Origin: Citrus sinensis
Lineage: Eukaryota > Streptophyta > Magnoliopsida > Sapindales > Rutaceae
DNA: 64,000 bases
Direction: 5' to 3'
Assembly: GCF_022201045.2 (NCBI RefSeq)
Contig: NC_068557.1
Span: 25,211,501 to 25,275,500, forward strand
In this document: positions 1-64,000 of the stretch, piece by piece
Numbering within the stretch: position 1 is the first letter of the stretch
How the letters are laid out: each line of letters starts with the position of its first letter
Position numbers and translations under genes: made by a program
The notes under the pieces: model-generated
The model's database searches: none
What the model was told of the DNA's origin: nothing
The model's input: only the letters and a program-made list of their open reading frames with translations

Positions 1-811
1 TTTTCATCTCCAATCCTCTACTTTGGTTGATCAGTACATTTAAGTGCCATATAACCATGAAGTTAGATAGAAGAGTTTGTTCTTTTGCTTTGTTGGTCTC
101 AGATGTCATACTTTAGAAAAATCTTTTATGTGATGGATTGTATTTGCATTAGTCTCATTTACAAAGGGTTTGATTGTGTTACATACATCTATCTTGCTAA
201 ACCACTGACACTAAAAGCTTAATTTTACAAAAAAAGGCTTAAGAATGGTATTTAAGTCTATCATTCTCACACCCAAAGATTGATACTCTAGAGTTCTTCA
301 GTTGGACCATTCTGATGGTACAGGGCAACTGAAAAATATATATCCATTTGATGTATTTGATGCCAAATTGAACATTCTTGGATGTAGGACCTTCCAAGTC
401 AGAGGCACCATTACTATATTGACTTTGACCAATTTACTCATGACAATGAAGTAATAATTCTCAATTTGCTTGTCTCGATGACATGATGAATCTTATATGA
501 AATATTTTCTTAAATTTTCCCATGAATGGGGACATAGGTATACCCCTTTCAAATGACAAAAGGCAGCATAAACTCTGATGGAAGTTGCTCATTTTTGTCT
601 TTTTGATTGTCTGATTGAATATTCACAGCTTAAGTATGCTGAAGCGTTATTATTTTCTTTTACTCTACTATTTATCTAGGTGAATGTTTTCCTATTGTTC
701 TATTGCTTTTGAACTTCTAACCAATGACACGGTACTCTAGTATTTGCTCTCTTTTTGTTGAGTTGTTAATGCAAAATATGACATGCAAAATTGAAGAACT
801 TTGTATCTAAG
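1..811 (+). other. Probable intron of the truncated GWD gene
   Basis: No open frame here resembles a glucan water dikinase, and the first recognisable exon starts at about 812. The AT-rich, T-rich composition fits an intron. The upstream exons, which should carry the N-terminal starch-binding (CBM45-type) modules, must lie left of the window. The acceptor could instead be the AG at 795-796, which would add five residues. Confidence 0.55.
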
Positions 812-3800
812 GTTGATGGGGACGACAAAGTTAAATGGTTACTGGATGAAATATCTTGCAGAGAAAAAGAGGCTGAGAGGTCATTAATGCACAGGTAACT
901 TCTATATGTGAAACTAAGGACTTTGTAATTAAGTTGATGTGTACTTTATTTGAGTGTGTGAAATCACTGTATTATTCATAGTACCTCTGTGTTTTACTTA
1001 CATGGGCTCCAGAACTCTGTAACAAGGCAATGTTAGAGTTTGCAGCATAAGCAAACAATATTTGTTCTGGCCTTCCTTAAAATGATTTGATCACCAGATG
1101 TTCTTGCTTATATGCTTAACTCTCACAGGTTCAACATTGCGGCTGAGTTGACTGAACAATGTAAAGGTGAAGGGGAGCTAGGGCTTATTGCTATAATGGT
1201 CTGGATGAGGTTCATGGCATGCAGGCATCTGACGTGGAACAAGAATTATAATGTAAAACCTCGGTAAAATACATACTTTTCTATTGTTTTAATCAACAAC
1301 TCCTTGGATACATACTTTTCTATTGCTTTAGTCAACAACTCCTTGGATACATACTTTTCTATTGTTTTAATAAACAACTCTTTGGATATATCTGGACTTG
1401 TGCAGTCTACTTCACATCCTTGTCTGGATATGCATTCTAATTTGTGAACTTGTCAGAATTGATTTGTCCTACTTCTTTCAAGGTTCTGCTAAAATCATTA
1501 TTTGTCCATTAGATCTTCGCCAACGGGGGATTCTGCTTCTTTCAAGGTTCTGCATAAATGCATTCTTTCTCCATTAGATCTGCACCAAAAGGGGCTTCTA
1601 CCCGATAACTTGGCCACCATTTCTACTTTCCTTGATTACACAAATTTTTTGATAAATAACTTCTACTTGCAGATTTTGGTGAAGTTATTTGAAGACTGAT
1701 TGTACCCAATTATTCCAATAGATAATGTGTTTTCTTGAAAAGAAAAACAATGGTATCAAGCCGAACTGGTTCTTAGGTCTTTTATGTCATGCTAGTTGAG
1801 ATTTTCAGCCAAAATACTTGGGAATATTAGTCAATTCAATCATGTAATCTTCCCCTTCCTAGATAAACTATAAGATTGTGAATCATGTTTGGTCCTTATC
1901 ATTTCATATTATTGCTCTTGTCAATGTGTCAATCTAGCGCTAACCTCCATCTTATGCTTCTTGGTTTTCAATGAAACATCTGAGTTTTTACAATATGATG
2001 GGGCTGGCTTAGGTATGATAATTATCTTTGACTACCAAGTTGGTACGTATACAGCATATTGATTCACTTTCATATTTGTGCTTTATCTGCAGTGAGATAA
2101 GTGAAGCTCAAGATAGATTTACCAATTTATTGCAAAAGATCTATTCGAGCCAGCCAAATGATCGAGAAATCGTGAGGCTGATCATGGCATTTGTTGGTCG
2201 TGGAGGTCAAGGCGATGTTGGGCAGAGAATTCGTGATGAAATACTTGTGATTCAGGTATTTTCAAAAAATATCTTGCATGATTAGTTTTGTTTGTCATTA
2301 GCCTTGGAGAAGTAATTCTTCTGTGATTTGTCACTATCAGAGAAATAATGACTGCAAGACTGGCATGATGGAGGAGTGGCACCAGAAGTTGCACAATAAC
2401 ACTAGCCCAGATGACATTATTATTTGTGAGGTAAATGGAATAGCAGAATCATGTTAAAAGCATATGTAATTTTAACATTGGTCCAGTTTAAAGACCAAGG
2501 CATCTCAATTTGGATAAGAAATGATTATAATGTTATTCAGATGGAAATTAAATTGTCTATATATATTACGTTTATAATACGAATTAGGTATACTTAAAAA
2601 TGTCCTTCAAATATAAAATGTACATATTTGATGATTATAAAACATTTTTGGGCTAATATTTTAGTCCCCTTGAGCTATGGTTATTTCTTACCGGCATTGA
2701 GTCAAGTTGTGCTAACTTGTAAAATAATTGAGATAAATTAAGTTGACCGTACTGGCTAGAAGAGAGCAGTTCTGATAACTAAATACAGAGTCATTATTGA
2801 ATTTCAATCATTTAATTTTTTTTCCTTTTATAACAGGCACTCTTAAACTACATAAGATGCGGTTTTAAAATTGATGCTTATTGGCAAACTTTAAATTGTC
2901 ATGGTCTTTCAAAACAAAAGCTCGCAAGTTATGATCGTCCAATTGTGTCAGAGCCTCGGTTCAGGGCTGATGCTAAAGAGAGTCTCACCCGTGACCTGAC
3001 AATGTATTTGAAGACGCTAAAGGTACGCTCATACTCTTAAAGTCTGCTTATCACATTTTCTTGTCTTTGCATGTGAGTGATGGATGTAGCAATTTGTATT
3101 GGCTTTTTGCAAGCCTTTCTGCAGGTTCTTCCTAGATTTGTGGGTAACTTGTTCCCCTTTTGTAAATCTCTTTATTTCTCTAGTTTTCCTTTGTTTCCTG
3201 CTAAAAGGCAGTATATAGGAATAGACCAACTAATATGAGGGCACTATGTTCTTGCTGAAGTGCCCCTTTTTTTTGAGCTTGCTGCCTCTAAATGAAATAC
3301 AAGGAATTGTTTTGAGGGGAACAAAGCAGAAGTTATATTGATATTTAATGTTAATTTGCACAATCATATGGGATCTTTTACTAAATTTTAATCTTTCTTT
3401 TGGATTTACCCTTCAGAAATCCTTGGACTTGAGTCAGTAACTGGGTCTAATTATTTTGTAACTCTATTTCTTGGAGATCACTTTATTTAGTGATTTCCAA
3501 CAGATTTGGCATTTGTCAAGGCAACACAGCTAGTTAACTTTCTCTTTCTTAATTTTCTCTCAATTATAGCTTGTAAATTCTAGATTTTTCATCTTTATCT
3601 TATGATGTAAATTGGAATGCCTTTGCTTTTTTTATTTTCATTTTTTGATTTACTCGATGGCCATGCCACAGGCTGTTCATTCAGGTGCTGACCTTGAATC
3701 TGCTATAGAAACTTGTTACAAGGTAATCATTGTGATGCTAATTAAGGCACCATTTTAATGTTCCAGCCTCCTTTTTCTTTTCTATAATCACTCAATTTTA

Positions 3801-6800
3801 GTTGTTGATAATTTAGATAACCTTTTACCTTTTGGGATATCAGGGTCATAATTCTGTCATCTCTGATTCGTTTGGCAGTTTATCTTCAAAATTACGGGTG
3901 ATTATTTGTTTCTTGCATTTCAAATCAATTTATGTATTGAAAATTTGTTTGTATTATTGTTGGTACATTGGGTTATATTTACTTTCTGTACATATATAGG
4001 CATGTCCTTGGGAGTTCTATTCAGTATCCTTAGATCTCAGAAATTGTGGATGGAATAACTTTGTGTATTACTATTGTCATATGATAGGAGTGCCTGACAT
4101 TTATCAAAGCACATATTCATGACGAGAGCATCAATCAACTGATGGAGGTCACATTTTAAGCAATTTTAGAATTTATGATTTTTTTTTTAATTAAATGAAA
4201 AGGAATTCCTTAATACTGTTTGAAATTACATCTGCAGAAATTAGTAGACTCCCGCATTGAGCTTCACCCTGTTTTGGGTACGGCTCGTGGTAGAGCAAAA
4301 GACTTACTGTTCCTCGATATTTCTTTGGCTTCAGCTATCAAAACAACGATGGAGAGGGGGCTCAAAGATTTAAACTTCAGTCACCCTCCGGTATATAATT
4401 TCATTTAGACAAGAACACCTGAATATATAGCTGAATGAGTTCGTTTTCAGTATGGTGTACTTATGCCACAACTTTTGTTTCTTCTTCTTTTTGTGGTTGG
4501 ACACAGGAAATCATGTTCTTCATTTCCCTGTTGCTTGAAAGTTTATGCCTATCAGTGGTCAACAATGAAGACCTAATTTATTGTACAAAAGTATATCTTT
4601 CATTGAGCCTAGAGGCTTTTTAGTCTTTTGTCATTGATTTTGTCGACTCTGGATTTGATCTTCATATACTTAGTTACTGGAGGTTTAGTTTTGAAGTTCT
4701 TCCATCTCTTGACCTAAATTCTTAATGAAGTTTCTGCACTGTTGGTGTTATGTTGCTGTGAAGGACTGGTACCGTGTCTCTGAATCATACATAACCAATG
4801 ATGCTCAGTGGGCACTGCAAGCAAAGGCTATTCTTGATCGGTTGCAGCTAGTACTTGCTGAAAGGTCACAGACTTATCAGAAAAAGTTCCAGCCAAGTGT
4901 TAAATATCTTGGTTGTCTGCTTGGTGTAGAGAAATATGCGGTACGTAATTATTCATCTTTGACGGTATCTAGCATAATGAAACTCAGGTGATAGCAAGGT
5001 TCCTGTTTCAATATTTTCTAAGAAGTCATCATATTGATTGGTTTGTTTATTTAACATTTTTGGATCTGCCATTAGATTGACAATTTTACAGAGGAGTTGG
5101 TCAGAGCACAATCAGAGGCTGTTCTGTCGATACTCATTAACCGTTTTGAACCTGTCCTACGCAAAGTTGCAAATTTGGGCTGGTAATTGTTGATTCCATT
5201 TGTTGTATGCTGTGCTACCAGTGGAGTTGCTTTCAGCTGAGTAATTATAGTATCAATTTCAGCGTAGCAAATTATTTGCTCAATAGCTTCTAAGTTTAGA
5301 AATCCTATGGAGTTAGTCTAATGATTATGCCTTTGGATTACTTCGTCAATCACAAGTCTGAAATTTGTTTTGTCAGGGCTTTCTACTCGGAAAAATGTAA
5401 TGAAATCCTCCTTCCAAAAGATAGTATGGTTGGCAGGGGGGCCAAGCTTCTAACTCTAGGTTAATAAGGGGATTTTTGGGTTATGAAAAAAATAAAAGAA
5501 AAAAGAAAAAGGAAAAGAAACCTTTTGAGTTGACACTTTTTTTTTTTTTTAATTTTGTCATTTTTTGTCTATTCAAGGATTGAAACTTTAAAAATGTTCT
5601 AAGAGTTTGTGTCTGGCAGTTGGCAGGTCATCAGCCCTGTAGAAGTGTGTGGTTTCATTACTTCTGTCAATGAGTTAATTACTTTACAGAACAAAGTTTA
5701 CAGAAGACCTACCATCATCATTGCAAGCAGAATAACTGGAGAAGAAGAAATCCCAGTTGGAGTTGTTGCTGTGTTGACACCTGATATGCCAGATGTTCTA
5801 TCTCACGTCTCTATTAGAGCAAGAAATAATAAGGCACATTCCTTTTGAGTTTCTTTTTTAATTAAAGTGGAAATTTTCATTACTTATGAAACTGAAAGCT
5901 TGCCTAAGTGATCAGCTTAAGCAAACCAACCCAGACGGTTAACTAAGCTATATACCCTGCAGGTTTGCTTTGCCACATGCTTCGATCAGAATATTCTTAG
6001 AAATCTCAGGTTGAAGGAAGGAAAAGCTGTATCCATTCGACTGAAGTCCACAAATTTGATCATTAGGTAGGCCATTCAAGTCACTGTCATTTAGTAATCT
6101 TGTATGGTACTTACCGGACAACTTCTCTGATTTTGTTTACTTGCAGTGACATAAGTAGCTCCAACCTGTCTCTCAGTTCCTCTGCACTTCCATCCATTCC
6201 CCGAGGAATCACCTTTAAAAGGAAGATTTTTCGTGGCAAATATGCTGTTTCAGTTGAGGATTTCACTCCTGATATGGTAAGCTCATTATCTATTAATCCT
6301 TTTTTTTTAAGAATTATCTATTAATGTCATATGTTGGTCTAATAGAATACCCGATAAACATTTTTCTTATCTACCTACCTTATTCGGGTGTATTTTCTTA
6401 TATAGTTAGTTGATAGTGTTAATTCATTGGGAAGGCATGCTGAAAAACTGTGGGACAAAGTTCGTTTTCTTACTTCGCTTTGGGCTTCAGTTACTAAAGA
6501 GTTTCAAAATTCATCCTTTTTCTTCATACATCTAAACTGGGATGAGGCTTTGAGATAGGAAGTTATAACTGATTTTAACCTTGTATAAGGGTGATTGGGT
6601 ATACTTTTGTATAACACAAATAGTGTTATTCTTCGTTTTCTGAGTGGACAGCTGGTCCACTAACTGCTTTTACATCTTCTTTATTAACACATTCTTCAGT
6701 TTCTTATCCAACCAAAAAAAAAAAAACATTCTTCGGGAAGGCATTGAAGGAAAATCTAGGGTATTATACACTGCCTCTTGGTCCTTACAGCCCTTTTTTG

Positions 6801-9266
6801 TATTTAGATTGCATGTAAATTCACATATGCTTGATCTAAAGTCCAGAGCGATATATAGCTCAACCAACTATTTTTGCTCTACGTTCAATAACTTCAGTTC
6901 ATTGTGTAAGCCCAGAAAAGTGGAGCATAAGTAAGTGATTTTAATAATATTTTATTAGGTTGGTGCAAAATCTTGCAATATTAAATTTTTACGAGAAAGG
7001 GTTCCTTCGTGGATTAAGATACCTACATCGGTAGCCATACCATTTGGAGCCTTTGAGACTGTTCTATCAGAGAATATCAACAAGGTACTTTCTCTTTTCC
7101 AAGAGGATTGAGTTCTCTTCATAGTCCTTTAATGTTCTTGCACAACTAAGCTTTTATGTACAGGACATAGCAAACAAGATATCTCGCCTTTACAAATTTA
7201 TAAATGGTGGGGACCTTTCAAAACTCCAAGAAATACAAGAAGCTGTTCTGCAAATGAGTGCTCCATTATCCTTGGTAATTCTAAATGATCGCTGCATGTA
7301 GTCCTGACAACTTACTAGATGCATCTTTCTACTATCATTTGATAGCTTGTTCACTGTTAAATGTTTACAAACTGTTATCTGCATGTTTATAGAGTTCTTA
7401 TGGTACTTATAGAAGTCTCATAATCAAAAAGCTCAACTTAATTACACTGATTTATTAAGAAAGATATAGGAAAGTGAATATTAGAGAAAAGAACAGTACA
7501 TTGATTTTGTGTTTGCTAGTTTCTGCTTCACATCTTACAAACAGATATCGATCAGTTGGTTGCAACCGTTGACAGATATTATATCGTGCTATTGTTTTGA
7601 TGAGATCAGTACTTTTTCGTAGAGGTCTTTGAGGAAAACAGTGTCTCCTTTTGACTTCAGTTATGTAATGTTGGGTAGATTTTGTGCAAACTTGTATGTT
7701 CTCACATTATTAAGAACCTGTGTTCCAACCTTTTTTTAGATATATGAACTGAAGAACAAAATGAGAAGTTCAGGAATGCCCTGGCCCGGTGATGAAGGAT
7801 GGAATCTTGCTTGGCGATCTATAAAGAAGGTACTGAAGTTTAAAAGTGCTCATTTTTCATACCATAATTTGGATGATATGTATCAATCCTAGTATTGGCT
7901 GGGAGTCATCAGTCTTTTTCTTTTTCTTCAACTTCTAACATTTGAAGTCAACTTTCAATAGAACAATTGGTATAGGCATGTTCAATAATGTAAACCCCAT
8001 GCCCACAACCAATGCAATTTTGTAAAGACATTACATCTTTTCTTTTCTTTGCAGGTTTGGGCTTCAAAGTGGAATGAAAGAGCGTTCATTAGTTGTAGGA
8101 AAGCTAACTTAAATCATGACAATCTTTGCATGGCTGTACTGATTCAAGAAACTATATGTGGAGATTATGCTTTTGTTATTCACACGAAGAATCCTTTATC
8201 AGGGGATAACTCGGAGATATATACTGAGGTAAACTTGCCTATTTTATTCTAAATGTTTTGAGTGGCATGAATTTTATTTCTCTCTCTGTGTAAAAACAGA
8301 TTGTGAAGGGCCTTGGAGAGACATTGGTGGGTGCCTATCCTGGAAGAGCTATGAGCTTTGTTACCAAAAAGAACAATCTAAAATCTCCTATTGTAAGCAC
8401 AATTTCTCTTCAATTCCTTATCTTTTTAAGGACGCATTGTTTATCTAACTGAACATGTTGAATCACTCTAAAATTGCGTTATTTTTTTCCCTAGTTATTG
8501 TACTTTACTAAATCCATATATTAAGCAAAAGCTCGTTCATATACCAACTACCCTGTATGAATCTCTTCAGGTCACTTGTTATCCAAGCAAACTTATTGGC
8601 TTATATGGCAAGCCATCAATAATATTCAGATCAGACTCTAATGGTGAGGACCTTGAAAAATATGCAGGTGCTGGGCTCTATGACAGGTTAGTAGCAAACC
8701 TCAATATTAGTTTTCTGTGAAAACAATGTTGGTGACTTTTTTGTTCTTCCGAAATTCTACCTCCGGACTTCTTGTACGTTGCAAGTCACAAGTTTTTAGT
8801 TACTCGGACAAACTGCTGGTATAATAGATTTGAAACTGAAACGTAAAACTTTAGAAAAATATAATGAACAACTTAAGAAATACAATGAAAATCTTCTAAT
8901 CGTTGTAACATACAACAGCGTACGGGAGTAGTTTGAACTCTTTTTTTCCCCTTTATTATTCTTTTTTGTTATTAGGATGCACAAATGGATTTTTCTTATG
9001 ATCTCGCATTACATATTCCTCCTTCCAGTGATGGTGTCTGATGTGCAAAAATTAATTGCAGCGTAATAATGAACGACCCGGAGAAAGTGGTTTTGGACTA
9101 CTCCAGAGACCCGATGGTGGGCGACAAATCTTTCCAGACATCAGTTTTTTCAAAAATTGCAGAGACGGGTAAAATCATTGAAAGCCTTTATGGATACCCC
9201 CAAGATATTGAAGGCGTGCTCAAAGATGGTTTGATATATGTGGTTCAAGCAAGACCACAAATGTAG
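812..9266 (+). CDS. GWD: Alpha-glucan water dikinase, C-terminal 901 residues (5' truncated by window edge), GWD2-like
   Basis: Glucan water dikinases phosphorylate glucosyl C6 of amylopectin using the beta-phosphate of ATP through a phosphohistidine intermediate, and so open starch to degradation. Exons: 812-894, 1129-1263, 2093-2255, 2341-2430, 2837-3022, 3672-3722, 3844-3897, 4088-4147, 4238-4390, 4507-4590, 4764-4940, 5076-5182, 5620-5833, 5963-6066, 6147-6276, 6959-7084, 7164-7274, 7740-7829, 8055-8228, 8300-8392, 8571-8686, 9062-9266. The exons sum to 2706 nt, all in frame. Family blocks seen are MEEWHQKLHNNTSPDD, the phosphohistidine loop LTPDMPDVLSHVSIRARN (catalytic His codon 5804-5806), SGMPWPGDEGWNLAW, and the ATP-grasp end FRSDSNGEDLEKYAGAGLYDS to VVQARPQM. 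The intron after 5833 uses a GC donor. Details such as GKPSIIFRSDSNGED and VEDFTPDMVGAK look closer to GWD2 (extraplastidial in Arabidopsis) than to GWD1, but I recall those sequences only roughly. No stop or frameshift is seen. Confidence 0.93.
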
Positions 9267-10030
9267 AACATTAATTAAAATATGCATTTACGCAACTTAA
9301 ATCCTTGTGTAACATTTTTCATGGATGAAATAAGGCCGAGCACTTGCATACAATTGGCGGCCTGAGCAACATGTATCTGGATTTGCATCTGGATCTGAGA
9401 TAAATAAAATCCGTAGGTTCACCCATCTTAATAATTTTAGTGTTTCATATATGAAGATGCCACAACCACAAACATGAAAAGAAAAATTGTGATCAGCACA
9501 ACATCACTCCGTTCATCACTTAATGCAAATTCATCATAACTTTTGAAGGAATGAAAAATGAATCCTAGAAAAGTAAATCGAGCTCATTTGAAATGATAAA
9601 AAACATAGCCATCAGTCGTCATCCTCACCAGCCGTCTAAAAATAGTACCATGCGTAGAATTTGGTACACAAAATGAAACACCAAAAGGGACTTGTATCAA
9701 GATCTTTTTGCATCTGAAACAAAAGCTTGAAACCTGAGCAGTCTTTTAAGGTAATAAAATTAAAAAATAAACAACAATTTGCCTTACCAGAACAGAAAAA
9801 ACTTTAGACGTTAGCAGGGCAGTATAGCTATTTGAATAAGAAGACTAATGAACAAACATAAAAATAACAAGAAAAATACAAGTGCAAACTATAAACAAAA
9901 ATCTAATAAAATATCGAAAAGAAGAGCTTTAAAAATTTAAAGATATAACGAAAACAAAAGTGAAGTGAAGTGAAGTGAAGCGAAGCATGGAAAGAAGTCG
10001 ATCGAAATGGGACGGATGATGTAGCTATAC
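9267..10030. other. 3' flank of GWD and spacer before the MIR482 cluster
   Basis: An AATAAA-like signal (AAATAAAAT near 9400) could serve as the GWD polyadenylation signal. The rest is AT-rich with no convincing coding frame. The repeat GTGAAGTGAAGTGAAG at about 9960-9980 is a short microsatellite just beyond the 3' side of the first microRNA hairpin, in minus-strand sense. Confidence 0.4.
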
Positions 10031-10047
10031 TATAAAGAGATAGAAAA

Positions 10048-10175
10048 GAGAAGGAGGAAGTGAAGGAAATCAAAGGAATGGGTGGCATAGGTAAGAAAGA
10101 AAGTATATATTTTCTTTTTCTCGTTCTCTTGCCCATGCACCCATTCCCGAAATTTCCCCTCTTCTTCTTCTCTGT
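10048..10175 (-). ncRNA. MIR482: MIR482/2118-family microRNA hairpin 1
   Basis: On the minus strand this folds as a long imperfect hairpin. The 5' arm (complement of about 10125-10148) begins GGGAATGGGTGCATGGG. The 3' arm (complement of 10075-10096) begins TCTTACCTATGCC and ends CCCATTCC, the miR482 pattern. Below the duplex the stem continues through GGAAAT/ATTTCC-type pairing. The loop is T/A-rich. The plus-strand flank TAGAAAAGAGAAGGAGGAAG is nearly the same as beside hairpin 3, showing common descent. miR482 family members are 22 nt, cleave NBS-LRR mRNAs at the P-loop codons and trigger phased siRNAs (established for the family). No small RNA data can be seen here, so processing is inferred. 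Confidence 0.85.
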
Positions 10176-10299
10176 TTTCTCTTTCCGTCTTCTTTGGGGT
10201 TCAAGGCCGCCTCCATGTAATTCAGAGATGAGAGGTTCCTTTCCATTTTATAGTAGAATTTGGAGGACTAGGGTTTCGCTCCCACTCCCAAAGCACTAG

Positions 10300-11455
10300 A
10301 GCACCACAACCCACGCCACGCGGCTAATAGCTAGCTTTTTCTTTTTCTTTTTCTTTTTTGAAAAAAACCCCGATCGTTGCAAGTTGTGATGTGTCGTGTT
10401 TTAACCTCTTTCTTAAATATTTAAAAATTTATGGGCCTTGGATTAGCTTTTCCTTTCACTTAAAAGTAAAAGTTAAATAAAAATTTAATTTATTTTTATT
10501 GTTTGGATGGTTATAGTAAAATATATTTTTTAATGAGAATTTTTTTTTAAGTGTTTGAATAATTATTTAAAAAAGACTTTTTAATTATTATAAAATTATT
10601 AATATCCTCAAATATTTGAGTCTAATAAATACTTATTAAATTTAAAAATTAATAACAAATAAAATAATTATTTGATCAATCTAGTTAAATTTTTATAAAT
10701 TAAAATACCATTTTTCTTTATAAAAAAAGAAGAACAAAAACAACTAGATTAAGTTTATCTAAATATAAGTTCCTTAGCAATATTTTTACAAACTACTCCT
10801 ATTAAAGTACCGTTTTAAAAAAATTAAAAATAAGATGTAAATCAAAATATGAGATTACAAATATATATATATATATATATATATATTATTTGAAAGAATA
10901 TTGGTGTGGTGATTGTGGTCCTTCAGTTTTTTTCTTCTTTTTTTTGGTTGAACAATGAAGAGGCAAAATAAAAAAAATACGTAAGAAATATGGTTTATGG
11001 GTTTAGATATGGATGTAATATTTTTTTTATTCCTTTGTTAATTTAAGATTAGTTTAGAAATTATAAAAAATATAATAAATGAGAAAATAATTTCTCAAAA
11101 GATTTTTTTTAATTATGACTTCTCCCAAAAGACCTTTTTTTAATTCTAAAAGCCAAAAAAAAAGTTTAATTCAGCTAATCTAAACAGACATTATGAAGGT
11201 TGGGCCGACAAGAAGAGACCACAGTGTTGTAAAAGAAAAAGGAAAAAAGTTCACTCAATTTTCTTTTCTTTTTTTCTTTTGTTTTCTATCATAAAAGGAA
11301 AAAAAAAGAGATAAAATTTAAATTATTTTTTACCCTTCAAAATTATAATCAATTAAATAAAACTACTTTAAGATCACATGCCAATCAAATAACTATTACA
11401 GTTTCTTGACGTTCGAGGATATCACAAGTAGAAATGATAGAATATTATACTTTTA
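10300..11455. repeat. AT-rich non-coding stretch with probable degenerate TIR element
   Basis: There is no coding frame. Near 10440 GGATTAGCTTTT is mirrored near 11175 by CAGCTAATCTAAAC, suggesting an old terminal-inverted-repeat element of about 0.75 kb. An (AT)n microsatellite occupies about 10860-10887. Confidence 0.35.
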
Positions 11456-11457
11456 GG

Positions 11458-12287
11458 TAGTGTTTATTTTCTGGAGTGGGAGTGTGGAGTGTGGATTTCT
11501 TCCACTTCAGTGTTTACTTACCTTAAAAAATGAGGGAGTGAGAGTGGGAATCCGTGGATCCCACTCAATTTTGGAGTGGGGAGTGGGGAGTGGGATTCCC
11601 ACTCCTATGGGGGGAGGTGGGAGTGGGAATCCACTCCCCCCTCTTCCCATTTTATCCTTATAAAAATAAATAAATAAATAATATGTAATAAAATAAATAA
11701 TATCATATTTAATAAAATAAATAATATCATATTTATTAAAAATAATAATTATATCATATTTATTTTATTAAATTTAATAAAATAAAAATAAATATTATAT
11801 TTAAATTAATAATATTAAACATTAATTTTAATAAATATCAATTATTTATTTAATTAATAATAATAAATATTTTATTCTAAAAAAATATTAATTTTGTACT
11901 ATATTATCAATAATAATATTTCATTTGTGTTGCTATTATTAATAATTTTTATTCACATAATTTAAATTAAAATTAATAAAAAAATTATGATTTACATAAT
12001 TAAGAATATTAGTAATTATTATTAATTTATAAATATAATAAAATATTTATTTTATTTTCCAAATATATTTTTTATTAATTTTTTAATTACAAATTATAAT
12101 TCTGTACATAAAGATAAAATTATAATTTAAAACAATTTACTCCCAATCCAAGACAAAGTAAACAAATAATTAGGATTCTGATTGACAATCTATACTTTCA
12201 TTTAGTCTAAGTAAATATCCTACTCTCACTCTCACTCCACACTTTTAATTTAAAAATTCCTACTCCAATCTAAAAAGTAAACGCAGC
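11458..12287. mobile_element. PIF/Harbinger-like non-autonomous element
   Basis: The left end GGTAGTGTTTATTTTCTGGA and the right end, read in reverse complement as TGCTGCGTTTACTTTTTAGA, are similar terminal inverted repeats. They are bounded by TTA on both sides, the 3-bp target preference of PIF/Harbinger elements. The interior is AT-rich with GAGTGGGAGT-type subterminal repeats near both ends. It has no transposase, so it is a MITE-like derivative. Confidence 0.5.
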
Positions 12288-12459
12288 ATTAATTCAAAGA
12301 GACATCTTATAATTCATCTGACTGATACATCAAATGTCCAAGTTCAATGATCATCGTTCATCAGCATGAAGAATAAAGTTACTACACTTGCTAATGTAAT
12401 GATGATTGAACGTATAGTGTAACCCAAAACTGATGATAATTGAATCGAATGGGATTATT

Positions 12460-12895
12460 GGTACCCTCTAAATATCTTTTAAAACTTCTTTAATTATTTT
12501 ATAATTTTAATATTTATTAAAATTATATAATACGATAATTTTTAATTAAAAATCTACTCAAAATTTAAATAATTTTTCTTTAAAAAATTTAACATTTTAG
12601 AAATTAAAAAATTTATTTTTTTCTCTAATTTTTGAGTAAAGAATTTACCACTGATGATTGCAATAGAGAGAAAAAAATCAGTTATTTTTTTCTTTTGAAT
12701 GGAAAGAATTTTATTGTTAAAATGAGATTTAATAATAAAAATAATTAAAAATTAGATAATAAAATTTACTTTAATAAATTTTAATTAAAAATATTTTTCA
12801 TTAATAGAGGTGTTAAAAAATTTATAATTTTTTAAAACATTTTAATGGGAGTTAATAAAGAAAAAGAGTGTTAAAACGATATTTAGAGAGGTCCC
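12460..12895. mobile_element. Short TIR element (MITE), class uncertain
   Basis: The left end GGTACCCTCTAAATATCTTT and the right end in reverse complement GGGACCTCTCTAAATATCGT pair as imperfect terminal inverted repeats around a very AT-rich 0.4 kb interior. A target-site duplication is not clear. Confidence 0.4.
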
Positions 12896-12899
12896 AATA

Positions 12900-14130
12900 G
12901 AAGCACTCAATTGAAAATGTGGAAAACTAAAGTAAAAAATATTGACTCTTTTTCTTTTTTCTGTACACAATATTTATCATAGCTGCTACAAATCCAGTAA
13001 CTATCTATGCTCAGGGTTATAGATTGCCGTCGATTACATGAATAATTAATTTAAAAAAAATGCTTGCCATCTCCTTTTAGGCAAATTGAATTTCTGCTCG
13101 ATTTTATTTGCTCAAAGGGACATATAATATTAGTATCGCGTTTGTTAACATATTTTCACGTTACCACCGTGTCCCCTTTCATGGGCTGGTGAAAGAGCAA
13201 CTGGGCTTTGGCCTTTATATGAACAAGTGGACACCCTTTTGTTTAGACAATACAAAAGTAGAATTTACGTTTTAATAGTCGCCTCGTGAAATAAAACGTA
13301 TTAACCCGTACATTCATTTTGGGGAAAAATTTTTTTGGATCAGATGATCTCTTGGTATGAACACTTATGATCTTTTTTAGATCTTATGCCACACATGTTT
13401 TAGTATTTTTTAATTTATTAACCACTAATTATATTAAAAAATTTAATCTCAGATCAGAAGAGAATCTGGTTAAAAAATTTTAGAATCTCAGCTGGTATGT
13501 TAATCAATGAGTTGGTTATTTATTGTTAGATAATATAATAGTAATTTAACTGGTTATAAAATTCATCGTGAGTGAAGCAAAAGCAAAGCAAATGGTTAGG
13601 ACTTAAAAGGCAAAACTGGATCTGGAAATCCAAATATTAGGAAGTTTTTCAATTAGATTTGACAAAACCAAACACGGCTACAAAAGCCTACAAGCTGTTT
13701 AACATATAAGTTGACCAAGAAGTAAACTGTTAATTTATAAAAGCACTTTCAGAATCTATCACTGAAAATCACAGATGTAAGGAGGAGGAATATGAAACAT
13801 TAAGATGTCATGTCGTCTGCATATTTATAAATGAAATGTCATGTCGTTAGCATAAAACATTATAAACGACGCGCCATCAAGGATATCTCATCGAACCCTG
13901 TCTTTTACATCTCCCCGCCATGACTGATGTTAAAACCCAGCCACGAAGGGGATCCATAGCCAAATTGTAACAAACAAGATTGATTAATTAATAAAAAAAG
14001 AAGAAGAAGCTTGATATGAAAACGATAGAAGGAAAAATGATGACGTCATCCCCCACAAAATAAATAGAAAGAAGAGATACCTTACCAGAAATTGAACTGA
14101 AGAAATCAAGCACGGTTCCTAAAGTCGACG
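12900..14130. other. Intergenic spacer, no gene recognised
   Basis: Mixed AT-rich sequence without a credible frame. The tandem pair ATGTCATGTCGT (about 13806 and 13837) is the only structure seen. The right end leads into the conserved flank of the second microRNA hairpin. Confidence 0.35.
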
Positions 14131-14139
14131 AAGAGATGA

Positions 14140-14310
14140 TAAAGAGAGGAAGGAACTGCAGGAAATCATAGGAATGGGAGGCATAGGGAAGAAATTGAAT
14201 TTGTAATTTTCTTTCTCAATTGAAAAAGAAAAGAAAAATTATACGTTTTCTTCACTTCTTACCCCACGCTCCCACTCCCAAAACTTCCTCGCTTCAATCT
14301 TCCTCTCCTC
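14140..14310 (-). ncRNA. MIR482: MIR482 hairpin 2 (mature matches csi-miR482a as recalled)
   Basis: The minus-strand 3' arm, complement of 14171-14192, begins TCTTCCCTATGCC and ends CCCATTCC. I recall this 22-mer as citrus miR482a-3p. The 5' arm, complement of 14257-14278, begins GGAGTGGGAGCGTGG and pairs with it with mismatches. A second helix in the loop (CTCAATTGAAAAAG and partners) extends the fold. The flank AAAGAGAGGAAGGAACTGCAG on the plus strand matches that of hairpin 3. Expected role: 22-nt regulator of NBS-LRR transcripts and phasiRNA trigger. Expression and exact ends are not visible. Confidence 0.88.
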
Positions 14311-14813
14311 CTCCTCTGTTTCTAGATTCACAACACAACTATGCAAGTAAAAGTGTTGTAAATGCCCTCCGGTAAAAGTAAGCAAAGCTGCAGCTTGCAA
14401 AAGCAAGTGATTAATAATTAAAAAAAAAAAAAAAAAAGCCTGCCGTTTTGAAAGTGTTAACTTTATTGGAAATGCAAGGAATCATTTATTGGAATGAACA
14501 CCCGTTTGGACGGTAGTCATTAGAGTCTGATGCGGCCAGTGCGGGGTCTGTGCTGTCACATGCTTGTGTCCGCCTTTTAAAATACGACAAAGAATAAAAA
14601 ATTTGAACGAAGAAAAGAATCCGAAGCAGGAGATTTGCCCGTGCGTCCTCATCAGCATCAATGACCTTTTCGTTGTGTGAAGTGTGAACACGTAGATTTA
14701 TGTCGAGGGTTGGGTTGGTTGCCTGCACACGAATCTATCTTGTGGTCGCAACTACGTGGACGGTCTGAAAGGGAAAGAGAGGGCTTCGGTCTAATCTAAT
14801 GCGCTCAGCTTGA

Positions 14814-15078
14814 AATTTTGGGAAGAAAAGTAGAATAAGTCCGATTGTTGAAGAGTTGAACAACAAGATAGAGGATTCCCCTTAGGTGCAACAGTGGCAC
14901 CGTGCTACAGTTGCACCTAGTCGTTGGATGTCAGTAGATCTTACCAATCCAACTGCATCCAACGGCTAGGTGCAACTGTAGCACGGTGCCACTGTTGCAC
15001 CGTAGCCTGATCCCAAGATAGAATCCCAGAAAATTTTGGGAAGAAAAGTAGAATAAGTCCGATTGTTGAAGAGTTAAT
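14814..15078. repeat. 46-bp direct repeat flanking a MITE
   Basis: AATTTTGGGAAGAAAAGTAG through TTGAAGAGTT occurs at about 14814-14860 and again at about 15031-15076. The MULE MITE at 14873-15013 sits between the copies, so a local duplication preceded or accompanied its insertion. Confidence 0.7.
14873..15013. mobile_element. MULE-type MITE with 9-bp TSD
   Basis: A 36-bp perfect inverted repeat (14885-14920 against 14966-15001, core GGTGCAACAGTGGCACCGTG) lies in a 141-bp element whose outer ends both start GGAT. Nine-base direct repeats CAAGATAGA flank it at 14864-14872 and 15014-15022. That length is diagnostic of Mutator-like transposition. Confidence 0.85.
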
Positions 15079-15296
15079 AGTAAAAAAAAAAAACCTTCAT
15101 TATATTAATTATTTAATAGTAAAAGTTATAAAAATTATTTTCTTTGCCAAATCGCTAAATTCTTCGTATTTCGATTATTATAACCCTACTTATTTATTTC
15201 TAAATAAATTAAATTCAGCATCAACATATCTAAAATTCGTGGTGGTCATAATTATTTTTAACATGTTTTTCCCTGATTTCTTTCGAGTTTTTAAAT

Positions 15297-15878
15297 GGGT
15301 AATTTTTAAAAACCTCTCCTGAGGTTTGGGTTTGTTGCAAGTAGATGACGGAAATTTATTTATTTGTAAAAAATCATCTACCGTCAGTTAATTTTAACAT
15401 CGACCGTTAGTTGACTTTACAAAGACAATATTACCCTTAACAATAGTTTGTAGACGGAAATAACTAAAAAAAAAATCAAAATTGTTGGCTATTTTATCCT
15501 CTTTAAATTATTGATATTTTCTTAAAGTTCCTACAAAAAAAGATAAAATTAAAAACTTAAAAAATCCTCTTTAAATTATTGATATTTCCTTAAAGTTCCT
15601 ACAAGAAAGATAAAATTAAAAACTTGAAAATGAAAAAGTCATAATCTTTACCTATGATATTGTAAATCTTTGGAATTGACAAGGATTAAATTGTCAAAAA
15701 ATAGGGTTTGTGCTTTTTGCGCCAATAATTTTAATTTTTTTTTTAGTTATGTCAGTCTACAAACTATTGTTAAGGGCAATATTGTCTTTGCACAGTCAAC
15801 TAACGGTACAAATAAACAAATTCTCACTATCTACTTGCAACAAGCCCAAACCTCAGGGGAGGTTTTTAAAAATTACCC
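15297..15878. mobile_element. MULE-like fold-back MITE with 10-bp TSD
   Basis: The ends are near-perfect inverted repeats for more than 50 bp, beginning GGGTAATTTTTAAAAACCTC on either strand. The pairing continues inward (for example ACAATAGTTTGTAGAC against GTCTACAAACTATTGT). GTTTTTAAAT is duplicated at 15287-15296 and 15879-15888. The interior carries a direct repeat of about 65 bp (from about 15497 and 15562). The open frame across the right half is fortuitous. Confidence 0.85.
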
Positions 15879-16035
15879 GTTTTTAAATCCTTTTCAAAGA
15901 CAAAACTATTTTGTTTTGAATACTAAAAGTTGTCAAAGATCCATCAATCCCCTATTGAAAAGTCGCGTAAAGTATGATTTGCATTTTGAAAAAATAAATG
16001 CATATCTCTCATGGAGATTTGTTTGTCGTCTGCAA

Positions 16036-16904
16036 TAGAGGTGGGCAATGGGCCGGACGGCACAAGGCACGACACGGCACGAGCAGGTTTGGATAAAGCA
16101 CGCGGCACGGCACGACACGCACGTGGGCCCTGCCGACCTTAGATTTTAGGTACGTGGGCCTTAAAAGCACGGCACGCGAAAAAGCACGCAATAAGCACGT
16201 TTCATTTTTAATGAAAGTAAACTTAAAATTTTATAATTTTATAAATAACTTGAAATTGAATCTTTTAATATATTTTATTAGCTCAAGTTTTTTAAATTTA
16301 TTTAATTATTAGTTTGAAAAAAATTATAATTGATTTATGTTTATAATTTATTAAATAAATAATTGATATCATGATTTTAATAAATAAAATTATAAATATC
16401 ATGATTCTATAAATATGTATTAATATTATTATAAACTGTGATATATGACTTTACGTAATTCAAAGTTAACAATTAAGTTAACTTTTAAAAAAAATTATTA
16501 TTATTGTTGTTGTTAAGTATTAAAAAAGAATTCTAATATCATAGAGTCAAACTTAACAACTAACATTACATTCTCTTATTATTATTAATTTTTTATTATT
16601 GAATATGGACTTGAATTTTAAATTTGTTATTCTATTAAATTTAAATAAAGCCACATTGATCCAAAAAAAGTACATAAGATTGAAAAAAAATAAGACAACA
16701 ACTTGACATGCGCTTTTAAAAAAATAAAAAAGGAAAAAAGCTTAGGGACTATTTTTCCTAGGCACGGCACGGCACGAGTGTGAACGAGCACGAGCACGTG
16801 TGGGCACGGCACGTTTGCCGAGCTGGCATGACACGAGCACGAGCACGCGTGGGCTTCCTTTGATTGGCCTGGGTCAGCACGGCACGGCCCGTTGGCCATC
16901 TCTA
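16036..16904. mobile_element. hAT-like non-autonomous element, copy 1
   Basis: The ends TAGAGGTGGGCAATGGGCCG and, in reverse complement, TAGAGATGGCCAACGGGCCG form terminal inverted repeats. The 8-bp flanks GTCTGCAA and GTCTACAA form a target duplication with one mismatch. Subterminal GGCACGGCACGA-type repeats are dense at both ends, and the interior is AT-rich without transposase. The interior is shared with the elements at about 24.09-24.91 kb (inverted) and 63.07-63.89 kb. Confidence 0.8.
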
Positions 16905-16964
16905 GTCTACAAATCATCTGCTAATGAAATTATCACCCTAATAAATATCCTTTACAAGTTACTA

Positions 16965-19940
16965 TTGATGCCGAAATCCGATTGAGTTGGTTAGTGACTC
17001 ACTCCTAGATTCCTGCATCAGCATTAATTTTTTTTTGTGGTGAAACGGCTTGCCAATCATCAAGGATGTCCTGTGATGGCCAATTAATAATCTGCAAATA
17101 CTTTGGATTTTTCAGGACTTTTTTAAGCATAAAGAATTATCGTACCATCTTCAATGCATTGACGTTATTGGGTTGAATACGTTACTTGAATCATGCGTTA
17201 GTGTGCCTGTTACAGAGTAGTTCTTAAGCAGCAATTATAGCAGTTGGGCGTGCGTGGACATTATGCCCAACTTTTCGAAAGGAACTCGTCAATTAAACTT
17301 AATTAAGGTCTTTAAACCGACCTAGTTCTGGTCTCCTCAAACCTATCTGCTCGAAGTCACTAGAATTACCTCCTAGTGGAGAAGACCAGCTCAAGGTCAC
17401 CAGAATTACCACCTGGTCGAGATGGTCTGCACATTCATTTTCTCACTTTTACTTGGAGAACATGGTCATCCTATTTAATTTCCTAAACAACAATCCTCCA
17501 GTTTCTAGTGTTGAGAGTGAAACAAATCAAGACTGGAAACTCTAAAGTTCATAGTTTTACAAACTTAAAACTTTAAGCAACTTATTTTGCTTTCTCTGCT
17601 GACCATGCCATCGGTGAGCAGGTTTCGTCAGTTGAAAGTTTTATGCATTGCCTAGAGGAAGTTTCAAGGCTTTTAACCTTTAACTGACTTAAGCAATTTT
17701 AAATTACTCTTATCAGTTTAAGGTCTTATGTCTTATCTAGAATAAGCTTTAAAACTTCTAACCTTATACTGACTTAAGTAACATTAAACAACTCTTGTCA
17801 GTTTAAGGTTTTATGTTTTACTTAAAATATATTTTAAAGTTTTAACCTTTTATTGATTTTCTTTACTTTTTTTAATGCCTTGTAAAATATTAATAAATTT
17901 TATCTATAAACTTTGCTGGTCTTCTCAATGCTAGCCTACAACTCCCATTTCATAATTTGCTTTCACATTGAGCAACTTTCAAGAAATTAAGTTAATTAAG
18001 TTATACCATCAGCCCAAATATGAGCACAATCAATTTAATGAATATAAGTTATCCTCATCTCACATAGCAAGACTTAGAGAAATAATTAAATTTTCGTGGA
18101 AAATTTGCATGTAAATCAAAATATAACTTCTGACCTGTTCTGATTCCTGCAAACATGTGCTTTGAAAGTACTGTCGTATGAGCTTTTTGCTTCAAACCCT
18201 TAAATATGGATCTTTGGTGGGTGTTTTTCATTCAAACTATGAACGTCATTCTGCTCTATTGTCATGATATACTTCCCTTGCAACTTTTGAGTTTGCTTTA
18301 ATTGTCAATTTACTATTTTTTCCAATTTTGTTTCTGTTACTGCTTTAGCTTCTATTTGTCAACCTTGCCTCTAGCTTACTCAAGATGTCTTTTGGGAGGC
18401 TTAAGAAGACATTTCTATGATTTGTAACTCATAAAAAATATGAGTAGAGAAACAACAAAACTCATTTAGACATTTTATCATATACTTGGTAGACATAACA
18501 TTAATATCATGATTATATAATTATCTTCCTGGTGATTACCAAAAAATTTCACAAACAAGATAACTAAACTAAGATGGCTTATGCAAAAAGGGTAAAGATA
18601 TATTCTCAAGCATAAACGCCAAACAGGTAATGAAGATAAGCATGTTATCCCAAAAATATGATTAATTAAATACAAATGATAAGCACATGATCTTGTAAGT
18701 TCTGATGCCATGCGTCGTACCGGATTTAGAACTTATGCTCACAATTACGAGGCATGCAGTAAATGAAAATTTGATTCTAAATTTTCATGCAATAATGCAC
18801 GTGAATGGCAACTTAAACAAATTGAACTTGTGATCTAGTCAAGTTGGCGATGAAAGAATATTTCCTATGATCAAATTGGATTTATGCTCACAATTACCAA
18901 AATTGTGCAATCAAATAAATTGATTTTCATAATTTCATGTTGTAAGCCGTGAAATGTTTTGGATGAAATGAAGAATCAAGTTCGCATCAAGCTAGTATAT
19001 GAATTGAAGTGAAAAGCTGTATCGATGACTTACCGATTGAATAAGCAAATTTTTTCAATACCTTGATTTGGTCATTGGCCTCTGGGCAGGGTTTAATCGA
19101 TAATTACTACCATCAATTTAATTTGCTAATCACTTCTGCTTTGGCCAGATCAAAATTGGTAGAAAGAATGATGACTTTTCTTACGATTCCCCACACACAG
19201 TACTAAAATGTTGATGTTGAAATCTAGTCGAGCTGATAATGGAGATCATGTTACTTCGTCAACACTTGAATTTATTTTGATCGGAAACTGCCACTTGTTG
19301 CTCCGTTAGAATTGGAATTGCGACAATGCTTGTTTTTATCTGCAATAACAAAAAACTATTAGGGGGCGCCGGATTTTTTCCAGTGAAAATTCTCTGACGC
19401 TCAAGTTAGCAATCGAGTTTTCTTGTAAAAAATAGTAATGTCACACCATTAGTGATCTTACGTATTTTTACTGTGTTTTTCTTTTTATCAGATTTTTTTT
19501 CCTCTCCCCCTTCCCAAAAAAAGTCATTTTTTTTCAGGATCTTTCCGGGTTCTTATAGACAACCGTGAATATTGCTTGTTCTTCAATGTACGGTCGTTAC
19601 CAAATTGAATGTGTCACTTGAATTAAGAGTTAATGTATCTGTTTCTACATAGTTATTGAGCTGCAGTTATAACGCCTCATCGCGTTTAGACATTATGGCA
19701 GTACGTGCTTAGATGTTACGAACGAACTCCCAGGTGGAGTTCAACAATCTGAGTATTAAATAAAGGCCTAAGAATCGGATAATCCAATTTTGGTCTCCTC
19801 GCAAGATACTAGTTGCACTTGCATATGCGACTAGATTAATTTCTCCTCGATGTTTTATATTACCTTCACAACATCGATATCTAGTGACTATATTTATATA
19901 CCCTAAACAGTTACTATATTTTGTATAATTCATAGGCAAA
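16965..19940 (-). mobile_element. Decayed LTR retrotransposon remnant
   Basis: Segments around 16967-17340 and 19209-19800 are recognisably related (for example GAATACGTTACTTGAAT against GAATGTGTCACTTGAAT, then matching CTGGTCTCCTC and TTGGTCTCCTC), as old LTRs would be. Near 18697-18711 the minus strand reads CATGGCATCAGAAC, resembling the initiator-Met tRNA primer site, with a preceding CA LTR end. No protease, RT or integrase frame survives. Boundaries and even the pairing of these LTRs are uncertain. Confidence 0.4.
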
Positions 19941-20429
19941 TATTATTATGGCAAGCATAGAGGTGAGCATTTGGATCAGGTTAAACCATACAAATCCAAA
20001 TCTAAAGTCCAGTTTGATTTTGTTTAACCTATAAAATTTAAACGAGCTGAGATTTAGAACCTAATTGGATTCTAATTTCAATTCGGATTCAAACATATAT
20101 GAACAAAAGTCACACAACTCACACACATCAGACAAATCAGACAAGCGGATAAAAACTCGTTTAGTCTCTATATTTTGATATTAGTACTCATTTAAACTTT
20201 ATATTTTTTAAAATATCTCAAATCATTCCTACTTTACTCTTTTTTTTCCTTTTAACTTGCTTTTGCAGTATTATCCTTTTATAATAATGTTTCTTTTTTC
20301 CTATACATTACTAAAAAGAAAAAATTATATTACTAATTTAACCCAAAAAATAAAATAGAAATAAAATATATATCAATTTTTGCGGAATACTCTACTGAGC
20401 AGTTGAACCGTTTGCTTAAAAATATCAAA

Positions 20430-20935
20430 ATCCGTTCAGGTGCACTCGACAACTCACTCACATACACCCACACATCGCGGTCGTTGTCGTTCAGGTGCAC
20501 TAACATTGCATCTTCTAATCGTTCTTGAACCGTTCACTTCCAATCTACTGCTGCTGGTAAAAAAAAAATCAAAATTCGTAATTGCTAATTACTCTTCTCA
20601 TCTTCCAAAATAATGACACCATTACACAAGCAAACCCCCCCCGCGCCAAAAAGAAAAACCCAGAAGAGCTCATGGTAAAAAAAATTCAAAATTTGTAATT
20701 GCTAATTACTCTCTTCTCATCTTCCAAAACAACGACACTACTGAATAAGCCGAACAAACAAACACCCCCCCCCCCCCCCCCCCCCCAAATAAAAACAGAA
20801 CAAATAAGGCCCACTCGGCAACTCACTCACATCCACACATTGCGGCCGCTGTCGTTTAGGTGCACCAACATTAGATCTTCTACCCGTTCTTGAACCGTTA
20901 GCTTTCGATCTACTGTCGCTGTCTTTGCCATTGGT
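20430..20935. repeat. Diverged tandem duplication with C-tracts
   Basis: Two related segments, about 20440-20670 and 20672-20930, share TTGCTAATTACTC, CATCTTCCAAAA, CAACTCACTCACAT and TTCTTGAACCGTT blocks in the same orientation. A homopolymer of about 22 C lies near 20765-20787, and a shorter C run near 20635. Confidence 0.6.
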
Positions 20936-20974
20936 GCCTCCTTCACTCACTGTCGTTAGTAGCACAATACGTTA

Positions 20975-22158
20975 ATATTGCATTTACTTGTCAACAATGG
21001 AAATCGAATAGAGCAATCAAAATGAAAAAAGTATTTACTTGTTTAATTGAGGAAGAAAATAGGAATGAGATGCATGGATCCCACAAAAAATAAAGAATCG
21101 CTACCAAGTTTGTGATTCTAGTAGGGGGGCTGGGAATCCCAATCTCATTCCCGATCATGACAAAAATGTCCCGTTATTTTTTTTTAAAATACCCTCTATC
21201 ATTGAAAACTATAAATTGAGAAAACAAAAACAAAAACCGAAATCTCAAATAGCAACTGACCCATCTCATCTCTCTCACCTAGAATCGATCAACAGTTCAT
21301 CACTTTCTCTTGCCGAGAGCAGCTTATCACCAATTACACACGCTGCCGCTCGTCACCGATCAACCGTCACCTGCTTCCATTGCTCGTGACCAATCTCGCA
21401 TGAGACTAGTTGGATTCGTTGTTGATTATTAATGGTAAGATTGTTGATGATGATGATTTTTATGACAATAATGGTGATGATTGATGATGGTGATGATTAT
21501 TATTGATGTTGTTATTGTGAATATGATTACAAAGATGATCTAACTGTGATGAGGATGACGAAGATGAAACTGGATTTTGATGTCGATGAAGAAGAAGAGA
21601 CAAAAGTGACAAGAAGAAAAAGAAGATTATTGTGATGATGATGATGTTGATGAAGAAGATGAAATTGACAATGGAGAAGTAACAAAGAAATTGCAGAGAA
21701 AAGAGGAAGGAGAAAGAAAAACGGGAGAGTGATAAAATAATAAGAAAAAATAAAAGAGGAAAAATAATTTATTTATTATTATTATTATTATCAATAATTT
21801 TCTTAATAATAATAATAATAATCATATAATAAATAATAAAAATAATAGTAATAATAAATTAAGGGTACTTTTTTAATAATATTATTATTATTAACAATCA
21901 TTTTTTATTTTTATAATAATAATAGTTATTATTATAATTAATTAAGAATATTTTAATAACTTGGAACAATTAAGCTTATTTCGATTCCGATTCTAAGATA
22001 AGATAAACACGTCTATAGAATTCCAATCTATTTCAATTTCTACAGTTCAAATAAACAACTTATTTTGAGTTCCATTCGTCATTCTCATTACAGCTTATTC
22101 TCATTTCAATGCATTTTGATTTTAGTCAATTCTAATTACTGACAAGTAAACATAGCAT
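20975..22158. mobile_element. Harbinger-like TIR element
   Basis: The left end contains GCATTTACTTGTCA and the right end in reverse complement GCTATGTTTACTTGTCA. TTA/TAA triplets sit at the borders. The interior holds GAT-rich microsatellites (about 21440-21680) and AT-rich repeats but no transposase frame. Confidence 0.45.
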
Positions 22159-22289
22159 AAATTACTTAATTCTAGTGATGAATGAAAAATGGGGTTGTCA
22201 ATTGAATGTATATCCCAGAAGTAAATATTTTTTTGATTTGTTTGGTTCCAAGGTACACAAACCCATTTGCCTATGTGTCATTTGGACTG

Positions 22290-22353
22290 TGGAGATGTAA
22301 CTTCAATACTCAATAGCTTTATAGGATGTAACTTCAATACTCAATAGCTTTAT
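22290..22353. repeat. 31-bp tandem duplication
   Basis: GATGTAACTTCAATACTCAA followed by TAGCTTTATAG occurs twice head to tail, immediately left of the MULE MITE at 22363. Confidence 0.8.
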
Positions 22354-22362
22354 AGTTAATAT

Positions 22363-22514
22363 GGACCTGTCTACGTTACAGATTCTGTAACAAACATCTC
22401 CCGTCATCCCACCATCCGATTTTCTTTTGTTTAGTTTCTCACTCCACATCCAATCACATCCAACGGCTGATGCTGCAGTCTGTACCTTACAGAATCTGTA
22501 ACGTAGTTTTGTCC
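22363..22514. mobile_element. MULE-type MITE with 9-bp TSD
   Basis: The inverted ends contain CTACGTTACAGATTCTGTAA and its complement. AGTTAATAT is duplicated exactly at 22354-22362 and 22515-22523. The element is 152 bp and non-coding. Confidence 0.85.
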
Positions 22515-23374
22515 AGTTAATATTTGTTTTTATTCTGCATCGATCCAGGCTGTGATTTGAAATTCCTTAATTTTAGGTGGCTGCTAGTAAATTTTTTCAA
22601 ATTGATCTGTTGTAACTCAAATTTTCAAACCGAACTGACTCGAATTGCGAACCAAATCGAATTGGGGAATTAGACCCAAACATGAGCAAAAACCAATTTG
22701 CCCACCCCCTAGCTAGGCATGTGATACTGCCCGTCTAAGAAACAGGAAAATTCGAATCCTCGAGATAACACGAAAGCATTTCCACAATTTTTATTTTTTT
22801 ATCTCTCATTCTCCATTTAATAATCTATGCTCAAACACCTGTATCTTTTATTCTATCTCAAGGGGTAAAAAAGAAAAAAAATTAAAGAACAGGGAAAAGA
22901 TCTAGCAAAGCAAACTTTTGATAAATAATTTTTCAGCTAAAATTAGTTTGTGAATTTGAATCCAATCCAGATCAATATGATAACAAGCAATCTTATCTTC
23001 GTTAAAACGATACAAATTAGTTTCTTTTCTTTGTTTGAATGAATGAATGGCCCTTTTATGGTCCATTTTCTAGTTTCTATCCCTCTTTTAAGATCACTAA
23101 ATCTTAATCTAGTAGCAGAATTTAGTGGCCTTTAATCAATTTAGTATGTAATTCAATGGATAGATTGATATTGTTCACAAAAAAAAACACCAAAAGTGTT
23201 TTAAATATGGCATGGCTAAAGAAAGTCTCAGCAAAATATCATTTCATCAACCACTATAGAGTGTAGATCTAAGAAGATATAGTATAAAAATTGAAAGAAT
23301 CAGAGAAATATCATACCAAAATTTGAGGCATGGAAAGAATAATAGATGGCTTCTCAAACCTCTTAGTCAAGTTC

Positions 23375-23560
23375 ATCAATAATACAAAGAGAGATAGAAA
23401 AGAGAGGAAGGAAATGCAGGAAATCCAAGGAATGGGAGGGGTGGGCAAGAAAAATTTTCTTTTTCTTTTTTATTGAACAAGAAAAATAGATCGCTTCTTG
23501 CCAAGCCTCCCATTCCAGAAATTTCCTCACTTCTTTCTTCTTCTCTTTCTTCCCTGTGTC
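23375..23560 (-). ncRNA. MIR482: MIR482 hairpin 3 (mature matches csi-miR482b as recalled)
   Basis: The minus-strand 3' arm, complement of 23429-23450, begins TCTTGCCCACCCC and ends CCCATTCC, a 22-mer I recall as citrus miR482b. The 5' arm, complement of 23496-23516, reads GGAATGGGAGGCTTGGCAAG. The lower stem (GGAAATTTC against GGATTTCC) extends pairing, and the loop contains CTTGTTCAATAAAAAAG. The plus-strand flank AGAGATAGAAAAGAGAGGAA is shared with hairpins 1 and 2, evidence of segmental duplication. The coding-looking frame on this strand (GHREEREEERSEE and so on) is an artefact of the purine-rich stem. Confidence 0.88.
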
Positions 23561-24089
23561 CCCTCTCCTTCTCCATTCTTCATACGCTCGCTGCTCACCA
23601 TCACAACCACGACTGAAAGTCTCAAGTCAGGTCGTTGATTGAAATGGCTCAAATAATCCGACTGCTCACATCCCGTTAGGGTTCTTCAATTTTAAGGCTA
23701 TTTTACATAAAAATCCCTGCCGTTGTAAATTGAATCGTTCCTTCCTGTTTCGACACTTGTAGGGTAATCTCGTCATCTCATGAGATACTTTTATCCTCCA
23801 CAAAGTTGACACGTCTCCATACGAAGTAAATTCTAATACACAATAAAAAGTTCCCACGTAGTGGACGTGGCAGCTTGCTTGCATCACCATCACGCCTTGC
23901 CTTAATTTCGCCGCAAGAGTTGTTTATTATTAAAATTTGGTTACTTTACATTTAACATAAGGTGCAATCTTCCACACAATTAATTCGTGGGCTCTATTAA
24001 GATCCGTAGCTGATAGAGAGAATTATACTAAATTAAATGTATGGTAACAACTCTTTATATTTTTTTATGTTGATTTTTTGAAATGGTGG

Positions 24090-24908
24090 AGACAGAGATA
24101 GGTAAAGGACTGTGCCTACTCATACAAGTTCGCGCTTACTTCATATCGTATTTATTACGTGTTTCGTATTGTGTCGTACTTAATTTTTTTACTTAAATTT
24201 GACCCAACACACGTATCGTTCCATGCCATGCCTTGTCTAAAAAAAATGATATTTTTCTTAATTTTCAAGAGAACATGCCAAGTTATAAGCGTATATACCC
24301 TTTTTTTTTTCTTTTTAAGATCTATATGCCTCTAGTTAAATTCAACAAAATCATAATTTTAAACTTTATGATATTAGAATTCTTTTTTAATACTTAACAA
24401 CAATAATACAACAATAATAATAATTTTTTCTTAAAAATTAACTTATCTGTTAGTTTGAACATACATAGAATTATAGATCATAAGACATAAAAACATTAAT
24501 ACATATATTTTATATAATCATCATATCATCTATTCATTTAATAAATTATAAACATAAAACAATTAGATTATTTTTTTAAACTAAAAATTAAATGAATTTA
24601 AAATAAAATATATTAAAAGATTCAATTTTAATTTTTTTATAATATTCAATTTCAAATTATTTATAAAATTATAAAATTTTAAGTTCACTTCTATTAAAAA
24701 GTTAAATATACTTATAACAAATCTTTTCACATATTGTGTTTTAATCAATCTCTAATCACATCTTGCCTTTAAAACTCATATACCCAATCTACAAGGATAA
24801 AACACTGCATGCCCTACTAAAATATGCTCGTGCATACAACAACATACAAACGCATGTGATACCTGTACCATACCACAGACCGCCGGACCCATTAGCCATT
24901 GTCATGTG
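24090..24908 (-). mobile_element. hAT-like non-autonomous element, copy 2 (inverted)
   Basis: The AT-rich interior is the reverse complement of the 16.0-16.9 kb element (for example TAAAATTTTAAGTTCACTTC against GAAAGTAAACTTAAAATTTT). The right end reads GCCGGACCCATTAGCC, a degenerate TIR. The left end and target duplication have decayed. Confidence 0.6.
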
Positions 24909-24909
24909 T

Positions 24910-26500
24910 AGGAGGTTGATGGGCAAATTAACGAGGTAATTGCATCAATTTTCCTGGCCAATTATCAAGTACAGTTGGTTGCCGAAATCATTCGTCGGTT
25001 TACCAGTTTCTTGTTCATCGAGACACATACCAACATTCGACGTTATGTAATTTCAATTCAATCAATTCCTCGATTTTTTTGTAATTTAAATTGCTTTCCT
25101 ATATTCATTGTTTTATTAATTTCATTCATTGCCAAACCAAAAAAAAAAAAAACTTCTGATGTAATCATGTGTTTTTCTTCTTCCTATCCCATTAAAGGGG
25201 ATATATCATACGGCTAATTTTCATAAGTATGGGAATTTATATTGTCATCACAGCCGCGTGTTGGGATTGAAATCTGGAATATGCCACATTTTCATTCACA
25301 AGCGGAAAATCCTCCTTGCTCAATGCTCATAGCTCTTCCAGTGACTAAAGAGTTCATAAAATTTAAAAAGAAAAACATCTCCAGTAACATTTTTTCTTTC
25401 TTTTTTTTTTTTTTTTTTTTTAAACAGCCTATATAATAATGCCAACAAAAGATTAAACTTGACACAATTGAGGTCTTACCAAGCATTTAACTCAACCATG
25501 GGATGAACCAAATCATGGAAATGCCCTTTGTTGGTCGGAATTGATGACGGAAACTTCAGTGATTCATGGGGAATCCGTTCAAGAATAAGTGAAGACCATG
25601 CTTTCATAAGCAAACCCATATTCAATGAAACAAAAATACTAAAGCAGCTTTGGACAGAGGCAAAAGCTAAAGCCAAAGCAAAATCTTCGGAGGCTAGTAA
25701 TTCAATATCTCAGTACAAATATCACTTGCATAACAGGAGATAAATATTCTCTCTAGTTTCCTATGGCTAGAAGCAGTTTTAACCAAAAAGTTTTCTTGAA
25801 TCAAACGTTTCCTTGTATTCTATTGAGACCACTGGATTTCCTCTAAGGGTATGTTTTTCAGATGAATTCTGTCATTAGATCTTTCTGGCAATTTAATCTC
25901 ATAATAATAACAGAGCAAGTTTAAATAGTAATACTTACATTCAAGGAATTCGACAAAAGCAATTTTGTTTTGACTAAGAGATTAGAGAATGCTAATGTTC
26001 TTTCTTGAGAGATTTATATTTTTATACACACGGCAGACAGGAGAACCACAAAGGAAAAAAAATGACCGGCAAAACAGTAAAGATACTCGGCATCATATCA
26101 AGTGATGAAGGCTGGAGCAATTTTCAAAGAGAGTATTGCCTCTGTATCAAAAAGCACTTCTGTCAAAAGCCCTTGATCATCTCAAATTAAGCATTCAAAC
26201 ACTAGCATATAACTTAGAATTCTGAGAACCCTTAGGATGAAATCTAATACCAAACAAAAAAATTAAGACAATTTTTTTTTTAATTCCTATGCAGAAATAC
26301 TTCACTCATAAATCTACACCCATCAGCAATCCCAGTGAATAGACCACCACCCCCCCCCCCCCCCCCCCCCCCAACACAACCAATAAAAAAAAAGGAAGGA
26401 ACCAGTGAAGCACAATAGTTAAAGCAAAAGCAAACTATTCATGAAGTCACAAGATCATCATCAATCGCAGAAGAGAATATATCCTCTCTTAGTGGCTTGG
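24910..26500. other. Spacer inside the MIR482 cluster
   Basis: Short open frames occur (for example 25528-25743) but lack family resemblance, splice context or codon pattern. A run of about 24 C lies near 26348-26372 and a T run near 25400-25420. Part of this interval could be transcribed as the primary microRNA transcript, which sequence alone cannot show. Confidence 0.35.
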
Positions 26501-26519
26501 TGGTGCCTATAAAAACTTC

Positions 26520-26640
26520 ATCAATCAAAGAGAGAGAGAAAAGGAGGTACAAGAAAAAAGCTTCCCTAATAAAAGTAAAAGAATCCCACTAACTTATTCA
26601 TATTCCTAGAAATTTACCCTCTTCTCACCCATATCAAAGA
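26520..26640 (-). ncRNA. Possible decayed MIR482 hairpin remnant
   Basis: CAAAGAGAGAGAGAAAAGGAGG at the left and ATTCCTAGAAATTTACCCTC at the right resemble the outer flanks of hairpins 1 and 3 in the same order and spacing. The mature and star segments are not recognisable. It could be chance in purine/pyrimidine-rich sequence. Confidence 0.25.
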
Positions 26641-28560
26641 ATACTTGAATCAAAGCATACCCTTCTCTCAAATCAAAGTTTCATGGTAAGTTCACTCAAC
26701 CTTATTTATTTATTTTGTGCGTAGCTTAATTATCCTGACACCTGTGTGACCATCATGCACTGAGATTTTTGTGGTGAAGGACATAGCAAATCATTTGCAG
26801 CACTGGAAGCTCCGAACAATCTTGAAACAAGAAATACATGAAGCAAGCATTTTCAATATCAGAAAAAATTATTCCATCAAAACAACTGAGGGAACCATTT
26901 TATTACATAAAAAGCATGAGCCCAATCAAACACTTGGTCCACAATACATAGTTGAACATGGACAAAAGTATGAATATTTTCGAATAGGAATAGTCCAGGT
27001 TGGTGTCAAAGCACTCAACATGATGATATTGGTAGCACATCCATTTTACTTTGCTTAAGACACAAGAGAATTCTTGATTTTAATGTTTTCTTGTTGAGTG
27101 TACTTCAATCAAGTCTGGCCGATGGCCATGTTCACTTCAATTATTATCCAAATCTCAAGGTTTCTCTTCAAGATAAAAATATTGTGGATGTTCTAAAACT
27201 CGTCCGATACATTTTACTACAAATGCATGCCTGCCCGACTAACTCTGCAGCCAAAAAATCTAGCCTCATATATAGAACCCTTTTCTATCAAACAATCATC
27301 AGATCCCCAAGTTCTGTGGCTTCTAGGACCATCAACTTGGTTTCTATAACCATTTGATGGTCCGATGTCCAACTCCCTGAGGAGTGGAAAGTAAGAGATG
27401 AAATTCCTCTAGAGACAAGAGTATGAATCTCATCAGAGGATCAAGCCGCCTGATCAGGCAGCCAGGACTTGCTTTCCACCAACACAGAGTGGGGAGTCTA
27501 CTCAATTTCATTATGGTTTAAACACCATCATTTCATGAAGGACATCAGATTTCTCAGTCCAATTTCCTCATTCCACCTCAAGCTCATAAAAGCCTAAACG
27601 AATTATGCCCTTTTACTTTAAACCTAAAAATTTTCTTCAGTATATCTTCCTGTAAAATTTCTGTTCCCTTTCCAGGTAATTGCTCTCCACAATCTAACAT
27701 TACCATTCAAAACAAGTTCAAAGAGTGGAATGGAATATATCACCATATCAACATCAAAGGAAACAAGCAAATATAATATATTTCAGAAAACACCCAGCAA
27801 AAATGAATCCATTTTTAAAAGAACAGGGCAAATTCAAGCAGGTTCTACCAGCTCTTCCCAACATCAAAGAACTGAACCGACAGTAGTTCACACAGAAGAC
27901 AATAGCGTAAGCGTTTGTATTGAGCAATTGCTTGTTGCTGTTTATACCAGCTCTTCCCAACATCAAAGAACTGAACCGACAGTAGTTCACACACAAGACA
28001 ATAGCGTACGCGTTTGTATTGAGCAATTGCTTGTTACTGCTTATAATTTTCCAGTATATGGTAGAATGTAACAATTTTCCTGATGACTTTTAGTCCACCT
28101 TTCATATCTCCAAATATTCCAAGATCACATAATTTTAAAGTCGTGTTTTAGAATTTGCTCCATAACTTCACTTCAACTTCATCACATCGTCTCATTCACA
28201 AATCAACTATCAGGGCGAAAAAAATAGCAAATAATCTCTGTGATCTAATTATTCAATAATTCAAATAAATTACTTAGTCAAAAAATTACTTGCAATACAT
28301 ATAAGATCAAATTAATTGTTATTTATAACGATTTTTGAACTTGGTAACACAAGATAACACTTCTCTTCTTCATTAATCTCAAAGGTTAAACTAATTTTAT
28401 TAAAACAAAAAAAAATATAAATCACATAAAACAGCAGGACCTTGAAGAATGCTAGTTGTCAACAAAATAAAAAGCATATTAGCCATTGCATAAAGAAAGT
28501 AAATAAATAAATAATACACAGAACAACAAATATACGTAGAGTGTTAAAACACAGTTAACG
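26641..28560. other. Spacer between MIR482 hairpins, no gene recognised
   Basis: Frames at 26771-27058 and 27091-27357 show no recognisable motif. A 99-bp tandem duplication lies at 27847-28044. The interval may belong to the primary transcript of hairpins 4 and 5, in which case it would be spliced or exonic non-coding RNA. Confidence 0.35.
27847..28044. repeat. 99-bp tandem duplication (2 copies)
   Basis: A unit starting ACCAGCTCTTCCCAACATCA repeats head to tail at 27847-27945 and 27946-28044 with only a handful of substitutions. Because 99 is divisible by three, open frames continue through both copies on both strands. This is recent local duplication. Confidence 0.9.
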
Positions 28561-28589
28561 AGAACGAATGGGAAAGAAGCAGGAAATAA

Positions 28590-28735
28590 AAAGTGAAGGG
28601 AAAGAGATTAGAAGCTGAAAATCATAGGAATAGGGGGACTAGGGAAAATTAATTTAGTTATGACAGACAAGTCAAACAAAACCTTCCCTAGCACCCAATT
28701 CCAAAAATTTTACAGCATCCTCTCTCTTTCCCTTT
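28590..28735 (-). ncRNA. MIR482: MIR482 hairpin 4 (mature matches csi-miR482c as recalled)
   Basis: The minus-strand 3' arm, complement of 28625-28646, begins TTCCCTAGTCCCC and ends CTATTCCTA, a 22-mer I recall as citrus miR482c. The 5' arm, complement of 28684-28702, reads GGAATTGGGTGCTAGGGAA and pairs with it. The loop contains TTGACTTGTCTGTCATAAC. The plus-strand flank AGCTGAAAATCATAGGAAT matches the equivalent of hairpin 2 (GGAAATCATAGGAAT). It lies only about 170 nt from hairpin 5 in the same orientation, so the two are likely in one transcript. Confidence 0.88.
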
Positions 28736-28789
28736 CTCTCAATTGATTTGAAAACGGAGATGTACCCAGATGGCCAGATAAGAGTTTGA

Positions 28790-28945
28790 TTGGAAAGAAT
28801 TGAAACCATAAGAAATCATCGGCATGGGAGGAGTTGGCAAAAGATTTCATTTAATCATCATCGTCATCTTATATACTTTATGGTAAAATTGAAAGATTTT
28901 TTCGCCAATCCTCCCATGACCGAAAATGTCTTACGGGCCTCAGCC
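28790..28945 (-). ncRNA. MIR2118/482-type hairpin 5
   Basis: The minus-strand 3' arm, complement of 28819-28840, begins TTGCCAACTCCTCC and ends CATGCCGA. Its TTGCC start and register resemble miR2118 (legume TTGCCGATTCC type, from memory) more than classical miR482. The 5' arm, complement of about 28901-28922, begins CGGTCATGGGAGGATTGGCG and pairs almost fully with it. Outer helices (CCGTAAGACATTTT with matching AGAAATC segments) are weaker. Expected function is again P-loop targeting in NBS-LRR mRNAs. It is the most upstream hairpin in minus-strand sense. Confidence 0.8.
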
Positions 28946-29299
28946 CTTTCCTCAACTCTTCTTCTTCATCTCTCATTCTATTTGGGGCGTTAGGGTTTTC
29001 GGTTGATGCTGTGAATTTAAAGACGCGTGGAGAGGTGACGAAGCATCGTGGTGGGTGGTGAATTCAAGATGAAAAAATTGATGCTCGCTAGTGGGGTATG
29101 ACTCATCATATCACAATGCCTGCCGTAATTAATAATATTAAATGTAGCACGAATCGACTGACTCCGCACGGTAGTTTCTCTGAAATAGAGCATTTGGGCT
29201 TTGTTGGGTCTCGGACTTAACTCTTAAGGCCCACATACCTCACGAGCACAACTTTGTTAGGCGAGTGGTGGAGCAAACTCATCATTTTACAAACAACTT

Positions 29300-29978
29300 C
29301 AGAGTAACATGCAGGTCACTGATCTTTTGAAGGTAACTCTAAAACTTCAAATCGCTAATAGAATTACTCATATTGGGAGTGAAGTTTTAAGAATGCAGGT
29401 CACTGATCTTTATATCCTGCTTGTGCTACATATAGTTAAGAATCTTATAAGCAGTAATTTCTCAACTTAGATAATAACATGGTTGTTGAGTTTACGGATA
29501 TGTATGTGTTTTGTAAAGGACAAATTGAAGAATTTGATCATTCATCAGGGCTAGCTGAACAAGGTCTCTATAGATTGTTACTGAACTCTCACCACTCCTG
29601 TCGTATTACTTTAGCTGAAGGTCATCCAGCTTGTTTCACTTTTGATGAACTTATTGATCCTCTTTCAATGTTTTCTGTTATTTCCGCTTTCAATACAATA
29701 CGTACAGCTTGCTTGCATGCTGCGACAGAGCCTTGTAGAAACTCTGTCTGTCTGTTAAGTGTTTCTGTATTGCATCAGAGATTATGACATCCTAACTCTC
29801 ATGTTAATCACTATGTAATAAAACTCCTATTCATATTTCAAACATACGAATGAAAGTAAAACTATTGATTCTTGTGATGTTTGTAAGATTGGCAAAATGC
29901 ATAAAATGCCCTTTCCCATAGCTGAAAACAAAATTACAAATCCATTGGAATTAATACATACAAATTTATGGGGTCTTG
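29300..29978 (+). pseudogene. Ty1/copia pol relic, GAG-pre-integrase part (5' piece)
   Basis: Broken frames match copia polyprotein just before integrase: VLHIVKNLIS, VVEFTDMYVF, LAEQGLYRLLL, then a decayed HxRLxHPxxHVxxYV block and CDVCKIGKMHKMPF with the Cys pair of the integrase zinc finger. Stops and frameshifts interrupt it repeatedly. It is split at 29978 by the inserted LTR element, and its frame resumes after 31850. Confidence 0.8.
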
Positions 29979-31845
29979 TGTTGAAAATTGATTAAAAAAA
30001 AGTGTCAAAATGGTGGGTTGTTGAGCAAATGGCTAGCCATTGAACAAGGAAAATGGGTAGGTGCCGCCCATGGAAAGAAGAAAAAAAAGGAAGAAAAGGA
30101 AGCCATAATTTGGCTATAAATAGAAGAGTGCTCCTCCTTATTTTTGTATCCAAATTTTAGTGAGAATTGAGAGATAGAAATATTCTTAAGCATGTAGTTA
30201 TATTGAAGGAGTATTTGGCTCCTCAATATTGGTATTATGGGGTTGCTTTGTTAAAGAATATTTATCGGGATTATGTATTTGGGGCTTGGGGGAGAGAAAA
30301 TTATATCTGAGAGTGGTTGTAATAATTTTCCACATAGTGAATATTTTTCTCTGGTTGTCTCTCGACAACGGCCGTGGTTTTTCTCCGGATTTGGAGTTTT
30401 TCACGTAAATCTTGTGTTGTGTGATTGGTGTATTCTCCATTTAATTTTTTATTTATTTGTTGCTTGATAAATTGCTTGGAGCGATCTTAGGAGGAAGCTC
30501 AATTTCCTAACAATGGTATCAGAGCCATTGATTGAAGGTTTGGTGTCGGGACACTGTTTATGTATACGATATTGTTCATGTATACGGTACTGTTCACGTG
30601 AAGTAGTGGAGCCAATTCAAATAGTCTGTGGTGAAGAGCGGAGGCTGATCTATAAAACATATATGTCAACAGATGGTGTTTTTCAAACTTGGTGGAGTTT
30701 GATGTTGTTAAAAAATTAATGGGAGAATAATTTTTTGTTGGCTTGTGGAGAATTCAAGTTAAAGGTATATCCAATCCGGTATGCACAAGGATTTGAAGGT
30801 GTGGGCAATTTGGCACCTCAAGGAAATTGTCAAGAAGGTGGAGCGAGCTCGGCAAATTGCTCTAGAATCAGGAGATACTGATATTCTCGCAAGTGGTGAA
30901 TTTCTTTTTTAGAAGAGATTGAGTTAGTTCTTTTGGCATGTAGATATCCAAGTTGCCATGAAAGAGAGCATATTATTATCAGTGGGGTCCACAAGTTTGC
31001 ACGCAGGCATTGGCTTGGTATAAATGCAAGGTGTGTGGTGGAAAAGTTATGTCATGGCTGAAGAATTCTCAGTGAAACCAAGCATGAGAATTGCACCATA
31101 AATTTCAACATGATATTTTGACATGTGCCGAGAAAAATTTTAAAATGGTTGATTCTAAGTGGTATACTCTTTATGGTGGAGTGTGATAATTCTTTATATT
31201 GAGAATTATCACTGTTGGTGAAGACAGTGTTTTGTAGCAGTGGCTATGAAATTTTTTTTTTTTTAATCATGGTGGAGATTGTTGAAAATTGATTAAAAAA
31301 AAAGTGTCAAAATGGTGGGTGGTTGAGCAACCATCTTTGAATTCAAAGATGGTGGGTGGCTAGCCATTGAACAAGGAAAATGGGTAGGTGCCGCCCATGG
31401 AAAGAAGAAAAGGAAGCCATAATTTGGCTATAAATAGAGGAGTGCTCCTCCTTATTTTTGTATCCAAATCCCAGAGAAGCGATCCAAATTTTGGTGAGAA
31501 TTGAGAGATAGAAATATTCTTAAGCATGTAGTTATATTGAAGGAGTATTTGGCTCCTCAATATGGGTATTATGGGGTTGCTTTGTTAAGGAATATTTATC
31601 AGGATTATGTATTTGGGGCTTGAGGGAGAGAAAATTATTTATGAGAGTGGTTGTAATAATTTTTCACATAGTGAATATTTTTCTCTAGTTGTCTCTCAAC
31701 AACGGCCGTGATTTTTCTCTATTTGGAGTTTTCCACGTAAATCTTGTGTTGTGTGATTGGTGTATTCTCCATTTAATTTTTTTATTAATTTGTTGCTTGA
31801 TAAATTGTTTGGAGTGATCTTGGGAGGAAGCTCAATTTCCTAACA
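29979..31845 (+). mobile_element. Non-autonomous copia-type LTR retrotransposon, complete with TSD
   Basis: The 5' LTR (29979-30512) and 3' LTR (31280-31845) both start TGTTGAAAATTG and end TTCCTAACA. The primer-binding site TGGTATCAGAGCC (initiator-Met tRNA type) follows at 30514-30526, and the purine-rich GGTGGAGAT precedes the 3' LTR. The target duplication TCTTG flanks it at 29974-29978 and 31846-31850. The 767-bp interior has no gag or pol frame, so transposition must rely on another element. The LTRs differ by small insertions, including about 30 bp near 31325-31355 and about 20 bp near 31470. Confidence 0.93.
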
Positions 31846-31850
31846 TCTTG

Positions 31851-32212
31851 CCCCACAAGTGTCTATTACTGGTTATAGGCGTTATGTCAATTTTGTAGAT
31901 GACTTTACCAGAATTATTTGGGTATTTCCTCGTATAACAAAGACAGAAACCTTTCAAGTGTTTAAGATTTTCAAAACTCAAGTTTACAAACAATTAGATA
32001 AATCCACTAAATATCTTCAACAGATTGGGGAGAAGAATATATATTATTTGATAATTTTGTGAATGAAAAAGGGTGTCAATTTAGACACTCTTGTCCAAAT
32101 ACACATAATCAAAATGGCTTAGTTGAAAGAAATTATAGGCACAATATAGAATTAGGTTTAACCTTACTTGGTCTGCCATCCCTGTACGCTTTTGAGGTAA
32201 TACTCACTCGGC
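31851..32212 (+). pseudogene. Ty1/copia integrase relic (3' piece)
   Basis: This continues the relic left of the nested element: YRRYVNFVDDFTRIIWVF, then FRHSCPNTHNQNGLVERNYR, the conserved SCPxTxxQNGxVER core of the copia integrase. A stop and frame changes near 32060 show decay. The relic stops abruptly at about 32212, where cytochrome P450 sequence begins. Confidence 0.85.
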
Positions 32213-32215
32213 ATT

Positions 32216-33512
32216 TTCATGCCAGGATATTTGTGGAAGCTACAAAAACAACTAAGGATTGGGAAAGAGAAGAAACTAAGAGTTGCCCAAGAGAAAATGC
32301 TGGCTATTGTAATGAAATATATATCAATGAAGATAGAAAAATTAAGCAACAAAGGAGTATATAATGGGTTCGATGTGTTGCATTGTTTTTTGACTGAACA
32401 TGAAGTTTTTGGATCAATAATGCACCCTGAGGAAGCGATGAGAGATAGCCTCTTAGCTTTCATTTTCGGGGCACAAGACACGACTAGTGCTGCTCTCTCT
32501 TGGTTCTTCTATCTTCTTTCAAGGAAACCTTTGGTCGAAATGAAAATTAGATAGGAAATTAACAAGAATGTGGCAGCTACAAAAGAAGGTAAGAAATGGG
32601 AAATATCAAGCACAAAAGAGGTTAGTAATCAGGGTTATCTCCATATAGCTTTGTATGAAACTCTAAGGCTTTGTCCACCGGCTCCTTTTCTACCAAGAAT
32701 CAGTGTCCAAAGTGTCATTCTTCCATGTGGGCATCAAGTCAATAAGAAAACAAAAGTTTTGCTGCTTATGCAATGGGAAGGATGGAATGGATTTGGGGAG
32801 AAGTGTTGATTTTCTAAATGAATAATGCAATTTTATTTTTATCAACTAAAGACATATCTTATTGGTTGATGTGGAAATGAGTCATCTTGAATATGTAGGA
32901 ATAAAGAGCAGATTCCTTCTGATCTCTAAGAATGGATTGGTAGGAACTTTGACAAATGGATCGTAATGAGTTTATGTCATTGACGGTCGGAGGACAATCA
33001 CAGAGTTGAAAAATCCCCTGATTTCACAAAACAAAAACTCACTGCCTTTTGTTTTCCCTTTCTCTCTTACTCTCTTTTTAATATTACTCTTATTCTTATT
33101 GTTATTGTACGTCTTTTTTCACTCATCCGTCCAGTGCTTATATAGCACAATGACTGTAGTCTAATTCAAATAAACTTTCCAAAGTTATTTGAATAAACCA
33201 CACCTGTCAACAAGATTCGAATAAAACACTAAGTCTATCTTATGTGAATCCTATCTAAGTTATACAATATTAAACTTATCTCTCACGTCGGATAAAGTCA
33301 GTCCATCATGAACACCTAAATCTAACAAGAAGATTGCAATGAGTTCAAGCTAGAGAGATGGATGGATGAGAAAGAAAAGATCGTATATGAGCCACCAAAC
33401 AAGTTCTTCGCTTTTAGTGCAGGACCCAGGACCCGTCCATGGAAGGATATGGCTTTTAAAATAATGAAATCTATTGCAGCAGCAATCATTTTTAACTACC
33501 ATGTCTAAGTTT
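32216..33512 (+). pseudogene. CYP96/CYP86-like cytochrome P450 pseudogene, C-terminal half
   Basis: The frame from 32219 (PGYLWKLQKQLRIGKEKKL) continues through the I-helix oxygen-binding motif FGAQDTTSA, an in-frame stop near 32552, and the K-helix ExxR (YETLRLCPPAP). A solo LTR at 32804-33327 then splits it. After it the frame resumes with CNEFKLERW and the heme loop FSAGPRTRPWKD, where the invariant heme-ligand Cys is gone. The N-terminal half is missing. Similarity is to the fatty-acid/alkane hydroxylase families CYP86 and CYP96, mostly the latter, from memory. It cannot encode an active enzyme. Confidence 0.85.
32804..33327 (+). mobile_element. Solo LTR inserted in the P450 pseudogene
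   Basis: A 524-bp block begins TGTTGATTTTC and ends AATCTAACA. It is flanked by the 5-bp duplication AGAAG (32799-32803 and 33328-33332). With one AGAAG removed, the P450 reading frame is continuous across it. Absence of internal sequence indicates LTR-LTR recombination. Confidence 0.88.
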
Positions 33513-33519
33513 TGGACTG

Positions 33520-34880
33520 CCCTGTCATTCATGCAGAGAGTATAATCTACCACATGGCTAGTTGGGCAATGTTAAAAACAGTGTTGTTTGATGAGTACGT
33601 ACTTCCTTAATTATGTAATGTGTGCGCCATAGTTCAGCATACGATTTAGTTTGCACGGTCTCCACTTCCTTCATTTCAGAATAAATTAAGTTGGACGTAT
33701 GTAAGCGAGAAATAAGTGCGTGATCCTCTTTCCTCGTGCTGGTTTATTGCTTAAGCAAATATTTTACTTAGCTTAATGTAAAAATCACGGCATGCGTCTT
33801 TGTCCTAATTTTGAGACATGCTGTAGAGTGTAGCCCGAACAAGTATTTGGAAGTATAGAATCTTATTTTTAAATCCTAAAACTTATTCATTAATTTCTCA
33901 CCTTTGATTATTGTTCACTAAATATCTACGTAATTGAAACTGATAAGTTTCCAAATGATATAAATTGTATGCATAAGTTTGGACCAAAGTGAGGACAAAA
34001 GAATGAGGTACTCCCACTGTACCACTTATCGCATACTACATACAACCAAATAAAATCATGTTATGCAAACATTTTTCATTTAGAATCTGATATTCAAACA
34101 AAAAATTAGAGAAAATTTCGACAAAGATAAACGTTTTCCATGCAATTATTTCGAATTTATCAATCATATTAGTGAGTAGTGACATATTAGACGATAAATA
34201 AACCAGGGGAGAAGCTACATATGGGCCATATTAAAGAGGCTAGGAGCACTAGAGCATGTTAGCCCAGATGATTATGGGCCAAAAGTCGTGAGTGATGGAA
34301 AACTGTTATGACTGATTTCTTCTCCGTTGTCCTCGAGACAAGACAATAAAAGTATAATAAAGGGGCAAATGAGTCAAATGACAAAGAAAGGACCAAAAAA
34401 TATATAAATGGTGACATCAATATGTAAAAAAAGAATTCGTTTACTTCGCTACTACGTATCAGAAAACATCAGGGCTTTATAATGCTTTCTTCATCATAAA
34501 TGTAAGATGTCTTATAGGCCCTTAGCTTTCATATCTGAAAAATAGAGCAGAAATAATCAAAGCTAGAAAGCTTTCTTTTCTCTCCAGAACCAGAACCCCT
34601 TGAAATCTCCCGCCTTTAGGGGCCACAAAACAAAACTTCATCCAAATCCAATTTTGTCCAACTTTATAATACCAAAGCTACTTATTCTTATATTATGTAT
34701 ATATTTCTAATTCCATCATTTGTATATCGTCTAAAGTAAGAATATTATATACAAATCTCCTCAATCAATATGAATATAAAGCATCATATCTCCGTATGCA
34801 TCAACAACCCATTTACAATTCTCCAATCACTATTAAAATCATTGTAATCCAAGTTCAGCCGCGATATTATTATTCTTTAC
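33520..34880. other. Spacer and 3' flank of the CCCH gene
   Basis: AT-rich, no credible coding frame and no transposon ends recognised. The right end should hold the 3' UTR of the minus-strand CCCH gene. Confidence 0.4.
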
Positions 34881-34883
34881 CTG

Positions 34884-36343
34884 TCAATTAAGCTTGATAG
34901 ACCTGGGGTTAAGGTGGCCCATAAACCTCTCCTGCTCAGTAAGCGCATGGCGGAAGTGGCAACGGTGGCCATAGGGACAGACATCACCAGCAAGGACCAT
35001 CCTGCAGACCTCTGTCTTATAGCGGGGGTGGCGGATGACTGGGCGGAGCTCCTCAATGCCATGAGCAAATTGACAGTGATCACCATATGGGCATGCGCCG
35101 GTCTCTTGCCATTTGTTGCACAGTTCAGTCTTGAACATCCCTTGGTTGTACACTTCCAGCTCAAGTGGCTCCTCCTCTTGCTTACCTCCTTTCACATACA
35201 CTTTTTGCTGCACAATTTTATCATCATGCATTATTAATTGATCACAATGCTCCACTTGTTGTAAAATAAAACTTAATTAACTGATTCACCATCCAGTATT
35301 TGATATAACCTACTGATCATTAAGCTCCAAAACGGCAACCAATATTTTATAAAATGGTCAACATATAGCATGTAAGATATCAATGCTGCAAGTTTGTGAA
35401 TTAAATTTAATTGGTTGCTATAAACATGTGCCATGTATATAATAAATAAGATGCTTATAAATAATAACTCGGGGCAAACAATGAAACTCGGTCGGGCCTA
35501 TTGACATACGTAATCACATTTTGCTTTCGTCAAAAACTTTACTCAAATCTTAGAAATCGATCTCGACCAACTGTTATATTTGTGTCAGTTGTACTTTCCC
35601 ATACTTACACAAACACATCAAAATCCACAATTTGTACACGTGTCACTAATTCGTAAGAGACAAAGGGGTTCATACTAATTTACCGTTGGCCTGAGAGGCG
35701 CGGGTGTCCGTGGGCGAGTCTTACTTGCAGCGGCGGCGGCAGCAGCAGCTGCTGGTTGGCCCATCTTCAAGTATCCATTAGACCTCACAGAGATACTCTT
35801 AGGCAGCGAAACCCTCTTCACATCAACATTTTCCATCACGCTCGTCGGACTCTCAGCACTCACCTCCTCTCCACCACCAGCAATACTCAATCCACGCATC
35901 CCATTCACCACCCCAAACGACGTTGCTGCATCATTGTTACCGCAACTCAATTGCTCGTTAACAGAGGATTTGATGAGTAAGCTTACGTGCTTATTGAGCT
36001 CGCGATTGACGGTCCGGAGCGAGTCGTTCTCCTGGCGGAGAGCCTCGGCTTCCCTTGCCGCTTCGCGGAGGCGCGTGAGGCAGAGGTTGTGACGGTTGAT
36101 CATGTCCTGGTGTTGCTGCTGCTGTTGTTGGCGAATTAGGAGGCGCGAGTAGTAGAGAGAGTCGTGTATTGTTGGATCGTTGTAAGGATTGTGAGAGAGT
36201 GTGGTTTCTGGTTGAGCCATAACCAAGGAAGAATACAGAGAGGCAAAAGCGTCGGCGTTTTCGTCATCTTGCGATTTCGAACTGGCTACGCCGTGATTGC
36301 TGTAGGGGTTAGCTGATACTCCGTCGTTTTGCATTTGCTGCAT
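34884..36343 (-). CDS. Tandem CCCH zinc-finger protein (C3H14/C3H15-like), 327 aa
   Basis: Two exons on the minus strand, 36343-35684 and 35207-34884, are joined by a GT-AG intron. The C-terminus carries two TIS11/TTP-type fingers, each C-x8-C-x5-C-x3-H (residues about 250-269 and 288-307), with lead-ins [10 protein letters not shown] and RYKTEVCRM. Such fingers bind AU-rich mRNA elements. Relatives in Arabidopsis (C3H14, C3H15/CDM1) act in secondary wall and anther callose control. The N-terminal part has a Gln/His run, a short coiled coil rich in [15 protein letters not shown] and an alanine run (residues about 197-206). It is intact, with a convincing start at MQQMQNDG. Neighbour order matches Arabidopsis At1g68200-At1g68190 as I recall. 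Confidence 0.92.
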
Positions 36344-36354
36344 CTTCGAACATG

Positions 36355-37015
36355 AACAGGTGAAAAAAAGAAAAAAAAATCAGATCTGAAGCAATGGAAC
36401 AGTTACTAATAATGAAATTAGTTAAAACAAGAAAGATAGATTAAAATCAATAATGTTACTCCAAATAACACTTGAATTTTCAGAAATGAGATAAGATATG
36501 AAGAAACTTGAAACTTCTTGTCGTTTAATAGATAGTACTTCATCAAACGACAACAATAATAGGAGAAAATTGAATCAGAATCAGAGACAAAAATCTCTGA
36601 AGCAATGACAGTCACTTGATAATAAATTAATCTAGCCGATTAGAAAAAATTTCCAGAGATCCAAATCATGAGAAATATAACTGAAATTATAAGACATTAG
36701 ACAAACACTATAACTTCAAGAAGCTCAATCCTCATCGAACAGAGCAAGCACATGAATACTAAAATACGTTGTCGTTTTAGCCATCAAAGTTCATCAAACG
36801 ACATACTCTTCAACAAACAGGAAAAATAAAAATAAAAATCAAGATCATAGCAGAAATGTATTGAAACTTCATGTCGTTTTGATTATCAAAATGAGTTAAA
36901 ACGACAAGAAATAATTAAAGGAAACCTTAAAGAAGAGAGTCTTTAATTTTCTTCTTCTTCTTCTTCTTCTTTGGAATCTAGGGAGGGGGGAGGAGAGAGA
37001 ATTCTAGAGAGAGTA
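36355..37015 (-). promoter_or_regulatory. 5' UTR region of the CCCH gene with inverted AAACGAC motifs
   Basis: Between the TATA box and the ATG lie a GAA/TTC microsatellite (about 36953-36972 on the plus strand) and probably a leader intron with donor near 36925. Three short imperfect hairpins pairing GTCGTTT with AAACGAC occur at about 36517-36552, 36769-36803 and 36871-36905. Confidence 0.5.
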
Positions 37016-37035
37016 AAATGAGGGCTTAGGGTTGG

Positions 37036-37043
37036 CTTTTATA
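37036..37043 (-). promoter_or_regulatory. TATA box of the CCCH gene
   Basis: The minus strand reads CTCTATAAAAGCC here, followed about 30 nt downstream by a CT-rich stretch typical of plant transcription starts. The coding start is about 690 nt downstream. Confidence 0.6.
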
Positions 37044-37049
37044 GAGACG

Positions 37050-38890
37050 AAATTTGGAGGGAAAAAAACGAGCACGTTTGGTGTGCAAACAGACGAATAT
37101 CTGAAACCGTTTATAAACATTTTCTTCTCCAACAGAATCGATGCTTGCTTACTGGCTTTTTACTTCAAATGCCCTTGCAATTTGCCTGGCGAAAGGAATT
37201 TTATTAAGTGCATTTTAGGTATTTAATCTTGCTTGTAAATTGTACTGCAACCACCGGAAAGCTCGTACTGTAGAGAGTGAGCAAGAATGAGTTTAATTAG
37301 TTACCTCATCTGCGTCGCTACAACAGTAGCCAAGCCCGGTTGTCAAGAACATTTATAAAATGACGTAAATATCCATATTTTAGATTTTTACTACGAAGAT
37401 GCCCGTGAGACTGTGACTAGACGCGCATGCCGCACGCGTTAGCCAGTATTGTTGTTATACGACAGCGTCTCACCGTTAAATCATTCGGTTTTAGATCACA
37501 CGGCTGAAACTCGATGGTCGGAGCTGACTTATCTTCCAACCCATAATGATTGTTTCTAACTTCACAACGTCGACGGGGCATTAATTCAGTGGTTCATGGG
37601 ATCATGAACCTAACAAAAACAACCTTCCGAATCCTACCTCCGGCTAGACGTAGGTCTAATACATAGGGTCCAGTTCGGTGTCGTTTTTATGTTCCAAATA
37701 TCAGTATATCATTGCTCGGCCAAAATGAATTTTTCGTAATTATAATTTTATTTATCTTCCCCTACTAACGTTTTCAAAGTAAAAAGAAATATACTTTGAA
37801 AAAAAAAATTTGTCCAAGACTCAATCAAATGAAAAAATATCTGTTTAAAGTTCAATTCATGCAATCAGCTTCCATCGAATTCAGTGATTGTGATGTATTG
37901 ATTCATATTATCGTTTCTTATAAATTTGATCTAACTAATTTAATTGACAAGTAGAATTGTTATTTCCCTTTGTAGAAATTGATTTAAAGAATATTGCTAA
38001 AATTCACTTGATATTAGATCGAATTAAATTACGAAAAGATTCATTAATGTTGGATAAATGAATTGTCATTAATTTTCCATTTCGAAGATATCTCTATGGA
38101 TATAATTCGCAGAATATATGTAGGCACTTAAAATATTTGAAAGATCCTGTAGGTGAAGGATAACACGATGCCAAGGTGTAGAATGTTAGAAGTATTACAT
38201 TTTAATAATTTTGATAAATTTACACTTTTATTCATTTTTTTTCCTCTTTTAATAAGCTGGAAATTATAGGTTGACAAGGATAACAAAGAGGCAAGCAGCT
38301 AGCGGTTAGAGTATTTGATTATATAATTTGCTTGATTTTGAAGTTAATTGCAGAATATGGTGGGGGTGGTTTCAATTCAAGGTTTCTAATTTACATGTCA
38401 TGAAGAGAGATTAAGACACATACCATTTAAAGGGACAATGGAGCCATCATTTTTTTCCCCCCTTTTGTTTGCTTCTTTATCACAACTATAACAACCTCTT
38501 TTTCTTTTGATTTCTTGTCTAATATTAAATGTTTGGTGAATAAACAGCATGATCCCACCAATGGGAACATCTGTTTATGTGTCATGGTTGTTAAGTTTGG
38601 CCACATAATTCTTCTCAGTGTAACCTTTGTGATAAGCATTTTTATGCTTCCATTTCATTTTCATTACAGTTTGGCTATACTTTAGTTTGCTAGGCATCAT
38701 CATAGCAAAATGGCCAGTGGGTAGTCCAAAAAATATGTAACTTTCATGTATGTTCTGGCAAATGGTACAGGTGAAATTGAAAGAATTAGTTGAACGGAAG
38801 TGTTAACAAGAGAGTTACATGGTGTTGAATCTCTTCGGAATTGATATATTTACAAACCTTAAAGGTGCAAATGAGCAAGAAACTCAATAG
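37050..38890. other. Intergenic spacer, no gene recognised
   Basis: It separates the CCCH promoter from the 3' end of the B-box gene. No frame, terminal repeats or RNA gene were recognised. Confidence 0.4.
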
Positions 38891-38892
38891 CT

Positions 38893-41800
38893 TCAAGTGA
38901 CATCTGTAGCATCTGAATCATAGCCCTCTGTCTTCAGAAATCGACCCTGTACCCTCTTTCGAGCATCTGCTCTAGCTTTTCGAGATGGGTATTGAATTTG
39001 TTTGTCTTGCCTGGATAATTGAAGACAAATGTGCGGTAAGAGAGCATATAAAATAACGACAAGCTTACAAGAACATACTTGTCATAAACAATAATATTCA
39101 CATAAGTTGTAGCTTTTATGTTCTGAACACAAACACAAATATAAACTCTCTATACTGCTGCTAACTATTCCAGGAAGAACAGCAATCATGAGATGATAAA
39201 AGTTCTCCTTCAACAATAATTGCAATCTTTTAACGCATCATCAAGTCAAAGCACCCATTACCTCCTTGTTTTATAGAGTCCTGTATTAAAAAATTATCTT
39301 TGATCCTACAAGATGTTCCAAACAATGAACCTGCAGGGTGTTGCAGTTGTTTTGAATTTAGTAGTACAGTCATAGTAATCGACGAACACTTCTTATGTTA
39401 AATTTTATCACAAATGTCCTATGATAAACAAAACATGTTCCCAGTGTGCATAGAGATTCTTGGGTTAGAACTGAAGACCAGACACTCATTTCAAAACAGA
39501 AGAGATAAATTTGAGACTTACCGTCTTGCTTTCTTTTTCTCTTTGTACCTCATCATGGCATTTTCTCTGGCTTCTAAATGTGGACTGTCCAGGTCAGGCG
39601 AGTGGCATGACGCTTCTCCTCCTGTAATAGGAGACATTCTGCTACCGAAACTATCAGTACCACTACTTTCAGCACTGAACCTAGAAGTGGAAATGGACAA
39701 AGTTGAATAAGATGGTTGAATTGCCCAAGGAGAGTCCATGTTTCCCAGAAAGATATCAATTCGGTTGGTATCATTGTCCGTATGAGTGGAACTAGTAACA
39801 TAAACAGAAGAAGCGTCCTGCTTTGACCAAAAAAAATATATTAAATGTATTGCATTCACTGGACAAGATACACATTTGTTCTTCATAAAAAGGTTTAAAT
39901 ATATTGCGCAAAATTGTGATACTTATTGCAGAAGATGCATATATTTTACCACTCAAAATATCAATAGTATGCAGCAGCAATCTTTGATCTCTTTAAGCGG
40001 ACTTCATCCAGAAAAGTCAAGATAGAGATGGAAATTTCAAGACCTTATTTGAAAATATTTCAAGATATTTCAGATTTATTTATTTATGTGCAAAGACATC
40101 TGCGCTAGAATTTTCTTTACCATGAAGTTTCCGTGCGCATGTTTCACATTTTTCCTGTTTCTTTTTTGAAGTGGGATAATATTATACATTTGAATCACTA
40201 CATTCAAAACTCCGGCCATTTAAAAGAAAATATAAAGAAAGGGCAGGATTAAAAACCTGTAATTCCCTGGTGTTGATATCATCTGGTTTTTCAAGGGACA
40301 GATCCTTCTCTAAGGAACGCCACAAATATTTATCATCAAGCTGTGCTCTGACTGGATCTTGATTGCCTCCAAATAGTTCTTCAAAGTTTCGGAATGTTAA
40401 ATCCACATCAGGTATGTCAAAATCATCATTACAAACACTGTCTTCACAGACCCCGAGGTCTTGCAAATTTTGAGTCCACAGCTACAAAAAGCAATTAACA
40501 AAGAGTAAAAGGTTCACTTGAAAGTTTGAGCTCAGTACTTTAATGTTATACTCACCAATAGAATCTTACTATCAGATGTAGAGAACAAAAGCATCTTATT
40601 ATTTCTTTTGTGATTATGCACAAGTAAACAAGAAGATAGAGCATTCAAACATAAAAAATATTTAAAAAAAGGAAGAAAGAGTAATCTGCTTCAAGTCACA
40701 CTGCTGCATTATGACATTACTTAAGTCAATATAAACAGACCATTACGCTCATACTTGATGTTGAGTTGCTTAGAGAGAAACTGATAGTCCACAAACAGAT
40801 GAAAGCAGATGTTCCAGATCTAAGGCCAACTCCTTTTGCAGACACAAACCTGATCTCTAGTGTTGGCAGCTGAAAGCATTGACAACATGTCTAAGAATTT
40901 TATGATGTTCCTTTCCAACGTAAACAATTTGTTCAAGCTAAAACAGAATCATCTATATTTGCAAATTTTATTTGCTCCATTTCTGCCACTGTCTGTAACA
41001 AAAACACCAGCAGCAGAGTAATTTGAAATTATCAATGTTCGTAGAACTGATATCCAGACCATACTTAGTTGCTTACTTGAGTGAATGGTCAAGCGAACCG
41101 TGGTGTGATATACAAAATTGTTGAACAAACGAACTTTGTGTGGAACTTAACACTGGATTAAAGAGTTATGATAAATCAATGAAACCCTATGCTGCCTCTT
41201 CAGAGACATAATAGGATTTATCTTATGTAACTTGATTTTCAGAGAAATTTCATATTCTACTCCTATGCAGCAATGGATTATAGGTTGAAGAAACATTGAG
41301 TGATATATTGCTAATGATTCATTTGAATGATTAGAGATGATCTGAACAAACCTCGTTACTTTGAACTGGACTCTTGCATTGCCAAAAGGATTCTCCTTGG
41401 AAAGGCATCCCAGCAGTTGAAGGTGAAGGCATATGCTCCAGTTGGGTAAATGGCAACAAAGAGTCAACTTTCATCTCTTGAAGGAGACTGCCACACTGTT
41501 GAAGGTTATTGGCAACAACCTGGGAATGTTGTAAATCCTGATCAGGAGTTTCATCAAGCTTCTTTGTGGGGTTGTGCACTGAAGATGATTCAATTTGCTC
41601 TTGGCCATGTATCAAAGGACAATGGTTATTTCCCTCCATGAGATTAAGCCTTTTCAAGTTAAGAATCTGCTGCAAAATAAAGGAAGTGTTTTGCTGCTGT
41701 GTCTGTTCATTAAGTATCTGCAAGATCATAGAAAACTCTTAGAAGACAAATAAGGTTCACCTGATCTTCTGATGGACAGAAGGACACACAATGAAATCTG

Positions 41801-42800
41801 TAGATTCTTCATGTAAAACCCCAGAATAGCTGCAAAGACTATATAACTAACTATAACACCTTTATCGTAATTAAATACATATAATTGATATGAAAAAAAC
41901 ACTGGTTTTCCCTTTCATTTGCATCAAAATTATTGGCAACAAAGTCTATAATATAGGAATTTCTTCTATCGGTATATCTCAAACTCTCAAGGTTATACTT
42001 ATCATCACTCACACCAGCAGCATAATCTTCAACCAATTACTTGTGGGAGGTAACTAGAACCACACTGCTCTCCATTATGGGGAAAAAATGATATGGGTAA
42101 AATTCACCATAAATTTGAGGAACCTTCAAATTTTGAATTTTTTTAAGCAAACAATAGTAATTGATACAGGGCTGAATTTATATTAATAATGATTTCAGCG
42201 GAGATATTTTATTTGGACAATGAAATCTGAAAAACTTCTGTTCAAGAAAATTGCTTGAAAGTCACTGATCCTGCTCACCTGACTTGTTTGACTGCTTGAT
42301 CCCATTTCAGAATCTGCACTGGAGACTGAAATTGCAAAATTGGTTTTAGATGTAGCGGAAACGCCTCCAATTTGAGGGGAAGACTTTCCTGAAATATCCG
42401 AATTTTCCACACCTGGATTCGTAGCACCAGAAGAAGAGGAAAAAGACCTACCTAGAATGCCACTATTTTCTAACTCATTCAATTCAAACCCCCACATTGC
42501 TACAAAATCTTTAGCAGAAGGGCAACCCATGTAACTGTTGATAGCTCGTTTCTGATGTTGTGAAGAGGCGCCATGCAGGCTCCGGTCACATCCATGACAC
42601 ATGAACATTCGATGATTCAAACACTGGATGTAAGCTGGGTTCCCGCTACAGGAATCACAAAGGAGGGTTCTGAAATGCCGATTTGAAAGAGCATTAGCCG
42701 AGTGGACCTTTGCATCACAGGAAAGGCAGAGATGTGCTGCATCAGCCTTGCAATAAACAACTGGCCTGAATGCTGTACAAAATTCACAAATTTTCTCCAT
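38893..42800 (-). CDS. B-box zinc-finger protein with CCT domain (CONSTANS-like; BBX), 508 aa
   Basis: Five coding exons on the minus strand: 42800-42279, 41717-41352, 40481-40257, 39817-39522, 39010-38893, 1527 nt in frame. B-box 1 is C-x2-C-x8-C-x7-C-x2-C-x4-H-x8-H starting [13 protein letters not shown] (residues 5-42). A second B-box starts [13 protein letters not shown]. The middle region is Ser/Gln-rich with [12 protein letters not shown]. The C-terminus is a CCT domain ([10 protein letters not shown] then [18 protein letters not shown], residues about 457-499), a nuclear DNA-binding/NF-Y-interacting module. Proteins of this kind are transcription regulators in light, clock and flowering pathways. 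The closest remembered sequence is Arabidopsis At1g68190 (BBX27), and the gene order around it agrees. No lesions are seen. Confidence 0.92.
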
Positions 42801-45700
42801 TTCCTAGTTTTACAGTCACAAAGAACTCTGAATTTTCAAAACCTCAAACGTCGGATTGACTTTATCCCAACTGCGTGTTCCAGTAAAAGGATTTCTATGT
42901 CACTTCCCAAATCTGAAACAAAACAATAATCATTATGTAAAGCAATATCCAAAACATAGGGGGGGAAATAAACATCAGCATGCCGCCATATTTGAAACAA
43001 AACCTCAACAGCAGAATGAAGTGAAGCTTTTGCTGCACTTCAAACAAATTTCACCGACATTTTGATTGATTATTTACCAAATACCCTAAAGTTCACCTCA
43101 AAAAATATAAAATTTCCAAATGCAGCATGAAATAGTTGAAAATATCTTAACAAAACTATATAAAATTTTATGCGATTCTAGTTGAATTAATGTCATCCTT
43201 AAACTATTTACTATTCAACTAAATAAGGTGACAGCTGCATATATTTATTTGACACCCTTAAGTCTTAACATGCTCGATTAATACAATAATTTTTTATAAG
43301 TTGAATTAAACTACCTAGTAGTAAATTAACATACAAGATTTCAATCAAAATTTAGAAAAAAAATATTATTTAAAAAAGAAAAAAAAAACAAAAAACCAAA
43401 TAGATGATACAATCTAAACTAAACCAAAGGCGATCTCAACATAATCGTACAATCGCTAAACTCAAAACCTCAAAATCTTAAAAGATCAAGGGTGTCAAAT
43501 CCAAAGATGATCCACATGCACGCCATAATATTAAAAAATAAAGAGAGTCAGAGAGAGCGAGAGAGAAAACAACAACCAAATAACAACAAACAAACTTGTT
43601 TATTTCCCGAGAAATAAATAAACTCGTGCCCAGAAAAAGGAGGAGGATCTGAAGACGGTCAGCTTCTGAAAATTAGATTACGGAGGTTCAGTTCTATTAT
43701 TCAATTCTCTTCGCTTTTATCTTCTCCTTGTTGATGATGTTCTTCTTTCTCTTTTATCTGCGTGCTCACCTTTGTGGGCTGACGTGTGAGTTAGGAGAGT
43801 GAACTTTTTGATGACGTGGAAGTGAACACGTGGCGTGCAGCACTGTGGGACCCGCCAGTGTTATCCATGTGCATGTGAATCGTTGAAGTTCTAGAGTTCC
43901 TTCACATGTCCCTGATCCTTAACTTTACCTCATTTGGCCAATGAGCGACAGCCACCTGTTGAGATGACTGTCTGCGACGGTTGGGGAGTTGGACTGCTAT
44001 TAAGGACATATTAAGATTCATTTTCGACGTGATGATAATTCCTTGATGTTTTTGAGCTTATTTAAAATTATTTTTCACGTTATATTGCTGGTGACCAAGT
44101 GATGTTGCACTTTGGACATATAATTTATATACCAAATGATATGTTGACAAAAATTATTTAATAGGCATCGGTATTAATTGATTTTATTTTTCATTATTAA
44201 TGAAATAATATCAATTCACTTATAAAAATTATGACACACTATACGTCGTATTACTTAAAATATAAATTATATGTCTCAACTATAAGCGGGCAACATCATT
44301 GCGGATGATAATAATAGTATCTAGCATAGAAACATGCTCAAAACTTTAGACAAATTTGATTCTCCCTTAGATCCTCGTACTCCAATGGTCAATGGTCATA
44401 ATCATCATAGACCAGAACCGTCAGTTTCAATATCCAACTAATTCTTCTGCGTGCGGTTGAGTGTTGACAAGCACTGAAAGCAGGGGCTTGGCGAAGCTAC
44501 AATTCCCGTAACTTACAGCCAACAAGTGCAAAAAATAAAAACTCAACCAAGCCCATCGAGGCAACAAATACCACTTTTTGAGCACGATAACTTTTTCCAA
44601 TGGATTCCAAACCACCATCATGAAGCACTTTTAAAAGAGACTATTATCTAGTAAAGAACATATCAGCTTTCAAGGAAAAAATAGGCAATCGCACCAACTT
44701 TTAAATGCAAGATTCAAACATGATAAAAAGTAGATTTGCGTTATGGGTATGATTCATCCATGGGAAAATAATATACCTGCGAAGCCAAACACATTAGTAG
44801 CAAACAATTTTTTTGTCGGTAAAGATACTATGGCTGCAATCTTTTACGAAATCAAAATAGAAAATTTACAAAAGTACACATAAAATCATGTGCAGTTCTT
44901 TGTTCCTTCTCTTTAAGCCGTACATCTCCATAACCAGATCATTCAGGAATTAGCATGTCACTGTACACTTGGGGATCCAAAATTGTCACAACCAGAATAT
45001 AGAATTGGTAATAGTAAAAGACCTGAAGATAGATCCAAATGTTAAAGAGCAATGAATCTCCCAAAAAGAAATGCCTTCTGATGTAGCACCATTAAGCAAC
45101 AACCTGAATCAAAATGGAAACAATAAGAGGCTAGGCAGACTGACACAAAATAAAGACATGCTTAAGGCATCAATCAACAAATGACAACCTTCATCTAAAA
45201 AGCAGAGAGATCATGAAAAATAAACTTGACTGCATTTCTACAGTCAAATAAGAACTCGAACCAAGTTGGGTTATAATGACATGATGAAAACATACTAAAG
45301 AATGGCTCACAACAGCAAGCCAAGAAAAATGCAGCTTGCATATCAATAACGTTTCAATATTAAATACCAGTTCTGAGTTTTCCCCTGCCTACCCCCCTTT
45401 CCAGGGGATGCATTGACACAGAGAAAGACAAATCACCCTTTCCAAGATGTGAGGGGTTATCAATTACCACTGAAGTCATGATCTCTGAACAAAATAATGA
45501 AAGCATATTGTAACATGATAATCTTCTCCATATCCATGATACACACCTGAGAGCTCGAACAATCCTCTTCGCTTGATATTTCTCTCTATTCCCAAAATGA
45601 ATATGATTATAAAGTCAGCATTAAAATAATAACACAACAAGGACAGAAAGATAAAAAAAAAGGATGCCAGGATTCAAAGGGATATTCTACCATAAAGATA
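42801..45700. other. B-box gene 5' region, spacer, and 3' UTR region of the SLD gene
   Basis: The likely 5' leader of the B-box gene extends to the CT-rich stretch near 43690-43740, with an intron in the leader plausible. Between about 43800 and 44900 nothing coding is seen. The part nearest 45700 probably contains a 3' UTR intron of the SLD gene, since a donor-like GGTATAAT follows its stop codon. Confidence 0.4.
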
Positions 45701-45711
45701 TTATACCTCGG

Positions 45712-47808
45712 TCAGGTTTTTTTTGTATGGACTTCAATAATGTCATTGTCTTCCATTTCAAGGCTAGCTGGAGTAGCTTCTGGACCGATTTTGTCCCCAT
45801 CAAAACAAAATACTAAGTTTTCCTGGTCCAGATTAACTTTGTCGGCATACATTTTGAACAACCGCTCAAACTTGTCATCCTATAAGAATTAGATAACTCT
45901 TAAATACTCAAACTATAATCTAATAACAAATGAAAGATACAACGATAAATATGTAGAGAAGAGTAATAATGCACAAAAAGAACAAAGTGCAAAACAGACA
46001 ACCGAACCATAAATAAAAGAATAATAATGTGCATAACAGACAAGTAAACTCTGCAGATATTCCCTAGCAAATAATTTAAAAAACGAAGGTCAGAAGCTAG
46101 ATATACATATTACACCAAGAAGAAAGTCTAAAATTTGCAAACAAATAATACCGCATACACGCGGAATTGCTTGAGTCCTCCCTTGTCCTGGATAGAAACA
46201 ACTATTTTAGCCCTTTCAATGGCAGGTTTAGATACTTTCTCAGACTCAGCCTCTAGTGCAGCTGGCATTGAACTATCAAGTTTTCTCTTCACAGACTCCT
46301 CCACTGCTCGTATAACATCATCGGCTGATTTCGCAAACGACACCAACTCTTGCTTCTTTAGCCTACATGTATGGTATGTTAATTGAAAAAAGTAAGAGCA
46401 AAGAAGTGGATATGAAGACCAAAAAGTCAATTGGAAAACAAGAACCTAAGAAACCAGGAAAATTAAGTATTATTCTAATATATACAAAACAAAAGCACAT
46501 TGCCTCTTGAAATTCAGCATAATATTTGTTCGGCCAAACATTAGAAAATGATATTCTTTTATTGATATAATTAGTATTATTGTTGTTCTTTGGGGTCATA
46601 TGTCATTACGGATGATTCAATTAGTTTCCTTCCTTTGCATCATTCCAAATACTCGTGAATAAGAAATAGAACTTAAAGAAAATGACCTACACCCCTTTTC
46701 ATTTCATAATCATTTGCAATCCATTTCTCTAGCTATAGGAAACATAAATTCTATGAACAATTTAGTATTAAACATATTTCATTCCAAAATTCGAGAAGTC
46801 TAAAACAAAGACTTTATGTCAGGTGAATAGCAAAAACAAAACCACTCATTCAAATATACCTCAACTCCTTTATGGCTGAATCCTCAACGAGCTGTTTCTG
46901 AACCATAACTTTGGGTGGAGGAGGTAGCCAATCCTCCTCCTCCTCCTCCTCCTCTTCACAATCCACAACTTCTAGCTCCCTTATGTCAACTCCTACATTC
47001 TTGCCAACCTAAGTCCAAAATGTATTCAAAACATTTAACAATCAATAATGGGGCGTCTGGAATAGTCAAAAGTGTTTCAGGTTTATTTTACAGTGTTTGA
47101 TTGAAATTAAAAATAAGAAAGGTGCTTCATCAAAATAAATGCTTTTGGAACAAGCACTGGATAGGTGCTCTCCAGAAAGCTTTTTTAATAGATAAGCACT
47201 CTGAAGTAATTTTGAAGAAGCACTGGATAGGTGCCATGAAAAGAATTTGGACACTTTCACAAAAAGAATCTCACTTAAAGACTGTTTCCACAAAAGCACT
47301 ACTAAGTACAATCTAAATCCATAACATCAACAGTAAAACTAAATCCTCTCACACCACATCATCTAATATCTAGAATCAAATTCATAATATTACAACACAC
47401 AAATTCAAGTGGGTAACCCTAAATATACATATTAGATATTCTTACAGCGGGATTAAGGACCTTTGTTCGCTTGGGACACGGGATTGGAGGCGTATCGTCA
47501 TCTGCCACATACAAAAAAAATTACTTTACTCATAAAAAATGGAAAAAAAAAAACTTTCATTTGTTTAAGAGTGCGAAATTAATGCAGCAATTCTTATTGA
47601 GGAAAGATAAAATAGAACATACCGTCGAGGAAAACGAGATTGTGAGGCTGAACGCGACGGTAGTCGAACAAGGGTTCTAAATCATCAACTTCAGTTAAAT
47701 CTGCCTGCATGGCAATCAAATTAATGCAATCCACAGTTAGACAAATCAAAACCCTATATTTTGAAATTTAAAAAAAAAAAACAGAAATTCGAAATTAGAG
47801 CTCACCAT
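45712..47808 (-). CDS. RAD60/NFATC2IP-type SUMO-like domain protein, 222 aa
   Basis: Six coding segments on the minus strand: 47808-47806 (the ATG alone), 47704-47623, 47501-47446, 47008-46860, 46362-46152, 45879-45712, 669 nt in frame. The N-terminal half is acidic (run of seven Glu, then DWLPPPPK). The C-terminal part, residues about 148-222, is a ubiquitin/SUMO-like fold of the Rad60-SLD type: KIVVSIQDKGGLKQFRVY to LEMEDNDIIEVH. It lacks the terminal Gly-Gly, so it is not a conjugated modifier. Yeast and animal relatives (Rad60/Esc2/NFATC2IP) bind SUMO-pathway enzymes and act in genome stability. The plant role is inferred. From memory the orthologue is At1g68185, beside At1g68190 as here. 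Confidence 0.9.
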
Positions 47809-47829
47809 CTCTCTGTCTCAGTCTCTTCG

Positions 47830-48530
47830 TACGTACGTCAACTTGAGGATCAATTAATTAAGAGCGTCCCGCCCAAAAGGCCAAAACTGCTTATGCTGCC
47901 ATTATTATAATATAAAGAGCGACAAACTCCTTCATACTCTTAATTAAATTGTTTTTTTTATTAACATTATGGATTGTCATACAGGTGGGCCTACTGTTGG
48001 CCCGCTTCTAGTTCTAGCCCGAATCCAATTCGTATGGCCAATCCGCCCCGTTACTGATCCAGTGATCCGGGAACCCAGTTCAACAATTTAAATTTTATAA
48101 CATTACCATATTTTTCCGAGCAAATTTTATATTTATCCATTAATTAAGTGTTATTCTGTATTTTAGTTAAAATGTATTATTTATACTACAATTTTTATTA
48201 TATTTATTAATGCAATCAAATGTTTTAAAAAAGATTGAACCACTTATTTTATTTTAGATATAGTCCAATTCAATTAAATTCAACATTTAACATGAATCTC
48301 AATTGGTATATATTCTTTAAGGATGTCTACTTATAAAGTTGAACAATATTAGGATTTGTTTGGTTGTGAAGTGGTGTGATTTTTAAGCTAACAACTATTT
48401 TTAAGCTAACATTAATTTTAAGGACAAGGGGAGATATGTCCTTTTGCTCATTTCTCATTCATATAATTTATTTTAATTGTCATATCTATCATCTATGAGT
48501 TACTACTTCTGTTTCCCTCAAACGTAGTTG
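47830..48530. other. Spacer upstream of the SLD gene
   Basis: AT-rich. GTGGGCCTACTGTTGGCCCG near 47985 looks like a fragment of a hAT-type terminus. Nothing else was recognised. Confidence 0.3.
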
Positions 48531-48968
48531 TTATGAAAAACTAAGCGATAGGCTTTGCAATTTATCGGACAGCTCAAGAAAGAATGATCAAACACATACA
48601 AACTCAGAGTCAACAATTACAAGAAAAAGAAAGAGAACAGAGGAATCAAGGAATGTCACACTCAAGAAGATAACGTGGTTCAGTTCCAATTGAACCTACA
48701 TCCACGGCTGAAAACGCCAGCAAGGGCAGAAGCTTTTATTGAGGCAAGAAAATTGGCAGATTACAGAAGGCAACTCATCGATACAGATTAAACCTCTAAG
48801 CTTAGAGTTTTCTATCTGTAATTCTAGAACGACCACCTCAAAAACAATATCATATGCCTCGTAAATCAGCATATAATTTTTGTTTTACACGTGTGTCCCC
48901 CAATCACAGAAATAAGCTGTTAATGTTTAACTGCTTAATTACTTGGGCCCCACAAGAGAGGTATACTT
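48530..48968. mobile_element. LTR-retrotransposon fragment
   Basis: The string AACGTGGTTCAGTTCCAATT with CCTACATCCACGG is of a kind common at plant LTR-element ends and leaders. The fragment ends exactly where the tandem-unit homology begins. No boundaries or TSD are visible. Confidence 0.3.
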
Positions 48969-49625
48969 GAATTGCCTGAGTGTAATTGGTTTTGGGCGAT
49001 TAGATTTGTCAGCGCAAATCATCGCACCTATGGCGACAACTTAGAATTGTCAAATCCAAGCTTTTCTAGTGGACTATTGCGATCTCTAGTTGCTGCCCTT
49101 GCTAATTCTAACATTAAATTTATTATAATTGTATTTTATCATAAAATTGTATTCCCACCGAATCATCTTATTGCACAAATGACCTCTTTCCATTTTCCAT
49201 AAATTTAGAACCATTCCACCATTTTCTTTCATCCATTATTTGTCTCCACTGATTTACAGTAATCATATATTTGCTGCATCAGTTATCCTTCTAATTGTTA
49301 CCAAAAATTTATAGTAATCATTGATTTCATTAGATTTCAGTCACTGCTGTGTTGTCCAAGAGCCAACATAATCGTAGCCTAACGTGTGACAGTAAATCAA
49401 GTATAAAATCACTTTACAATTTGAAAAATAAAAATAAAAGAAAAAAGAGAGAGGACGGTATCTACTTAATATAATTTACGATAATACCATGTGACATCCA
49501 AAATTAGGTGGGATACAAACTTTTTGACATTCTAGCTTTGCTTTTTAATATAGCATTAATTATTACTTTTAAATTCTTGTTTGGCCGTGCAAGCCGAAGG
49601 AGGGCCGTCTTCTCAATTAATATTT
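48969..49625 (+). repeat. Tandem unit, copy 0 (3' part only)
   Basis: Matches the 3' portion of the units at 51.18 and 54.55 kb: TGAGTGTAATTGGTTTTGGG, GGACTATTGC, CATTATTTGTCTCC, then GAAGGAGGGCCGTCTTCTCA. The 5' part with TATA box and coiled-coil frame is missing. The fold-back element at 49640 follows directly. Confidence 0.85.
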
Positions 49626-49639
49626 TATTTTTTTTACAC

Positions 49640-51065
49640 CCTCCATTTGAACATTAAAATTACAACGCTACCCTTGTCTTCTTTTCAATCACGGCTCTGC
49701 TGGTTGATGGCCACAACAGCTCATCAACTTTGGTTCGTTGATTGAATTATACTTCCATCTTTTACAGTTTTTTATTATTATTTTTTAATTATTACACTTA
49801 CTAGTTTTCACCAAAAAAATTTTCTCGAAATTATCTCAAATTCTGACCAAAGCCCCAATCCACATTCTTTTTGCCAGTATTTTCATTAACGCATTTAACA
49901 ATTTAAATTTTTTAAAATAAGATAAAATTATTATAAGATTATGATATATCTAAAACTTTATTTAATATTACAGAGGTGGATAAATTTCACTGGACGAGAT
50001 TTCTACAACTATTTTGCAACTCTCTTTAAAACACTATTAACAGAGAGATTGTGTTTAATTCAAAAGAGACTTGGTAGCCTTTTTTTTTTTTGGGTCTAAA
50101 ATTTAAATGGATATGAATTTTTCTAAATTTTGAATGGGTCTGATTATGAAAATATGAATGACATATTTGTTTTTCTTTTTTAAATAGCTGAATATAAGTG
50201 GCATCTTGTTTGTTATCACAATAAAAAAAATTAAATTTGGTTATTTGACATTTATGTCCTTATAAATTAAAACAAAAAAAAGAGGATTAGATTTTATAAT
50301 TTAGGAAATAAATTATTTTACAGAGATATTTTTATAATATAATATTTACTTATCATTCAGACCTTTTTCTATTCAGATAAAAATTACAAAAGATTACTTT
50401 TTTTTCTATTTCAATATTAATGTCTGAAAATCATACATAAATTCTAAAAAATAAACAAGCATATTTTAGAAAATGTCTGAAACTAATAAAATTTCAAACT
50501 TCAGACATTTAACGAACAACCTTTACTTTTTATTTTATGTATAAAAATAGAGAAAAAAACATGTAAGAGAAGAAAGTTTTGAGGGACTAAAATGATAAGG
50601 ACAATCACTATCATTTTTTTTTAAAGCTAATACTCTCCTTATCATTTAGTCTCTCAAATTTTTCTTCTCTCACTTGCTATTTCTATATTTTTATCTATGA
50701 AAAAATATAAATCTCTTTTGAATTAAATACAGTCTCGTAAAATCTATCCCTAATTAATCATTATTAAGACTTGTGTAATATTAAATAAATTTTTAGACAT
50801 ATCATAATCTTATAATAATTTTATCTTATTTTAAAAAATTTAAATTGTTAAATGATTTAATGAAAATAATGGCTAAAAAAAAAAAGAAGTTTGGGGCTTT
50901 CGTCAAAATTTGATATAATTTATAATTTTTTTTTTGTGAAAACTAATCAGTGTAAAATTAATAAACAAAAAAAATGAAAAACAAAAATGTCTTGAAGAGT
51001 TGTTGTGGTCACCAGCGCAACTGTGAATGCTAAGAAGACAAGGGTAGCGTTGTAATTTTTGAAGC
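49640..51065. mobile_element. Large fold-back (long inverted repeat) element
   Basis: The arms of about 420 bp (roughly 49640-50065 and 50640-51065) are reverse complements. Examples are ATTACAACGCTACCCTTGTC with its partner at 51030, AAAATTATTATAAGATTATG with its partner near 50810, and GTTTAATTCAAAAGAGAC with its partner near 50712. Smaller inverted repeats lie at the centre (about 50545-50600 against 50636-50700). Transcribed, it would form a very long hairpin. There is no transposase, and its class is unknown. Confidence 0.7.
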
Positions 51066-51192
51066 TCGAGTGGAGCTGGGACACGTGCCGTCTGGTGGAC
51101 TATGGTACTGTTGCTAGTGCGCTTCCGAAAAAATTCTATAATATTTGAGCACGTTATTTCCTGAAGCCCTTTCCTTTCCCGTCCAGCACTCG

Positions 51193-51200
51193 TATAAATA
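51193..51200 (+). promoter_or_regulatory. TATA box of tandem unit A
   Basis: TATAAATA in the context CTCGTATAAATACC, conserved in copy B at 54568-54575. Both have the same downstream CT-rich leader sequence. Confidence 0.55.
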
Positions 51201-52278
51201 CCTCATCCCCTTTTGCCGTCCAACTTTCAAGCTGAGTTTACATTTCAGTTTTTGTTTTTGTTCTTTCATTTTCAAAAATTGATCCGGTTTGCTGTTCCCT
51301 AAGTTATTTACCGTTAAAAAAAGGAACTCAATCCAGGGTTTGCTGAGATATATATGCAAAGGCAAAGCTGCTAGTGCATTCTTCATCATCCAAATTCAAG
51401 CCTTTCTGTGTACGTTCATTTTCTTTACCATTATTGACTCAAGTTGTATGTTATTTTTGAGTATATATGCAGTCCACTTCAAAGTGTCTTTGTTCTGCTA
51501 ATTTAATTTCCGTGAAAAAATTGGTTAAATCCCAGCTGAGAATTTTGTTAAAGACTGCTATAGAAGAGATTTGTTTTTTGTTTTCTTTCTTTCTCTTATT
51601 ACATCACAAGAAATATAGAGTAAAATTTTTAACTTATTCTCACTAAAAATGATAATTTTCAATTTATTTATAGTTATCAAATACCACTCAAAATTTAAAA
51701 AGTTTGTCATCAATGTGTCACCATTTATGTTAATCTTTTGACTGATAAATACTGATAAATAGAAGTAAATTAATGTTTTTCAAAATTCTCAAAGGGTAAA
51801 TTGAAGGTTTTTTTTTTTTATAGAAACATCAAACATGTAACTTGGAGTATGGGTTTATTTAGGGTATAAGAGTTAGAATTTTTAAAAGCAAAAGCTAAAC
51901 TTTATGAAGAAAATTGGATGTTTGATTGATTGGGATTGGATTTCTTGCTTTTTCAAGTTTATTAAATTGTTGTCATGAATAGATGATTATAGATGATGGT
52001 ACAGGGGATATTTCGATTCCCATAACAAAACATTTTTACTTTTTTTTAACCTTTAGGAAATTTTAATATCCGCACAGGTCAATTGAAATTTGAAACTCAT
52101 GTTGTGGTTTTCTAAAAATGTTCAAGTAAGGGCAAAAATTATCTTTTAACATGAGTCGTAATAACTGTTGAAACAAGTGTGTATATTATAAAATTTTGAT
52201 GAAAGATTTGAGTGCAGATGAAAACTGCTGCCTCAAATTTTTAGAGGAGAATTGGATCGGTCGAAAGCAAATAATTGT

Positions 52279-52497
52279 ATGGCTATGACACAAAGGCTTG
52301 CTCCACTTGGAGAAGAAATTGAACGCATCGAGGACCAGCTCCGCGAACGCCAGAGGCTCCTGTTCGCCTTTTGGCAATGTGAACCAAAAGACCAAAAAAT
52401 AAAGGAAGCCGAGCTCCGGCTCCAAATGCTGTGAGTTGAACAACACTCGCTCATTCTCTCATTGGCATTGTGGTTCCGCAGTGGCCCAAGAAATTAG
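52279..52497 (+). pseudogene. Coiled-coil small ORF, copy A, with in-frame stop
   Basis: Aligns without gaps to the 72-residue frame of copy B over the full 219 bp, ending at the same stop. A C-to-T change makes codon 52432-52434 TGA where copy B has CGA, cutting the product to 51 residues. About a dozen amino-acid differences separate the copies. The core QRL...IERIEDQL and RQRLLFAFWQC has heptad-like leucine/isoleucine spacing. I do not recognise the family. Confidence 0.5.
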
Positions 52498-53745
52498 AAG
52501 AAGACAATTTGAGAAGAAATTAATACAAGGTGTTTTTTATTTTATTTTATTTTTTTTTCAAAGAAAATGGGATACACAAAAAATTATTAATCATTTTAAT
52601 GATTTTGCAGAGGGTGAAATCACTTCTACTCAATCTCTTATCCCTATATTTTTAGATATCCAAAACCATTAAAATGATAATTAATTATTTTAGAGAGGAA
52701 ATAATTAATATACACTTGAATTGCCCGAGTGTAATTGGTTTTGGGCGATTAGATTTGTCACTGCAAATCGTCGTACGCGTACCTATGGCGACAAATTAGG
52801 ATTGTCAAATGAAAGCTTTTCTAGTGGACTATTGCAATCTCTAGTTGCTGCCCTTGTTAATTCTATTATTAAATTTATTATAATTATATTTTATCATAAA
52901 ATTGTATTCGCACCGAATCATCTTATTGCAAAAATTACCTCCTTCTATTTTCCATAAATTTAGAACCATTCCACCATTTTCTTTCATCCATTATTTGTCT
53001 CCATTGATTTACAGTAATAATAGATTTGCACCGCTAAATATTGTTACAAAAAACTTATAATAATCATTGATTTCATTAGATTTCAGTTACTGATAAGTTG
53101 TCCAAGAGGCAACAAAATCGTAGCCTAACATGTGATAGTAAATAAAGTATAAAATCACTTTATAATTTAAAAAAAAAAAAAGAGGTTAGCATCCACTTAA
53201 TATAATTATGATAATACCATGTGACATCCAAAATTAGGTGGGATACAAACTTTTTTTACATTCTTACTTTGCTTTTTAACATAGCATTACTATTTTTAAA
53301 TTCTTGTTTGTCCATGCGAGCAGAAGGAGGGCTATCTTCTCAATTAATTATATCTTTTGTAGAAGTAACAGCTAATTAAAAAATAAGTGTTGAGAGCTTT
53401 GAATTTAATTTGACTCTCTAACCTCAGTCAAATTTCATCAATGGAAACTAATTAACGAACTAACAATTACAGTCACAACGTGTCATTTGTTTAGTTTCTT
53501 TCGTCTTATTAGCACCAATCTAAGGAAATCTAATATGATAGGATGGTACAAACAGTTTTAGTTGCCTTAAAAAAAATACAAAAATAATTATAAATGGGTT
53601 TTCCAAAAAAGATTAATGTTATTCTTTATTCATATGAAGTGAAAGGGGATGAGTTCGTGAATGTTGGTTGGACAAATTCAAAAGCTTCGACACAAAGGCA
53701 TTTTGACTTCGGGGAGAATAATATCCATGTGAATAAAAATAAAGA

Positions 53746-54549
53746 AACAACAACAGCAGCAAAGGTAGGGCTAAAAAGCCCGAGCTTGGACGGCCGAGCT
53801 CATTCGCATGGGCTTTGACCCTGACTTTTCATACGAGAGCCTGAATGAAGGTTCAAAGGCAAAAGTCTAAATGAAGGCTCAAAGGCAAAAGTCTAGGTCA
53901 AGTCCAAACTCTTTATTTTTTTAAAAAAAAAAATTTATAAATTATAATAATAAATTAAGTTTTTAAAAATCAATACTGAATAAAAATACTTGAAATAGAG
54001 AATTCGATACAAAAAAATTAAATCTCTATATTTTTATCTACTTTATTTTTTTATTTATTGTAAATGAGAATAATAAATTAAAATTTTAATAAATAATAAA
54101 GAAAGAAAACTTAAATACCTAATTTATATATCAATACTGAATAAAAAAATAAAATTATAATACTAAACTCTCTTTTAAGGTTTAAATTGGAGAATTCAGT
54201 ACTAAAGCATTAAATCTCTAAACTTTTATTTGTTATATTTATTATTTTATTTTAAAATATTTATTTTCTTTAATTCATTGTTGATTATGACAACTTAATT
54301 ATCATTAACTCATTTTAAATTAACAACATCTAAAGAAATTATGAAAAAATAATTAAAAGTCGAAGTCTAACCTTAGCCCGTCGAGGCCCACAATGGATCC
54401 GGCCCAGACCTTACCCTCACATGTTAAAAAAGCCCAAACCAACATCCCATTAGTCATTTTCAAGACAACAGTGTTCAATGGAACATGTTATTTCTTCGAA
54501 ATGACGTATTCAATAGTGGTGGTCAATGGAACCCTACTCAGAGCTCCGG
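53746..54549. repeat. Spacer between tandem units, probable decayed transposon
   Basis: GGGCTAAAAAGCCCGAGC at the left and GGCCCACAATGGATCCGGCC at the right flank an AT-rich interior, as in hAT-like elements elsewhere in this window. A short direct repeat AAGGCTCAAAGGCAAAAGTC lies at about 53830-53895. No TSD was found. Confidence 0.35.
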
Positions 54550-54567
54550 ATTCCCGTCCTGCACTCG

Positions 54568-54575
54568 TATAAATA
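54568..54575 (+). promoter_or_regulatory. TATA box of tandem unit B
   Basis: TATAAATA in the same CTCGTATAAATACC context as copy A, followed by CCTTTCAAGCTGACTTTACA, which is also conserved. Confidence 0.55.
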
Positions 54576-55589
54576 CCCCCCTTCCCTTTTCCCTCCCACC
54601 TTTCAAGCTGACTTTACATTTCAGTTTTTGTTTTGGTTTTTTCATTTTTAAAGATTGATCGGGTTTGCTGAGATATATATGCAAATGCAAAGCTGCAGGT
54701 GCATTCTTCATCATCCAAATCCAAACCCTTCTGTGTACGTCCATTTTCTTTACCATTATTGACTCAAGTTGTATGTTATTTTTGGGTGTATATGCAGTCC
54801 ACTTCAAAGTGTTTTTGTTCTGCTAATTTAATCTCCGAGAAAAAATTGGTTAAACCCCAGCTGAGAATTTTGTTAAAGACTGCTATGGAAGAGATTTGTT
54901 TTCTGTCTTCTTTCTTTCTCTTATTACAGCACAATAAATTTAGAGTAAAATTTTTAACTTACTCGCTCTAAAAGTGATAATTTTCAATTTATTTATATTT
55001 ATCAAATACCAATAAAAAGTTAAAAAGTTTGTCATCAACGTGTCTCCGTTTATTTTAATCTTTTGACTGATAAATAGAAGTAAATTAATGTATTTCAAAA
55101 TTTTAAAATGGTAAATTGAAGATTTTCATTATAGAAAGATGGAACTTGGAATATGGGTTTATTTAGGGTATAAGAGTTAGACTCTTTAAAAGCAAAAGCT
55201 TTATGAAGAAAGTTGGCTGTTTGATTGACTGGGATGGGATTTCTTACTTTTTCAAGTTTATTAATTTGTTGTCATGAATATATGATTATGGATGATGGTA
55301 TAGGGGATATTTCGATTCCCATAACAAAACTGTTTTTTTTTTCTAACTTTTAAGAAATTTTAATATCTACATAGGTCAATTGGAATTTGAAACTCATGTT
55401 GTGGTTTTCTGATAATTTTACACTTAAAAATTTTCAAGTAAGAGCAAAAATTGTCTTTTAACGTGAGACATGATAACTATTGAAACAAGTGTGTATACTA
55501 TAAAATTTGATGAAAAATTTGAGTGCAGATGATAAGTGCTCCCTCAAATTTTTAGAGGAGAATTGGGTCGGTCCAAAGTAAATAATTGT

Positions 55590-55808
55590 ATGGCTATGGC
55601 ACAAAGGCTTGCTCAACTTGGAAAAGAAATCGAACGAATCGAGGACCAACTCTACGAATGCCAGAGGCTCCTCTTCGCTTTTTGGCAATGCCAACCAAAA
55701 GACCAAAAAATAAGGGAAGCCGAGCTCCAACTCCAAATGCTGCGAGCTGAACAACACTCACTCATTCTCTCATTGGCATTGTGGTTCTGCGGTAGTCCAA
55801 GAAATTAG
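55590..55808 (+). CDS. Small coiled-coil protein, 72 aa, unknown function (copy B)
   Basis: The frame starts at ATGGCTATGGC and ends TAG at 55806-55808. The product is amphipathic: QRLAQLGKEIERIEDQL forms a plausible coiled coil, then CQRLLFAFWQC with two Cys, then KIREAELQLQML and a hydrophobic tail SLILSLALWF. A GTGCAG acceptor lies just upstream (about 55523-55528), so this may be a second exon whose true start is in the 5' leader block. Copy A has the same frame with one nonsense codon. No family is recognised. It could be a fragment of a larger lost protein rather than a gene in its own right. Confidence 0.45.
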   Translation: MAMAQRLAQLGKEIERIEDQLYECQRLLFAFWQCQPKDQKIREAELQLQMLRAEQHSLILSLALWFCGSPRN

Positions 55809-56671
55809 AAGAAGACAAGTTGAGAAGAAATTAATACAAGGTGTTTTTAATTTAATTTTTTTTTCAAGAGAAATGAGATATACAAAAAACAATTAATCAT
55901 TTTGATGATTTTGCAGAGGGCGAAACCACTTCACATCAATGGATTATCCCTACATTTTTAGATATCCAAACCCATTAAAATGATAATTAATTATTTTAGA
56001 GAGGAAATAATTAATATACGCTGGAATTGTCTGAGTGTAATTGGTTTTGGGCGATTCGATGTGTCAGCGCAAATCATCGCACCTACGGCCACAACTTAGG
56101 ATTGTCAAATCCAAGCATTCTAGTGGACTATTGCAATCTCTAGTTGCCGCCCTTGTTAATTCTATTATTAAATTTTTTTATAATTATATTTTATCATAAA
56201 ATTGTATTCCCACCGAATCATCTGATTGCATAAATGACCTCTTTCTATTTTCCATAGATTTAGAACCATTTCACCATTTTCTTTCATCCATTATTTGTCT
56301 CCATTGATTTACAGTAATCATATATTTGCTGCATCAGTTATCCTTCTAATTGTTACCAAAAATTTATAGTAATCATTAGATTTCTGTTACTGCTATGTTG
56401 TCCAAGAGGCAACATAATCACAGCCTAACGTGTGATAGTAAATATAGTATAAAATCACTTTACAATTTTTTTTAAAAAAAACAGAAAAGAAAAAAGAGGG
56501 AGGTCAATATCCACTTGATATAATTTTATTATAAAACCACGTCACATCCAAAATTAGGTGGGATACAAACCATCTCTCCTCAGGACACATGGCTGCCAAG
56601 TATTGGGTGTGTATGTTACATAAACTGTAACATAACAAGTTCCTTTTTACATTGTAGCTTTCCTTTTTAAG

Positions 56672-56795
56672 GAAAGCATACCGTGCCACAATTACATCGA
56701 GCCGATAGATATTAATGAATCCCACTAATTTAAGTGCATCTAACGGCTGGATGAAGTTGTGTTATGGTATCACAGTTGCACCGTAGCCTGATCCT
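56672..56795. mobile_element. Degenerate MITE of the GGTGCAAC family
   Basis: Present in copy B but absent from copy A at the same place. It contains ACCGTGCCACAATTACATCG and, at the right, ATCACAGTTGCACCGTAGCC, decayed inverted repeats like those of the element at 14873-15013. It is flanked by TTTTTAA-like sequence. Confidence 0.55.
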
Positions 56796-57475
56796 GTTTT
56801 TTAACATAGCATTACTACTTTTAAATTCTTATTTGTCCATGCAAGCAGAGCTACAGAAGGAGGGTCGTCTTCTCAATTAATTATATCTTCTGTAGAATTA
56901 ACAACAAATATAAGAAGACTCTAGATATCTTACGTGATGATATCAAAAATATAATTCTTCCACAATCAATCTAATTATTATAAAAATAATATAATTTTAT
57001 TACTTTATATTTTCACAACTATTAAATTTTTATTAAACTATCGTAAAAAAATCACATTTCTTACATCATCATGAAAAATAAAAAACTTCATTTAAGAATT
57101 AAGTTTTGAGAGCTTTGAATTTAATTTGACTGTCTAACTTCAGTCAAATTTCCTCCATGGAAACTAATTAATGAACTGACAATGACAATCACAACGTGTC
57201 ATTTTTTTAGTTTCTTTTGTCTTATTAGCATCAATCTCCGGAAATCTAATATTATAAGATGGTATAAAGTATAAACAGTTTTAATTGCCATAAAAAAATA
57301 CAAAAATAATTATGGATTTTCCAAAAAACTGAACAAATATTAAATGATTAATGTTATTCTTTATTCATACGAGTGAAAGGAAATGAGTTCGTGATTGTTG
57401 GAGAAATTCAAAAGCTTCGACACAAAGGCATTTTGACTTCGGGGAGAATTATATCCATGTGAAGAAAAGAACTAG

Positions 57476-58900
57476 AGGCATGCAAGACATATGTCGAACA
57501 CTCAAACCTGGTTAAATTGCTTTTCATGACCTTATCTTTTCTATTATGGAAAATCTACCAAATAAACCATTTCCATAAATGTTTTGCTATTATTTTATCA
57601 AAACTTGAACTTTAAATGCTAGTCATTATTGGAAACTAATTTCTTTAGTCAACTGTGTTTATCACACAAAGGTTGAAGAGGATGAAAATATGTCAATTAA
57701 CTTAATGAGTAACATAAATTTTGACTTAAAAACGTTAACAAAAATTATTAGTAATTGTTTTATAATTTACTCTATTGGTAGAGTAGAACAAAGTATATAT
57801 GTATAATAATTGAAAAATATCTACCTGGACCAAATTTGTGAATATATACAAAAATTTTTTCTTTTATAAACATTCTTTTATCCAGATACTTCAAAAGTTT
57901 TCAACAAGTTTTCCTTTTTTTTTTTTTCGTGTGTGTGTACTTTTGACCTTTTTTTTTTTTTTGTTTATTTTACAATGTGGCCCTCCTAAATCAAAGTTTA
58001 TCATGATGACTGTAGAAGTAAACATAAGTGTACCTACACAGGTACCGATAGATGTTGTCTTATTGATTAATCCTATCTTTTTTTCTTTTTTTTTTTTGGA
58101 GAAGGTAATCCTATCTATTATGGAAATATTGAACTAATTAATTAACAATTTTAATTAAGAGGTTTGAACATAGTTTGACTGTCTAACTTGAGTCAAATTT
58201 CATTAGTGGAAACTAATTAGTGAACTTCTAATGTTGTCACCACGTGTCGTTTTTCCGTTATTTTTTGGCTTATACAATTATAAACAGCAAATATTATAAG
58301 ATAGTAGAAACAATTTCATTTGCCTCATAAACTTATACATAGAATGAAATTTCACAAAATAGAACAATAATCAAGTGATATTTGTTGTTGATTCATTCTT
58401 TCTCTCTTTTCTTTTTCTTTTTTAAATAATTATTTGCTATTAAATTTCTTTTTCTGTGTGCCTGCCGTTTTTTTCGTGTCAACGGGGCTAAAACATACTG
58501 TTGACTCAAGAAAACAAGTTTGTCAAGTTTAGGTAAATAAGTAAACATGGGGCTACGTGTATTGCAGCAATTGGCTGGCCGCAGGAGCATGGCCCCACCG
58601 AAAAACAACTAAGCTATTTATTTTCATGTTTACGTGTAATTTGTGAACCACTCCGAAGTTCATGCGCTGCTAAGCAAAGTGTTTTATTTACAACTCAAGG
58701 GCACAGACAGCCCCACTTACAAATCTGCACTAGCTAGGCGTTTCCAGCAAAAAGCACCACATCCTTCATTTTCTCTCAGTTTCCCTCATATTTTCTTGAT
58801 CTCTTTCTCTGTTAATTCAACCTCTAAATTAGTCCCTATCAACCATCCCTCTTGTGTTGAAACTTATTTCAATTCTCTTTGAGTTTAATTATTTTGCTTT
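57476..58900. other. Spacer with a remnant of the tandem unit; promoter side of the response-regulator gene
   Basis: AGTTTGACTGTCTAACTTGAG with GTCAAATTTCATTAGTGGAA near 58160-58250 is a diverged copy of the unit's 3' end (compare 53400 and 57115). T-runs occur at about 57915, 57945 and 58085. The last few hundred bases should hold the promoter and 5' UTR of the gene at 58927. Confidence 0.45.
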
Positions 58901-58926
58901 TGCTTTCTTTGTTTCTGTTTCTAAAC

Positions 58927-61900
58927 ATGCAGAGGAAAGAATTGATGTTACCAAGTAGCATGGTACCCAGCTTTGCTAGAGGAATCAATATTCTGCTGGT
59001 GGATCACGATACGACTTCTCTCTTGTATATAGCTTCAATGCTAGAACAATATTCATACAAGGGTATAAATAAATTATTTGACTATCCTAACTTTTTGTTT
59101 CGATAAATTTTAGTTTAAAAACCTCTAGATATGAAAATACTTTATTGCTTTTCATCTTTTTTTCTTTTTTATTTGCTTACTAGAATCTGAACTTCATGTA
59201 GTTATATTTGTGGTCTTTCATGAAAATCCTCATAAAAAATCTATATGGATCGTACTTATTAATATTCGCATGCATTGTGGATTTTTGTAATATGTTGTCT
59301 ATATGATTGATAAAATGTTATATCTGTGGAGATTTCGATTCAGCTCATATATATATGCTAATACATCTGAGAAAAAACACCTTGTTAGTTAGAAAAGGAA
59401 AATTTAGAGATCCATACTGAGGTAGCTGGAAAAATCTATAACCAAGATTTCAACGCTTTGAACCAAGCCAAGGTGAAAATTATTTCGTGTTTCTAACCTA
59501 GTTCTTTCCTTCTTTCCTTTTTTTAATTCCATGATAAATACCTTCTCACTACGTTTTATATGTTTCTTATTCTTTTTCATATATATCTCAACAATTTAAT
59601 TTTATAATTAATAGTTTGTTGCATTCTTTTTGATTAGATTCAAAAAAAAAATTGGAAAACTTTTTTATTCTGCAGGCATGAAAATGTAATAATAAAGTTA
59701 TTCTCTTTTAGATTTATGATAATTAACACAGTTCTCGTTGTTTGATTATATATCTTCCAAACAAATGTTACCCTAATTTATTTATTAATAAATTTTATTC
59801 TTGCACTGACATTAGTACTATCAGTATACTTAACCTAAAAAGGTTCATTTAATTTATCGAACGAATAGTTCCTTTTTTGTTTCTATGTACTTCCTCATAT
59901 GTCGTCTGTAGAGAGAAGCATTGGCATAGTATTTTGAACATGAAATAGCTTAATTTAATATAACAATTTTAACTTTATGACAATAACTATTACACCCTCT
60001 TATAAGTTGATTGTTAATTGCCTATTATCATCACTTAATTAATTTGGTTGATATGAAGAATTTGAGGGTAAACTAATGCTCTTGGTTTATTCCTCTTTCA
60101 GTTACCACCACTGAACTAGCATCTGTTGCTTTGTCCTTGATTCGAAAAGAGAAGGATCGATTCGAGTTGGTTATGGCTAATGTTGATATTTCAAATATAG
60201 ACAGTCTCTCTTTCGTTCGTGTATTGGTTAAGGAGGAAATCCCAATCATCTGTAAGTCAAATTTCAACTTTGCTGCTTATTATAATTGTTATCATACCTA
60301 ATACTGTTTCTTCATCATAGATATGAATTTATTCTTTCTAATTTTCCAGTGATGTCCTCTAGAAGAAATGAGATTTTTTCCTGGAGGGCCCTAGTTGAAG
60401 GGGCATGCTTTTTTCTTGAGAAGCCAATTTCTTTCGATGATCTAAAATACGTGTGGCAGCATTCGTACATATATAAGAGGAGATCAAAAATTCAATTGGA
60501 GGACGCCCGAAAACCAGAGCAAGAAATATTGTTGAATCGTGGAAACATTTCTCAAGGTAAAAGGATCAATGAAGGAGGTGATGATGTGTCTAGGAATATT
60601 GCCAATGCCAGTGCAACCGATGACTTGCGATATAGTATCAATGCTGACCAAAACGAGAAGAACAATAAGCAAATGGAAGTCGATGCTCAAGTTCACATAT
60701 TTGATGAAAATAGTGTCAAAGAATCACAAAATGCTTGCAATATGGAACAGCACTTGGTCATGGCTAATGATCAAATTCAGGAACAAGGAGGACTCGTTAA
60801 GACAAAGAGATCATTGGATGATGATAGAGGAGGAGAAAAAAAGAGAAACTTGAACTCTGATAATGAAAACTCCAACAGTTTTATGGTACCCACTGAGGAG
60901 AAAGGGAAAGAAATGAATGAAAACAACAATGGACACGTCAAGAAGAAAAGGAAACCTCGTATCGTTTGGACTTCGGAGCTACATCTCAAGTTTATAGAAG
61001 CTGTTAGTTCACTTGGAGATATAAGTAATCAATTCTTTCTTGACAAACAATTATAAATATATAAAGTTTCTAAATCATGCGCTGTCCTCTTTCCCATTTG
61101 ATAAACTATTCAAAATTTTCCCTTTGTTTACTTTCTGGATGCATGCAGAAGCTCGTCCCAAACTAATATTACAGAAGATGAATGTGCCTGGGCTGACGCA
61201 ACGCCAGGTTGCTAGCCATCTGCAGGTACATTTATTTACCAACTATATTCACTTCTTAAACTAGGGTTTTGCTTTGTGCCCTTATGCTTAGACTCTTGTT
61301 GCTCTCCTTCATGACTATATAAGTATATATAGATGTAGGCTTCATGTGCATGTATACTAATTGCTAAATAGTCATTGGAATTGTAAGTGGTGATCAATTC
61401 TTTTCGAATCAATGTGTGTTAGATAAAGGAGAACCAGGATGCACATGTACATATTAGTCTTTTGAAACTCTATAGTAAATTAAATGTCTAAGTTATAATG
61501 CAGTTGGCCTCCTTCACCATATTACATGATACTTTCTGAGGTTCTTATATACATAGAGATCGAATATTGGAAAATTAGCCTTGTCATTATATTAGTAAGA
61601 GTAATGTCACATATATAAACTGTTGTACAAGCTCTATTTATATACGGACTGATGGGGGTTGTTAAATCATTGTATCAATGGCACAATTGAATAAATTAAA
61701 TCAAGATGTTTAACAGTTGCTTGCACTAGGATGCATTTATATATAGATATAATTCAAATATCACAAGGTTCAAGTTGAGATCCATTGTGTATTCTTGGAA
61801 ATATTTCAGTTTCTAATCCAGAAAGAAAATGATACATATTCTTGATATTTTATTGCTTCTTCTGTTTCCTTCTTCTTAATCAATGTTCTTCTTTTACTCT

Positions 61901-62573
61901 TGCTATTCATTTTTCTCTTTTTTCCGAATTTGGAGTAAGATTACTTACCATTCTTTCTCGCTGTTAAGAATTACAAAGCTCGGGTACGTCAGATTTCTGA
62001 CAATGTCATACGTGATTTATCTTCAAATACGGGATCATTGCAAACTCTTGAGAGGATCAAACCATCAGTGGTGGGTCAGCCAACACTCAATAGTAATGAC
62101 TTTGCAGCTGCAGGTAATGTGACACAAACAATTTCACCAAATTTCTGAGAGTGCTGCAGCTCTCAAATTGCGTGTTTAGCAACTTTAAGATTAATAGGCT
62201 TGTAGCGAGATTCGATTAATCATCTCAAACTGGACTAATGTTGATCATATTTATAGGGAAAACACAAGGAGCAGGTACTGTGCAAGTTGAAAATGCTTCG
62301 GGAATTTCAAGCAATGTGGCTAATTCAGGAAAATCTCTAAAGCAATTCTCTGAGGGAAATCAGGAAGTGAAAGCCATTGCAGTTCTGGAACCTCCAGCAG
62401 CCAGTTCAGTTAATGCAGGAAAGTCTGCCTATGCTGCCCTGTTGAAATTTCTTGACGAAGATGAAGAAGAAATCAGAGCTGGTTTAGGTGGTGAGCTGAA
62501 ACCAGCTGATCTTGACCGATACTGTGAATGGCTCAGAGAAGCCTTAATGGAAAAGAGTGAACATTCTGAATGA
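58927..62573 (+). CDS. Type-B-like response regulator with pseudo-receiver and GARP domain, 499 aa
   Basis: Exons 58927-59062, 60102-60251, 60350-61024, 61149-61225, 61969-62113, 62257-62573 give 1500 nt in frame with GT-AG introns. Residues about 20-130 are a receiver fold (INILLVDHDTTS ... ACFFLEKPISFDDLKYVWQH). The conserved Lys (K120) is kept, but the phospho-accepting Asp is Asn (N72 in ELVMANVD) and one of the paired acidic residues is His (H27). Residues about 297-354 are a Myb-like GARP domain (KPRIVWTSELHLKF ... MNVPGLTQRQVASHLQ) preceded by a basic KKKRK nuclear-signal candidate. Type-B regulators drive cytokinin-responsive transcription after phosphorelay. This one should bind DNA but not be phosphorylated in the usual way. 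The start could be the later Met at residue 7. The acidic C-terminus (LDEDEEEIRAG) may be an activation region. Confidence 0.88.
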
Positions 62574-63065
62574 TTCTGTAAGTGCAATTTTGTGAAATTA
62601 CACCTCAATATATCTGCCCGTTGATCATTTTTGCTAATAAAGCATGTCACTTATACATATTCGTTTTAGGCTCGTTTAGCAGCAGATGGAGCCTCAATAC
62701 TTCAGTGGATAGAGCATAGAGGTCTGGATGGCACGCATCAAATATTTTTGAAGCTAAAAACCAGTTGAAAATCGACAGAAACGATAGCTACAAACTAAGA
62801 AAAATATGACATTAGAAAGTTTTAATTACCATACTGTACATTTAACTATACCGAGAAACTTGTAAATTTTTTACAACATTTGGTATGTAATAATTTCAAT
62901 CTTCTAACATTTGATATCAACTAGTTGCAATCTAGCTTAATGCTAATCTGTTATAAAGTGTGCAGCAGCTTCTAAATCATTGATAGTCATGTAACATGAG
63001 ACAGTAAGTGAAGCCAGATGGCAAGTAACATTTCTATCCCATATTCAGTACTGCATTTGCAAATG
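62574..63065 (+). other. 3' flank of the response-regulator gene
   Basis: Contains AATAAAGCATG near 62636 as a possible polyadenylation signal. No other structure was seen. Confidence 0.4.
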
Positions 63066-63073
63066 GCCAAGAG

Positions 63074-63893
63074 TAGAGGTTGCCAATGGGCCGACTGGCT
63101 CGTGCCATGGTACTAGTGCGACAGTGTCCGTACATCACAGCATGTGGGCTGAGAATTTTAAACACGTGTCCCTTAAAATCACGGTATGATTAGAGATAGG
63201 ATAAATTACGGTACGTGAAAAGACTTGCGATAAACATGTTTAATTAGTGGATTAACACGCGGCCCGTGAATCATCAATAGCATGAGCCAAATAACTTAAA
63301 ATTGAATCTTTTAATTTATTTTATTAGTGTAAGTTTTTTAAATTCATTTAATTCTTAATTTTAAAAAATTGAATTATTTTATGTTTGTAATTTATTAAAT
63401 AAATAAATGATATTATGATTTTAATAAATAAAATTATAGATATTATGATTTAATAAATATATGCATTGATATTATCTTGAATATGATTTACAACTCTATG
63501 TAAATTTAAGTTAACAACTAAGTTAAATTTTAAGAAAAATTTATTGTTGTTGTTATTAAGTATTATCGTGAGGTTTAATTTAGTCGTGAACATTACATTT
63601 TTTTACTATTATTAGTTTTTTATTATTAAATATAAACTTGAGTTTAAACTTTTGATTTTCATTAAAGGCACATGGACAAAAAAAAAAAGAAAAAAGAAAA
63701 AAGAAAAAAGATGGGCTTCAAAAAGGCATGCCAGAACTTGCCTTGTGATCTAAAAAAAAGAGTTTGTCATGCTTTTTCTTTAGTCAGGGCACCCGGTGAA
63801 CTGTGCCATACTAGCCCACGGGCCCTCATAGACTTTCTTTTAATAGTGCTGGTTTGACCCATTGGCACTGGCACGATCCATTCGCCATCTCTA
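63074..63893. mobile_element. hAT-like non-autonomous element, copy 3
   Basis: The left end TAGAGGTTGCCAATGGGCCG and the right end, in reverse complement TAGAGATGGCGAATGGATCG, match the TIRs of the 16.0 kb element. The interior AAATAACTTAAAATTGAATC with TTTTAATTTATTTTATTAG is shared too. The flanking octamers are no longer alike, so this is an older insertion or a decayed target duplication. Confidence 0.75.
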
Positions 63894-64000
63894 CTTAATA
63901 GGAATATTTCTTACCTTTGATGAGAAATCAACATTCCATCTATTTCTTAACCTACTTATTTTCACTCAATTTTTGAATTGCTAAATTCCTTTGCTAAAAC

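Follow-up and report, generated by a model that had tools for sequence, protein, structure and literature searches.

The window, a stretch of 64,000 nucleotides from Citrus sinensis, carries five MIR482-type hairpins (H1 to H5), all on the minus strand and each with a miR482-type 22-mer in its 3′ arm, at the positions where a first-pass annotation of this DNA had placed them (Table 1). The ends of the 22-mers read CCCATTCC in three hairpins, CCTATTCC in H4, and CCCATGCC in H5. A sixth member, MIR472, is located on the same strand at C2:25205594, 5.9 kb to the left of the window. The annotation had described a 19-kb locus of five; the clustering on one strand and the MIR482 identity are retained, while the size has to be corrected to six genes in ~35 kb, including MIR472.

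Table 1. Features of the MIR482/MIR472 locus, in window positions (flank matches as offsets).
Feature	Position	Strand	Details
H1, MIR482 precursor	10059..10160	-	mature 10075-10096; miRNA* 10125-10145; z -7.35
H2, MIR482 precursor	14155..14290	-	mature 14171-14192; miRNA* 14255-14276; z -8.43
H3, MIR482 precursor	23413..23528	-	mature 23429-23450; predicted miRNA* 23494-23514; z -7.82
H4, MIR482 precursor, second of close pair	28610..28718	-	motif 22-mer 28627-28648; predicted miRNA* 28680-28700; z -8.09
H5, MIR482-type precursor, first of close pair in transcription direction	28804..28932	-	motif 22-mer 28821-28842; predicted miRNA* 28898-28918; z -5.69
Candidate H5-H4 dicistronic unit	28600..28945	-	the two hairpins form next to each other when folded as a single RNA
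Copy of a dispersed repeat, H1-H2 interval	11452..12294	.	847 nt, 90% identical to a copy ~100 kb to the left
In-register flank match, M472/H1	~-740 to -470		
In-register flank match, H2/H3	~+1540 to +1720		
In-register flank match, H2/H4	~+2310 to +2400		

Every member forms a stable hairpin with the mature miRNA in the 3′ arm, as is characteristic of the MIR482/2118/472 superfamily. In the 264 kb around and including the window, six sites match TTNCCNANNCCNCCCATNCC with at most one mismatch, all six in a hairpin context with at least 18 of the 22 mature bases paired, and none appeared in 30 dinucleotide shuffles of the same 264 kb. The fold z-scores of the six precursors range from -5.7 to -8.4 (for each, 0 of 200 shuffles equalled the real sequence), and 8 of 31 consensus pairs are compensatory, with both bases altered and pairing kept in a member of the alignment. 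The short motif CCNATTCC by itself is not above chance, with seven occurrences in the window and 5.3 expected. An Rfam search of the window at the gathering score returned no match; this is not counted against the MIR482 identity because the hairpins, the published reads, and the targets agree.

The five mature sequences and that of MIR472 are identical, letter for letter, to published citrus small RNAs (PMC2864249, PMC8121382, PMC5292693), from which the miRNA names used here are taken, and each of the six has exactly one 0-mismatch place in the genome, always within the cluster. The H1 mature is cj_MIR482a-3p and its miRNA* is cj_MIR2118 (PMC5292693). The H2 mature is csi-miR482a (PMC2864249, PMC8121382), and its miRNA* is csi-novel-08 (EST EY676411) of PMC2864249, as given in the novel-miRNA table there; the expression table of that paper has a different sequence under the same name. 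The H3 mature is csi-miR482b (PMC8121382), equal to cj_MIR482b (PMC5292693) and, in the naming of PMC2864249, to csi-miR482c. The H4 mature is csi-miR482c of PMC8121382 and csi-novel-06 of PMC2864249 (EST CX051199, miRNA star "Yes"); it lies at 28625-28646, overlapping the motif 22-mer of Table 1. H5 corresponds to cj_new_MIR038 (PMC5292693), whose published 22-mer, at 28819-28840, is 2 nt off the motif 22-mer. For two hairpins, H1 and H2, the fold-predicted miRNA* is identical to published reads, and a U-form search of the published sequences found none for H3, H5, or MIR472. The available text of the three papers gives sequences and expression and does not describe a shared locus; the word "cluster" has 0 occurrences in PMC2864249, and a literature search found no account of this citrus cluster. 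What is new here is the common address of known citrus miRNAs and the split of their targets; the miRNAs themselves were already known.

Taken together, six MIR482/MIR472-family genes very probably lie on one strand of one citrus chromosome and yield 22-nt, NLR-directed miRNAs with diverged targets. This reading is based on the hairpins, the identity to published small RNAs, the P-loop complementarity, and the codon-phased variation described below, and on papers reporting expression and phasiRNA triggering in citrus; in a review table, citrus miR472 and miR482 are given as 22-nt triggers of NBS-LRR phasiRNAs (PMC5902766). A 22-nt miRNA would be cut from the 3′ arm of each hairpin and would pair antisense to the P-loop (GxGGxGK) stretch of NLR (NBS-LRR) mRNA, leading to cleavage or repression, and, because the miRNAs are 22 nt long, phased secondary siRNAs would be seeded. 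The copies probably stem from old duplication and have diverged at bases opposite the wobble positions of target codons; divergence at such bases would mean that different copies match different receptors.

The reverse complements of all six matures encode the P-loop GxGGxGK, H4 being the weakest, spelled GMGGIGK in H1 and H2, GMGGVGK in H3, H5, and MIR472, and GIGGLGK in H4. The variation falls at third codon positions of this motif in 19 of 22 variant cells (wobble test, p = 0.0002), so that the variation of six published citrus miRNAs tracks the codon wobble of their targets. Complementarity to NLR P-loops would also be expected if the hairpins were recent inverted fragments of NLR genes giving siRNAs, not processed miRNAs, and such miRNAs probably arose as inverted repeats of NLR genes (review PMC10575705). 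This origin is nevertheless extremely improbable here, given that a lower stem (GATTT) sets the hairpins apart from antisense NLR sites, the precursor pattern made from the six members occurring in seven places genome-wide, six of them this cluster, and that the published reads of H1 and H2 are a defined miRNA and miRNA*. Moreover, at eight antisense P-loop-like sites on C2 outside the cluster, upstream pairing involves at most 6 of 22 bases in seven and 15 in the eighth.

With processed miRNAs as the preferred reading, the six matures together have 142 matching sites at ≤3 mismatches, 107 of which are matched by a single mature, as the annotation had anticipated in proposing that the variants match different NLR genes; control patterns gave three hits for MIR472 and one for H1. 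Of the 142 sites, 25 lie in scored NB-ARC domains (124 scored out of 862 candidates), whose share of the genome is 0.029%, and the other 117 lie elsewhere. All 43 overlaps of a mature with a domain are in antisense orientation and lie 39-87 nt inside the NB-ARC domain match. TIR-linked sites, antisense in 28 of 28 cases, number 15 of 47 for H1, 11 of 44 for H2, 0 of 22 for H3, 0 of 5 for H4, 1 of 29 for H5, and 1 of 37 for MIR472. Counted as distinct sites, 18 of 70 are TIR-linked for H1/H2, whereas H3/H5/MIR472 have 2 of 67 (p 0.00015, Fisher test, sites in gene arrays not being independent); the remaining 52 of the 70 H1/H2 sites have no link to a scored TIR, 150 of 283 TIR candidates having been scored. 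H1 and H2 would thus match TIR-NBS-LRRs among others, with few TIR-linked sites for H3, H5, and MIR472 and few matches of any kind for H4. This distribution points to a division of labour among the copies in vivo; with neighbouring copies that aim at different receptor classes, the locus would offer a natural test of the way plants restrain large NLR sets.

H4 has only five non-MIR sites at ≤3 mismatches, none in a scored NB-ARC domain and none behind a scored TIR, a scarcity that would suit a degenerating copy lacking genuine targets. We consider this rather doubtful: its fold is strong, its expression is published together with a miRNA*, and its best site is antisense to a frame reading VIVGIGGLGK, albeit one of just 74 aa. 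Another H4 site, C4:11088127, adjoins a frame that is gag-like by eye and gives no evidence for a target.

An origin of the cluster by duplication, also proposed in the annotation, is supported by p-distances of 0.18-0.21 among the H1-H3 precursors. Their flanks are indeed shared, from ~-132 to +67 around the mature, although much of this block is extended lower stem and not "beyond the stem", as had been stated. When 3 kb on each side were compared for all pairs, with in-register matches at E≤0.01, three such matches (60-67% identity) lay outside the hairpin blocks, among 20-183 hits per pair, many of them AT-rich; we take these three to be chance. No such match joined H1-H4, H1-H5, or H3-H4. 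Because homology is limited to the precursors and short flanks, the duplications are probably old. The proposed later separation by transposons is partly supported, by repeat copies between the hairpins: the one in Table 1 and shorter ones around 16.2 and 24.5 kb.

The shared strand, and the absence of Pfam matches in the three ORFs of at least 100 aa between H1 and H4/H5, would be in line with a single long primary transcript spanning all members. Such a transcript is very unlikely in view of the ~35-kb span and of the separate ESTs published for H2 and H4, although neither is decisive. The chromosome 6 MIR482 cluster of tomato (PMC4700956) has four members in 8.2 kb, seen as tandem duplicates with no coding gene between; the citrus cluster differs in its six members over ~35 kb, its wider spacing, and the inclusion of MIR472.

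For H5 and H4, a shared transcript is inferred. Their 22-mers are separated by 172 nt, inside the 2000 nt within which PMC3475693 accepts two pre-miR482 homologues, and the 346-nt unit folds at -121.1 kcal/mol (z -7.60), a value that none of 100 shuffles reached. The H4 precursor occupies 168-263 of EST CX051199 (PMC2864249), which, for a collinear EST in forward orientation, would place its base 1 in the loop of H5. The H5/H4 precursor p-distance is 0.347 in a pairwise global alignment and 0.451 over the stem columns of the multiple alignment, on either side of the 0.40 limit of PMC3475693. The MIR482-MIR1448 polycistron of Populus, described as Salicaceae-specific (PMC3475693, PMC2812943), likewise places two MIR482-type hairpins in a short stretch, the second with few NLR targets; ESTs across both hairpins are known for poplar, whereas none was seen for citrus, and the match of H4 to miR1448 covers only 12 of 20 positions, the poorest among the six matures. 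That the pair is a two-hairpin MIR482 transcript of common origin with MIR482-MIR1448 of poplar and willow, within a cluster acting as a division-of-labour module tuned to TIR and non-TIR receptors, is a speculative and improbable extension. If true, the pair would be older than the divergence of Sapindales from Malpighiales, and the Salicaceae-specific claim would be wrong; a close pair outside Salicaceae, if co-transcribed, would alter a published evolutionary claim.

Further family members were sought with a model, R1, built from the six cluster precursors (H1, part of this training set, scores 101 bits). Across 333 kb, R1 had 20 matches with E≤1, made up of its six source genes, the same six on the opposite strand, and eight others. 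Alignments were viewed for six of the eight, and these lack the full miRNA motif; the other two matches are at window positions 21045-21163 (E 0.71) and in L016 (E 0.73). C3:33870912, the one place of the precursor pattern outside the cluster, falls on the coding strand of an NLR-like (by eye) frame of 133 aa and has no R1 match (L037). Upstream of the hairpins, the box TATAWAWR is not above background, and an 8-mer common to H2, H3, and H5 is too weak, being matched by 4.4% of random sets. A looser pattern with one mismatch allowed has 144 places against 97 control places. Six of the 100 places listed among the 144 (one with 0 mismatches, five with one) were checked with R1 and have no match; two more 0-mismatch places lie on C4 and C6. 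One of those 100 places is a real hairpin, a seventh, on contig C6; the tree of the seven precursors has supports of 21-40 and gives no resolution, and the C6 hairpin, held out from R1, scores 74.6 bits.

Fold inspection bore out the five minus-strand hairpins of the MIR482 type (H1–H5) proposed for the window by the first-pass annotation. With a sixth, a MIR472 hairpin (M472) to the left of the window, they follow one another along the direction of transcription as H5, H4, H3, H2, H1 and M472. For each of the six precursors, none of 200 shuffled versions folds as well as the real sequence, and in a six-row alignment 8 of the 31 predicted pairs are altered on both sides, with the pairing kept, in one or more of the sequences. 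The miR482-type 22-mer of the 3′ arm, allowing at most one mismatch, is found at six sites in 264 kb, all of them the hairpins, and at none in 30 dinucleotide-preserving shuffles of the same 264 kb.

MIR482-family hairpins and genome matches of their matures (positions are those of the window unless a contig is named; C2 holds the window, C6 is another contig)
Hairpin	Position	Strand	Fold z	Target places	Reversed-pattern matches	Places in NB-ARC domains, counted with sharing (124 of 862 candidates scored)	TIR-linked places (150 of 283 candidates scored)
H1	10059-10160	minus	-7.35	47	1	1	15/47
H2	14155-14290	minus	-8.43	44	0	4	11/44
H3	23413-23528	minus	-7.82	22	0	13	0/22
H4	28610-28718	minus	-8.09	5	0	0	0/5
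H5	28804-28932	minus	-5.69	29	0	15	1/29
M472	C2:25205594		-5.70	37	3	10	1/37
L045	C6:543300-543510		-7.98				

Mature and miRNA* letters were compared with those printed in the open-access literature; judged by this identity of letters, the cluster hairpins are already published citrus miRNAs, and the DNA is probably that of a citrus. H1, H3, H4, H5 and M472 correspond to cj_MIR482a-3p, cj_MIR482b, cj_MIR482c, cj_new_MIR038 and cj_MIR472, respectively (PMC5292693). In PMC2864249 the H2 mature is named csi-miR482a, and H4 appears as csi-novel-06, with EST CX051199 and a miRNA star entry of 'Yes'; csi-miR482a, b and c of stem and root are H2, H3 and H4, respectively (PMC8121382). The miRNA* predicted by the fold alone agrees letter for letter with cj_MIR2118 for H1 (PMC5292693) and with csi-novel-08 of a novel-miRNA table for H2 (PMC2864249), and the H1 mature forms a 22/21-nt duplex with its published miRNA*. 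Without mismatch, each mature (the published 22-mer for H4, the motif-aligned 22-mer for H5) matches the genome at a single place, all six places being in the cluster. The H4 20-mer is also reported from curry leaf, another Rutaceae (PMC8747174), and the miRBase count of C. sinensis miR482 submembers is given as seven (PMC11353999).

The genome searched comprises 299.7 Mb in 11 contigs, with the window at C2:25211501–25275500. A precursor pattern (mature end plus lower-stem GATTT) derived from the six cluster genes, and biased to them, occurs at seven places, six of which are the cluster; the seventh sits on the coding strand of a frame resembling an NBS-LRR immune receptor (NLR) and was rejected as a hairpin gene. 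The pattern missed one true hairpin on C6, where the 22-mer of ptr-miR482a from trifoliate orange (PMC2881865) matches perfectly at C6:543447. This seventh MIR482 hairpin (L045), whose mature is ptr-miR482a, scores 74.6 bits with R1, a model built from the six cluster genes and not trained on the C6 hairpin. Therefore, the cluster contains six of at least seven MIR482-family genes in the genome.

In the miR482 family, the established pathway leads from the hairpin to a 22-nt miRNA and on to NLR cleavage and phased siRNAs (PMC10575705, PMC5902766), and citrus miR472 and miR482 have been named as triggers at NBS-LRR genes (PMC5902766). By analogy, the cluster hairpins would give rise to 22-nt miRNAs, and these would lead to cleavage of NLR mRNA and to phased siRNAs. 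The reverse complement of the motif-aligned 22-mers reads as an NLR P-loop (GxGGxGK): GMGGIGK in H1 and H2, GMGGVGK in H3, H5 and M472, and GIGGLGK in H4. Variant cells fall at the seven codon-third positions in 19 of 22 cases (permutation p 0.0002), with 0 and 3 in the two remaining codon phases.

Target places were defined as genome matches with at most three mismatches, cluster genes left out, and reversed patterns served as controls. Their union amounts to 142 places, matched by one mature (107), two (28) or three (7); H1 and H2 have 21 in common and share none with the other matures, and H3, H5 and M472 have 9–10 in common per pair. With 124 of 862 NB-ARC candidates scored, 25 of the 142 places lie inside such domains, and all 43 mature-by-NB-ARC overlaps are antisense. 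Places that follow a TIR domain at a distance of up to 3 kb are here called TIR-linked and are likewise all antisense. Counted as distinct sites, they make up 18 of the 70 sites of H1/H2 versus 2 of the 67 of H3/H5/M472 (Fisher p 0.00015, an optimistic value because gene-array members do not count as independent); the other 52 H1/H2 sites lack a link to a scored TIR (150 of 283 candidates scored). This higher share suggests that H1 and H2 favour TIR-NBS-LRRs, in agreement with the class listing in which miR472 acts on CNLs and miR482 on TNL/CNL (PMC10575705). On C2 outside the cluster, seven of eight antisense sites lie within open frames of 415–1226 aa carrying a P-loop, and the frame around the remaining one (C2:3595381) is 98 aa long. 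At C2:22.06–22.13 Mb (L029–L032) there are four NLR-like frames, open over 1189–1226 aa and with a GMGGVGKT P-loop, three of them with H3 sites.

Among the listed titles and abstract starts of mostly open-access literature, none describes this citrus locus, though a description elsewhere is possible. The closest precedents come from tomato, with a cluster on chromosome 6 (PMC4700956), and from Salicaceae, with the MIR482–MIR1448 polycistron, the poplar pair (PMC3475693, PMC2812943); a hickory paper (PMC5708078) discusses tandem miR166, not miR482. A distance of 172 nt separates the H5 and H4 22-mers, and within one 346-nt RNA the two hairpins fold next to each other; the pair is a candidate dicistron. 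EST coordinates hint that a cDNA may start in the H5 loop, if the EST is collinear and forward. According to PMC3475693, the polycistron occurs only in Salicaceae, and none related to miR482 was found in other plants; the limits applied there were a spacing of at most 2000 nt and a p-distance of at most 0.40. The H5–H4 spacing lies within the former, and the p-distance falls on either side of the latter, at 0.347 in pairwise alignment and 0.451 on stem columns of the multiple alignment. Agreement with poplar miR482.2 is 18 of 20 positions for H3, 17 for H2 and H5, 16 for H1 and 15 for H4 and M472; for miR1448 it is 16 of 20 for H2, H3, H5 and M472, 15 for H1 and 12 for H4. The matures thus carry no sign of H5–H4 specifically being the poplar pair. 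The second hairpin, here H4, has few NLR targets, as in the poplar pair.

The first-pass annotation proposed that the cluster was expanded by tandem duplication and then separated by transposons. Flanks of 3 kb per side were compared for all 15 pairs, keeping all matches at E ≤ 0.01. In-register similarity is a single block around the hairpin in 12 of the 15 pairs, at most from about −132 to +67, and none was found at this threshold within the 3 kb on each side for H1/H4, H1/H5 and H3/H4. Three more in-register matches far from the hairpins (60–67% identity) look like AT-rich chance. Precursor p-distances in pairwise alignment are 0.18–0.21 among H1–H3, 0.238–0.295 between M472 and H1–H5, and 0.277–0.384 for the remaining pairs that include H4 or H5; stem columns alone give 0.216–0.451, and the precursor tree is without a resolved branching order. 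H1–H3 do share flanks, as had been noted, but these are largely extended lower stem: in 280-nt folds the pyrimidine-rich 3′ flank is paired with the purine-rich 5′ flank, and the pairing probabilities also contain far pairs. Separation by transposons is partly supported by repeat copies between the units, but no Pfam TE domain was detected in the 10 ORFs tested of 18 listed at ≥100 aa, a search that decayed transposons would escape.

Around H4 and H5, a repeat of ~530–580 nt is present in two copies, 86% identical, at window 29979–31845, from ~1 kb upstream of H5 in the direction of transcription, and a 99-nt tandem duplication (95% identical) at 27838–28035, ~0.6 kb downstream of H4. The 8-mer ACGGCAGG lies near H2, H3 and H5 (minus strand; 14439–14446, 23716–23723 and 29119–29126), 169–208 nt upstream of the miRNA* start, and is absent upstream of H1 and MIR472; an 8-mer is shared in this way in 4.4% of random sets. 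To the right of the cluster, the closest recognisable protein genes among the tested ORFs are a CCCH zinc finger frame (34887–35255) and a B-box zinc finger frame (42195–42800), both on the minus strand.
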